Shown here: positions 1 to 64,000 of the stretch, one piece after another | Numbering within the stretch: the first letter of the stretch is position 1 | Layout of the letters: each line of letters starts with the position of its first letter | Assembly: GCA_021904315.1 (NCBI GenBank) | Contig: CM038910.1 | Span: forward strand, 20,780,256-20,844,255 | Direction: 5' to 3' | Length of the DNA stretch: 64,000 bases | Origin: Sphagnum magellanicum | Taxonomy: Eukaryota > Streptophyta > Sphagnopsida > Sphagnales > Sphagnaceae | Translations under genes and position numbers: made by a program | Notes under the pieces: generated by a model | Databases searched by the model: none | What the model saw: only the letters and a program-made list of their open reading frames with translations | What the model was told of the DNA's origin: nothing

Positions 1-560
1 AATTATTGGTTAATTAGTAAATATTAATTATCTAATTTTTAGTATTATTTTAATTGATAGATTATAATTTTAAAAATCAATTTTTAGTTATTTATTTGAT
101 TATTTAAAAACCATTAATGAAATCTCATAACTAATAAGTTAATTAATTAATTAATATTTTAAATATTAATTAACTCATTGATATTTTTATTATTTAGGAA
201 ATTATTATTTAATAACTCATAATTCATTAGTTGGTTAATCATCTATTATTTAATTAATTATTTAATCATTTTAAAATTTTGAAATATTAATTAACAATGT
301 ATAACAAATATATGTTAATTGGTTATTATTTAGATAATAATAATAATTATTTTTATTTATTTATAGATATTGAAAAATATTAATGAAAATTTATAATTAA
401 TAAGTTGGTTATTTTATTATTAGCTAGTTAATTAGTTATGACTTAGATATTAATTATTTATTTAACTAGAATTTAACACTAATAAGTTAATTTAATGATT
501 AATATTTATCTAATATTTATTTTATATTTATAACTAATAAGTTGGTTATTTCCTTACTTA
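1..560. other. Extremely AT-rich intergenic tract
   Basis: Almost only A and T, with recurring TTAATTAA-like tracts (for example 139-154) and TAATAAGTTGG-like motifs repeated at several points. No coding potential or gene signal seen. It may be a decayed repeat or a matrix-attachment-like region. Confidence 0.5.
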
Positions 561-593
561 TCTACTTAGTGATATAATTTATAAAATAAAAAA

Positions 594-686
594 GGAGGAC
601 AAAAGATATGAGATAAACTTTGTAGTTGTAACCTAGTTTGCAACTAAGTTGCAACTTCAATTTTTATCCCATATGTTTTGTCCTCC
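594..686. repeat. Imperfect inverted repeat (hairpin)
   Basis: The left arm, 594-617, starts GGAGGACAAAAGATATGAGA. The right arm, 661-686, ends CATATGTTTTGTCCTCC and is its near-exact reverse complement. The 43-base spacer contains a second smaller self-complementary set around GTTGCAAC. It could be a small MITE or an inverted-repeat transcript source. Confidence 0.6.
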
Positions 687-1403
687 AATTCCTGTCTACT
701 TGCCTACCTACATAGTCCTACTTACCTAACTAAATATTGACTTTAATTCATTTTGACCAAAATTGAAATATGTCATGTGGCATATTGGTATTATGCCATG
801 TGTCATAGTCTAAAACCATTAAAATAGCTGATGAGGATTCACTATTTATTTTTGAAACAAAAAAATTCAAACATTTTTCATTTGCCATGTTTCCTTACGT
901 AAGTTGTTGATTTTTATATGGATGACAAACAATAATATACAAACATTGAAATATTTGTTGATTGTTGACTTCATCCACATTTGCAACTAGTGTTTTATGC
1001 AACTTGTTTAATGAAACTAAGCAATTTTTGGTAGTAGATGTCTTTTGTAACTAGAATATAATTACAAATGGTCATCGTTTTTTTTCAGTTTTTCTTTATT
1101 GATATTTGACGATTTAAAAGGGCCCATTTTGTAGTCGACAACAATAGGCAACACAAAATGTAAAATACAATGCATTTTTGGGGAAGAAAGAAGGTGATGA
1201 GGAAACATCAACTATATTGAACAATAGGATGGTGTCATTTGGCTACCTTGTTGCTTGCAAGCTTGCCATGTATGGTGATGGGGATTAGGTTTTAGTAGAA
1301 AATTTAAGTGCAATCCACATTTTGTTTTGTAGCCTTTTGGCAATTATGCCAAAATATCCCTCCAATTTTTTAAACACAATGGTAGAAGGCAATTTGAGGT
1401 TCA

Positions 1404-1640
1404 CTAAAAAGAAACACTGCTTCCAAGTTTCACCCATTGTTTCAAAGCTATAAATTCATGTGACCCTTTCAACTTTATTGTGACCCGACATGTATTCCAA
1501 ACCTTTTCCATTTTCTCCTTACACATGATTATATATGTAGCAAGGTTTTTCTCTCTAATTCTTGGCCCCATTTGTTGTCTCCTAATATTGTGTACAATTA
1601 GGTCAATTATGTGATCCACACACCATTTCATGCATTGTAA
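1404..1640 (-). pseudogene. hAT-like transposase fragment
   Basis: The minus-strand frame reads CDRLQCMKWCVDHIIDLIVHN and continues open for about 75 codons. The spacing Cys-x2-His-x-Ile-Asp-Leu resembles the C-x2-H-x-I/L-D-L block of plant hAT transposases. The same frame, with stops, recurs at 26100-25930 and near 35870-35700 inside the V blocks, showing that it belongs to a repeat family. No DDE residues or dimerisation domain were identified, so the assignment is weak. Confidence 0.3.
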
Positions 1641-1699
1641 CCTATCACACGTGACATGTCATGTTGTGGCCATGCATGTCATCATATCTTAATCCTTGG

Positions 1700-4600
1700 G
1701 TGTTGGTTTGCTTGGTTGGACCAAAAATATTGTCCAAGTGGTATTTATGGAACGTAATGAATATGTGAAATATTATCAATCACAAGAAAACTAAGAAACC
1801 AAAATGAAAATATTTAGTCCAAAGCAAAAAGATCAAGGTTATGCCAATGAATTCTTATGGAATTTAATTAAAGTGGTGTTGTGAATATATTTGTGAGGAG
1901 GAAATACTTGTACACATGTATTGGGTTTTATGTTTGGAAATGAAAACTATTAAAGGGTTGCCAATTAGTATTATTTAATAAGATGATAACAAATTTGCAT
2001 CTTGTGAGGACCTTATTGACCAATTTACATACAAGAAGGAACCCTTATGATGTGAGGAATGCAATGAAATGTCATTTTTTTGTCCACCTAACAAAATCAG
2101 TATGAGAAATTGTGTCCATTGTAACTTGTCTGATGTAACTAAAAAATGTTCAATGCAATTAGGAAGTAGTTGCATCAAACACATTCCTAGTTACAACATA
2201 CGTTTTTTAGTTACTTCGAACAAGTTTCAACAAGTGCAATCACAATCAAATGAGCCACAACAGGTGCAATCACAATCTACCTCTACGAAGTCTGATGCAC
2301 ATTGAATATTGTAGATGCATTTTATAGTCATTCTGCCCTCTTTCAGACTGACAACTGCTGCAAAACACTACAAATCCCCACTTTATGCTTGCTACCATTC
2401 CCGTGCATCCTTTGCCTGAACAACTAACACCTTCCCCACTCACTGTCCAGATTCTGGTCCAATTCTTGCAGCAAACTGGGCAGCTTCCTGAACCTGGCAT
2501 TCTCTGGGAAGAGCAAAGCAAGGCCCAAAGAAGTGCACCCAAGAAGAAGATGCCAAAAAGATCAGAGGTGGTATTATACGCAAAATCCAATGCACATTCT
2601 AGGAGGGGCTAATTGCATGCAGAGGTGAACCAGCAGACCCCATAGTGTGTCAGGAAATTTTCTCCCATGCTATAATCCATGCTGCCCTCTCCCTTCGCTT
2701 GACTTTTACAGGATCATGCTGCCTGAAATCCAAAGTCTTCTTTGCTTTTTCTTCTGTAAGTTCAGCAGAAGTTGGAAGATCGGACAGCTAATCTAGTTGC
2801 AAAGGACACATGTTGGAAATTCTGAAATTTCTATCAAGTTTATAGGCAGGGAGTTCTGAACACACAGGTGTGAAACTGCACCTAGTTGCTGAAGTTTTTC
2901 TAAAAGGAACCTCAAAACCTTTTGAGTTGACCAAGTGGTAGACAGTGAAGGAAAGAAAGTGAAAAAGATAACTCTGGCAAACTCTGTCTCTTGACACAAG
3001 GAACCATAGCATGCAATAATAAAAGCACAAGCAACAGAAAAATTGCTGGACAAATCTAATGTGCAGGTTCTCAGCTTTCAGTTATAGGTTAGTTGTCAGT
3101 GTCTCAAGTCTAGGAGGCCTCAGGACTGGGTGTGCAGATGGGTAGAGATTAGAGTGTAAACAGTGAGGAGGGTTTTTATCACCATCTTTGTCCTCTGGTA
3201 CTTGCACCATAGACACAGTAATCACTGAAACTTCCAAGACAAGTCTTCCAGCAACAGTTTCATGCAACAGCACCTACCGTGAACACAACACAAACATAAC
3301 TGGAAATTCTAAGCAAAACAAGCTACTACGGTGATCCACTAGAAACAAATGACCTTAGCACAATGAATACCTGTAATAAAGGGCATGAATCATTATGTTA
3401 GAAACACATGTTGAGGTTTTTGCAGCAGGGACCACTATCAAAATTTGGCACAAGGCAGTCTTGACTACAAATAGCATAGTGCTGCAGACATCATGTTCAC
3501 AAGTTTTCTTATACTATAGAATTGTGATATCACTTTCCCTTGACACATTTTCAAAGTCCACAAAATTGGTCTTTGCCACCCCATCTCACACACAATTTCC
3601 TTCAATAAACCAGGTATCAAGCAGAACTGTGACCATAAGGGTGACTACAATGGGAGGGTTTCCTAGAGTGGACACAGCAGAGAAGAATGTGCACCTTGAC
3701 TACCCATGATGACAGCATTGACTCCCAAGCATGCAACCTCCACATAGATTTGTTACTTCATATTAGAATCTTTGAAGGGTTATATGAAGAACTTGCGTCA
3801 TTAGCAACCCTCTTTGTAATATTTCCCCTGGCAGCCATGACAACAAAACGAAGAAACCTCTCAAAAGATTAAGGTTAAAGTGGAAGACCCAAATTGGTGC
3901 TCCAGAGACATGAAATATGGGCATGAGGACTCAAGTCACATTAACAACACCACAAAGGTATATTCAAAGTTTTATGAAGCATGATGCTTACAAGAAAAAG
4001 AGAACATGACGAAATGAGCCACAATATTTAAAATATTTTCAAGAACAATCATACAAGTAAGATATTTAAGATATTGAAGATGAGTATCCTATATGTCACT
4101 GTTTCTAAATATCTTAAATATGTTATTTATATCATTGTTCCCAAATATTTTTAATATTTTATTTGCCATTCATATATAAATGTGTATACATATGTATTTG
4201 AGCTCCGCAGTGCTATGCACTGCCAGTGACAATCAACTATTTTATTTTTTTCTTATGTTTTCATATGGTTTTCAATAACACATCATTATTTATGTCAATG
4301 TCAAATTTAAATTAAATTGATATACATTTCATGGACATGAAAAGACACATGTTATTTTGTTTTTTCATATCCATGTTGATGGATAGGGAAAAAGAACGAG
4401 GTAGTTATTTCTGAAATTGTCTTTGGAATGGTCCATAGACGATCATTTGAAGGATTCCAAAAAATCCCCCATATATCAGTTTTGATTACTTGTCAATGGA
4501 ATTTGAGAACTGGGCACCTAGGTAAGTCAATAGCCTCCCCATTTACTGAAATTCTCCCTACATTATATCTGCTTTCAGCTCCTGCATATGGAGAATAGAC

Positions 4601-5230
4601 AACACTGTTCAGAAATCCCAGCATCCAAAGTTCAGGAACTTGAAGCAAACAGAAAAGTGGATGAACCTCTAAACAACAATAACCGTCAGTTAACAACACA
4701 AGAGTTGCCCTTTGAGCCTGGAAGACCCTAACCAGTGAGTCCCTAATCTATTGGTCACATTGCCTATTGTCATCATTCACACATCATTTAGTCATTAGGA
4801 AGCTTAATTTATTTACCCCGAGCTAACTTCCTACCATCAACAGGTTGTCACGAAAGGTCCAAGAATTTTAATAGAATTTGAAGACAAGTCAAAAGACAAA
4901 TAGAAGGAGAAATGCCATGCCACTACAGAACAATTTCAGAGGGGCATTTTGCCTGGCAAGCTTGCACCCTTCACCCAATGCACAGTTTGCAAACCCACAA
5001 CCAAAGACCAAACAGTAAATACCACAATTTTCTGATCACCAAAAGGAAGGAAAGGAAGGACAAACAAATTTAGTTCATGCATGCAAGAGATTGCACCTTG
5101 CAATAAAAAAGAGTGGAAGACAACATCCTCATCATCTGACTTTTGCAAGCCTAAATGCTGCCTGGTGAGCATGTTGTCCAGTGAAATGCAGTCCTGAATG
5201 TTGTTTTCTGAGGTTCTTCCTAGGTAATGT
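1700..5230. other. Region without recognisable genes
   Basis: It contains only short open frames with no family resemblance. A minus-strand frame at 4699-4493 (YNVGRISVNGEAIDLPRC) looks protein-like but was not recognised. It is largely single-copy within this window and less AT-rich than the flanks (about 2300-3300 in particular). Confidence 0.4.
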
Positions 5231-5485
5231 TTCTGATCCCATTTTCACAATCCTTTGAACAGGTGAGGGAGCCTGGTCTCCATCTCTTTGACCAAACCAC
5301 TCACAAAGTCCTGCATGTTACACCAGGAGCCATTTGCAATCCGCCTTTACCAACTTTGTACAATCCTGGATCCAAATGTATTTCCCTACATTGCACACAA
5401 GAATTAGACAACTCTGGAACAAAATATACTATGTCTAACAACTTGTCTCCAGGAGCATAAAACTATTCAATTTTCTGGCTTTGGT

Positions 5486-5543
5486 TTAGAGACGGACATG
5501 AACGCAACCACCAATATTTCCAGAGCACATGAGAACCACATAC
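5486..5543 (-). other. Start of intron after the UBP zinc-ribbon exon, locus A
   Basis: The donor is CA|GTATGTGG directly after NKYKCDQ. The next UBP segment (normally a KA(R/K)K plus APN-type strand) could not be identified downstream, although sequence down to about 5240 is conserved with copies B and C. Confidence 0.3.
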
Positions 5544-7060
5544 TGGTCACACTTGTACTTGTTGGCACCATCCAACAGTTCAGTATCTGTGAATTCAGCA
5601 AGAGCATCCTCCACGAACTTAACGTTGCCTTGGATATCCAGAAGAAGATCCATCATGGGTTCATATCGATTAGATTCATGCAGGCACTGTATACACTTCA
5701 CCTGACAGCAGAACATCAGAACAGCACCCACATTAACCCTCTTCCTCCCCTACATCTCCAAGGATAAAATAGGATTAACTAGTTCTAGAAAAATATTAAT
5801 GTCTGATCAAACAGCAAGAGACCACGCAGATCCAGACTAAAGAAATCCATGACACACCAGATGGACATATGTATGTAGTGGATAGGTCAACCAGAGTACA
5901 GCAGTTCCTGTGTTGGAAAGATATCTTCACTCTAGTCTTGGGACTAATACCTCTGATTGCAGACACCCACCAAAATAGTGGTGAATAAGTGTCGTCTCTT
6001 GAATGGAATCATCAAGAGACTTTTCTGCAATAACCTTGTCCACGCAAATCATTTGCATCAAGTTCATAAACGGCATGTATCATCATCACCAGCAAACCAC
6101 ACACATCAATCAAGGCCATGGGTATGACCTCACAACATGCCAACCCACATGATGACATTCCAGACAACCTCTGCCCACATCAACACAGTGTGTTAGAAAA
6201 ATGCATACCAGTAATGTACCTGCTTGCACTGCTTGGGTCATATTTTCGTTGATTTCCCACATACAAAATAAAAATATTGACCTGCACCCATCTGCTGTTT
6301 CTTCTTAGGCTACACTGCTCTTGGTACTTCTCCCTGCTGCTGCTGTGTCTTGTCTACACTCTTAGTGTGGTTTGCTAGTTCCTCTGCCTGATTTCTGGGT
6401 TTAACTTCCAACATCTGTTTCTTTTAAGGGTTAGCTTCTAGCTCAGCCTTTTGCTGCTGCTGAAGATAAGCTGCTTCTTCCTCAGCCATTTTCTGGCTCT
6501 TAGCCTCCTCGTCCTCCTCAGCCTGACTTCTCGTATCTGCAGCTTCATTCCCAGCCCGCTTCCTCCGTTCAATCTCCAATTCAGCTTGCTTCCTAGCGTC
6601 AGATTCTTCCCCTTCCCATTTCCTGTTTGCAGCTTCAATCTCCACCTGCTTCCTAATGTGAGCTTCATCCTCTGCCTGTTTCCTGTTTGCAGCTTCAAGC
6701 TCCGCTTGCTTCTTGTTTGGAGCTACAAGCTCCGCCCCCTTCCTCTTGTTGACAGCTTCCAACTCTGCATCCTCTCTGAGTTTAACTTCAGACTTCATCT
6801 GCTTTCTGTAGTCACCTTCTCCTCTTACTCCTACTGCTCCTCAACATCTGTGTTCAGCTCTGGAAATGTCTGACTGCTTCAACCTTTTGGATTCCTCTTC
6901 CCACCTGCCGGGCTTGCTCCTCTATTGCCACGCACTGCAGCCTAACAAACTCTTCTTCTCTCGCCTTGTTGGACTTCCGTGAGCACAATAATCACAACAA
7001 ATTGACCGCTATAAGGAGAGGCAACAGCACAGCTGGGATCTCAGAAGAGGAGTCTACATT
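5544..7060 (-). pseudogene. Degraded plant UBP15/16-type ubiquitin-specific protease, copy A
   Basis: It lies about 60 bp downstream of the TRN1-like gene on the same strand. In order: an N-terminal hydrophobic segment (SSEIPAVLLPLLIAVNLL) with an in-frame TGA at 6994-6992; then KAREEEF-type basic/acidic sequence; a coiled-coil ORF (6798-6424); an exon piece ending FGGCLQSE at 5951; and an exon 5701-5544 encoding VKCIQCLHESNRYEPMMDLL and ending NKYKCDQ at a GT donor. These match the zinc-ribbon and palm part of plant MYND-UBPs. The MYND segment and much of the catalytic region are missing, removed by a deletion of about 1.25 kb at about 6062 relative to copy B. Catalytic Cys and His boxes were not found. 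Confidence 0.65.
6424..6798 (-). CDS. Charged coiled-coil ORF within UBP-like locus A
   Basis: 124 codons from an ATG at 6798. It is built of degenerate 10-residue units of the type QAELEAANRK, with many Glu, Lys and Ala and Trp once per array, ending in a QQQQ stretch and EANP. The 30-bp units make it a coding minisatellite that should form a long charged helix. It sits between the N-terminal membrane segment and the missing MYND part of the UBP-like locus, so it may be an expanded insert of that protein rather than a separate gene; its frame differs from that of the membrane segment. Function not recognised. Confidence 0.4.
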   Translation of the reverse strand: MKSEVKLREDAELEAVNKRKGAELVAPNKKQAELEAANRKQAEDEAHIRKQVEIEAANRKWEGEESDARKQAELEIERRKRAGNEAADTRSQAEEDEEAKSQKMAEEEAAYLQQQQKAELEANP

Positions 7061-7122
7061 CTAAGAAATGGCATGTTTGGACAGAAACCCCAAGATTCAA
7101 TCCCTCTAGTGTACAGTCCTAC

Positions 7123-10100
7123 CTAACGTGGACATGGAAATCCATCCAGTTCCCCAACACGCATGCCTTGGTCAAAATGTTTTTGACAGATCCATCCCAA
7201 TTCTCCTGTTTGTCTCCCATGTGTGTCCTTGTAGACCACCCTCTGCAACCCAAATTGTGTTAAAATGACTTTATCCTTCAGAAAGTTCACCAACCATTGC
7301 TCTGCAGAAACACTTTCTGCTGTTCTGATGGCAGATGCCTCATTCCTCACAAGCTTTCCAGGGGTGACAGTGGCCCAGTCTATTGGTGTTTCTTTTAGCA
7401 CACCTTCACCAAGCACAACAACAGCCTTTCCATATTCCATTTTAGGATTTGGAACCATGTTCCCCGGCCCCATTGTAATGTGTGCTCCCACTTGGACAGC
7501 CAACAAAACCCATTTCAACCCCTCCTTCACCAACTCGTGAACTTTCTTCCAATTCTCATCTTGGAGGATCACTTGACAACCAGCTTGTCCTTCAACTATG
7601 TGCTCCTGTCCCTTGTATTCACAAAGTAGATGAAGTTGAAGAGCTTTCATCCCTGGAACCAGTTTTGTGATCAATTTTTGTTTGAAACTGCCATCTCCTG
7701 TTGTGAAGAGTACAATCCGTGGAACTGGGCGTTGTGAGGAGTTTACAATCAAGTTGTGGATGAATCTAGTCACTGGTAAACCTTCATCCCTCAGAAGCTT
7801 GTGAGTATCATGAACAGTATCGTTTGTATTATGAACAACAACTGCTAGGTGTTGAACTTCATGAGCTAGTTCCCTCAGTGCCTGATTCTGCTCTTGTGAA
7901 GGTTCTTCTGTGATCTTCATGTCCAATGTCTTGGAAGAACTTGATGTTGCCCATCCTCTTGTGGTCATAGCCACTTCATCATGGACACCATCAACCTCAT
8001 CAATTTGCAACGCTTGCTTACGTCTTTCCACTACCTCCTCTCTCTCTCTCCTGCCCATAAGCATCACAGCACGTTCATTCTCACGAAGAATCACATTCTC
8101 CCCTTGTTTCAACTCACCCCATGGGTGTTCATATTCATTCCCATGAGAAAAAACATTTCGCTTCAACTCTTCCAAAAGCACAGATTGGCCTTGTCGCTCC
8201 TTGAAAGACATGCAATTTTTCACACACATTGTGCGAATAACACCTTCCACAAGTACAACACCCTGACATCCATCGGTGGCAATACAACGTTCTAGAATTT
8301 TGTCCATAATATGCTCATGAACAATATCTAAAGCGTTGTCAAAACTCTTGGATTTGGAGTGTACCAACACATCAATGTGGGTGCCCACATCTGCATTGTA
8401 ATCCACTACAACTTCTACACCATTGAGCATTATATAAATGAAGTTATTTTTGGGTTCATACAAGGCTCTCATGTTCATGTCCTTCTCCAACGTTAAGAAT
8501 TGGTTGTGCAAAAATACCTGTAGGAACATCAATCAATCGCAGAATCAAAGGCAAAATCAAATGAAGGACCAAATTAACTTGAAATAGAGAGCTTCAGGAC
8601 TGTAGATCATTACAGGGTCTTGCATTAGTCTTCTAAATTATTTGGAATTTAAGTTGGCATTCCCCACATGAGTTTGACCGCAAAGTTCCCTAACTCAACT
8701 ATTCGGGAATGGGAACAAAGTACCTGCAATCGACAAAAGAGACCTCGAGGTATGAATGTATGCTCTGGGTCAGCACATTGGAGCCTCCTTCCGAAGTAGA
8801 TGGAATTCTGACTGACATGTGACCAATTCCATGAGCCTGCTTCTTGATGAATGTCCAAAATTGTTGGGATGAACAATTTGTCAACACCATGAGATGTGGT
8901 TGTGTCCTCAAAACACAACTCTAACCTCAACATAAGGTGCACCAAATTCTCTGGTGTGACATCCAAGGCACTTCCACCATAACCAAGCTCACGAGAAGAT
9001 TTCAGTGAATCAGCCAAAACGTTTATCAAGTATGCCCTCTGTGTGAAACCATCTGGGTCTGTTGCGGCCACCAGTTTCCTACGATCCCAACTTAGCTTGA
9101 TCAGGTGGCCCATCACCCGGTGGCAAAACCAATCCAGATCCACAACTAGAAAGTCAAGATCTTCAAAGTAGATGACATCTCCCGAATTGTGCATGCTTGT
9201 TGCCACTGCTTTACGTCTTGCTTCTACCATACTTCCTTCATCAGTTATTTTGACCAACCCTGGCAAATCTGTTTCCTGGCACAGGTCTGAAAAGGTTTTC
9301 CAATTCATCATCGGACTTTTTGGATTTCTCACCATCCAACCCTTCAAGGTTGATCTCACATTACTGCACACCTTATACACAGGTGGCAATGCTTTGAGAA
9401 GATTTACAATGTTGTCTTCAATAACACTAGCCACATTGCTACCTGATTGAGTAGAGAAGCCCTCGACGGCAATTGGTTCCGACCACACATCTAGCAATTC
9501 TGCAAATTGCTCTTTCAAACTTTCGACACTCCCTTGTGCGAGAGCATCAAGCCCATCAACTTTGTCGGAATGAGTCAAGACCACGATCACCTTTGGTTTG
9601 AAGGAAATTGTTCTTCGACTCTTGGAAGCAATGAATCGAAGCCAATACTCCAACTCTTTCTTGATCTCTATGGGTCGTTTGAGCGTCTCCTTTGAAGGGG
9701 ATCCCTTATCTCTCAATACATATGGACTACAAACTAGAAGGAACAAGGATGGGTTACCTGTGTCGCTTAGATCAGGAAGCATGAAATAATGGAACCCATG
9801 GAACTCTTCCTGACCCCCCATGTCCCAAATAGACCATGTAATCCCTTCACTACTTTTCAAGCTGTGTACCTCAATTCCACGTGTGCGGTGTGTAAGTTGT
9901 TTGCGTCCTTGGATTAGTCGTTGACCCCCATCAATCGTCTTCATCATGAAATCTGTGCATGGATTGAGAATGCTCTTGCTGATCGTGCTTCTGTGTTCAA
10001 TGGAACGGACGACCGCCTTTCGCAAGGTTGTTTTGCCTACATAATTCCACAATAAATAGGTGCATTCATGTGCCATGAACAGAAGATTTCAAAAAAAAAC

Positions 10101-11332
10101 ATTCTACTATAAATCAATCATAAATTATAAGTTCCATGTGACAACATGATTCAGGCAATGACAATGTTTCAAACACAAACACATTGATGTCCTCTAGTTT
10201 AACCAAGAGAGATTTAAGACATACCCGCATATGGAAAGCCGCAAAAAATTACTCTTGCAGATGTTGGCTTGGCCATCTCCAGCTCCTTGGTATGTAACAC
10301 CTTGTACATCTCATTTCTTCGTAGTTGTTCCTTGATGGCCAAACTCTTGCCCGCATGATCCAAAGGAGTTGCACCCAAATTTATATCTTTCAAGGTGAAA
10401 TTGACCAGTAGAACATCCATGATGGCAGGAAACACAGAGCCCTTTACACCATCACAACCAAATAGGCCTAAGGATTCGAGGGAATGGTTTTCTACAAGTG
10501 ATTGTATCAGTTCTTCCGCATCTGATTCACTTCTTAGAGACTTTGTCAAATCAAGATGTTGTATGGAAGAATTTTTCCGAAGCATCCTTGCAAAGGTAGC
10601 ACCAACTGATCTCATAGCAGGAAGGTCCGGTCCTTCAGGACCGGTGAGTATATCAGAAAGTCCCGTAACTCCAAGAGTGGTGAGTGTAGAGTTGGCTTGG
10701 TGCCCATTTTCGTCCATAATCAATGGTTGGACAAGTTCCTCCAAATCTAATTCCCCAGAAAAAAAAGAGGGGTACTTTAATTGAAGAATTTGAAGGGTGT
10801 GATTCATCTTGAGTGCGTTGCCAAAACCAGAATGCTTCTCTCTATCATCATCGTTAGATAGCTCGAGAATGAAACGTTTGAGGCCTATATTATGACAAAG
10901 CATAACCACACATTTGTCCACAAGCGACTTGTACCAAAGATGAGGTTTACAAAACTCAGCACTCACTATGGTATGATTGGTGCAGAGATCTTGCAAAAAC
11001 TGTTCAATAACATCACAGCTAACATATCGTCCAAAATATCCTTTCACATAAATGGCCTTCACATTAGTGCTCTCAACGACTGTAGACACCAATTTCATCA
11101 GATCATCATAAGTTGAAAGATGCCACTCGTCTTCAACATCTCTATCAACTTGCGGTTCCTCAAGCCGGCCTTCGCTAGAATCAGCTTTGCATTGATGATA
11201 TCTCATTTTCAAAGTGATCTCTTCACTTATCGCACCCTTATAAGTAATGTTAAACAATTCCACCACGACATCGCTAGCTGTAAGGATTCTCGAAACCTCT
11301 TGGACAACATCAGTGACGATTGCGTCTGCCAT
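7123..11332 (-). CDS. TRN1-like: TORNADO1-like LRR-Roc-COR (ROCO family) protein, copy A
   Basis: Three exons on the minus strand: 11332-10225, 10036-8724 and 8517-7123, joined by GT-AG introns of 188 and 206 bp, predicting 1271 residues. The start chosen is the ATG at 11332 (MADAIVTDVV); the same frame is open only 9 bp further upstream, through TTG codons. Residues about 90-340 form RI-type leucine-rich repeats. The Walker A motif GFPYAGKT (365-372) spans intron 1. DMGGQ (441-445) is the G3 motif, and THSD (524-527) replaces NKxD as is usual in Roc domains. A COR-like region follows to about residue 807. Exon 3 gives a variable linker and a conserved C-terminal block rich in Trp and Lys. 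Plant TORNADO1/LOP1 has the same order and a similar size (about 1380 residues) and acts in auxin-linked patterning; whether this paralogue does so is unknown. The frame is intact, so it is probably functional. The divergence of its LRRs from copy B suggests a recognition role, by inference. Confidence 0.85.
10037..10224 (-). other. Intron 1 of copy A, splitting the Walker A codon
   Basis: The donor reads GTATGTCT at 10224 and the acceptor ends TGTAG at 10037. It is a phase 1 intron, falling inside the last Gly codon of GFPYAG, so exon 1 gives GFPYA plus one base and exon 2 gives the rest of Gly followed by KTTLRK. The equivalent intron of copy B is 45804-45986. Only the spliced form makes a complete GxxxxGKT. 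Confidence 0.85.
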
Positions 11333-12000
11333 AATCAACAAGCCGAAAAGCTTCTAAGTTGAAACTTGAAAAACAATAGATAACTCATGCTTGATGGATG
11401 ATCCACACGGATTTCAAGGTAGACTATCGACCATAGTCCTTCGCAATTCTCACCACGTGTACAGCAGCCTCCCACCTACCAAAAGGAAAGAGACCTTTCT
11501 CTAGGAATAGCTGCCCTTGCACTCTCAGCTCAGTACCACAGCACACACCCCTGTTTCAACCCACATCCAAACGCAGAGCTCGATTTCTATCAAGCTTCAC
11601 AACTCTACAGCAAGTTCATATTGAGACCTAGCTAGTGAAGGATCGCTCTTAAATGTTAATGGTTAAGGAGGAGGAAAGAGGTGGTTGCTAGACTCTATTG
11701 AATCCTGATCGAAAACAGTTGAAGCTCTAAAGCCCATAGCCTATGCAAAAAAAAAAAAAAAAAAAAACACAACAATCTGCGTGGTAAAGCGATGGAAGAG
11801 ACTTCCAAAGGTCTGATACTCGCATAGCAACTCCCAAAAGCACCACCAAAATTTTGAACATAACAAAGCAGCAGCGACAAATGCCTTTGATAGCTAACAC
11901 AGTAACAATAGAACCATCAGACACACACGAAAGAGCTGATCGAAAGGAAAAAAATGCACAGCCATGCAGAAATCTCAGTCTCATGTTGTAGCCAGTAGAG
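11333..12000 (-). promoter_or_regulatory. 5' leader and promoter region of copy A, with G-box
   Basis: This region is conserved with the matching 47104-47780 upstream of copy B, far better than the surrounding repeats, so it is probably leader and promoter. Both carry a CACGTG G-box (11454-11459 here), a common bZIP/bHLH site in plants. A short upstream ORF of 17 codons (11388-11335) ends 2 bp before the ATG in copy A only. No clear TATA box is seen. A 21-base A run lies at 11747-11767. Confidence 0.5.
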
Positions 12001-12114
12001 GAACCCTACTATCCAACTCTCTGATGGGGGTGGGCCACAGTGAACCAGCACCCACCACCGCACCATCGATTGGATGCCTGATAGTGCTCAGTTGTGGATG
12101 AACCTCAACTGAGT

Positions 12115-13660
12115 TAATATTTGGTTTCACCTTGGTAACCACTTCTCTAGGAAATAGGTCTCATATGTAGGTACACAAGTAACAAAACAGGTACTACAAG
12201 GCAAGTAGGTGGTATATAGTTTATATATTAGTAAGGAACGGCCATTTTGACTACCTACCAAGTGGGTTGTTAGTAGGTAGGCAGTGAAAAATAAAGGAAC
12301 TGAGCTAACCAGCATGGTTAGCAAGGGAACTGAAACCCAACAGAAAACTGTTTCATTATAACTTACCATCCATCCTTCATGGTGCACATCGGTGGGTGCT
12401 AGTTCAATATGGCCCTAATTTGGTGCTCAAATTGCATAATTGAGTGGTTTGCAATTGAATACAATTGAAGGATACATTTTAATTTTCATATTATGCCTCG
12501 TTTCATGTGTGGTGTTCTGCAACTTCCATATTCAACATATTAATAAGCTATCATTTTGTATTGGGAGTGAAGGAGGCTTCTCTCTCTGGCAAGCAGTGTG
12601 CAACTTTCATATTCAACATATTAGTATTCTATCATTCATTACTTGGAGTGAAGGAACTTTCTCTCTCTCTCACAAGCAGTGTTTTCTAGTTTATGATTTT
12701 TTATTTTATTTGTGTAGTAGTGGTGTCTTGATTGTTATGTTCTTTACTGGGTTGTATTTTGGTGCTTTTATTTGCCTTGTATTTCTTGTGGATGGGCTCC
12801 CAATCCCTGCTTTTATATATACAGGGTTTTCCTCCTTTCTTTCTTTTTCAACTTTTTGAAAAGAAATGCTAGTGGTGTGGCTACCACAGTGGAGCAGCTC
12901 TGAAGTATGAGGGATAAATTGTTTTTAAAATCAAAAATATTGAATGACCCCAGTAGACAAATTAAGTATAGCTTTAAGGCTATACACCTAAATTTTTTTC
13001 TACAATCTGCTGACTATACTGGCTAAAATGCAATGACCTGGCAATGTGATATTCACCACGCTCACAAAAAAACAATTAGATATGGGCAATATTTAGGTGC
13101 CAAAGTTGGGTTTACTTTTAGCCTTGGGTGATTACCCAGTTTGGCCAGCTAGAACCTGGTTCCGCCTGGTTCCGATTACCCAGAACCAAATTGGAACCAG
13201 GTCTGATTTTTGGAAAGTTTAAACCCGGACCCAGTTCTGGATTGAAAATGGGAACCCGGACCTGGTTCTAGAACTGGAACCCGGTTTTCAATTGGACCTG
13301 ATATAGATCCTGAACTGGAACCAAGAACCAATACTAGAACCCGAACCACAATTTTTGAAAAATATTCCTTTTGGGGGAAAAAATGGTCTAGAACCAGAGT
13401 TGGTTGGCAATTAACCACTTGTTTCCGACCAAGTTATCCAGAACCATAACCGGGTCTGATTTGCAAAACCAGATTTGGAATTGAAACCTGAATTTTTTCT
13501 TTTTGAGAAACAGACCAGAACCAGACCCGGAGTTCCATTTTTTTTGGAATCAATTTGGGGATGGGATTCATTTTACAAGAACCAAAACTGAAGGTTCTTC
13601 GTGAAAGGCAAAAACCACCCAAGACTTGCTTACTTCGTGTGTATAACTATTTTTTGGCAC
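12115..13660. repeat. Repeat block S, copy 0
   Basis: It is homologous to 20630-22170 and 30350-31890. The order is: a conserved GCCATTTTGACTACCTACC stretch; two units of about 84 bp ending in a CT-rich run and AAGCAGTG (12525-12690); an AT-rich part; then a degenerate GAACCxGG repeat (13140-13620). It has no convincing protein. Partial copies lie at 47900-48210 and 51680-52370. Confidence 0.7.
13140..13620. repeat. Degenerate GAACC/GGTTC-type repeat tract
   Basis: Dense short repeats of GGAACCxGA, GAACCCGG and GGTTCTAGAAC-type words, unevenly spaced, with the same tract in the other two S blocks (21660-22080 and 31370-31810). It reads open in places as PGPGSxFQ-type low-complexity peptide, which is a by-product of the repeat. 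Confidence 0.65.
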
Positions 13661-14082
13661 CTTTGTGACATCAGAATACTACTTTTATTGGTTTTATAAA
13701 CATTTTTTTCAAAATTACCTTTAAGGAAACAAGGTGAACATGTACTACATGAGCGAGTTTAGGACCGAAACTATGTATGATTATTACATAGTTATGAAAT
13801 TTATGTTTTTGGTTGTAAAACTATCCTCCCAACTTACTATTGGTTATGCAAACCTCAGCATTCTCCTTCCATGAATTACACATAAATAACATCGAAACTA
13901 TTCCAAAACCAAAAAACTTTTCCAAGATCAAAACTTCCATTCTCGCAACTTTGTATCCTATCATAACTTTGTACAAAAATGAAGGTGTCTCACAAGGTCA
14001 CAAACACCTCCTTATATACTAATCAAAAAGGAATCTACTCAAGAAATTTCCTAAAACCTATCCATCACAAGGTTCCCCAAAT

Positions 14083-14310
14083 AATCAAAAGAAAACAAAA
14101 TCACATGGTCCCCCATGTGATTGCACAATTAATCAAAAGAAAACAAAATCACATGGTCCCCCATGTGATTGCATAATTAATCACAAGAAAACAACATCAC
14201 ATGGTTCACCATGTGATTTCACAATTAATCACAAGAAAACAACATCACATGGTTTCCCTATGTGATTCCACAATTAATCACAAGCAACCAACACCACATG
14301 GTGCACATGA
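14083..14310. repeat. 48-bp minisatellite with palindromic core
   Basis: Four clear units and one decayed unit with a 48-bp period. Each contains a hairpin of the form ATCACATGG-tccc-CCATGTGAT (14100-14121, 14148-14169, 14196-14217, 14244-14266). The linker is a conserved AATTAATCAxAAGAAAACAA. It also reads as repeated KRKQNHMVPHVIAQLI-like peptide, but without other coding signs. Confidence 0.8.
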
Positions 14311-14453
14311 CATAAGTCAATGCATTATGGAATCCTACATCCAACTTACCCCATTAAACAATTACCTAAGTAATTGTGTAATCAAGTTACACATGAAATT
14401 ACTTACATCCAATTTACCCCTAAGTAATTGTGTAATCAAGTTACACACCAAGT

Positions 14454-14461
14454 TATAAATA
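14454..14461 (+). promoter_or_regulatory. Possible TATA box (TATAAATA)
   Basis: TATAAATA, followed by a C/T-rich stretch and CACACATGAAGG about 25 bp on, looks like a plant core promoter, possibly of an LTR or repeat. No downstream gene of any length is open, so its activity is doubtful. Confidence 0.25.
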
Positions 14462-17400
14462 CCCCTCTCTCTTGCCCAGCACACATGAAGGAGTGCACCC
14501 TCTTTTTTGCCAAGACCACATGCAAGACGCCAGTTTACACATTCTTTATCCTTATATTGTCCGGCACACATTGAGCAGTGCACTCTCTTTATCACCAAGG
14601 ACACCGCTGTAGCTCAAGATGCTAGTGTATGCCTTTTCAGACAGCAAAAGTGTGGCTCCCTGGAGGCTAGCACTGTTAATAACCTAAAAAAAATTGTCAC
14701 TTTACATCCAAGTCTACTCACTTATGTTTTCAAGGCTTGGGTGAACCATTACTTACACTGGTATACACCCTACTTTTGTTGGTGTTAGATTCGACACATA
14801 TTAATTCGAATTTTCCTTGTTAAAAATTTGAGGAAATTTCCCTTCATATGTTTGAAATTTCAGAATAACTCTAATTTCACTTTCCAATTCGTTTTTAAAC
14901 GGCACAAATGAAAAATTCAATTTGTCATTTGATAGGAGGATAGATGGCATGTGGATGCTTAATAGTATATTGTTAACCACTGATGTTAGCTATGGGACAT
15001 AAGAATACAATGCAAAAGTGTTTCATGTCCTCATACCTGTTTTATTATCCTTTAATGTTACACCTTGCTCAAGAACGTGAATGCATAGCTGTACCAACCA
15101 GGGTGAGTCAACACCCACACATGTACCTACATCTTCATGAGGAGAAATTCCATGGTGGAAGGCTGCACCTGTAGCCACATCAAAGAATGAATCATGAACC
15201 AAGGAAATACAAAGGTGGAAGAAGACACCATTTGATGGGGTCATCATTAATGACAAAAAAATTTAAGTAGCACCATTTGGATCTAAATTGTGATCAATAT
15301 TACCTTGCTTGTTACACAAGAGTTCCTATGTTTGTTAATGGCCCATTAGATGGCCATGCCCACCTCAAAAATAGAGGTTTAGCTTTTATGAACAATCTTA
15401 GAACTAAAGTACTCCTTATCAAAGTTGAAGCATCATCGTTTAGCTCATAAAAAGTAAAAATTGAAATTTCATAAAATGTCCCATAGTTGTTTAGGAAAAG
15501 AAGAAATAACCATCTTGAGTCTTCTCAGTAATGGAAACATCATCTCTATAGGCCTTAACAATAATTTCACCAAGAATAATGACTTCAAGGCTATGAAGGG
15601 AAGATGTCTTGAAAGATCTTTCATCTTTTCCAAACTGAGAAAAATGCAGTCCATTTGGGAATAACTTTCGAGTAGGTCAACAAAGAATGTTACGAAGTTT
15701 CAATGAAAGACTCTTAATAAACCTGGTAATCAAGAGAAATCACCATACACTCTATACCTAGGAGCCAACAAGAATACCTTGATTGCAAGTTAACCAAGTA
15801 AAAATATGAATTTTTGTGGGCTTAGAGCTATGCCAAAGACATCAATGATTTGTTGAGGAAAAATCCGATCTATATCCAATTGTTGCAAAAACATGATCAT
15901 GAAAGTTTGCAAGGAAAAATGTTTTTGAATATTGAAAAAATATCATCTTTTGACTTAGTATCCAAAGAAAGGATATTCATTGTTATGTTCAATGTTGATT
16001 TGTAATCAGTGTTTTAGAGATTGGCATATACCATGTTTCATAGCCCAGTGGAAGAAGTGTTGGTTGAAAAATCTTTTTTTCTTTTGGTGCACATGATAAG
16101 CTTGAATGCCTATTCATGTAGTTAAACAGCAGGAAGTAACCTAAGTTATTTTTTAGAATAATTCACATGTGGTTGAAGAATGGAAGAAATGCTCTAATGC
16201 TGGGCGGTCTTCACTTTTTTTTTACAATTGTCGATTTTGGTTCTCTATGCTTCTATGTGAGAATTAGGTTGGTTTTTTTATTATTTTTTAAACTTAATGT
16301 TGGAGAAAATCAACTTGGTTCTCAATATCTTTAAAAATATTATAATTCAGTTCTCAAGGTACTTGATCCTGATTCATTTTAGAACAATCAGTTTTCAAAA
16401 TTGGTTTTTATAAATTCAATTCTTAATTTTTTAAAAAATCCTACCTATTAATTTTTTTCATAAAATGACCTTTCTTTGACCTATTTGGTGCCCTTCTTTC
16501 ATCCTTGAAATCTCTTTCAAGCTCTAAGTTCATTGTTGTAATTAACATTTTTTAAAAATATGCGACTAAAATGTTGAAACTTAGGATTTAATGCACATGG
16601 TTTGAAAACATTTATAGTTGCAATACAACCAACATTGTCAGTGAACAATATTGATTAATTCAAAGTGATTAAAAAAAGATAAATAGGATGAAATTTAGAG
16701 CTTGAATTTTGATTGCATTCTATTTAAGTTCATTATTTTTTTTTCACTAGGTTTTACAAATCTTATCTTTTTTATGATTTTATGATGATTTTTTTTAAAA
16801 TTTTTTTTATGGAAAACTTTGCTATCTATTGGGTTGAAAATCGGACCTAGGTTAAACCCATATGGGAACTTGGGTTTCAATTTTTTTTTAAAAATCATTG
16901 AAACTAGTTTTTTTTCAACATTCATTTGACACATGACATGTATTTTTAAAGTTGTTTTTCCTATATACAAGGGTGAAAATTGAGATTGGTATTGAAATCC
17001 AATACCTTCCCCAGATATCAAGTTTTTTTACCAAAGAGAACATGATCAATTCTCATGATGCTTAGTTCTCAACTTAGTGACAACCAAGAAACTCAAATTT
17101 CAATCTTTGTGTGAACAAAAATGATAACCCGTGAAATTTAAGATGAGAACCACCTTGAAAATTGAGATGTTCTCAATTGATTCCTCTAAATTGCCCACCT
17201 TTGGAATGCACCTAGGAAATTTACAATAGAACTCATATTTTTTGCATCAAACCTATTGGTCTTTTCACCTTAAAATCAAAATGTTCATTCCTGGTGGATT
17301 TTAATATGATATTTATTGCATTGCTATATGACTTAGAGAGATGGTTTGGATGTGTTATACTATTCAAGCTATTTTTTATATTATGTGTTACATGTGTGTT

Positions 17401-18049
17401 GACAATGATAGTTGTATGTGGCGACATAAGAATGCATGATTATTGTTGGGAGTTTTCTATTGGTTACATGTCTACACCTTAATTATAATAAATAAATTGA
17501 GGTAAGTAAGCTTCAAACTTGTTCTATTGTGAACACAATTTTAAATATTTAGTGTGTGTGATATCATTTCAACTAGTGTGATTTCAAATCACTTTTGATC
17601 TTTTAAGATTTCAAAACACACATGTTTAGTTGTTACTTGAAAATTTTAGTGATTTATGCAAGGTTTTGTTGCATTGAATTTGTGTGATTTGCACTGTATT
17701 TTTTGGGCTTGGATTTTTATATTGTTACATGTGAATCATATTTTGATTTGGATGTATGAGGTATCATTCAAAATACTTTTGTATTTTGTTATGTGGTGAC
17801 AATAATGAACCATTCTAAGCATTGACATAAGAGCACTAGACATATCAACTCTTTTTTTTAAACGAAGTGGCACAAAATTACACCCAAAAAAGTTAAAAGA
17901 AGACTATTCTTTTGTAGATTCTGAAAATTTTCACCAAATTTGATTACACCTCCAAAAAGAGTTCACCACATGTAAACAGGTTCCTAGATTTAAGTCAGGT
18001 TTTTTTATGCCAGATTTTCTATTGTTTCCATGGATGCTAGATACTTTTT

Positions 18050-20640
18050 GGGATGATGGCCACTAATGCTCCATCACCACAATAGGGGAAAAAAAGGGTG
18101 GTGAATATTCTACGGATCATGGATTCTGCATAATTTGAAGATGAATTGGCCCAGAACTCGGAACATAGGACTCCAAACTGGCTCAATTCCAAGTGCTGGT
18201 AAACCAGTTATTGTGGCCTCTCACACTTCACCAACTTCCTCCATATGCACCGTACCTAACTCAAAAACTCAAAGGTACATTGTTTCAGATACAATTCATC
18301 TGATCAGATGCATTGATATAATACACTCATGTTTTCCAGTGAATGATTGTCTGGAACTGAAATATTAGTTAACATTTGTCAGAGAAAGTAGGTCAATTGC
18401 AAAAGGCTACAGAGCATGCATTGCCCAGCCCTGGGGCTGTCAATTTGCCACAAATTTTCATTAAAATCCACTGTACACAACAGGGGCCACATCCTGGCTC
18501 CTACACAGGTCGTGGTGTTCAATGGTTACTTTAGGGATTCTCACAAGTACCCTTAAGACACACACCAACACATTTTTACAGAGGTCCTGTCAACATGAAA
18601 CAACAATTTATCAAATGAGTTCAGCAAAGGAGGAGGGCCAGCTCTCTATCTATCTGCCTAAAATTTAAGTGCAACCGTAACTGACCTCAGATAATTTGTA
18701 ATCGACCCATGTATATCATTAAAACTTAAAGCTTCCATCTTAATGCTATAGGGGACTTAACTCCAAAGTTCATATGCAACTTTGCTAAGTTAATTTGTGA
18801 AAAAATCGTTGTTAATTTTTTAAAAAAAATTTAAGAACAATAATTGCTTTAAATTGAATAACTTTTGCTATGTTGGTTCAAAAATTGTGAAATGAAAAAC
18901 TTATAGCCTGTCTCATGGTGGGATTTTTGGTGGTACCCAAAGTGGAGTTGGGTACTTGAGAGTTTGGGAGGGTTATGGTCAATGGTTTCTTTTGGGTGGA
19001 TTTTTGCATTGCGGCAATTAAAAAAACTTACATGCAAATGAAACAAAGATTTTTTTTGGATTTATTTTTGCAAATTTTGCCATATTTCCAGGGGAAATTG
19101 TTAAAAGTTGCCATGTTTAGATATTACATACATAAAAGTTATCAATACAAAACAGAATTTTGAAAAAATATCTACAACCCATCTAGGATAGAAATTTTGA
19201 TGTTGGGTGACTTTCAAAATGCAAGGGGTTTTCTCTTTTGGATTGGGCCAAACACAATAAAAAAATTTTAAAACCTTGAACTTGAAAGCCATCCCCAACC
19301 CATCTAATTGACAAACCCACAAAACAAGGTCTTTCATGTTGAAAAAAAATTAATTATTTTAGAAAATTATGGAAATTAAGGTTTGTTGCATCAAACTTTA
19401 ATATATTGAAATTGGGTTTAATTTTTTAGAATTAAAAAATATTTCTTGAGAAATTGCTAAATTTCTATGTTGAGTTTTGGGTGTCCACAAAGAATTTTAG
19501 AAAGATGATTAAATCTTTATACTTCACATCTTGCTTGTAATGAAACATAGGGAAATCTTTCTAAGGATGATTGCCATTTTTAAAAAAATATTTCTATGAG
19601 TGATAGCCATGAGGCTGCATAAGTCAATCCCTTAAAGAAGCACTGGTCACATGGAGTGTGGAACTTGACATTGACAGAATGCATTAAAGGTATCCATAAA
19701 GTTAGGAACACAGCAGCAGAAGCCTAAGTTTGATTATAAAGGGGGTGAGCTAAAAGAAACCTGCAAAAAAAGTACATCACCATTAAGAGGGTGAAACTCA
19801 AAAAACCATCAATTTTTTGGTGATCTGTCTTCATCCTGTCTTCACCCCTCCTTCCTTTCTCCTAAGGGCCTCTACAGTTGTTACATATATTTTTATTGCT
19901 CCTACATGTCCCGATACTGTAATTATTCTCAACACCTCTGCATTAAATTGCTAAATTTCAACATTTCATACCCAGATTGAATGCAATATCATTACTTTGT
20001 GGATACCACTGATTTGGGGTTGAAAGAGGGGTTTGGGGGTGAAAGGCGGCCCAAAGATAGGGTGAAGATAGGGTGACTTTATGGATATCTTTATGGGCTC
20101 ATGTTTTTCCAACTTTTTCGTTTGTTTTTTAAAAATTATGTTTTGGGCAATCCTGTTATGCATGTATGGGAATAGAATGCGTAAAACACTCCACCTGGGT
20201 TTTTTTTCTCCCTTCATTGCCTAATTTCCAAGTGCTAGTAAACTATATGCAGTTGCCTGGCAGTTCACTGACTTCATTAATGTGGATGGTACTGAACTGT
20301 CACCCTCCACTACAATACAGGACCTCAAGTGTTGCAATGTACCAGTGTGTGTGAATAAGAGATTGTCTGGAACTAATATCATAATTAGAATCTGTCACAC
20401 GAACGAGGTCAGTTTCCGTGTGCAAGCAGCTTGCCTTGCACATCCTTCAGCCCTGGGCCGTGGTTCTTCACCCATTTTCTCCAGGGCACCCCGTAGGCTT
20501 AAACCTAGTTTTTTTCTAACTATGGGGTGGTGGATAGGCTACGTGGGGGTTATAGGTTTTTGTGGATTTTTGTTGTTCCCATCAAGTTTTCACTTTGTCC
20601 TCATCAAGTTCACAATGGGTTCCCCAATGTGTTTATATAT
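18050..20640 (+). repeat. Repeat element R, copy 1
   Basis: The first of four direct copies. It begins with CCAAGTGCTGGTAAACCA-type sequence (about 18195) and ends near the GTTTTCACTTTGTCCTCATC stretch (20590). The two ends contain related direct repeats (see copy 2), giving an LTR-like plan of about 2.5 kb with a non-coding AT-rich interior. The internal frames are low-complexity. Confidence 0.65.
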
Positions 20641-22170
20641 TCGTAAGGAAGGGCCATTTTGACTACCTACCTACTAACAATCTGCTTGTGGGTTGTTAGT
20701 AGGAAGGGAGTGAAAAAGAAAAGCAACTGAGCTAACCACCATGGTTAGCAAGGGAACTGAAACCCAACAGAAAACTGTTTCTTTATCACTTACCATCCAC
20801 CCTTCATGGTCCATGTTGGTGGGTGCTAGTTCAATGTGGCCCTAATTGGGTGCTCAAATTGCATATTGGAGTGGTTTGCAATTGAATACAATTCAAAGCC
20901 ACATTTTTATTTTCATATTATGCCCCTTCTCATATGTGGTGCTCTGCAAGTTCGGTATTCAACATATTGATAATCTATCATTCCTTACTCGGAGTGAAGG
21001 AGGCTTCTCTCTCTTGCAAGCAGTGTGCAACTTCAATATATTAATAATCTATCATTCCTTACTTGGAGTGAAGGAGCCTTCTCTCTCTCTCTCTCTCTCT
21101 CAAGCAGTGTGCAACTTCTGTATTCAACATATTAATATTCTATCGTTCATTACTTGCAGTGAAGGAACCTTCTATCTCTCTCACAAGCAGTGTTTTCTAG
21201 TTTAGGGTCTTCTATTTTATTTGTGTATTAGTGGTGTCTTAGTTGTTATGTTCTTTACTGGGTTGTGTTTTCGTGCTTTTATTTGCCTTGTATTTCTTGT
21301 GGATGGGCTCCCATCCCTGCTACAGGGTTTTCCTTCCTTCTTTCTTTTAAAACCTTTTGAAAAGAAATGCTGGTGTGGGGCTGCCATGGTGGAGCAGCTC
21401 TTAAATATGAGGGATAAATTGCTTTTTTAAAGCAAAAACATTGAATGAGCCCAGTTGTCAAATTAAGCAAAGCTTTAAGGCTACACATTTAAATTTTCTT
21501 CTGCCATCAACTGAGCTATACTTGCTAAAATGCAACGACCAGGAAATGTGATACTTGCCACCCTCACAAACAAACAATTAGATATTGGCAATATTTAGGT
21601 GCCAAAGATGGGTTTACTTTAGTGTTGGGTGGTTACCTGGTTTGGCCCCTTACATTACCCTTGGTTTGGTTCCAGTTACCCAGAACCAAATTGGAACCAG
21701 CTCTTGATTTTTGGAACTAGAACCCAAACCCAGGTTTCAAACTGGAACCTATACCTGGTTCTAGAACTGGTACCAGGTTTTTAATTGGACCTGATACTAG
21801 ATCTGGAACTGGAACCAAGACCCGATTCTAGAACCAGATTCACAATTTCTTTTAAATTATTTCTTTTGGGGAAAAAATGGTCTACAACCAAAGTTAATTG
21901 GCAATTAACCACTGGTTTCAGACCAGAGTTACCCAGAACCATAACCGGGTCTGATTTGCAAAACCAGAATTGGAACCAACACCTGAATTTCCTTTTTCAA
22001 GAACCTTTTGTGGAATCAATATCAGGATCGGATTCATTGTAACATTTTTTCAAGAACCAAAGCCGAAAGTTCTTCCTCAAAGGCAAAAACCACTGGACTC
22101 TGATTTATTTCATGTGGATAACTACTTTTTGGCCCCTCCATCTCATCAGAAGACTACTTTTATTGGTTTT
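20630..22170. repeat. Repeat block S, copy 1
   Basis: Homologous to 12115-13660. It carries three units of about 84 bp (20943-21195), one with an extended CT run (21079-21100), and the GAACC tract at 21660-22080. It directly follows R copy 1 and precedes V copy 1. Confidence 0.7.
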
Positions 22171-25100
22171 TAAAACATTTCTTTCAAAATTACCTCTAAC
22201 AAAAGAGGAGTCAACATTATAGGGCTAACTGGCTGTATTTCCCCAATAAAACAAGGGCCCTATTAGCAAACGTGAACCAGCACATGTACACCATGCCCAG
22301 GGTGAACCCACACCAACCTTGATACCTTCACCTTTTTGAGTGAGGCGTCTTAGGGTAGACCAGCCCATCACCAGTCGCCTGCCTATGACTGAACATTTAT
22401 TTATATCTTCATCATATATGCTTCATTTTGAGTGATTTAAAATGTTATGGTAGTGCTACCTTGAGCTCTAGAAATCATTTTTGAAGTGCAAAGCAAAAGG
22501 AGTAAGGAAAAATAACAAGAAAGAAAATAAGATTTCAACTTACAAAATGTGTTTTTTTTTCCTTCTCTTTGGACCCCTCTTACTTTCAAACTTCATAACT
22601 TTCTTATTTCTTCTTCATTTTAAACAATTTAAAGTGCTATAAAAGTGCCACCTAAAGTTCTACAAATCAACTTTGAACTCTAATAGCAACAGAACACCAT
22701 AAAAAAAAAATTTGGGTGTTCTGAAATAGGCTTTGGTAGTGTTCAGTGATAGGTTTTTTTGAGTTGTTGACACCTTTGATTTCGAGGGCTGTAACTTTCT
22801 CATTTCTAATCCATTTTTTCACGATTGTTAGTGTGTTAGATGCATCAAGAGAAGGGGTTCAAGTTTGATTTGGACACCAAAAACAAAGGAGCCCTCCCAT
22901 TGGATCCTGTTCAGTTGCCATCCGATCTACCCTAGTGGCTGTATTAAGCCCAAAAATTGTTCAATTTGAACTCAGAAATATGATTTAGTCTAAGCATGGG
23001 TTATTGAACAATGTCAATTTCTAAACATGTCATAACCCATGTCACCATCCACACAACAATTCTTCCACTGGTAATGCATGTTGCATATGGGTCCAAATAT
23101 ATTAGGACAATCTTTAGCTTCATTAATTGCTTGTTACTTTGTGAAGATGGCTTATGTTGGTTGTTTTAAGTAATTACACTTGACTCAAGTTCAAATTCTT
23201 ATATTAAAGCAATTTATAGCTTCAATGGTTGTGATCCACCCAACTTGTAATCCTCATCAATTGTGTTTGCAACCATTCCATAAGCAAACATTCTTTATGT
23301 TATTTTGCATTTTTGAATGTTAGACAAACCTTGCACGCCTCAAGCACGTTGCCTAAAGGAAAAATAGACATCATAGGTAGCATGAGTGTGTTCATAATTC
23401 TCAAATAAAAATCTTTAATCAACTTATATTGCCTTCCAAGAAAATTCCCATCATATATGAGTTTATGAGTAAAATAATTTACATAATACTATCATGTCCA
23501 AGTTGTCGATATCTTGGCAAATTTGGAAATCTCCTAAGTCTAACCTCCATGGATCTTATGTTTTTATTCTATTGTTGCAAACTTCGCATTCTCCTGAACC
23601 AAAATGTTGATGAACCAATTTTTACCTTCATACATTTGTTTTACTATTTTAACTATTGGAACATTTCTTCATTGTTGAACCATGAATGCTTAGAGTTGTG
23701 AATTATTAAGGGCTATGAATGAACAAGAATTATGAATTCAAGAAAAAGATTATTCATCACTAGAAATTATCAAGAAAAAGATGAACAATTTCTAGCCAAT
23801 GCACATTTCTTTAATTTTGGCACATAATTATTTTGAAATGTAAGATTAATCTAAAAGAAAAACTTGCAACTAGGAACTACAATGAATGCAAATGTCAAAA
23901 GAAATCACAATAATTTTTCAAACCATATAAATTTTCAAACCTCATAGATTGTATTATATGCCAAATGGAAAAAAAACTTGATCCCATTAAGAACCCCATG
24001 TGCAAAAGGTTGTGAGAAAAACAATTCATAATATAAGTATCCAAAAGCCAACTCCTAAAACCACATTGATTGCAATACATATGACATACTTGGGAGTTCA
24101 ACACAACCTATTCCATTCAATTCATATTTTAATATAGTTGCACTCCTCTCAACTAACATAAATTATTAGGAAATTTGAAATCTAATTGCAATTCTTTAAA
24201 AAAATGAACATTGTATTCGATAATCATCCTTTAAAAGATTGATGTAAGGTTGGTGATCCACAACAACTTTACCATGAATAGTATTGTCAAGCTACCATGA
24301 CACTAATCAACAATAAAAGAAATCCACCATGGATGTATATATGTTTATAAATATAACAAACATATTTTGTCATGTGCTCACATGCCAAAATCAATGTAGT
24401 GATGAGCATTAGGGAGCTTTTCAATCAATCCCCTTATCACCTTCACCAAACTCTACAAATAAAAAATGACATGTGCTACCAATAAAACAAATGTATGTTT
24501 TAAATCACGATGGCCAAAATCAAGAGCAAAGTAGTACCATCAACATTGAAAACAATAGATTTTTCATGCAATCTATCCTCTTTCTAAAGTTGTGGGTATA
24601 AACTACAAAAAAATGTTCCATTAACATAAGAATAATGTCAAATAGGTCTAGTAATTCAACTATACATCAATGAAATGCACATGAAATATCACTTATGCCT
24701 TGAAGTTGTGTTGGTGTGCAAGGTTGTTCAACCCAAACCTTGAGACATGCATTGATGTGAAAAACTCACATACCACTACACCACACTAAAACAACAAGCT
24801 AGTTACATGCAAATACATTGTGCCTTCCCTATGCAAACTTTTGTGCAACCTCCTTGCATGAACTTTTGTGCAAGGTACAAGCTATAAATTATGACACAAG
24901 CGTCATCAAATTTTTTTACTCAACCTCCTAAACATTTGTTACCTTTATTTCATATAACCTCCTTAAAGATGCACAAGTTGTACACTTGTTGCCTTTTTTC
25001 CTCACAACTTCCCTTGTGTTAAGCAAGCTGTGGACACACTCTTTTTTTTTTTCGCTGATAATTGAAGGGAAACTCCCTAAATTGGTTTTTTGACTCAAGT

Positions 25101-26370
25101 TGTGACAATGCAAATTAAATAGACAATGCAATGATTTTTATTAAAACTACTAGTGTTGGCATGTTCTTGGATTTTGTAAATTTAAGTCTAGGTTATGGGC
25201 TAGGTTCTAGGGTCTTTAGACCTTGAACCTCCATTGGAACCTAATTGGGCAATTGGCCTATTTTCAAAATTGAATTAAAACTTCAATAGAAGGTGTTGCC
25301 CCACTTTACCAAGGTTCAATTTTTTTATGTACATTAATATACTTTTATTACAAAATATAAACTTGGCCTTACATTTTTAAAAAATTATTAAATTGCATTT
25401 CATTGGTTATACACAATTAATATTACATTATCTTTATTTTGAATTGTGTGCATTAGTTGAAACTAATATTGCACAAAAAAACGGGGTGTAATTGTGTGTA
25501 ATGGAGATGGAAGCAAACCTTGTTTTAAACCAAAGTAGTTTTTATTTTTTTGTGAAATGACAAGAATGGAAGGTTTTAGAAATCCAAAAACCTAGTCCAA
25601 TGATGGGATCAAATGCTCCACCGAAAACTAAAAAAAAAATTAAAAAAAAAAAAAAAACTTACAATTGAAACCAAAAGCTCGTTTTGAAATAAAAAAATTG
25701 GACAACACTAAAACCTATTTCATTAAATGTGTTAAACAAATTAACAAGTTATATTGTGCTCTTGTGATGGGACAATGCAAAGTTACATGATCACTTTTCA
25801 GTAACAAACCTCCAAACTCACCAACAATGTTAATTTTGGAAGGGGAATTTGACATGTTGTGCTCAAAATCTTTTCAAATTACTTCAAATCAATTTTTTTA
25901 ATATGCAACTTCAAAGAAAGTTGACCCCATTATCTTTAATGGGACCACACATACCTTTTAAACCTTATTCATTTTCTCCCTACTTCTATCTTGAGTATAT
26001 ACAAGGCTTTTCTATCTAATCATCTGCCAACAATTGTGTATAACTAAGTCTTTTATGTGATCCACACATCATTTCATGCGCTGTAACCTATCACACACAT
26101 CACATGGCTATACCTGGCAAGGCATTTTGTGGCCAAACATGTTGTCATATCTTAATCCTTATGCCATAATAACTTTAAAGTGTCTGCTCCTAAGATAAAA
26201 ATGTTATGGAAAAAAGATGTTCATTATTGCTTGTTAGTGGATATATTTGTTACTAGTGAATAATGCAAAGGGTGCAAGGTTGTCATACTAATGTCTTTTT
26301 TTTCAATTTTTTCATGTTGCAGCAAAAGTGTTGATTACCCAAAAGAAGGTTTAACCAAATTTAGGTACAA
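22170..26370. repeat. Repeat block V, copy 1
   Basis: Homologous over its length to 31890-36170. It includes a PIF/Harbinger transposase remnant (23540-23020), an AT-rich stretch without frames and a hAT-like remnant near 26100-25930. It ends where an unrelated insertion starts (26370). Confidence 0.7.
23020..23560 (-). pseudogene. PIF/Harbinger transposase remnant, V copy 1
   Basis: A minus-strand frame begins MEVRLRRFPNLPRYRQLGHD and is stopped soon after. Further on, pieces resemble the helical region and the start of the DDE domain: NEAKDCPNIFGPICNMHYQW, where active family members have G-S-I-D-C-x-H-W. The catalytic Asp is Cys here. Several stops and frameshifts show that it is dead. 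Confidence 0.55.
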
Positions 26371-27860
26371 GACAAAATAGAGAACTAGTTGGTCCCTTCT
26401 GGGACCTGGAGTGGAGGTAGGCCTATCGCTGTCTTTTATTGACTACATCCGTGTCTCTCTCAAGTAGAGTAATACTGCTCCTGCAGCACTAACCTAAACG
26501 TTGTCAGCTTGGGTCACTAGAGAGAGTTGACACAGATAGAGCGGATGATGATATTACACTCTTCCTCTGCAATATTACCTGGTCATTACCTATTAAGAAG
26601 AGGTGAGGACTTTGAAAATGTCACATAGCCTGTTGTTTCCAGCAACTACAAACACAGTGAATGATTGCTAGTCACGGTATGAGACTTGGAAAAAAGAACA
26701 GTACTAATTTGGAACGGTTGGACTATTTACAGGATCTTAACAGACTGTTGTTCTCTAACGTTGTAGACCAAGCTGCCCAGAAAACTGAATACTAGTTAGC
26801 CTACTACATGGGGGGGGGGGGGGGGGGGGGATAAACAAGCCAGCAAAATCACTGGCATACATAAGTCTTCTTCAGCACCTGGACGCTTTCTGCAACTGAT
26901 GTCCACAGACATGTCTCTGATGGATTTAATGATACAAATGAGATTGCAGGGGATTTTCACAAGAGCCCTGTGAATTATATGGTCTTGGACTTCTTGTGCA
27001 ACTCTAGCTCACCTTTTTTTTTTCCCCAAAATAAATATTGCTGCTAGTGAGAACCGGCACGTAGGTTGCAATAGCCTGTCATTGTGCCCTTTATTAGTAC
27101 CCAACATATTTATTTAAAAACAATTCCCCAATAACAGGGCAACACTAGCCTCAATGCCTTGATTGTATTTATAAGAATATTGTGGACTCTGAGAAACTTT
27201 TTCAAATTCTCATCTTGCTATTAAGTAGTTTCAATGATATTCCATCAGCCAACAAGGGCACAATGACTTGAGAGCCTTTGGGTGAACCCAAGCTAGTCCA
27301 TTTAAATTATTTCTAAACATTACAAATATCCCATGCTAAGACTAAATCAGGGTGTCTGAGTTCAGATTTAACATTTTTTGGGCTTAAGATGGCCACTAAG
27401 AGGCCTCACTCAAAAAGGTCAAGGTACCAACATGGGTGCTGGTTCACCCTGGCCAACTTGCGGCACCTACACTGATGACTGGTTGGTCACCTTCAGCTTT
27501 CCTTTGAAAGTGTTTTAAATGATGTCACATGGCACTCTGAAAATTTAGATTGCGTTTTGAGCCCTCAGGCCTATCTCCACTAAATAGGAACTTGGAATCC
27601 TGTGGAAGTCTGATGTGATTCTGGGTTTATATGGTCTGAAGAAATTGAGAAGAAGAAGAAAGGCCGTTGGGCTCAAGAAAGAGATCAGAGTGACCCTTTA
27701 GAGACCTCAAGACTCTCTTTGTTCGAAAAAGTAGTAACTTAGTTGGTCTCAGGATTTGAATCATGGGTCCACAAGCTCATGCCAGTGGGTGATTCTGAGA
27801 GTGTATCTACCATTTAATATATGTGTGTTCTGTATTTTGACTATGGTGTGCCCTAGTTTT
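26370..27860. mobile_element. Insertion between the two R-S-V repeats
   Basis: About 1.5 kb absent from the matching point of the other copy (near 36170). It contains the G run 26810-26830. At 27300-27480 there is an inverted segment related to 22320-22400 and 22930-23040 (the AAGCCCAAAAATTGTT region of V). No transposase frame or clear terminal repeats were found, so the type is unknown. Confidence 0.45.
26810..26830 (+). repeat. 21-base G homopolymer
   Basis: An uninterrupted run of 21 G, in a window where such runs are otherwise absent. It can form G-quadruplex structures and is also prone to sequencing-length error. Confidence 0.9.
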
Positions 27861-27869
27861 TTTGTCACA

Positions 27870-30350
27870 CTCCATCACCGCAATGGGAATTAAAAGGCTG
27901 TTGAGGATCCTATCGATCATGGATTCTGCAGAATTTGAACATGAATTGGCCATGAACTTGGAAACCCTGGACACTGATAAGAATGTGGGTTTTCATACAG
28001 GACTCCAAACTGGCTCATTTCCAAGTGCTGGTAAACCACTTACAGTCACCTCTCACACTTCACCAACTTCCTCCATATGCACAGTACATAACTCAAACGT
28101 ACATTGTTTCTGATATTATTCATCAGATCAGATCCATTGATATAATACAGTCATGTTTTCCAGTGAATGATTGTCTGCAACTGAAATATTAGTTAACATT
28201 TGTCAGAGAAAGGAGGTCAATTGCAAAAGGCTACAGAGCTTCCATTGCCCATCCCGGTGGCTGTCAGTTTGCCACAAATTTTCTTTAAAATCCACCATAC
28301 CCAACAGGGGCCACATCCTGGCTGCTACACAGGTGGTGATGTTCAATGGTTACTTTAGGGACTCTCACAAGTACCCTTAAGACACATACTAACACATTTT
28401 TACAAAGGTCCTGTCAACATGGAACAACAATTTATAAAATGAGTTCACACAGGAGGAGGGCCAGCTCTCTAGCCATCTGCTTAAAATTTAAGTGCAACCC
28501 CAACTGAACTCAGATAATTTGTAATCGACCCATGTATATCATTAAAACTTAAAACCTTCCATCTTAATACTATCAGGGGGCTTAACTCCAAAGTTCATAT
28601 GGAACTTTGCTTAGTTAATTTGTGAAAAAAAAAATTGTTAAAATTTTTAAAAAATTAAACGAAATAATCGCTTTAAATTGAATAACTTTTGCTCTGTTGG
28701 TTAAAAAATTGTGAAATGAGAAATTTATACCCTGTCTTGTGGTGGGGTTTTTGGTGGTACCCAAAGTGGAGTTGGGTACTTGAGAGTTTGGGAGGGTCAT
28801 GGTCAATGGTTTCTTTTGGGTGAATTTTGCATTGTGGCAATAAAAAAAAAATACATGCAAATGAAACAAAGGTCTTTTTGGGATTTTTTTTGCAAATTTT
28901 GCCATATTTCCAAAGGAAATTGTTAAAAGTTGCCATTTTAGATATTACATACATAAAAGTTATCAATACAAAACAGGATTTTGAAAAAAAATCTACAACC
29001 CATCTAGGATAGAAATTTTGATGTTGGGTGAGTTTCAAAATGTGAGGGGTTTTCTCTTTTGGATTGGGCCAATCTCAATAAAAAATTCAAAAAACCTTGA
29101 AGATGAAACGCATCCCCAATGTCCATCTAATACACATACCCATTTTCTAAAAATATTTCTTCTGAAATTGCTAGATTTCTATGGTTAGTTTTGAGTGTGC
29201 ACAAAGAATTTTAGAAGGATGATTAAATCTTTATACTTCACATCTCGCTTGTAATGAGACTTAGTGAAATCTTTCTAGGGATGATTGCCATTATTAAAAA
29301 ATCTTTCTATGAGTGATAGCCAGTACGCTGCATAACTCAATTCCTTAAAGAAGCACTGATCACATGGAGTGTGGAACTTGACATTGACAGAATGCATTAA
29401 AGGTATCCATACAGTAAGGAACACAACACGGAAGCCCAAGTTTGGTCATAAAGGGGGCGAGCTTAAAAAGAAACCTGTAAAAAAAGTACATTACCATTAA
29501 GGGGGTGAATATCAAAAAACCATCAATTTTTGTGGTGATCTGACTACATCCCCTATTCACCCCTCTTTCCTTGCTCCTAAGGTCATCTAGTGTTGTTACA
29601 TATATTTTTATTGCTCCTACATGTACCGATACTGTAATTATTCTCAAACCCTGTGCATTAAATTGCTAAATTTCAACATTTCATACCCAGATTTAATGCA
29701 ATTTCATTACTTTGTGGATACCACTGATGTGAGGTTGAAAGAGAGGATTGGGGGTGAAAGGAGGCCCAAAGACAGGGTGAAGACAGGGTGCCTTTATGGA
29801 TATCTTTATGGGCTCATGTTTTTCCAACTTTTTCATTTGTTTGTTAAAAATTATGTTTTTGGCAAACCTGTTATGCATGTATGAGAAGAAAATGCATAAA
29901 ACACTTGACCTGGGTATTTTTTTCTCCCTTCATTGACTAATTTCTGAGTGCTAGTTAACTACATGCAGTTCCCTCGCACTTCACCGATTTCATTAATGTG
30001 CATGGTACTGAACTGTCACCCTCCACTACAATACAGGACCTCAAGTGTTTTAATGTACTAGTTTGTGTGAAGAAGTGATTGTCTGGAACTAATATAATAA
30101 TTAGAATCTGTCAGAGGAACCAGCTCAGTTTCAATGGGCAAGCAGATTGCCTTGCACATCCTTCAGCCCTGAGCCCTGGTTCTTCACCCATTTTCTCCAG
30201 GGCACCCCCTAGGCTTAGTCCCAGTTTTTTTCCAACTGGGTGGTGGATAGGCTACGTGGGGGGGTACAGGTTTTTGTGGATTTTTGTTGTTCCCATCAAG
30301 TTTTCACTTTGTCCTCATCAAGTTCACAATGGGTTCCCCAATGTGTTTAT
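27870..30350 (+). repeat. Repeat element R, copy 2
   Basis: The left part, 28010-28290, and the right part, 29935-30215, carry the same series of words in the same order: AGTGCTgGTtAACcAC, CACTTCACC, GATTGTCTGGAACT, a GTCAGAG box, then a TGCCCATCC-like box. They are therefore diverged direct repeats flanking about 1.65 kb. This is the plan of an old LTR-type or terminal-direct-repeat element without coding capacity. Confidence 0.6.
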
Positions 30351-31890
30351 ATGTTGGTAAGGAAGGGCCATTTTGACTACCTACCTACTTACAATTTGAT
30401 TTTGGGTTCTTAGTAGGTAGGGAGTGGAAAGAAGAAGCAACTGAGGTAACCACCATGGTTAGCAAGGGAATTGAAACCCAACATAAAACTGTTTCCTTAT
30501 CACTTACAATCCATCCTTCATGGTGCGTGTAGGTGGATGCTAGTTCAACGTGGCCCCTAATTGGGTGCTCAAATTGCATAATGGACTGGTTTGCAATTGA
30601 ATACAATTGAAGGCCACATTTTTATTTTCATATTATGCTGCTTTTCATGTGTGGTGTTCTGCAACTTTCGTATTCATCATATTAATAACCTATCATTCCT
30701 TAGATTCAGTAAGGGAGCCCTCTCTCTCTCTCTCTCTCTCAAGCAGTGTGCAACTTCCATAGTTAACATATTAATAAGCTATCATTCATTAGACTCAGTC
30801 AGGGAGCCTTCTCTCTCTCTTGCAAGCAGTGTGCAACTTCCCTATTCAACATATTAATAATCTATCATTCCTTACTTGGAGTGAAGGCGCCTTCTCTCTC
30901 TCTCTCACAAGCAGTGTTTTCTAGTTTACGGTCTTCTATTTTATTTGTGTATTTGTTGTGTCTTCAGTGTTATGTTGTTCACAGGGTTGTGTTTTGGTGC
31001 TTTTATTTGCCTTGTATTCCTTGTAGATGGGCTCCCAGCCCTGCTTTTTTATATACAGGGTTTTCCTTCCTTCTTTCTTTTAAAACTTTTTGAAAAGAAA
31101 TGCTGGTGAGAGCAGCTCTTAAATATGAGGGACAATTTGCTTTTTTAAAGTAAAAACATTGAACAAGCCCAGTAGTCAAATTAAGCAAAGCTTTAAGGCT
31201 ACACATTTTAATTTTCTTCTGCCATCAACTGAGCTATACTGGCTAGAATGCAACGACCTGGCAATGTGATACTTGCCACCCTCACAAACAAACAACTGGA
31301 TATGGACAATATTTAGGTGCCAAAGATGGGTTTACTTTAGTGTTGGGTGGTTACCTGGTTTGGCCCCTTAGATTACCCTTGGTTTCGTTCCAATTACCCA
31401 GAACCAATTCGGAACCAGCTCTTGATTTTTGGAACTGGAACCCAAACCGAGGTTTAAAACTGGACCCAGTTCTAGAACAAAAACTGGAACCCAGACCTCG
31501 TTCTAGAACTGGAACGAAGACCCAATTCTAGAACCAGATTCACAATTTTTTGAAAATTATTTCTTTTGGGGAAAGAATTTTCTACAATCAGAGTTAATTG
31601 GCAATTAACCACTGGCTTCAGACCAAAGTTACCCAGAACCATAACCGGGTCTGATTTGCAAAACCGGAATTGGAACCAACACCTCAATTTTCTTTTTCAA
31701 GAACCAGACTGGAACTGGACTTGGAGTTGGATTCATTTGTGGTATCAATATCAGGATTGGATTCATTCTAAATTTTTTTCAAGAACCAAAGCCAAAAGTT
31801 CTTCCTAAAAGGCAAAAACCACTCAACTCTGATTTATTTCATGTGGATAACTACTTTTTGGCCCCTCTATCTCATGAGAAGACTACATGT
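30350..31890. repeat. Repeat block S, copy 2
   Basis: Homologous to the other S blocks. It has three units of about 84 bp with CT runs (30660-30915) and the GAACC tract at 31370-31810. Confidence 0.7.
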
Positions 31891-34800
31891 ATTGGTATTT
31901 TAAACATTTTTTTCAAAATTACCTTTAACAAAAGAGGAGTCAACATTATAGGGCTAACTGGCTGTATTTCCCCAGTAAAACAAGGAGGCTATTAGCAAAT
32001 GTGAACCAGCACGTGTACACGATTCCCAGGTGAACCCACAACCACCTTGATACCTTCACCTTTTTGAGTGAGCCCTCCTAAGGTAGACCAGCCCATCACC
32101 AGTCACCTGCTTACGATTGAACATTTATTTATATCTTCATCATCTGTGCTTCATTTTGACTGATTTAAAATGTTATGGGAGTGTTACCTCAAGGTCTAGA
32201 AATCATTTTTGAAGTGCAAAGGAAAAGGAGTAATGAAAAATAACAAGAAGGAAAATAAGCTTTCCAACTTGCAAAATACAATTTTTTTTAAAAAAAGTTC
32301 TTTCTCTTTGGACCCCTCTAACTTTCAAACTTCATAACTTTCTTATTTCCTATTCATTTTAAATGATTTAAAGTGTTATTGGAGCTCCGCTTGAAGTTTT
32401 ATAAATCATCTTTCAACTCTAATAGCAATAGAACACCATACAAGGAATTTTTTGGGTGTTTTGAAACAGGTTTTGGTAGTGTTCACGGATAGCTTCTTTT
32501 GAGTTCTTGACCCTTTTTATTTTGGGTGCTGTAATTTTTTCATTTTTTTTCCATTTTTGACAATTGTTAATGTGTTAGATGTGCCAAGAGAAAGGGTTCA
32601 AGTATGGTTTGGACACCAAAAACAACGGAGCTCATCCATCGGATCCAACCTGCCTTAAATGCTTAAATGTTCAGTCGCCAGCCGATCTACCCTAGTGGTC
32701 GTATTAAGCCCAAAAATTGTTGGATTTGAATTCAAAAACATGATTTAGTCTAAACATGGGTTATTGAACAATGTCAATTTCTAAACATGTCATAACCCAT
32801 GTTAATTTCAAGATAAGATGGGCACCATCCACACAACAATTCTTCCACTGGTAGTGCAAGTTGCGAATGGATCCAAACGTATTAGGACAATCTTTAGCTT
32901 CATTAAGTCCTTGTTACTTTGTGAGGAATGCTTATGTTGGTTGTTTTAAGTAAGTACACTTGAACCAAGTTCAAATTCTTGTATTAAAGTGATTTATAGC
33001 TTCCATAGTTGTGCTTTCACCCAACTTGTAATGTTCATCAATTGTGTTTGCAACCATTCCATAAACAAGCATTCTTAATGTTATATTGCATTTTTGAATG
33101 TTAGACAAACTTTGCACACCTCTAGCATGTTGCCTAAAGGAAAAATAGACATCATAGGTAGCATGAGTGTGTCCATGATTTTCAAAATAAGAGCTTTAGT
33201 CAACTTATATTGCCTTCTAAAATAATTACCATCATACACGAGGTTATCACTAAAATAATTTACATAAATACTATCATGCCCAAGTTGTTGATGTCTTGGC
33301 AAATTTGGAGATCTCCTAAGTCTAAAACCTCCATGGATCTTATGTTTTTATTCTATTGTTGCAAACTTTGCCTTCTTGTGAACCAACATGTTGATGAACT
33401 AATTTTTACCTTCGTATAGTTGTTTTACTATTTTAACTATTGAAACATTTCTTCATTGTTGAACCATGGGTGCTTAGAGTTGTGAATTATTAAGGGCTAT
33501 GAATGGATCTAAAAATTGAATTCAAGAAAAAGACTTTTCACCACGACAAGTTATCAAGAAAAAGATGAACAATTTTTAGCCAATGCACATTTCTTTAATT
33601 TCCGCACATAACTTTTCTAAAATGTAAGATTAATCTAAAAGAAAAACTTGAAATTCATGTCAACTAAACTTACAATGAATGCAAATGTCAAAAGAAATCA
33701 CAATAATTTTTCAAACCATATAAATTCTCAAACATCATAGATTGTATTATATGCCAAATGGAAAGAAAAAATTGAACCCATTAACAACCCCATGTGCAAA
33801 AGGTAGTGAGAAAAACAATTCATAATGATAATATCCAAAAGACAACTCCTAAAACCACATTGATTGGAGTACATATGACATACTTGAGAGTTCAACACAA
33901 TCTATTCCATTCAATTCATATTTTAATATGGTTGCACTCCTTTCAACTAACATAAACTATTAGAAAATTTGAAATCTAATTGCAATTCTTGAAAAAATTG
34001 AACATTGTATTATATAATCATCCTTTAAAAGATTGATGTGAAGTTGGTGATCCACAACAACTTTACCATGAATAGTATTGTCAAGCTACCATGACACTAA
34101 TCAACAATAAAAGATATCCACCATGGATGTACATATGTTTATAAATATAAAAAACATATTTTGTCGTGTGCTAACATGCCAAAATCGATGTAGTGATGAA
34201 CATTAGGGAGCTTTCCAATCGATCCCACTATCACCTTCACCAAACTCTACAAATGAAAAACGACATGTGCTGCCTATAAAAAAAAAGTATGTTTTTAATC
34301 ATGAAGGCCAAAGTCAAGAGCAAAGTAGTACCATCAACATTGAAAACAATAAATTTTTCCCACAATCTATCCTCTTTATGAAGTTGTGGGTATAGACCAC
34401 AAAAAAATGTTCTATGAACATAAAAACAATGTGAAATAGGTCTAGTAATTCAACTATACATCAATGAAATGCATGTGAAATATCACCTATACCTTGAAGT
34501 TGTGTTTGTGTGCAAGGTTGTTAAACCCAAACCTTGTGGCACGCATTGATATGAACAACTCACATGCCACTACACCACATTAAAACAACAAGCTAGTTAC
34601 ATGCAAATACATTGTGCCTTCCTTATGCAAACTTTTGTGCAACCTCCTTGCATGAACTTTTGTGCAAGGTACAAGCTACAAATCATGACACAAGCGCCAT
34701 CAAATTTTTTTGCTCAACCTCCTAAACATTTGTTACCTTTATTTCATATAACCTCCTTAAAGTTGCACAAGTTGTACACTTGTTACCTTTTTTCCTCACA

Positions 34801-36170
34801 ACCTCCCTTGTGTTAAGCAAGTTGTGCAAATTGTGCACACAATCTTTTTTTTTGGTTGATAATTAAAGGGACTCCCTAAATTGGTCTTTTGAGTCAAGTT
34901 ATGACAATGCAAATTAAATAGGAGATGCAATGATTTTTATTAAAATTACTAGTGTTGGCATGTTCTTGGATTTTGTAAATTCAAGTCTAGGTTATGGGCT
35001 AGGTTCTAGGGTCTTTAGACCTTGGAACCTAATTGGGCAATTGGCCTATTTTCAAAATTGAATTAAAACTTCAATAAAAGGTGTTGCCCCACTTTACCAA
35101 GGTTTGATTCTTTTATGTACATAAATATAATTTTATTAAAAAAATATAAACTTGGCCTTACATTTTAAACAAATTATTAAATTGCATTTGATTGATTGTA
35201 CACAATTAATATTACATAATCTTTATCTTGAATTGTGTGCACTAGTTGAACAAACTAATATTACACAAAAAAAGATAAAGGTAAATTGTGTGTAATGGAG
35301 ATGGAAGCAAACCTTGTTTTAAACCAAAGTAATTTTATTTTTTTGTGAAATGACAAGGACTAAAGGTTTTAGAAATCCAATAAATTGATCCCAAGATGGG
35401 ACCAAATGCTCCATCGAAAACTAAAAGAAAAAAGTATAATTGAAACCAAAGGTTTGTTTTGAAATCAAAAAATTGGACAACACTAGAAGCTATTTCATTC
35501 AATGTGTTAAACAAATTGACAAGTTATATTGCGCTCTTGTGACGGGACAATGCAAAGTTACATTATCACCTTTAACTAACAAACCTCCAAACTCACGAAC
35601 AATGTTAATTTTGGAAGGGGAATTTAGCATGTTGTGCTCAAAATCTTCTCAAATTACTTAAAATAAAAATAAAAATTATATGCCACTTGAAATAAAGTTG
35701 ACCCCATTAACTTTAACGGGACCACACACACCTTTTAAACCTCATTCATTTTCTCCCTACTTGTACCTTGACTATATAACAAGGGTTTTCTATCTGATCA
35801 TTTGCCAACATTTGTATATAACTAAATCTTTTATGTGATTTACACATCATTTCATGCACTGTAACCTATCACACACATCGCATGACCATACATGGCAAGG
35901 CATTTTGTGGCCAAGCATGATGTCATATCTTAATCCTTATGTCACAATAACTTAAGGTGTCTGCTCTTGTCTTCCTATGATAAAAATGTTATGGAAAAAG
36001 GATGTTCATTATTGCTTGTTAGTGGATATATTTGTTAATATTGAATAATGCAAGAGGATGCAAGGCTGTGATACTAATGTCTTTTTTTTCAATTTTCTCA
36101 TGTTGCAGCAAAAATGTTGATTACCCAAAGGAAGGTTTAACCAAATCTAGGTAGAAGACAAATAAAGAAG
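31890..36170. repeat. Repeat block V, copy 2
   Basis: The second copy of 22170-26370, with the Harbinger remnant at 33320-32800 and the same AT-rich interior. The two V copies keep order and orientation throughout, which supports one duplication of the whole R-S-V segment. Confidence 0.7.
32800..33320 (-). pseudogene. PIF/Harbinger transposase remnant, V copy 2
   Basis: Three consecutive pieces in different frames: 33302-33081 (DSIYVNYFSDNLVYDGNYFR, then RQYKLTKALILKI), 33078-32971 (LRMLVYGMVANTIDEHYKLG followed by EST) and 32904-32811 (NEAKDCPNTFGSIRNLHYQW followed by KNC). These match in order the conserved blocks of plant PIF/Harbinger nucleases. The first catalytic Asp of the GSID block is Arg. 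Frameshifts and stops make it a pseudogene; the remainder of the DDE domain was not found. Confidence 0.65.
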
Positions 36171-36229
36171 GAAAAAATCTAGGAATCTTATTACATGTTG
36201 GTGAACCACTAAAACCTATTAGCTAAATA

Positions 36230-39200
36230 TGAATTTCAAAAGAAGGAACCCCTAGACACTGACAAGCATGTGGGTTTTCATACAGGACTCCAAACCAGTC
36301 ATTTGTTTTTCATTTTTAAGTGTCGCAGTACTGACGAATATCCCCACACAGATTCAGTCATAATTCGCGAAATTGGCAATACTGTTCTCTAGGAGCATTA
36401 AAAATGTAGCCAGGACGCATACTTGTGGCGATTTGCTCCTTAAAAAGGAGCACAATCTGGCAAAATGAATTTAAGAAAAAAGGGGATTGTGACCAGAAAA
36501 TTTGGGCGGTGTCTCCTTTTTGGCGAATTTTCGCCAAAAAAAAAAAAGGCTGCTCCAAACAAACTGGCTCATTTCCAAGTGCTGGTAAACCACTTGTAGT
36601 CACCTCTCACACTTCACCAACTTCCTCAATTTGCATTGTACGTAACTGAGAGCTGCATTGTTTCTGATACAATTCATCACATGAGATGGATTGATGTAAT
36701 ACACTCATGTGTTCCAGTGAGTGATTGTCTGGAACTGAAATATTAGTTAACATTTGTGAGAGAAAGGAGGTGCATTGCAAAGGGCAACAGAGCAAGCATT
36801 GCCCATCCCTAGGGCTGTCAGTTTACCACAAATTTTCATTAAAATCCACGGTACACAACAGGGGCCACATCGTCGCTGGTGCACAGGTGGTGATGTTCAA
36901 TGGTTACTTGAGGGGTTCTGACAAGTACCCTTAAAATACACACCAACACATTTTTACAAATGTCCTGTGAACATGAAAAAACAATTTATAACATGACTTC
37001 AGCAAAGGAGGTGGGTAAGCTCTCTATCCATGTGCCTAAAATTTAAGTGCAACAGTAACAGAACTCAGATAATTTGTAATCAACACATGTATATGTTTAA
37101 AACTTAAATCCTTCTCTCTTCATACTAACAGGGGGCTTAACTCCACAGTTCATATGGAACTTTGCTAAGTTAATTTGTGAAAGAATCATCGTTAAATTTT
37201 TTTAAAAATTTGTAAAGAAAGAAATCACTTTAAATTGAATAAGTTTTGCTCTGTTGGTTCAAAAATTGAGAAATGACAAATGTGTACCCTGTCTCATGGA
37301 GGCAGTTTTGGTGGTACCAAAAGTGGAGTTTGGTACTTGAGAGTTTGGGAGGGTCATGATCAATGGTTTGTTTTGGGTGAATTTTACATTCTGGTGATTG
37401 GTAAAAAAATCAAATGCAAATGCTACATAGGTCTTTTTGGGATTTTTTTTGCAAATTTTGCCATATTTCCAGGGGAAATTGTTAAAAGTTGCCATGTTTA
37501 GATATTACATTCATAAAAGTTATCAATACAAAATAAGATTTTGAAAAAAAATTTACAACCCATCTAGGATATAAATTTTTAAATTGGGTGACTTTCAAAA
37601 TGTGAGGAGTTTTCTCTTTTGGGTTGGGCCAATAAAAATGGGTCAAGCCAAAAAAAAAAAAAAACAAAAAAAAACTTGAACTTGATAGGCATCCCCAGTG
37701 CCCATCTAATTCCCATACCCACATAACAAGGCCTTTCATGTTGAAAACAAATTATTTATTTTTAAAAATTATGAAAATTAAGGTTGGTCACATCAAAATT
37801 TAATAGATTGAAATTGGGTTTAATTTTGTGGAATAATAAAATTTCTGAAATTGCTAGATTTTTATGGTTAGTTTTGAGTGTGCACAGAGAATTTTTGAAG
37901 GATGATTGAATGTTTATACTTCATATCTCGCTTGTAACAAGACAGTGAAGTCTTTATAGGGATGATTTCTATATTTTTAAATCCTTTTATCAGTGATAGC
38001 TGTTAGGCTGCAGAAGTGATTTCCTTAAAAAAGCACTGGTCACATGTAGTGTGGAACTTGGACATTGACAGAATGCATTAAATGTATCCATAAAGTGAGG
38101 AACACAGCAGCAGAAGTCCAAGTTTGGTTATAAAGGGGTGACCTTAAAAAGAAACCTGCAAAAAAAAGTACATGACCATTAAGGGGGGTGAAACTGAAAA
38201 GACCATCAATTTTTGTGGTGATTTGACATCATCCCGTCTTCACCCCTCTTTCCTTTCTCCCAAAGGCCTCTAGTGTTGTTACATATATTTTCATTGCTCC
38301 TACATGTACCGTTACAATAATTATTCTCGAACCCTGTGCATTAAATTGCTAAATTTCAACATTTCATACCCAGATTTAATGCAATTTCATTACTTTGTGG
38401 ATACCACTGATTTGAGGTTGAAAGAGGGGTTTGGGGGTGAAAGGAGGTCCAAAGACAGGGTGAAGACAGGGTGCCTTTATGGATATCTTTATGGGCCCAT
38501 GTTTTTCCAACTTTTTGGTTTGTTTTTTAAAAATTATGTTTTGGGCAAACCTGTTATGCATGTACAGGAATAGAATGCATAAAACACTCGACCTGGGTTT
38601 TTTTTTGTCCCTTCACCCAAACTCCAAATTGCCTAATTTCCAAGCGCTAATAAACTAAGTGTACTTCCCTCCCACTTCACCAACTTCATTAATGAGCATG
38701 ATACCTGTCACCCTCTACTATAATACGGGACCTCAAGTGTTGCAATGTACTAGTGTGTATGAATGAGTGATTGTCAGGAACTTATATAATAATTAGAATC
38801 TGTCAGAGAAAGAAGGTCAGTTTCAAAGGGCAAGCAGCTTGCCTTGCACATCCTTCACGCCTGGGCCCTGGTACTTCACCCATTTTCTCCAGGGCACCCC
38901 CTAGGCTTAGACCTAGTTTTTTCCCAACTGGGGGTGGTGGATAGGCCACGTCAGGGTAATAGGGTTTTGTGGATTTTTGTTGTTCCCATCAAGTTTTCAC
39001 TTTGTTCTCATCAACCTTACAATTGGTTCCCCAACGTGTTTCAAGTAGGACCTCACTTTGTCCCATATGCTTTGCCCAACTTCATGCTCTTAGAATTGGG
39101 GGCAAAAATTGGACTTATATGTTTGAGGTGCATACTTCTGTATTGGGGGAGTCTCCAAAGTTTGGTAAATTGTCCAGGATGGGCAAATCAAAGAGACTCA

Positions 39201-39430
39201 TGCAAAATTCAATTTTGAACTTTAAATGCACCGTAAACAAATTAATAAAACAACATTCTAAGTATGGAATTTTAGTGAATTTGGCTAATGAAAAGGCCCA
39301 GACCTCTACCCATATGGTGGTTTCACTTCAAAAACACCCCCAAATCATGGTAGACCCTTACACTTATCTGGTCACAATGTGCCAATAAAAAGCACGCTAA
39401 TAGTATATTATGTATAGGGGAACCCACAAA
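36230..39430 (+). repeat. Repeat element R, copy 3
   Basis: A third direct R copy, interrupted near its left end by a small hAT-like element (36296-36552). It ends at the boundary with unit B. The extra 3' part, 39020-39430, is shared with copy 4 and with the flank of unit C (57650-58060), showing that R plus unit were duplicated together. Confidence 0.6.
36296..36552. mobile_element. hAT-like MITE with 8-bp target site duplication
   Basis: About 257 bp flanked by CTCCAAAC at 36288-36295 and 36553-36560. The element starts CAGTCATTTGTTTTTC and ends as the reverse complement of CAGCCTTTTTT, so both termini begin CAG, as in hAT elements, which also make 8-bp target duplications. R copies 1 and 2 preserve the empty site (CTCCAAACTGG). 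It contains a perfect 11-bp-arm hairpin at 36517-36540. A related copy with a damaged right end lies at about 56048-56308. Confidence 0.65.
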
Positions 39431-40155
39431 GCACCCTGGTCAGGGGTTTCCTGTTGTGGCACCCTCAAGGTTCACAAGAGGAACCCCTGACAAAGGCACC
39501 TTCACCACAGCAAGAACTGAGGTAAGTGTGTTTGAAACAGAGTTAATAACCCCAAAAAAATGCCTGCAGCTAGCGATCTTTCATGGCATGAAAAACCTTT
39601 CCATCCAAGGCTTTTCACAAACTCGTCCCTGTAAGTCCTGTTATGTAAAGTAATCCACCCTTCAAATACACTATAAAGCTTTCCTGAGGTTGTCCTCCTC
39701 ACATGTTCTACCACAATTTTTTTTGACAATTTTTTGTTTTGGTACCCTTTTGGTGGGAAGGAAAAAACTTATAGTTAAAAGTATTTTTCTTTGTGTTCAG
39801 AAGATTTAAACTTTTCTCACACCCGATAGAAGGAAAAGTAATAATGAACCAAAATCACAATCCTTTGAACTGGCGAGGGAATATTGTCTCCATCTCTTTC
39901 AGCAAACCACTCACAAAGTCCTGCATGTTACACCATCTGGATGAGCCATTTGCAATCCACCTTTACAAACTTTGTATGATCCTGGATCCAAGTGTACTTC
40001 CGTACATTGCACACATGAATTAGACAACTCTAGAACAAAAATACACTACTTCTTACAACTTGTCTCCAGGAGCATAAAACTATTCAATTTCCTGGCTTTG
40101 GAGATGGACATGAAAGCAACCACCAATATTTCCAGAGCACATGAGAAGCACATAC
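39430..40155. other. 3' flank of unit B, conserved but not identified
   Basis: Sequence shared with unit C (58060-58784), partly with A (5240-5543). It continues beyond the last recognised UBP exon and may hold further decayed exons. Short minus-strand frames such as CNVRKYTWIQDHTKFVKVDC are shared among copies, but no family was recognised. Confidence 0.35.
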
Positions 40156-42890
40156 TGGTCACACTCGTACTTGTTGGCACCATTTGACAGTTCAGTATCT
40201 GTGAATTGAGCAAGAGCATCCTCCACGGACTTAGCATCACCTTGCATATCCACAAGAAGATCCATCATGGGTTCATATCCATTAGATTCATGCAGGCACT
40301 GTATACACTTCACCTGACAGCAGAACATCAGAAAAGCACCCATATTAACCCTCTTCCTTCCCTACATCTTGAAGGTTTAAATAGGCTTAACTAGTTCTAG
40401 AACAATATGAATGTCTGATCAAAAAGTAAGAGACCAAGCAGATCCAGACTAAAGAAATCCATGACACACCAGATGGACATATGCATGTAGTGGGTAGGTC
40501 AACCAGAGTACAGCAGTTCCTGCATTGGAAAGATATCTTCACTTTAGTCTTGGGACTAATACCTGTGATTGCAGACACCCACCAAAATAGTGGTGAATAA
40601 GTGTTGTCTCTCAAATGGAATCATCAAGAGACTTCTCTGCAATAACCTTGTCCAAGCAAATCATTTGCATCAACTCAATAGAAAACCTGAAATCACACAT
40701 ACAATTCATATGTGCTCAGCACGTCTCATCTTTCCAGCTCTCAGGTTAGACATTTAGAAACTCTAGAAATCCTAGACAGTAGATACTCCCATGACTGGCC
40801 CTTTCTGTTTCTTGAAGAAAACCCTCTTTTTCATGTGAATTCACCTACTGGACCCGATTGTTCAGTCAGAAGTGACTGGAAGACAATAGAGCTCAGGCCC
40901 ATTTACAACATTCAATTCCAACCAAAACTTTGCAAGGAAACAAATTATCTGTATCATCCTTCTTGGCATAACCTAGGGTCTGTGAGGTGGCAGATTCCCT
41001 ACTATCTTCTGCTCAGATGGGATTGAAAAGCAGTAAATTAGCAGATTGATATTGGAAACAACCTCACCTAATCTTCGCATTTGCAGGACAGAAGTACATC
41101 TATCTGAGAATACCAATATGTTCTTCCAGCAAAAAGAGATGCATGTGTCAAAGAAATACTGAGGAATTCCACCAATAGCACACCAACACCAACCACCAAT
41201 GAAACAAAGGATGGAGCAAAAGGGGGGGACAGTCACAACTAGTATGGAACTCCTCTTTACCTTATTCCACATGGTCCACGTAATGATCCAGCATTTAACA
41301 TGCTTCTGGGAGGCTTTTCCATCTGCTTAATTTGCCCACCTCAACTGCAATCCACACTCTCTTATTAAGAACCATAGAGGCTACCCAAATATTGTCTGTG
41401 GGTTGGAAAGGGCAAAACCAAAAGTGGAAATGAGCTTCCAGGTTAGTTTCTCTCAACAAACCTTCTTCGGCTTGGCATGTTGTTGCCCATCCACAGTCAA
41501 AGATGGCAGCTTTTGTTGCATCAGAGTTGGTCCATCAGGATTCAACAACACTTGTGCTGGTGGTCCTACCTCATTCACATTGCTGCCATCTGTGAAGTCA
41601 ACGAAGACCTTATGATTCTCACTCCTTGAGCTTCCAGGGCTATGCACCTCAGAGAATGTCCAACTATCAGTATCTAGGCTGCCTGTTTTGGGACCATGGC
41701 ATTCAAACTTGTGGACAGCAACAATGCTGCATTTGACATTCTGTACAACTGGACATCCCCCAAAAACGTGACCAAGTGTATGCTCATGAACTGCATATAT
41801 CATCATCAGCAAACCAATTACATCAAGGCCATATGGGTATGACCCCACAATATGCTAACCCACATGATGACATTCCAGAGAAGCTCTAAGAACTGGACAT
41901 CCCCAAAACACAACCAAATCATAAGTTCATAAACGGCATGTATCATCACCAGCAAACCAAACACATCAATCAATGCCATGGGTATGACCTCACAACATGC
42001 CAACCCACATGATGACATTCCAGACAACCTCTGCCCACATCAACACAGTGTGTTAGAAAAATGCATACCAGTAATGCACCTGCTTGCACTGCTTGTGTCA
42101 TATTTTTGTTGATTTCCCACATACAAAATAAAAATATTGACCTGCACGCATCTGCTACTTCTTCTTAGGCTACACTGCTCTTGGTACTTCTCCTTGCTGC
42201 TGCTGTGCCTTGTCTACACTCTTAGTGTGGTTTGCTAGTTCCTCTGCCTGATTTCTGGGTTTAGCTTCCAACAGCTGTTTCTTTTAAGGGTTAGCTTCTA
42301 GCTCAGCCTTTTGCTGCTGCTGAAGATAAGCTGCTTCTTCCTCAGCCATTTTCTGGCTCTTAGCCTCCTCCTCCTCCTCAGCCTGTCTTCTCCTACCTGC
42401 AGCTTCATTCCCAGCCTGCTTCCTCCCTTCAATCTCCAATTCAGCTTGCTTCCTAGCGTGAGATTCTTCCCCTTCCCATTTCCTGTTTGCAGCTTCAAGC
42501 TCCACCTGCTTCCTAACGTGAGCTTCATCCTCTGCCTGTTTCCTGTTTGCAGCATCAAGCTCCACCCCCTTCCTCTTGTTGACAGCTTCCAACTCTGCAT
42601 CCTCTCTGAGTTTAACTTCAGACTTCGTCTGCTTTCTGTAGTCACCTTCTCCTCTTGCTCCTACTGCTCCTCAACATCGGTGTTCAGCTCTGGAAATGTC
42701 TGACTGCTTCAACCTTTTGGATTCCTCTTCCCACCTGCCGGACTTGCTCCTCTATTGCCACGCACTGCAGCCTAAAAAACTCTTCTTCTCTCGCCTTGTT
42801 GGACTTCCATGAGCACAATAATCACAACAAATTGACCGCTATAAGGAGAGGCAACAGCACAGCTGGGATCTCAGAAGAGGAGTCTACATT
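40156..42890 (-). pseudogene. Degraded plant UBP15/16-type ubiquitin-specific protease, copy B
   Basis: Same order as copy A but with more of the middle kept. The membrane segment near 42890-42810 contains TGA at 42824-42822. A coiled-coil ORF ends at 42284. A MYND-finger end is recognisable at about 41760-41690 (TECQMQH, then HKFECHG), but 2 bp are missing between the halves near 41724, shifting the frame. An exon 40686-40563, bounded by AG and GT, gives ELMQMICLDK to FGGCLQSQ with an in-frame TGA at 40613-40611. The next exon, 40313-40156, gives VKCIQCLHESNGYEPMMDLL to NKYECDQ. Family members also have Cys-box and His-box segments; neither was recognised. The stop and frameshift make it a pseudogene unless it is heavily re-spliced. 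Confidence 0.7.
42284..42634 (-). CDS. Charged coiled-coil ORF within UBP-like locus B (no ATG)
   Basis: Same 10-residue repeat ORF as at 6424-6798, but the start ATG is ACG here and one 10-residue unit is missing (VELDAANRKQ follows directly). The frame otherwise stays open to the same stop. Without an ATG it could only be read as part of a larger transcript. It is probably a non-functional remnant or an internal exon piece. Confidence 0.35.
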   Translation of the reverse strand, partial: KQTKSEVKLREDAELEAVNKRKGVELDAANRKQAEDEAHVRKQVELEAANRKWEGEESHARKQAELEIEGRKQAGNEAAGRRRQAEEEEEAKSQKMAEEEAAYLQQQQKAELEANP

Positions 42891-42952
42891 CTAAGAAATG
42901 GCATGTTTGGACAGAAACCCCAAGATTCAATCCCTCTAGTGTACAGTCCTAC

Positions 42953-45900
42953 CTAAGGTGGACATGGGAATCCATCCAGTTCCCCAACATAAATGCCTTG
43001 GTCAAAATGTTTTTGACAGATCCATCCCAATTCTCCTGTTTGTCTCCCATGTGTGTCCTTGTAGACTACCCTTTGCAACCCAAATTGTGTCAAAATGTCT
43101 TTATCCTTCAGAAAGTTCACCAACCATTGCTCTGCAGAAACACTCTCTGCTGTTCTGATGGCAGATGCCTCATCCCTCACAAGCTTTCCAGGGGTGACAG
43201 TGGCCCAGTCAATTGGTGGGTCTTTTAGCACACCTTCACCAAGCGCAACAACAGCCTTTCCATATTCCACTTTAGGATTTGGAACCATGTTCCCCAGCCC
43301 CATTGTAATGTGTGCTCCCACTTGGACAGCCAACAAAACCCATTTCAACCCCTCCTTCACCAACTCGTGAACTTTCTTCCAATTCTCATCTTGGAGGATC
43401 ACTTGACAACCAGCTTGTCCTTCAACTATGTGCTCCTGTCCCTTGTATTCACAAAGTAGATGAAGTTGAAGAGCTTTCATCCCTGGAACCAGTTTTGTGA
43501 TCAATTTTTGTTTGAAACTGACATCTCCTGTTGTGAAGAGTACAATGCGTGGAACTTGCCGTTGTGAGGAGTTTACAATCAAGTTGTGGATGAATCTGGT
43601 CAATTGTAAACCTTCTTCCCTCAGAGCTAGTTCTCTCACCTCCTGATTCTGCTCTTGTGAAGGTTCTTGCGTGATGTTCTTCATGTTCACTGATGTCTTG
43701 GAAGAACTTGATGTTGCCCAGCCTCTTGTTACCATAGCAGCTTCATCATGGACACCATCAACCTCATCAATTTGCAACGCTTGTTTACGTCTTTCCACTA
43801 CCTCCTCTCTCTCTCTCCTGCCCATCAGCTTAACAGCAAATTCATTCTCACAAAGAATCACATTCTCCCCTTGTTTCAACGGACACCATGGGTGTTCATA
43901 TTCATCCCCATGAGAAGAAACATTTTGCTTCAACTTTTCCAAAAGCACAGATTGGTCTTGTCGCTTCTTGAAAGACATGCACTTTTTCACACACATTGTG
44001 CGAATAACACCTTCCACAAGTACAACCCCCTGACATCCATCTGTGGCAACACAACGTTCTAGAATTTTGTCCATAATATGCTCATGAACAATATCTAAAG
44101 CGTTGTCAAAACTCTTGGATTCGGAGTGTACCAACACATCAATGTGGGTGCCCACATCTGCATTGTAATCCACCACAACTTCTACACCATTGAGCATTAT
44201 ATAAATGAAGTTATTTTTGGGTTCATACAAGGCTCTCATGTTCATGTCCTTCTCCAACTTTAAGAATTGGTTGTGCAAAAATACCTGTAGGAACATTAAT
44301 CAATCTCAAAATCAAAGGCAAAATCAAATGAAGGACCAAATTAACTTGAAATTGAGAGCTTCAGGAATGTAGATCATTACAGGGTCTTGCATTAGTCTTC
44401 TAAATTATTTGGAATTTAAGTTGGCATTCCCCACATGAGTTTGACCGCAAAGTTCCCCAACTCAACTATTCGGGAATGGGAACAAAGTACCTGCAATCGA
44501 CAAAAGAGACCTCGAGGTATGAATGTATGCTCTGGGTCAGCACATTGGAGCCTCCTTCCGAAGTAGATGGATTTCTGACTGATATGTGACCAATTCCATG
44601 AGCCTGCTGCTTGACCAACATCCAAAATTGTTGGGATGAACAATTTGCCAACACCATGAGACCTGGTTGTGTCCTCAAAACACAACTCTAACCTCAACAT
44701 AAGGTGCACCAAATTCTGTGCTGTGACATCCAAGGCACATCCAACATAACCAAGCTCACGAGAAGATTTCAGTGAATCAACCAAAATGTTTTCCAAGTAT
44801 GCCCTTGATGTGAAACCATCTGGGTTTGTTGCGGTGGCCAGTTTACTGCGATCATCACTTAGCTTGATCAGGTGACCCATCACCCGATGGCAAAACCAAT
44901 CCAGATCCACAACTAGAAAGTCAAGATCTTCAAAGTAGATGACATCTCCCGAATTGTGCATGCTTGTCGCCACTGCTTTTTGCCTTGCTTCTACCATACT
45001 TCCTTCAGCAGTTACTTTGACCAACCCTGGCAAATCTGTTTCCTGGCACAGATCTGAAAAGGTTTTCCAATTCATCATTGGACTTTTTGGATTTCTCACC
45101 ATCCAACCCTTCAAGGCTGATCTCACATCACTGCACACCTTATACACAGGTGGCAATGCTTTGAGAAGAGTTACAATGTTGTCTTCAATAACACTAGCCA
45201 CATTGCTACCTGATTCAGTAGAAAAGCCCTCAACAGCAATTGGTTCCGACCACACATCCAGCAATTCTGCAAATTGCTCTTTCAAACTTGTGACACTCTC
45301 CTGTGCTCGAGCAACAAGCCCAGGGACTTTGTCAGAATGAGTCAAGACCACGATCACCTTTGGTTTGAAGGAAATTGTCCGTCGACTCTTGGAAGCAATG
45401 AATCGAAGCCAATACTCCAACTCTTTCTCAATCTCTATGGGTAGTTTAACCTTCTCCTTTGAAGGGGTTCCCTTGTCTCTCAATACATATGGACTACAAA
45501 CTAGAAGGAACAAGGATGGGTTACCTGTGTCGCTTAGATCAGGAAGCATGAAATAATGGAACCCATGGAACTCTTCCTGACCCCCCATGTCCCAAATAGA
45601 CCATCTAATCCCTTCACTACTTTTCAAGCTATGTACCTCAATTCCACGTGTGCGGTGTGTAAGTTGTTTGCCTCCTTGGATTAGCCGTTGACCCCCATCA
45701 ATCTTCTTCATCATGAAGTCTTTGCAGGGATTGAGAATGCTCTTGCTGATCATGCTTCTGTGTTCAATGGAACGGACCACTGCCTTTCGCAAGGTTGTTT
45801 TGCCTACATAATTCCACAATAAACAGGTGCATTCATGTGCCAGAAACAGAAGATGCAAAAATAAGATTCTACTATGAATCAGTCATAAATAATGTTCATG

Positions 45901-47103
45901 TGACAACATGATTCAGGCAACGACAAAGTTTCAAACACAAACACATTGATGTCCTCTAGTTCAACCAAGATAGATTTAAGACATACCGGCATATGGAAAG
46001 CCGCAAAAAATTACTCTTGCAGATGTTGGCTCGGCCATCTCCAGCTCCTTGAGATGTAACTTCTTGTACATCTCATTTTTTCGTAGTTGTTCCTTGATGG
46101 CCAAACCCTTGCCCTCATGATCCAAAGGAGTTCCACCCAATTGTATATCTTTCAAGGTGAAATTGACCAGTAGAACATCCATGATGGCAGGAAACACAGA
46201 GCCCTTTACACCAGCACAACCACGTAGGTTTAAGGTTTCGAGGGAATGGTTTTCTACAAGTGATTGTATCAGTTCTTGCGCATCTGATTCACTAGCTAGA
46301 GAATCTATCCAAGAAAGAGACTTTATGGAAGAATTTTTCCGAAGCATCCTTGCAAAGTTAGCACCAACTGAGCTCATAGCAGGAGTCATCCTTGCAGAGG
46401 TAACACCAACTGAGTCCATATCAAGAAGTTCCTTAATGCCAAGAGCGGTGAGTGTAGAGTTGGCTTGGTGCCCATTTTCGTCCATAATCAATGGTTGGAC
46501 AAGTTCCTCCAAATCTAATTCCATACGATTCGGCATGCCTAATTGAAGATGTTGAAGGGTGTGATTCATCTTGAGTGCGTTGCCAAAACCAGAATGCTTC
46601 GTTGTACCTTCAATTCCGAACAGCTGGAGACTGAAACGTTTGAGGCCTGTATTATGACAAAGCATATCCGCAAATTTGTCCAACACATCAATCGGCGTGT
46701 TTCGAGGAGCTATTAGAGAAAACACAGCAGTCACTATGGTATGATTGGTGTAGAGACCTTGCAAAAACTGTCCAATAACATCATGGGTATCTGCTCTAGA
46801 ATCGTCAGACACAAAAAGGGCTTTCACATTAGTGCTCTCGAGGACTATAGACACCAATTCCTTCGAATCATCCCCTCCTGAAAGACTCCACTTGCGTTGA
46901 ACATCTCCATCAACTTGTGGTTCCTCAAGCCAGCCTTCGCTAGAATCAGCTTTGCATTCATGATATGTCATATGCAATTTCATATTTTCCCAAGTGGGAC
47001 CATATTTTTTAAGATTAATTTTAAGCTCTTCCACCACGACATCACTAGCTGTAAGGATTCTCGAAACTTCTTGGACAACATCAATGACGATTACGTCTGC
47101 CAT
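42953..47103 (-). CDS. TRN1-like: TORNADO1-like LRR-Roc-COR (ROCO family) protein, copy B
   Basis: Exons 47103-45987, 45803-44491 and 44284-42953, with GT-AG introns of 183 and 206 bp, predict 1253 residues. Intron positions and phases (1 and 0) match copy A. Walker A GFPYAGKT is at 368-375 across intron 1, DMGGQ at 444-448 and THSD at 527-530. By eye about nine in ten exon 2 residues match copy A, but the LRR exon differs strongly at beta-strand positions. Two in-frame length changes set it apart: a direct duplication of about 42 bp in the LRR exon (46346-46430), and loss of 23 residues in the exon 3 linker (near 43625) that A has and C has in similar form. The start is the ATG at 47103 (MADVIVIDVV). 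The frame is undamaged, so it is probably functional. The role beyond a ROCO-type GTPase with an LRR sensor is not known. Confidence 0.85.
45804..45986 (-). other. Intron 1 of copy B, splitting the Walker A codon
   Basis: A GT-AG intron with the same donor (GTATGTCT), acceptor (TGTAG) and phase 1 as copy A. Without splicing the frame ends after two codons at a TAA, so an intron-retained transcript would make an LRR-only protein without GTPase. Confidence 0.85.
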
Positions 47104-47780
47104 GATCAACAAGCCGAAAAGCTTCTAAGTTGAAACTTGAATAACTATAGATAACTTATGCTTGATGGATGATCCACACGGATTTCAAGGTAGACTGTCG
47201 ACCATAGTCCTTCGCAATTCTCACCACGTGTACATCAGCCTGTCACCTTCAACCAAAAGGAAAGAGACCTTTCTCTAGGAATAGCCGCCCTAACTAGTTT
47301 CCTTGCACTCTTAGCTCAGTACCACAACACACACCACTATTTCCACCAACATCCAAACGCAAAGCTCGATTTCTATCAAGCTTCACAACTCTACAGCAAG
47401 TTCATATTGAGACCTAGCTAGTGAAGGATCGCTCTTAAATGTTAATGGTTAAGGAGGAGGAAAGAGGTGGTTGCTAGACTCTATTGAATCCTGATCCAAA
47501 ACACTTCAAGCTCTAAAGCCCGTCGCCTATGCAACAACAATAAAAAAACACACACACAAAACAAACTCCATGGTTAAAGCAAAGGAAGAGACTTGCAAGG
47601 CTTTGATACTCGCATAACAACTCCCGAAAGCACCACCAAAAATTTGAACACAAAAAAGCAACGGCGACAAATGCCTTTGGTAGCTAACACCATAACAATA
47701 GAACCGTCAAACACATGAAAGAGCTAATCGAAAGGAAAAAATGCCCTGCAATGCAGAAACCTCGGTCTCCTTTCGTACAC
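47104..47780 (-). promoter_or_regulatory. 5' leader and promoter region of copy B, with G-box
   Basis: Homologous to 11333-12000. The G-box CACGTG is at 47225-47230. The last upstream ATG seen in copy A has become ATA here, so the 17-codon upstream ORF is absent. The A run of copy A is replaced by a CA/A-rich stretch (47540-47565). Transcription start and TATA box cannot be placed by eye. Confidence 0.5.
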
Positions 47781-48234
47781 AGAGAAACCCTACTGTCCAG
47801 CTCTCTGATTGGGGAGCCACAGTGAACCGGCACCCACCAACGCACCATCCACTGGATGCCCGATATTACTCAGTTTGTGGATGAAACTGAACTGAGTTAA
47901 TATTTGGTTTGACCTTGGTAACCAATTCTCTAGGAAATAGGTTTCATATATAGGTACATAGGTCTCAAAACATGTAACTACGAGGCAAGTAGGTGGACTA
48001 TAGTATATAAATTGGTAAGGAAGGGCCGTTTTGACTACAATCCTACTAACAACCTGCTTGTGGGTTGTTAGCAGATAGGCAGTGGAAAGAAAAAAGCAAC
48101 TGAGCTAACCACCATGGTTAGCAAGGGAACTGGAACCCAACAGATGACTGTTTCCTTATCACTTACCATCCATCCTTCATTGTGTGCGTCGGTGGGTGCT
48201 ATAGTTCAATGTGGCCGTATTTTAGTAGAGCATG

Positions 48235-49100
48235 ACAGTTCAGTACCATGCACATTAATGAAGTTGCTGAAGTGGGAGGGAAGTGCACGTAGTTTCCCAG
48301 CACTTGGAAATTAGTGAATTTGGAGTTTGGGTGGTGAAAAAACAAAACCCCAGATGGACTGTTTTGTGCATTCTATTCCCGTACATGTGTAACAGGTTTG
48401 CCCAAAACTTAATTCTTACATAACAAACAAAAAAGTTGAAAAACATGAGCCCATAAAGATATCCATAAAGTCACCCTGTCGTCACCCTGTCTTTGGACCT
48501 CCTTTCACCCCGAACCCCTCTTTCAACCTCAAATCAGTGGTATCCACAAAGTAATGAAATTGCATTAAATCTGGGTATGAAATGTTGAAATTTAGTATTT
48601 CAATGCACAGAGTTTGAAAATAATTATAGTAGCGGTACATGTAGGAGCAATGAAAATATATGTAACAACACTGGAGGCGCTTAGGAGAAAGGAAAGAGGG
48701 GTGAAGACGGGATGAAGTCAGATGACCACAAAAATTGATGGTTTTCTGAGTTTCACCCTCTTAATGGTAATGTACTTTTTTTGCAGCTTGCTTTTTAGGC
48801 TCACCCCCTTTATAACCAAATTTGGGCTTCCCTGCTGTGCTCCTCACTATATGGATACCTTTAATGTATTCTGTCAATGTCCAAGTTCCACACCCCATGT
48901 GACGAGTGCTTCTTCAAGGAAATGACTTATGCGGCCTAATGGCTATCACTCACTCATAGAAAGATGTAAAAAAAATGGCAATCATCCTAGAAAGATTTCA
49001 GTGATTCTCGTTACAAGCGAGATATGAAACATAAAGATTTAGTCATCCTTCTAAAATTCTTTGTGCACACTCAAAACTAAATATAGAATCTAGCAATCTC
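48235..49100 (-). repeat. Inverted partial copy of element R
   Basis: Reverse complement of the R right half: it runs from CATTAATGAAGTTG and CCAAGTGCT-type words through the AAAGACAGGGTG box (48470-48500) to the AAGATTTAGTCATCC region. It is the only inverted R copy in the window and lies just 5' of gene B's upstream region. Confidence 0.65.
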
Positions 49101-49493
49101 AGAAAAAACATTTTTTCTCTTCTTCTTCGAATTTCGACTTCTTCTCTTCAAACACGACCTTCTTCTTCTTCTTCTCCCAGACACAATCTTCTTGCATGTC
49201 CTCTCTCTTCTATCATTGAAACGCAGTCTCCTCCAGACACTCAAAGCCTGAGTCTTCTCCTTCTCACTACAAGTTTTCCTTCTCTAGCACAAAAATCTGC
49301 GAAGCAAGTTCCTAGGGTTTTTCCAAACAGAAAATCCCAGCTTGCAGAGAGATATGCGAGACCTATTGTGAAGCAGCAATCAAAAGCGGGGAATAAGAAA
49401 AAACTCTTTCTTGATGATCTAGCAAGCTTTTCTTATATCAGCAGATCTCAGACTTCATTATTTGGATTCAGCTGTGGTGGGAACAACAGTTAA
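49035..49493 (+). other. Open frame without ATG, unidentified
   Basis: It is open from after TAA at 49032-49034 to TAA at 49491-49493. From about 49110 it is not repeat-derived: a CTT-rich Ser/Leu stretch, then a basic part ending KKKLFLDDLASFSYISRSQT and FGFSCGGNNS. The pyrimidine-rich start (49107-49270) also looks like a plant 5' leader. It may be an internal exon or chance; no family recognised. Confidence 0.25.
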
Positions 49494-49499
49494 AATATC

Positions 49500-51480
49500 T
49501 TCCCAATACATGAGGAGGAAAAAAATCAATTTTGGGGTGTTGAAAATTTGGAGAATTAATCGCAAGGAAAACAGCAAATTTAGTTGAAATTGCAATGAAG
49601 AAAAAAGATTTGTCCCAAATGTCTGTGCGGAATTGTCATTGAAAAACAAAACATGAATGAGAATCACCACATTGAGCAGCCTTCAGCAAACGTGGTGTTT
49701 TTATACATGTAGTTTATGGTTGCAGAGCCATGACACATGTGTGGTTTGTGTTGCCATTAGAGCATGTCTACCCAACACCTGCAAACACCCCTTTTCATTA
49801 AATCTTGCAGCAGGATAGCGTAAATCCTGCTGCGCTCTTGAATTGGTGTCCATTTTGCAGTGGTTTTTTAACCCCTTTAAAATCTTTTTGCTACTACGGA
49901 TTTGCACAGTGACTGTTACTCGTCCAGATGTAGAGACATAAATGGTCTTTGAGTGTTTAAAGGGACTTTTATGACGTTTATGGGTTGGGGACAGTGATCA
50001 TTAAACACTATTATATTTTTAAATAAAGGAGTTGTTTACAGTTTTGGGGTGGAGATGCCCTAAGCCCTCACTGTCAGCCTGCATGTGCATCATGCTGCCA
50101 GGCCATATCTGAATCCCTCATCACCTGCTGCAAATGAGCTGCAAGGAACCTTATCTTTAATCGTTCAAAGGAAATGCAAGCATTCCTTCTGTTACCAGTC
50201 TTGTTACACTTAGTGATACTTCCATATTTGATGTCTTACATTCCCTTTAGTAAAGAACGAGTGTGAACCCCGTGCCTAATGCACGGGTGTGTGCCACCTA
50301 AGATGCCACCTAGGTGCTTCGGTCACCCACTTACCTTGGGGTTACACCCCTTTGTGGAGTCCAGCAAAATCTGGCATGGGGCCTTCTGCTTCACAGAATG
50401 GACCATTTTGAAGGAGTGAAATGCCTTGTGGCCATGGAAACTCAATTAAATTGCTATTAGGTGCTCACCCAAGGCTTTGCTGGGAGCTAGAAGGATTTTT
50501 TTTTTCATTTTTCTCTCGTTCCCAATGTGTTCCCTTTAAGTTCTCAATGGGTTCCAATATGTTGCCCAAGTTCCCAATGTATTCCCCAACATATTCTCCA
50601 TAGCATCTCACTTTAATCCCATATGCTTTGGCAAATTGTTGTCCTCCTTTCACCCATATGGGTGGGCCAAAGGGGAGGAACTCAATACTTCAAAATAGAA
50701 ATTCAACCTACTTCTAACTTTTAAAAAATAATCCATTGTCCTACTGAAAGAACTTGACTCATTTCGAATTTTTAAAATTCAAGGGTTTAGATTCGATTCC
50801 AATTATTGCAAAAGGTTAATCCCACTATCTGTTCCTAGGCCCAATTCCATTTAGAAAGGACTAGGTTTAGGTCTAGGTCAAAAAAGCCTAAACCTCTTGT
50901 TTTAACCCTTAAAATTGAAGAACCTACCAACACTCGCAAGAAACCCTAACCACCTAACCACATAGCTGCTTGCCCTAGTGGGCTCACCATGTTCCTAGGT
51001 GGAATAGGCCTAATTCCATAGTACAAAATTCACCAAAGGTTATTATTGGGTGATGAAAAAGGAATCATTTAGTGAGACAATTGACTTTCATCTAGTTCAA
51101 TATTTGGTTGCAAGTTGGGAAATGCAACTCTAGACTCTATATGTGCAACAACTAGAGGTAATGCCAAATCAAATTTGAGTTGGAATATTTGGACTAAATC
51201 TGAAATAATTGTAACAACTCCTCACAAAATACCTCCAGGTCTAATTCACCCCTTCTTGTGATTACTTAAGTATAGGTTTTTCCAGGTTGTGGCTCTATAT
51301 TATTTAAATTCTGTAGCTTGCAGTGGCCCCACATATGTTAGTCTTATGATCAATTCATTCGTTCTTGACAAAGGCCTTGGCTTGGCCGGTAGATGCCGTA
51401 TGTGCCTTGTTAATCACCAAACCACAGCGCAAGATGCACTCATGTATGCCTTCTTTGTCCCTCTCTTACTTAACACAAAT
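49500..51480. other. Mostly single-copy stretch without recognisable genes
   Basis: Short frames only. 50410-50660 contains decayed relatives of the R right end (GTTCTCAATGGGTTCC and CCCATATGCTTTG words). A GC-rich perfect hairpin CCCGTGC-ctaat-GCACGGG is at 50269-50287. Confidence 0.4.
50269..50287. repeat. GC-rich perfect hairpin
   Basis: CCCGTGC, a 5-base loop (CTAAT), then GCACGGG. It is isolated in AT-rich sequence. Such short GC hairpins occur near Helitron 3' ends and in small plant repeats, but no 5' TC end or other Helitron mark was identified. Confidence 0.5.
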
Positions 51481-54400
51481 TGAAGGGTTGCACCCTCATT
51501 TCCCCCAAGACCACCTCCAAGATGTTGGTTTTCACCTTCTTTATCCCTATATCATCCGACACACATTAAAGAGTGCATGTTTTTTTTCACCAAGGACACG
51601 GTGGTGTAAGATGTTAGTACACGGCCATAATGAACCAACACCCACCAGCTTACCATCCATTAAATGCCTAATATTACTAAATTAATATTTGGTTTCACCT
51701 TGGTAACCAATACTCTAGGAAATAGGTTTCATATATAGGTACATAGGTATCAAAACATGTAACTACAAGGCAAGTAGGTGGACTATAGTTTATACATTCA
51801 TAAGAAGGGTTGTTTTGATTACTTACCTACTACCAATCGGCCATAGTGAACCAACACCCACCAGTGCACCATCCACTAGATGCCTTTTATGATTTAGTCG
51901 TGGATGATTCTCAACTGAGTTACTACCCGGTTGCATCTTGGTAACCCATTCTATAAGAAGTAGGTCTAACATAGAAACAAGTAAGTAACAAAATAAGGGA
52001 CTACTAAGTATGTAGATAGTTTGTACATAGTATGTAGGGGTTGTTTTTACTATCTACCTAGTTGGTAGGTAGTAAATAAACCAATTGAGCTAACCACCAT
52101 GATTAGATAAGGAACTGGAACCTAACAAAAAACTGTTTCTTGATCACATATCATCATCCTTGATGGTGCATTAATGGGTGCTGGTTCATTGCGGCCCAAA
52201 CAACCTACTTGTGGGTTGTTAGTAGGTAGGTAATGAACAATTTTTTTTTTTGAGCTAACCACCATGGTTAGCAAAGGAGCTGGCACCCAAAAAAAAACTT
52301 GTTTTTTTTATCACGTACCATCCATCCTTCATGGTGCACTGGTGGGTGCTAATTGAATGTGTGAAAGTGTGTCTCCCTAAAGGCTAACATTGTTTTAATA
52401 ACCTAAAAAAAATTTGTCACTTTACTTCCAAGTTTACTCACCTATGTTTTCAAGCCTTGGGTGAACCAACACCTACACTGGTATGTACCTTATGTTGATG
52501 ATAGATTCGATACATATTAATTCAAATTTTCCTTGTTAAAAATTTGGGGAAATTTCCTTTGATATGTTTGAAATTTCTGACTAATTTTAGTTTGACTTTG
52601 CCATTTGGCAAGTGGATAGATCTCATGTAGATGCTTAGTACTATATTGCTAGCCATTGCATCTATTGGATATAGGAATACAACGCAAAATTGTTTCATGT
52701 CCTCATACTTGTTTTATTATCCTAATAAAAAGAAGCAACAATATTTGAATGACGAGTGTCTATCTTTAACTATTTTTAAGCCCTCCCATGACTTGAGGTA
52801 TTTGTCAACAAGTGGAAGGTACTGTACATGTTGAAGGTTTTGGTGTCTAAAGATAATCACTTTTCCCACTTCAAGATGTGAGGAAATTTCCCTATTTTCT
52901 AGAATGCTAGAAAAACCCTATTCAAGCCTAAAGGTAGATAGTCATTTCTTCTACCTTAATAAGTGGGAAATTCCCCCAATATTTCTAGTTTGGGTGATTG
53001 GCTTGAAAGTCCCAAGAAAGGTTTTTAAATACCACGAGCCTCCTTGTTTACTTATTTGTTCTCTCCTTCTTGCTTTGCCTCAAAATCTCATCTCTTTTAT
53101 TAACTTCTCTACATTTATGTTTTCAAATTGTTGAATTTTTTAATTCTCCCTGTGCAGAAAACTTTCAAGACAAATGGTGAAGTGTCAAATGAGTCAACAC
53201 CTCAAAAAAAATTGTTTTAACACTTGGAGTGTTGAAACTAACATTAACATATGGTATCCCGAGACGATATGAGGGTCTCCAAATGCAAGTTCAACATTTT
53301 TTGGGTTATCTTCAGGCTCTAACATTAGTCCATGGTCAAATTCATGAATGCATAGTTGTAAGAACCAGGGTGAACGAACACCTACACTAGTACCTTCAAC
53401 TTCATGAAGGGAACCCCATGGGGAAAGGTGACACTTGCAACCACATCAACGGAGTCATGAGTCAAGAAATACAAAGGTGGAAGAAGACACCATGTCCTCA
53501 TCATGCCAAAAAAATTCAAGTAGCACCATTCAAATTTAAGATTATAATCAATATTACCTTGCTTGCTAGCTACACAAGAGTTCCTATGTTTGGTAATGGC
53601 CCATGAGATGGCCATGCCCACCTCAAAAGTAAAGGTCTAGTTTTGATGAACATCTTAGAACTAGCGTACTCCTTATCAAAGTTGAAGCATCATCTTTTAC
53701 CCCATAAGAAATAAGAAATGAAATTTCATAAAATATCCACTAGTTGTCTAGGAAAAGAAAAAATAATCATCACAAAGCTTTTGAGTGATAGGAACATCGT
53801 CTTTAAGCCTTAACAATAATTTTACCAGGAATAATGATTTCAAGGCTAGGAAGAGAAGATTTTTTGAAAGGCTTCCCATCTTTGCAAACCTAGAAGAATG
53901 TAGTCCATTTGGGAATATCTTTGGAGTAGGTCAACAAACAATGTTATAGAGGTTCAATGAAAGACTCTTAATAAACCTCGTATGAGGAGAAATCACCATA
54001 CACTTTAATTAGGAGCCAATAAGAATATCCCTATTGCAAGTTAACCAAGTAAAAATATCAACATTTGTGGGCTTAGAGCTATGCCAAAGATATGTGTGAT
54101 TTGTTGAAGAAAGAATATTCATTGTTATGTTCATTATTGATTCGTAATCAATGTTTTAGAGATTGGCATATAGGATGATGTTTCATACCGACATTGGAAA
54201 AAATGTTGGTTGAAAAATGTCTTCTTCTTTTGGTGCACATGATAGGCCTAAATGCCTATTCATATAGTTAGATAGTAGGAAGTAATCTAAGTTATTTTTT
54301 AGGATGATTCATAGTTGGTTGAAGAATGGAAGGAATGCACTAGTGTTGGAAGGTTTTCATTTTTTTTAAAAATCGTTTTTTAGGCTTTTATGTGAGAATT

Positions 54401-55900
54401 GGGTCGGTTTCTTGATTTTTTAAACAATTTAGTGTTGGAGAGAACCGACCTGGTTCTTAATATTTTTCAATATATATTATATTCTGTTTCTCAAGGTACT
54501 CGATTTTGACTCATTTGAGAATAGTTAGTTTTCAAAACCAATTTTCACCAATTCGATTTTCAATTTTGTTTAAAAATCATAAAAACAAGGAATTAAAAAA
54601 ATCCTACCTACTACATGTTGGAGTTTTTCATAAAGTGATCTTGCTTTGACCCTACTTGGAGCCTTTGTTTCATCCTTTAATCCTCTTCCAAGCTCTAAGC
54701 TCATTGTTGTAAAGTAATGATTTTTTTAAAAATATGAGAATAAAATGTTGAAACTTAGGATTTAACGTACATGGTTCAAAAACATTTATAGTTGCAGTAC
54801 AAGCAGCATCAGCAGTGAACGATATTCATTAGTTGAAAGTGATTAAAAAAAGACAAATAGGATGAAATTTAGAAATTGGGTTCTCGTTGAATTGCATTTA
54901 AGTCCATTGTATTTTTTTCATTAAATATTAAAAATTTGATCTCTTTATGATTTTATGATTGTTTTTTCTTTACTCTATGAAAACTCTACTACCTATTGGG
55001 CTGAGAATTGAACCTAGGTTTAGCCCATATGAGAACTCAAATCTCAATTTAAAAAAAAATCATTGAGACTAGTTTTAAAAAAAATAATCACCTAAAACTT
55101 GACATGTATTTTTTAAATTTATTTTATTATATACAAGGGTGAGAACCGAGATTGATATTTAAAACCGTATACGTTCCTTAGGTATCAAGTTTTTTTAACA
55201 AAAAAAACATGATCGATTCTCATGATGTTTAATTCTTAACTTAATGAGAATTAGAAAACTTGGTTTAAGCCCTTATGTGAAAAAAAAATGATAGTGGGTT
55301 GAATTTAGGGTGAGAACTAGCCCAAAATCCAAGGTGATTTTCACTTGATTCCTACAAACCATCCAACATTAAAATGCACCTAGACAACTAACAATGGGAT
55401 TCATATTTGCATCAAACCTATTGGTCCTTTCACTTTAAAACCATAATGTGTATTCATGGTGGATTTCAATATGATATTTATTGTATTGTTATATGATTTA
55501 GGACCTAACTCAGATAGAGGGGTGATTTGGATGTGTTGTACTATTCAAGCTATTTTTGTATTATGTGTTATATGTATGTTGATAATTATGGTTGTATGTG
55601 ACAACAAGAATGCATTACTATTGTTAGGAGTTTTGAGAACAATGAACCATTGTAAGCATTGACATAAGAGCACATGACATATCAACATTTTTTTTTGTAA
55701 CAAAGTGATGCAAAATTGCACCCAAAAAAATAAAAAGAAGACTATTTTTTTTGTAGATTCTTAAAATTTTCACCAAATTTGATTACACCTTCAAAAAGAG
55801 TTCACCATAGGTAAACAGGTTCCTAGTTTTAAGTCAGGTTTTTTCTGTGGGATTTCCTATTATTTCCACGGATGCTAGATACTTTTTAGGATGATGGCCA
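51480..55900. repeat. Repeat block T, copy 1
   Basis: Homologous to 13840-18050 in the same orientation, with an extra segment (about 52730-53340) and two inserted partial S pieces (51680-51800, 52190-52370). It lacks the 48-bp palindromic minisatellite present in copy 0. No gene recognised. Confidence 0.6.
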
Positions 55901-57570
55901 ATAGTACTCCATCACCAAAATGACCAAAAAAAAAGGCCGGTGAGGATCCTACCGGTCATAGACTCTGAGAGATTTGAACATTAATTGGCCCAGAACTTGG
56001 AACCCCTGGACACTGACAAGCATGTGGGTTTTCATACAGGACTCCAAACCAGTCATTTGTTTTTCATTTTTTAAGTTTCCCGGAACTGGAAAATATCCTC
56101 GTGGACACAGATTCAGTCATAATTCGCCTAACTGGCGATACATTTCTCTACGAGCATTACAAACGTAGCCAGTAGGCATAGTTGTGGTGACTCCCTCCTT
56201 AAAAAGGGGCACAATCTGGCGAATTGATTTTCAGAAAAAGGGAGATTTTCACCAGAAAATTTGGGCAGTGTTGCCTGTTGGCGATTTTTTGCCAAAAAAA
56301 AGAAAAGCCTGGCTCATTTCCAAGTGCTGGTAATTCACTTGCAGTCACCTCTAGCACTTCACCAACTTCCTCAATTTGCATTGGACATGACTGAGAGCTG
56401 CATTGTTTCTGATACAATTCATCAGATCAGATGGATTGATGTAATGCACTCATGTTTGTCTGAAACTGAAATATTAGTTAACATTTGTCAAAGAATGCTA
56501 CATAGGTCCTTTTGGGGTTTTTTGGCAAATTTTGAATATTTCCAGGGAAATTGTTAAAAGTTGCCACGTTTAGGTATTACATTCATAAAAGTTATCAATG
56601 CAGTATAAGATTTTGAAAAAAAATTTACAACCCATCTAGGATAGAAATTTTTACATTGGGTGACTTTCAAAATGTGAGGGGTTTTCTCTTTTGGGTTGGG
56701 CCACTCATAATGGCTCAATCGAAAAAAAAAAAAAACTTCAACTTGATAGGCATCCCCAGTGCCCATCTAATTCCCATACCCACATAGCAAGGTCTTTCAT
56801 GTTGAAAAATAATTATTTATTTTAGAAAATTATGAAAGTTAAAGTTCATCACATCAAAATTTAATATATTGAAATTGGGTTAAATTTTTGAGAATTCAAA
56901 AATATTTTTTCTGAAATTGGTACATTTCTATGGTTAATTTTATGTGTGCACAGAGAATTTTAGAAGGATGATTGAATGTTTATACTTCATATCTCGCTTA
57001 TAACAAGACTTAGTGAAATCTTTATAGGGATGATTGCCATTTTTTTACATCTTTTTCTGAGTGATAGCCACTACGCTGCATAAGTGATTTCCTTCAAGAA
57101 GCACTGGTCACATGGAGTGTGGAACTTGGAGATTGACAGAATGCATTAACGATACAGATAAAGTAAGGAACACAGCAGCAGAAGCCTAAGTTTGGTTATA
57201 AAGGGGGTGAGCATAAAAAGAAACCTGCATAAAAAGTACCTTACCATTAAGGGGGTGAAACTCAGAAAACCATCAATTTTTGTGGCGATCTGACTTCATC
57301 CCGTCTTCACCCCTCTTTCCTTTCTCCTAAAGGCCTCTAGTGTTGTTACATATATTTTCATTGCTCCCATATGTACCCTTACTATAATTATTCTCAAACC
57401 TGTGCATTAAATTACTAAATTTCAACATTTCATACCCAGATTTAATGCAATTTCATTACTTTGTGGATACCACTGACTTGAGGTTGAAAGAGGGGTTTGG
57501 TGGTGAAAGGAGGCCCAAAGACAGGGTGAAGACAGGGTGACTTTATGGATATCTGTATAAGCTATGTCGG
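55900..57570 (+). repeat. Repeat element R, copy 4 (internally deleted)
   Basis: The left end is as in copy 3, with a damaged hAT-like MITE at about 56048-56308. About 0.7 kb is missing after 56490 relative to R copies 2 and 3. The right side joins directly to the GTCGGGGTAATAGGGTTTTG stretch and then to the flank of unit C. Confidence 0.6.
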
Positions 57571-58784
57571 GGTAATAGGGTTTTGTGGATTTTTGTTGTT
57601 CCCATCAAGTTTTCACTTTGTTCTCATCAAGTTCACAATGGGTTCCCCAAGGTGTTTCAAGTAGGACCTCACTTTGTCCCATATGCTTTGCCCAACTTCA
57701 TCCTCTTGGAATTGGGGGCAAACATTGGACTTATTGTTTGAGGTGAATACTTCTGTATCCAGGGAGTCTCCAAAGTTTGGTCAATTGTCCGGGATGGGAA
57801 TATCAAAGAGACTCATGCAAAATTAAATTTTGAACTTGAAATGCACCATGAACAAATTAATAAGCATCATACTAAGTATGGAATTTTAGTGAGTTCGGCT
57901 AATGAAAAGGCCCAAACATCTAGCCATATGGTGGTTTCGCTTCAAAAACACCCTCATGTTGTAAATGTAGTCATCTAGTAATGGTGGCAGACTATTACAC
58001 TAATCTGGTTACAATGTCCCAATAAAAAGCACACTAATAACATTTTATGCATAGGGGAAGCCACAAGGCACCCTAGTCAAGGGTTCCTGTTGTGCCACCC
58101 CAGGGTGGAGCTCAAGGTCCACAATAGGAACCTCTGACAAAGGCACCTTCATGATGGTAACAACTGAGGTAAGTGTGTTTGAAACAGAGTTAATAACAAA
58201 AAAAAAAACGCCTGAAGCAAGGGATCTTTCATGGCATAAAACATTTCCCATCCAAGGCTTTTCACAAACTTGTCCCTTTAAGTCCTATTACGTAAAGTAA
58301 TCCACCCTTCAAATACACTATAAAGATTTTCTGAGCTCATCCTCATCACATGTTCTACCGTGATTTTTTCGGGCCCTTCTGGTGTGGAGGAAAAAAAGTT
58401 TAGTTAAAAGTATTCTTCATTGTGTTGAGAAGATTTTAACTATTCTCACACCGATAAAAGGATAAATAATAATAAACCAAAATCACAATCCTTTGAACAG
58501 GTGAGGGAGCATGGTCTCCATCTCTTTGAGCACATCGCTCACAAAGAACTACATGTTACACCATCTGGATGAGCCATTTGCAATCCACCTTTACCAACTT
58601 TGTACGATCCTGGATCCAAGTGCACTTCCCTACATTGCACACAAGAATTAGACAACTCGGGAACAAAAATATACTTCGTCTAACAACTTGTCTCCAGGAG
58701 CATAAAACTATTCAATTTCCTGGCTTTGGAGATGGACATGAAAGCAACCACCAATATTTCCAGAGCACATGACAAGCACATAAT

Positions 58785-61565
58785 AGTCACACTTGTATTT
58801 GTTGGCACCATCCAACAGTTCAGTATCTGTGAATTGAGCAAGAGCATCCTCCATGGACTTAACATTGCCTTTGATATCCACATGAAGATCCATCATGGGT
58901 TCCTATCGATCAGATTCATGCAGGCAGTGTATACACTTTACCTGACAGCAGAACATCAGAATAGCACCCACATTAACACTCTTCCTCCCCTCCATCTCCA
59001 AGGTTTAAATAGGATTAACTAGTTCTAGAATAATATGAATGTCTGATCAAACAGAAGGACCAAGCAGATCCAGACTACAGAAATCCATGGCACATCAGAT
59101 GGACATATGTATGTAGTGCGTACGTCAACCAGAGTACAGCACTTTCTGCATTGGAAAGATATATTCACTCTAGTCTTGGGACTAATACCTGTGACTGCAG
59201 ACACCCACTAAAATAGTGGTGAATAAGTGTCATGTCTTGAATGGAATCATCACGAGACTTTTCCGCCACAACCTTGACCATGCAAATCATTTGCATCAGG
59301 TCAATAAAAGACCTGAAATCACACATACAATTCATATGTGCTCAGCATGTCTCATCTTTGCAGCTCTCAGGTTAGACATTTAGAAACTCTAGAAATCCTA
59401 GACAGTACATACTCCCACAACTGGCCCTTTCTGTTTCTTGAAGAAAACCCTCTTTCTCATGTGAATTGACCTACTGGACCCGATTGTTCAGTTGGAAGTG
59501 ACTGGAAGACAATAGACCTCAGGCCCATTTACAACATTCAATTCCAACCAAAACTTTGCAAGGAAACAAATTATTTGTATCATCCTTCTTGGCATAAACT
59601 AGGGTCCATGAGGTGGCAGATTCCCTACTATCTTCTGCTCAGATGGGATTGAAAAGCAGTAAATTAGCAGATCTATATTGGAAACAACCTCACCTAACCA
59701 TGGCATTTGCAGGACAGAAGTACATCTATCTGAGAATACCAATATATTCTTCCAGCAGAAAGAGATGCATGTGTCCAAGAAATGCTGAGGAATTCCACCA
59801 ATACCACACCAACACCACCACCAATGAAACAAAGGATCCAGTAAAAGGGGGGGACTGTCACAACTAGTATGGATCTCCTCTTTACCTTATTCCACATGGT
59901 CCACATAATGATCCAGCATTTAACATGCTTCTGGGAGGCTTTTCCCTCTGCTTAATTCGCCCACCTCAACTGCAATCCACACTCTCTTCTTAAGAACCAT
60001 AAAGGCTACCCCAATACTGTCTGTGTGTTGGAAAGGGCAAAACCAAAAGTGGAAAGGGGCTTCCAGGTTAGTTTCTCCCAACAAACCTTGTTTGCCTTTG
60101 CACGGAGTTGCCCATTCGAGGTCACAGTCCAAGATGGCAGCTTTTGTTGCATCCGAGTTGCTCCATCAGGATTCAACAACACCTGTGCTGGTCATCCTAC
60201 TTCATTCAAATTTCTGGTGTCTGTGAAGTCAACAAAGACCCTATGATTCTCACTCCTTGAGATTCCAGGGCTATGCACCTCAGAGAATGTCTGACTATCA
60301 GTATCCAGGCTTCCAGGGCTGCCTGCTTCCGGACCATGGCATTCAAACTTGTGGACAGCAACCCAATGCTGCATTTGACATTCTGTACAACTGGACATCC
60401 CCCAAAAACACAACCAAATTGTACGTTCATGAACTGCATATATCATCATCAGCAAACCAATCACATCAAGGCCGTATGGGTATGACCCCACAATATGCTA
60501 ACACACATGATGACATTCCAGAGAAGCTCTAAGAACTGGACATCCCCAAAACACAACCAAATCAGGAGTTCATGAACTGCATGTAATATCATCACCAGCA
60601 AACCAAACACATCAATCAAGGCCATGGGTATGATCTCACAACGTCCCAACCCACATGATGACATTCCAGACAACCTCTGCCCATTCAACACAGTGTGTTT
60701 GAAAAATGCATACCAGTAATGTACCCACTTGCACTGCTTGCATCGTATGTTTTTTGATTTCCCACATGCAAAATAAAAATATCAACCTGCACCCATCTGC
60801 TGCTTCTTCTTAGGCTACACTGCGCTTGGTACTTCCCCCTGCTGCTGCTGTGCCTTGTCTACACTCTTAGTGTGGTTTGCTAGTTCCTCTGCCTGATTTC
60901 TGGGTTGAGCTTCCAACATCTGTTTCTTTTAAGGGTTAGCTTCTAGCTCAGCATTTTGCTGCTGCTGAAGATAAGCTGCTTCTTCCTCAGCCATTTTCTG
61001 GCTCTTAGCCTCCTCCTGCTCCTCAGCCTGTCTTCTCCTATCTGCAGCTTCATTCTCAGCCTGCTTCCTCCGTTCAATCTCCAATTCAGCTTGCTTCCTA
61101 GTGTGAGATTCTTCCCCTTCCCATTTCCTGTTTGCAGCTTCAAGCTCCACCTGCTTCCTAATGTGAGCTTCATCCTCTGCCTGTTTTCTGTTTGCAGCTT
61201 CAAACTCCGCTTGCTTCTTGTTTGCAGCTACAAGCTCCACCCGCTTCTTCTTGTTGACAGCTTCCATCTCTGCATGCTCTCTGAGTTTAGCTTCAGACTT
61301 CATCTGCTTTCTGTAGTCACCTTCTCCTCTTGCTCCTACTACTCCTCAACATCTGTGTTCGGTTCTGGAAATGTCTGACAGCTTCAACCTTTTGGATTCC
61401 TCTTCCCACCTACTGGGCTTGCTCCTCTATTGCCACGCACTGTAGCCTAAGAAACTCTTCTTCTCTCGCCTTGTTGGACTTCTGTGAGCACAATAATCAC
61501 ATCAAACTGACCGCTATAAGGAGAGCCAACAGCACAGCTGGGATCTCAGAAGAGGAGTCTACATT
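58785..61565 (-). pseudogene. Degraded plant UBP15/16-type ubiquitin-specific protease, copy C
   Basis: The best-preserved MYND end is here: SCTECQMQHWVAVHKFECHG near 60400-60330, with the C-x3-H-x3-C spacing of plant UBP MYND fingers. The exon 59312-59189 is open (DLMQMICMVK to FSGCLQSQ), with FGG changed to FSG. The next exon begins at 58941, but its 3' donor, CAGTATGTG in A and B, is altered to CTATTATGTG near 58785, so the splice site is lost. The membrane segment carries the same TGA (61499-61497) as A and B, and a TGA also follows the MYND part near 60190. It is a decayed copy with different later lesions from B. Confidence 0.7.
60929..61303 (-). CDS. Charged coiled-coil ORF within UBP-like locus C
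   Basis: 124 codons, same length and unit number as copy A, starting with ATG at 61303. Repeats are of the type QVELEAANRK, QAEDEAHIRK and QAELEIERRK. Substitutions relative to A are mostly conservative (E/K/A/R), so the helix-forming character is kept although the surrounding UBP-like locus is broken. This could mean recent duplication or residual selection. Confidence 0.4.
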   Translation of the reverse strand: MKSEAKLREHAEMEAVNKKKRVELVAANKKQAEFEAANRKQAEDEAHIRKQVELEAANRKWEGEESHTRKQAELEIERRKQAENEAADRRRQAEEQEEAKSQKMAEEEAAYLQQQQNAELEANP

Positions 61566-61627
61566 CTAAGAAATGGCATGTTTGGACAGAAACCCCAAGA
61601 TTCAATCCCTCTAGTGTACAGTCCTAC

Positions 61628-64000
61628 CTAAGGTGGAGATGGAAATCCATCCAGTTCCTCAACACGCATGCCTTGGTCAAAATGTTTTTGACAGATCCAT
61701 CCCAATTCTCCTGTTTGTCTCCCATGTGTGTCCTTGTAGACCACCCTCTGCAACCCAAATTGTGTTAAAATGACTTTATCCTTCAGGAAGTCCACCAACC
61801 ACTGCTCTGCAGACATACTTTCTGCTGTTCTGATGGCAGATGCCTCATCCCTCACAAGCTTTCCAGGGGTGACAGTGGCCCAGTCTATTGGTGGCTGTTT
61901 TAGCACACCTTCACCAAACGCAACAACAGCCTTTCCATATTCTATTTTAGGATTTGGAACCACGTTCCCCAGCCCCATTGTAATGTGTGCTCCAACTTGG
62001 ACAGCCAACAAAACCCATTTCAACCCCTCCTTCACCAACTCGTGAACTTTCTTCCAATTCTCATCTTGGAGGATCACTTGACAACCAGCTTGTCCTTCAA
62101 CCATGTGCTCCTGTCCCTTGTATTCACAAAGTAGATGAAGTTGAAGAGCTTTCATCCCTGGAACCAGTTTTGTGATCAATTTTTGTTTGAAACTAGCATC
62201 TTGTGTGGTCAAGAGTACAATGCGTGGAACTTGCCGTTGTGAGGAGTTCAAGATCAAGTCGCGTATGAGTCTGGTAACACTCAAAACATCATTTTTGACA
62301 AGCTTGTGCATATCATACATGAGATTGTGCGTATCATGAACAACAGTTGATAGCTGCTGGATTTCACATGCTAATTCACCCACTGGTTTGTCTTGATGCT
62401 GGGCTGATGGATCAAGCTCTTGTATCTCTCCTTGCAACCTGTTTGTCCCCGTCAATAGATCACTTCGAGTGTAAATGGTCATGTGCTGATTATTGGACCG
62501 AGGCTTCAAGTAGGAGCCTGATATGCTGGAAGAACTTGAACTCGGCAACCATTCTGTTGAGATTACAGTGGACTGATCCTGATGGGCACCACCAATCGCA
62601 ATTATACCCTGCAATCCTCTTCGCACCACATCCTCTCTCTCTCTCGTCCCCATAAGGTTCATGGCAGATTCACAAGCTACATCAAGAATAACATTTTTCC
62701 CTTGTCTCAACTCATCCCATGGGTGTTGGTAGCCAATCCCATGAGAAAGAACCGCTTGCTTCAACTCTTCTAAAAGCACTGCTTGGCCTTGTCGCTCCCT
62801 GAAAGACATGCGCTGTTTCACGCACTCTGTACGAATGACTCCCTCCACAAGTGCAACCCCTTGACATCCATCTGCAGCAGCACAGCGTTCTCGAATTTTT
62901 TCTATAATATGCCCATGAACAATATGGAGAGCTTCATCAAAACTCTTCTCATGTGAGCATACCAACACATCGATGTGGGTGCCCACATTTGCATTGTAAT
63001 CCATTACAATTTCCACTCCATTGAGCATTACATAAATGAAATCTCTTTTGGGTTTGTACACTGCTCTCATTTCCTTATCCACCTTCAAGAAGTTGTGCAA
63101 AACTACCTGGAGGAATAACAATCTCAAAATCAAATGCCAAATCACATGAAGTAGGATCAAATTAACTTGAAATGGACAGCTTCCATAATGCAGGATATAC
63201 GGTCTTGCATCAATCTTCTAGATTACTTGGGGTGTAAGTTTTCACTCCCAACTAGTTTGGCCAGAAAGTTTCTCCACTGCAATTGACCAGGAATGGTAAC
63301 AAAAGTACCTGCAGTCGACAAAAAAAACCTTGCAGTATGAAGGTGCAAATTGGGTCATCACATTGGAGCCTCCTTCCAAAGTAGATGGAGCTCTTGTTCT
63401 GATTGTTTGGTGACCAATTCCATGAGCCTACTGCTTGACTAATGTCCAAAATTGTTGGGATGAACAAGTTCCCAACACCATGAGACCTGGTTGTGTCCTC
63501 AAAACACAACTCTAACCTCAACATAAGGTGCACCAATTTCTCTGGTGTGACATCCAAGGCACTTACACCATAACCAAGCTCACGAGAAGATTTCAGTGAG
63601 TCAGCCAAAACTTTTTCCAAGTATGCCCTTGATGTGAAACCATCTGGGTCTGTTGCAGAGACCAGTTTACTGCGATCACCACTTAGCTTGATGAGGTAGC
63701 CCATCACGCGATGGCAAAACCAATCCAGATCCACAACTAGAAAGTCAAGATCTTCAAAGTAGATGACATCTCCTGAATTGTGCATGCTAGTTGCCACTGC
63801 TTTTCGCCTTGCTTCTATCATACTTCCTTCAACATTTGCTTTGACCAACCCTCGCAAATCTGTTTCCTGGCACAGGTCTGAAAAGGTTTTCCAATTCATC
63901 ATCGGACTTTTTGGATTTCTCACCATCCAACCCTTCAAGGCTGATCTCACATTACTGCACACCTTATACACAGGTGGCAATGCTTTGAGAAGATTTACAA
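61628..64000 (-). CDS. TRN1-like: TORNADO1-like LRR-Roc-COR protein, copy C (5' part outside window)
   Basis: The visible part is the 3' end of exon 2 (64000-63309, running off the window) and all of exon 3 (63106-61628), with a 202-bp GT-AG intron between. About 722 residues are visible; the LRR exon and P-loop lie beyond position 64000. Exon 2 keeps the COR-region signature seen in A and B (VVDLDWFCHRVMG with Y for H after it). Exon 3 encodes 492 residues, longer than in A (464) or B (443), mainly through a longer Ser/Gln-rich linker at about 62300-62620. From about 62215 to the stop it is almost identical to A and B, whereas 62215-63420 is clearly diverged, so the gene is a mosaic. No frame damage is visible. 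Confidence 0.8.

What the first reader, a model, noticed from the sequence alone, without database searches (positions are those of the whole stretch)
10225..11332. LRR exon diverges at beta-strand positions while its framework and the GTPase stay conserved
Aligning exon 1 of A and B by eye, invariant framework (ESTNVKA, TNHTIV, GLKRF, KMNHTLQ, NSTLT, ENHSLE, VNFTLKDI) is interrupted by clustered changes at LxLxx strand and adjacent loop sites. Examples: SIQHLDLTKSL against SIKSLSWIDSL, LQILQLKYP against LQHLQLGMP, and LESLGLFGC against LETLNLRGC. Exon 2 is far more alike, about nine in ten residues. That contrast is the mark of ligand-facing LRR diversification in immune or self-recognition receptors, and would be new for a TRN1/ROCO-type family.
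Basis: partly seen in the sequence, partly recalled or inferred. Interest (0 to 1): 0.75.

Follow-up and report, generated by a model that had tools for sequence, protein, structure and literature searches.

The report
Peat-moss LRR-ROCO receptors under diversifying selection
A moss genome carries dozens of ROCO-type GTPase genes in which the predicted recognition surface is being changed fast by natural selection, as in known immune receptors, which suggests that this land plant has a second, little-noticed set of candidate internal immune receptors.

Summary
Exon 1 (10225-11332, minus) encodes an LRR domain ending inside the P-loop; exon 2 is Roc-COR. The genome (439 Mb, probably Sphagnum divinum) has 12 close copies in 360 kb. 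dN/dS exceeds 1 in 57 of 66 pairs for exon 1 and 1 of 66 for exon 2. At 40 xLxLxxx codons it is 2.34 (1.64-3.56), at 337 others 1.07; core hydrophobic positions change little. With segment trees exon 1 still rejects neutrality (2dlnL 222; segmented simulated nulls at most 8.4); exon 2 does not (4.8). The copies are recombination mosaics. Three ROCO arrays on other contigs give 2.1-3.0 at the same motif offsets. At least 67 near-full-length Roc-COR matches exist. Best reading: NLR-like, probably cytosolic LRR-ROCO receptors with a diversifying concave LRR face. Not new for ROCO as such: brown algal LRR-ROCO genes show it at apparently the same positions. I found no report for a land plant in limited searches. 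Ligand, expression and immune function are untested; self-recognition stays open.

The parts
10225..11332 (-). Gene A exon 1: N-terminal region plus LRR domain (8 recognised repeats), ending in the first half of the P-loop (GFPYAG); phase-1 intron follows
   Evidence: Reading; AF2 model
11036..11065 (-). LRR strand segment R1 (NVKAIYVKGY, aa 90-99)
   Evidence: predicted strand 93-99
10943..10972 (-). LRR strand segment R2 (TIVSAEFCKP, aa 121-130)
   Evidence: strand 124-128
10856..10885 (-). LRR strand segment R3 (GLKRFILELS, aa 150-159)
   Evidence: strand 153-157
10769..10798 (-). LRR strand segment R4 (TLQILQLKYP, aa 179-188)
   Evidence: strand 182-188
10658..10687 (-). LRR strand segment R5 (TLTTLGVTGL, aa 216-225)
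   Evidence: strand 219-225
10538..10567 (-). LRR strand segment R6 (SIQHLDLTKS, aa 256-265)
   Evidence: strand 259-261
10454..10483 (-). LRR strand segment R7 (SLESLGLFGC, aa 284-293)
   Evidence: strand 287-289
10367..10396 (-). LRR strand segment R8 (TLKDINLGAT, aa 313-322)
   Evidence: strand 316-318 (low-confidence end of the model)
8724..10036 (-). Gene A exon 2: second half of P-loop (GKTT), Roc GTPase and COR-A
   Evidence: Pfam Roc and COR-A; Roc structures
7123..8517 (-). Gene A exon 3: C-terminal region (no family found); one of two exchangeable types in the array
45987..47103 (-). Gene B exon 1 (LRR)
44491..45803 (-). Gene B exon 2 (Roc-COR-A)
42953..44284 (-). Gene B exon 3 (same type as A)
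63309..64000 (-). Gene C exon 2, cut by the window end; its exon 1 lies outside the window (G000:C4:20845065-20846131)
61628..63106 (-). Gene C exon 3 (the other type)

Best explanation
The window shows part of a tandem array of LRR-Roc-COR (ROCO) genes in a moss, probably a peat moss, that evolve like plant NLR resistance genes. The LRR domain, encoded by one exon, is a beta-alpha solenoid. Diversifying selection replaces the predicted solvent-facing residues of its parallel beta-sheet (xLxLxxx) and of the loops that follow, while the core hydrophobic positions of the LRR change little and the Roc-COR exon is conserved. Duplication, gene conversion between copies and changes in repeat number reassort the variants. 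Shown: the selection signal, its position in the motif, the mosaicism, and the same pattern in four arrays of this genome. Inferred: the proteins are cytosolic receptors that bind fast-changing ligands, most likely from microbes, on the concave face; binding switches the Roc-COR GTPase, and the C-terminal region passes the signal on.
For: Pairwise dN/dS exceeds 1 in 57 of 66 pairs for exon 1 (median 1.24) and 1 of 66 for exon 2 (median 0.58); exon 3 median 0.57 over 8 genes. dN/dS is 2.34 at 40 xLxLxxx codons; pN at the 24 core positions is 0.05. M7/M8 for exon 1: 374 on one tree, 222 with 8 segment trees, 151 gap-masked with 6 segment trees. M1a/M2a nulls simulated on the C4 exon-1 data, 10 per kind: one-tree nulls at most 1.7; recombinant nulls at most 23 (one-tree fit) and 8.4 (segmented fit), against 366 and 222 observed. 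Arrays on C2, C12 and C18: exposed dN/dS 2.10, 2.06, 3.04 and core 0.22, 0.16, 0.29. A similar alternating profile in all four. Roc and COR-A in 7 of 7 exon-2 proteins scanned. At least 67 near-full-length Roc-COR matches, 58 without stops.
Against: No expression, ligand, mutant or population data; the tests compare paralogues of one genome. No effector domain was recognised. The site models are my own program, not PAML. In C4 the 24 core positions have pS as low as pN (0.050, 0.051), so their dN/dS is 1.02, not low; codons outside the motif are near 1 (1.07, 0.83-1.38), also in C12 (1.16) and C18 (1.08), lower in C2 (0.75): constraint on the rest of exon 1 looks loose by ratio. dS is raised at the exposed codons (0.25 against 0.12), a multiple-hit artefact or a sign of old variants. 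Segmented exon 2 keeps a weak signal in three arrays (M7/M8 9.8, 11.0, 14.5), and 3 of 10 C18 exon-2 pairs exceed 1. Of 48 sites called by M8, 28 lie outside the motif x positions. Self-recognition or symbiont recognition could produce the same signs.
Confidence: 0.7

Rival explanations
1. The same receptors discriminate self from non-self (mating or clonal recognition) instead of microbes; the selection is for rarity.
For: Diversifying selection, many paralogues and mosaic recombination fit any recognition system.
Against: At least 67 near-full-length matches over many contigs, with broken copies in the array, resemble an immune repertoire more than one recognition locus; no signal peptide was seen by eye in the N-terminus (not tested with a program).
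Confidence: 0.12
2. The proteins are tuned inhibitors or decoys: the ribonuclease-inhibitor-like LRR binds pathogen enzymes or effectors directly without signalling.
For: The LRR model matches ribonuclease inhibitor and NLR LRR domains.
Against: The Roc-COR exon is conserved in the 7 members aligned and matches Roc and COR-A in all 7, which suggests that GTPase switching is needed.
Confidence: 0.08
3. Relaxed constraint or pseudogenisation of the LRR exon, with gene conversion keeping exon 2 similar; no positive selection.
For: Four of 12 copies are broken (L012, L015, L017, L020), the array is heavily recombined, and exon-1 codons outside the motif have dN/dS near 1 (1.07).
Against: At the exposed codons the ratio is above 1 and not merely near 1, core positions change little (pN 0.05), the result holds with segment trees and without L015 and L020, and it repeats in three arrays, where core ratios are 0.16-0.29.
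Confidence: 0.04
4. Developmental TORNADO1-type proteins whose paralogues subfunctionalised toward different endogenous partners.
For: TRN1 of flowering plants is recalled as an LRR-Roc-COR developmental protein; nothing here excludes endogenous ligands.
Against: Concave-face selection in four arrays does not look like a developmental gene.
Confidence: 0.06

Closest known systems
Brown algal LRR-ROCO candidate immune receptors (Teng 2024, PMC11378527: abstract, section 11 and first parts of Results and Discussion read; Zambounis 2012 only as cited there)
   Same: LRR-ROC-COR order, expanded family, similar size (1271 aa here by predicted exons; mean 1241 there), positive selection on the concave face. 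Their sites 14, 16, 18, 19 of the 23-residue repeat correspond, by my placing of their consensus, to offsets 3, 5, 7, 8 here.
   Different: There each LRR is its own 72-bp exon with shuffling and alternative splicing. Here the recognised LRRs sit in one predicted exon in arrays, and change by substitution, gene conversion and intra-exon gain or loss of repeats; the LRR is a longer, ribonuclease-inhibitor-like type.
Plant NLR (NB-ARC-LRR) resistance genes
   Same: Tandem clusters, turnover, gene conversion (recalled); diversifying selection on the LRR beta-sheet (stated in PMC11378527).
   Different: The switch is Roc-COR, not NB-ARC; the LRR is N-terminal. This genome also has at least 125 NB-ARC matches.
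TORNADO1 (TRN1/LOP1) of flowering plants (recalled)
   Same: Plant LRR-Roc-COR protein (recalled).
   Different: Recalled as a conserved developmental gene; no TRN1 sequence could be compared here.
LRRK2, Chlorobium Roco, Methanosarcina Roco (source names partly recalled)
   Same: Roc domain: profile hits 4wnr (E 0.00013), 3dpu (0.00037), 6hlu (0.0029); LRRK2 entries only at E 0.04 or weaker.
   Different: The best stretch covers only about 40 residues of Roc; no kinase domain showed in the Pfam scan of exons 1-3 of gene A.

Membership tests
ROCO (LRR-Roc-COR) | Roc GTPase with P-loop, DxxGQE and THxD motifs (motifs recalled) | tested here: met
   GFPYAGKTT across the exon 1/2 junction of gene A, WDMGGQE, THSDK; Pfam Roc in 7 of 7 proteins, best E 3.2e-6, but gene A scores below the gathering cut-off, 20 against 27 bits; Roc structures by profile, weak
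ROCO (LRR-Roc-COR) | COR domain directly after Roc | tested here: met
   COR-A in 7 of 7, best E 3.8e-7; gene A below the cut-off, 19.1 against 35.3 bits
ROCO (LRR-Roc-COR) | Exon 2 folds as Roc-COR | tested here: inconclusive
   AF2 model of exon 2 alone from two sequences: pLDDT 37, not usable
LRR domain, ribonuclease-inhibitor-like | Parallel beta-alpha repeats with xLxLxx strands | tested here: met
   AF2 pLDDT 66, pTM 0.71, strand-helix units matching the motif; Foldseek hits to ribonuclease inhibitor, NLRP, NLRC4, CARMIL; Pfam LRR scores below cut-off
Diversifying LRR-ROCO immune receptor as in brown algae | Positive selection on concave LRR residues | tested here: met
   that the residues face the concave side is inferred
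Diversifying LRR-ROCO immune receptor as in brown algae | One LRR per 72-bp exon, exon shuffling | tested here: not met
   In four arrays the recognised repeats lie in one open frame (L035 has a stop, L024 a stop); exons further upstream were not sought
Plant NLR | NB-ARC domain | tested here: not met
   Exon 2 of gene A matches Roc and COR-A, no NB-ARC up to E 1
TRN1 orthologue | Orthology to Arabidopsis TRN1, developmental role | not testable with these tools
   No plant collection available besides the window's own genome
Immune receptor (function) | Triggers defence on microbial ligand | not testable with these tools
   No expression or functional data

The most novel reading that the evidence does not exclude
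A land plant, a peat moss, has a second repertoire-scale class of probably cytosolic immune receptors: dozens of LRR-ROCO proteins beside its NLRs. It diversifies what appear to be the same solvent-facing positions of the LRR repeat as brown algal ROCO receptors do, but by substitution, gene conversion and repeat-number change within one exon, with the C-terminal exon exchanged as a module.
Probability: 0.55. Interest if true: 0.87.

Novelty: new variant of a known kind. Interest (0 to 1): 0.75.

Why it matters
Plant internal immunity is usually described through NB-ARC NLRs. A ROCO repertoire with NLR-like selection in a moss would mean that a different GTPase switch was coupled to a diversifying LRR in land plants, in parallel with brown algae. 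It gives concrete genes and residues for testing what peat mosses recognise, and it makes the convergence between unrelated lineages testable.

Tried and rejected
Relaxed constraint was rejected as the whole cause: dN/dS is above 1 at the exposed sites with core positions that change little, and it repeats in three arrays; it may still apply to the rest of exon 1, where the ratio is near 1. Recombination artefact was rejected for exon 1: segment trees leave the signal in all four arrays, and it is far above recombinant nulls; those nulls were simulated on the C4 exon-1 data only. Recombination can explain the C4 exon-2 signal, which falls from 40 to 4.8; in C2, C12 and C18 a weak exon-2 signal stays. 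Alignment artefact was tested in C4 only: the signal stays when all columns within 3 codons of a gap are dropped (288 of 401 codons kept).

Led nowhere: the exon-2 structure (too poor to use); the second structure aligner (library absent); the COR-A genome search (not completed); Pfam on exon 3 and on the coil-like ORF (nothing convincing); ORFs in the spacer repeats (nothing recognised by eye, no family search made).

Rows dropped before counts: L021 (outgroup), L022 (many stops) and L023 (fragment) from all C4 statistics. The C4 exon-3 alignment also leaves out L012, L015, L017, L020, so exon-3 medians rest on 8 of 12 genes. L020 exon 1 enters from about codon 43 on. C2: L027 (22.48 Mb) not used; L026 (near copy) left out of the site counts but kept in the 15 pairs and the ML; L024 (stop in exon 1) used after its stop in pairs and site counts and left out of the exon-1 ML; C2 exon 1 is cut by the edge of the fetched DNA. 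C12: 5 of 7 genes of the array fetched; one stop each in L035 exons 1 and 2 treated as gap; three motif anchors added by hand; some repeats not caught by the expression. C18: 5 of 9 genes of the array fetched; exon 1 of L042 and L043 is cut at the 5' end and exon 2 of L042 at the 3' end by the fetched DNA; motif sites pooled over the five rows.

Full report
What is there. The window is G000:C4:20780256-20844255 of a 438,994,042-base assembly in 31 contigs. That size equals the 439 Mb given for Sphagnum divinum (PMC9946827, passage seen), so the organism is probably this peat moss; this is an inference from size alone. Gene A lies on the minus strand. Exon 1 is 10225-11332, exon 2 is 8724-10036 and exon 3 is 7123-8517, set by reading GT/AG sites and frames and checked; no transcript was seen. 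By these coordinates the protein would have 369 + 1 + 437 + 464 = 1271 residues. The P-loop is split by the first intron (GFPYAG, then KTT).

Domains. Exon 1 gives only weak Pfam LRR scores, below the cut-off. An AlphaFold2 model from the A and B sequences has pLDDT 66 and pTM 0.71; it shows strand-helix units whose strands coincide with the eight motif segments, and it is poor at 227-239 and after residue 320. Foldseek's best 50 rows are mostly ribonuclease-inhibitor-like LRR proteins, among them NLRP proteins, NLRC4, ribonuclease inhibitor and CARMIL. Exon 2 matches Pfam Roc and COR-A in 7 of 7 family members scanned (best E 3.2e-6 and 3.8e-7), although gene A itself scores below both curated cut-offs. 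A profile of the seven finds Roc-type chains 4wnr, 3dpu and 6hlu (E 0.00013 to 0.0029) and, at E 0.04 or weaker, LRRK2. The exon-2 model was too poor to use. No family was recognised in exon 3.

Family. Gene A and eleven others, with 65-79% exon-1 identity (long matches) and 83-90% exon-2 protein identity to A, lie at C4:20.56-20.92 Mb; two more distant genes are at 21.06 and 23.55 Mb. Eight of the 12 are open over the matched parts of the three exons; L012, L015, L017 and L020 carry frameshifts or stops. Searching the whole genome with exon 2 gave 88 match rows; 67 of them cover at least 347 of 437 residues, and 58 of these 67 contain no stop (counted by hand; the tool calls its counts lower bounds). 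They sit on C4, C8, C2, C12, C18 and other contigs. The same genome has at least 125 NB-ARC matches.

Selection in the window's array. Nei-Gojobori dN/dS over the 66 pairs of 12 genes: exon 1 median 1.24, 57 of 66 above 1; exon 2 median 0.58, 1 of 66 above 1; exon 3 median 0.57 over the pairs of 8 genes. For A against B the values are 1.73, 0.45 and 0.52. At the motif x positions (five per repeat, eight repeats) dN/dS is 2.34 (bootstrap 1.64-3.56). At the 337 other codons it is 1.07 (0.83-1.38), which cannot be told from neutral. The 24 core positions have pN 0.051 but also pS 0.050, so their ratio is 1.02: they change little, yet the ratio alone does not show constraint. No random set of 40 columns in 20,000 reached the observed pN. 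dS is raised at the exposed codons too (0.25 against 0.12 elsewhere), which can be a multiple-hit artefact or a sign of older variants.

Site models. I wrote a codon likelihood program (M0, M1a, M2a, M7, M8a, M8; branch lengths from M0, then scaled). Exon 1, one tree: M7/M8 374, positive class omega 6.5 in 20% of sites. With eight segments, each with its own tree: 222. After masking all columns within 3 codons of a gap: 236 on one tree, 151 with six segments. Without L015 and L020, eight segments: 198.5. Exon 2: 40 on one tree, 4.8 (p 0.09) with eight segments. Calibration on the C4 exon-1 data only, by simulating M1a nulls with the real gap pattern and fitting M1a/M2a: one-tree nulls reach at most 1.5 (one-tree fit) or 1.7 (six segments) in 10; nulls with eight different trees reach at most 23 in 10 when one tree is fitted and 8.4 in 10 when six segments are fitted. 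The observed exon-1 M1a/M2a values are 366 (one tree) and 222 (eight segments). Of 48 sites with posterior above 0.95 under segmented M8 (plain empirical Bayes), 20 are among the 40 motif x positions and none among the 24 core positions. By my placing, 21 of the other 28 are in loops after strands R1-R5 or in an N-terminal patch at residues 32-42.

Mosaicism. The nearest relative of most copies changes along exon 1, intron 1, exon 2 and intron 2; L017 and L018 are close partners almost throughout. Median divergence is 0.062 in intron 1 and 0.084 in 600 upstream bases, but 0.254 in intron 2 because of two types; exon-1 median dS is 0.136. Segment trees raise the exon-1 M0 likelihood by 544 units with eight segments; in one-tree nulls six segments gained 57 to 91. 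Intron 2 and exon 3 fall into two types: L009, L013, L014, L019 and, L015 on one side, the rest on the other. Exon-3 identity is 89-95% within a type and 68-74% between types among the 8 genes compared, and both are 64-65% identical to L021. The C-terminal part thus seems to be exchanged independently of the LRR.

Replication. The same test was run on three other ROCO arrays. C2: exon 1 above 1 in 10 of 15 pairs, one more at 1.00; exon 2 in 0 of 15; exposed 2.10 (1.25-3.91), core 0.22, other 0.75; segmented M7/M8 84.5 in exon 1 and 9.8 in exon 2. C12, whose exon 2 is about 35% identical to A: 8 of 10 and 0 of 10; exposed 2.06 (1.33-3.53), core 0.16, other 1.16; 110 and 11.0. C18: 8 of 10 and 3 of 10 (one more of each at 1.00); exposed 3.04 (1.64-6.99), core 0.29, other 1.08; 284 and 14.5. 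The exon-2 values are small but nominally significant and slightly above the highest segmented C4 null (8.4), so weak selection there is not excluded. Averaged over units, residue diversity follows a similar pattern in all four arrays: high at offsets 5, 7, 8, 9 and 10 and, except in C12, at 3; low at the hydrophobic offsets 1, 4 and 6. In C4 it stays high to offset 13. Motif-unit number differs among C18 genes (6, 6, 6, 8, 7), and L037 lacks several repeats.

Comparison with what is known. PMC11378527 (abstract, section 11, first parts of Results and Discussion read) reports that brown algal LRR-ROCO genes have positive selection at sites 14, 16, 18 and 19 of the 23-residue repeat, on the concave face, with one LRR per 72-bp exon and shuffling. 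It cites Zambounis 2012, which I did not see. If the leucines of their LxL are at 15 and 17, as their consensus suggests, their sites are offsets 3, 5, 7 and 8 here; this placing is mine. For land plants I found nothing, within limits. No held paper has both 'ROCO protein' and 'Sphagnum'. Other searches on ROCO or TORNADO with moss, bryophyte, land plants, immune or selection terms showed, in the rows I saw, only the brown algal paper on diversifying LRR-ROCO genes; these were listings, mostly cut (for example 20 of 1,848 papers and 15 of 480), and most subscription papers are not held.

Reading. The anatomy and selection are those of a recognition receptor: variable concave LRR face, conserved GTPase switch, clustered and recombining genes. 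Microbial ligands are the most likely driver, by analogy with NLRs; self-recognition and symbiont recognition remain open. Cytosolic location is inferred from the absence of an evident signal peptide, judged by eye. Function is untested.

Noticed in passing
L009-L020, intron 2 and exon 3: Two diverged types of intron 2 plus exon 3 are combined with the same LRR-Roc genes (89-95% identity within a type, 68-74% between, 8 genes compared), as if the C-terminal part were exchanged as a module.
   Followed up: partly
G000, many contigs: At least 67 near-full-length Roc-COR matches in a 439-Mb moss genome; the largest count in the four brown algae of PMC11378527 is 47.
   Followed up: partly
L039-L043 (C18): The number of LRR motif units in one exon differs between genes of one array (6, 6, 6, 8, 7), apparently by intra-exon duplication.
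   Followed up: partly
window gene A aa 30-42 (about 11207-11245): A second variable patch in the N-terminal beta region before the LRRs, also called by the site model.
   Followed up: no
window 6424-6840, 42284-42670, 60929-61345: A charged, coil-like repeated ORF, with an overlapping open frame on the other strand, lies downstream of each of the three genes; it may be a further exon or a separate degenerate unit.
   Followed up: no
window 12285-13511, 18178-22005, 28010-31705, 36564-38908, 48085-49088, 56309-57549: Spacer DNA between genes A and B and beyond is itself repeated several times at spacings of roughly 8-20 kb, with an inverted stretch at about 48.2-49.1 kb; no coding content was recognised by eye, no family search was made.
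   Followed up: partly
L012, L015, L017, L020, and fragment C4:20896297-20897066: Broken copies in the array: birth-and-death turnover.
   Followed up: partly
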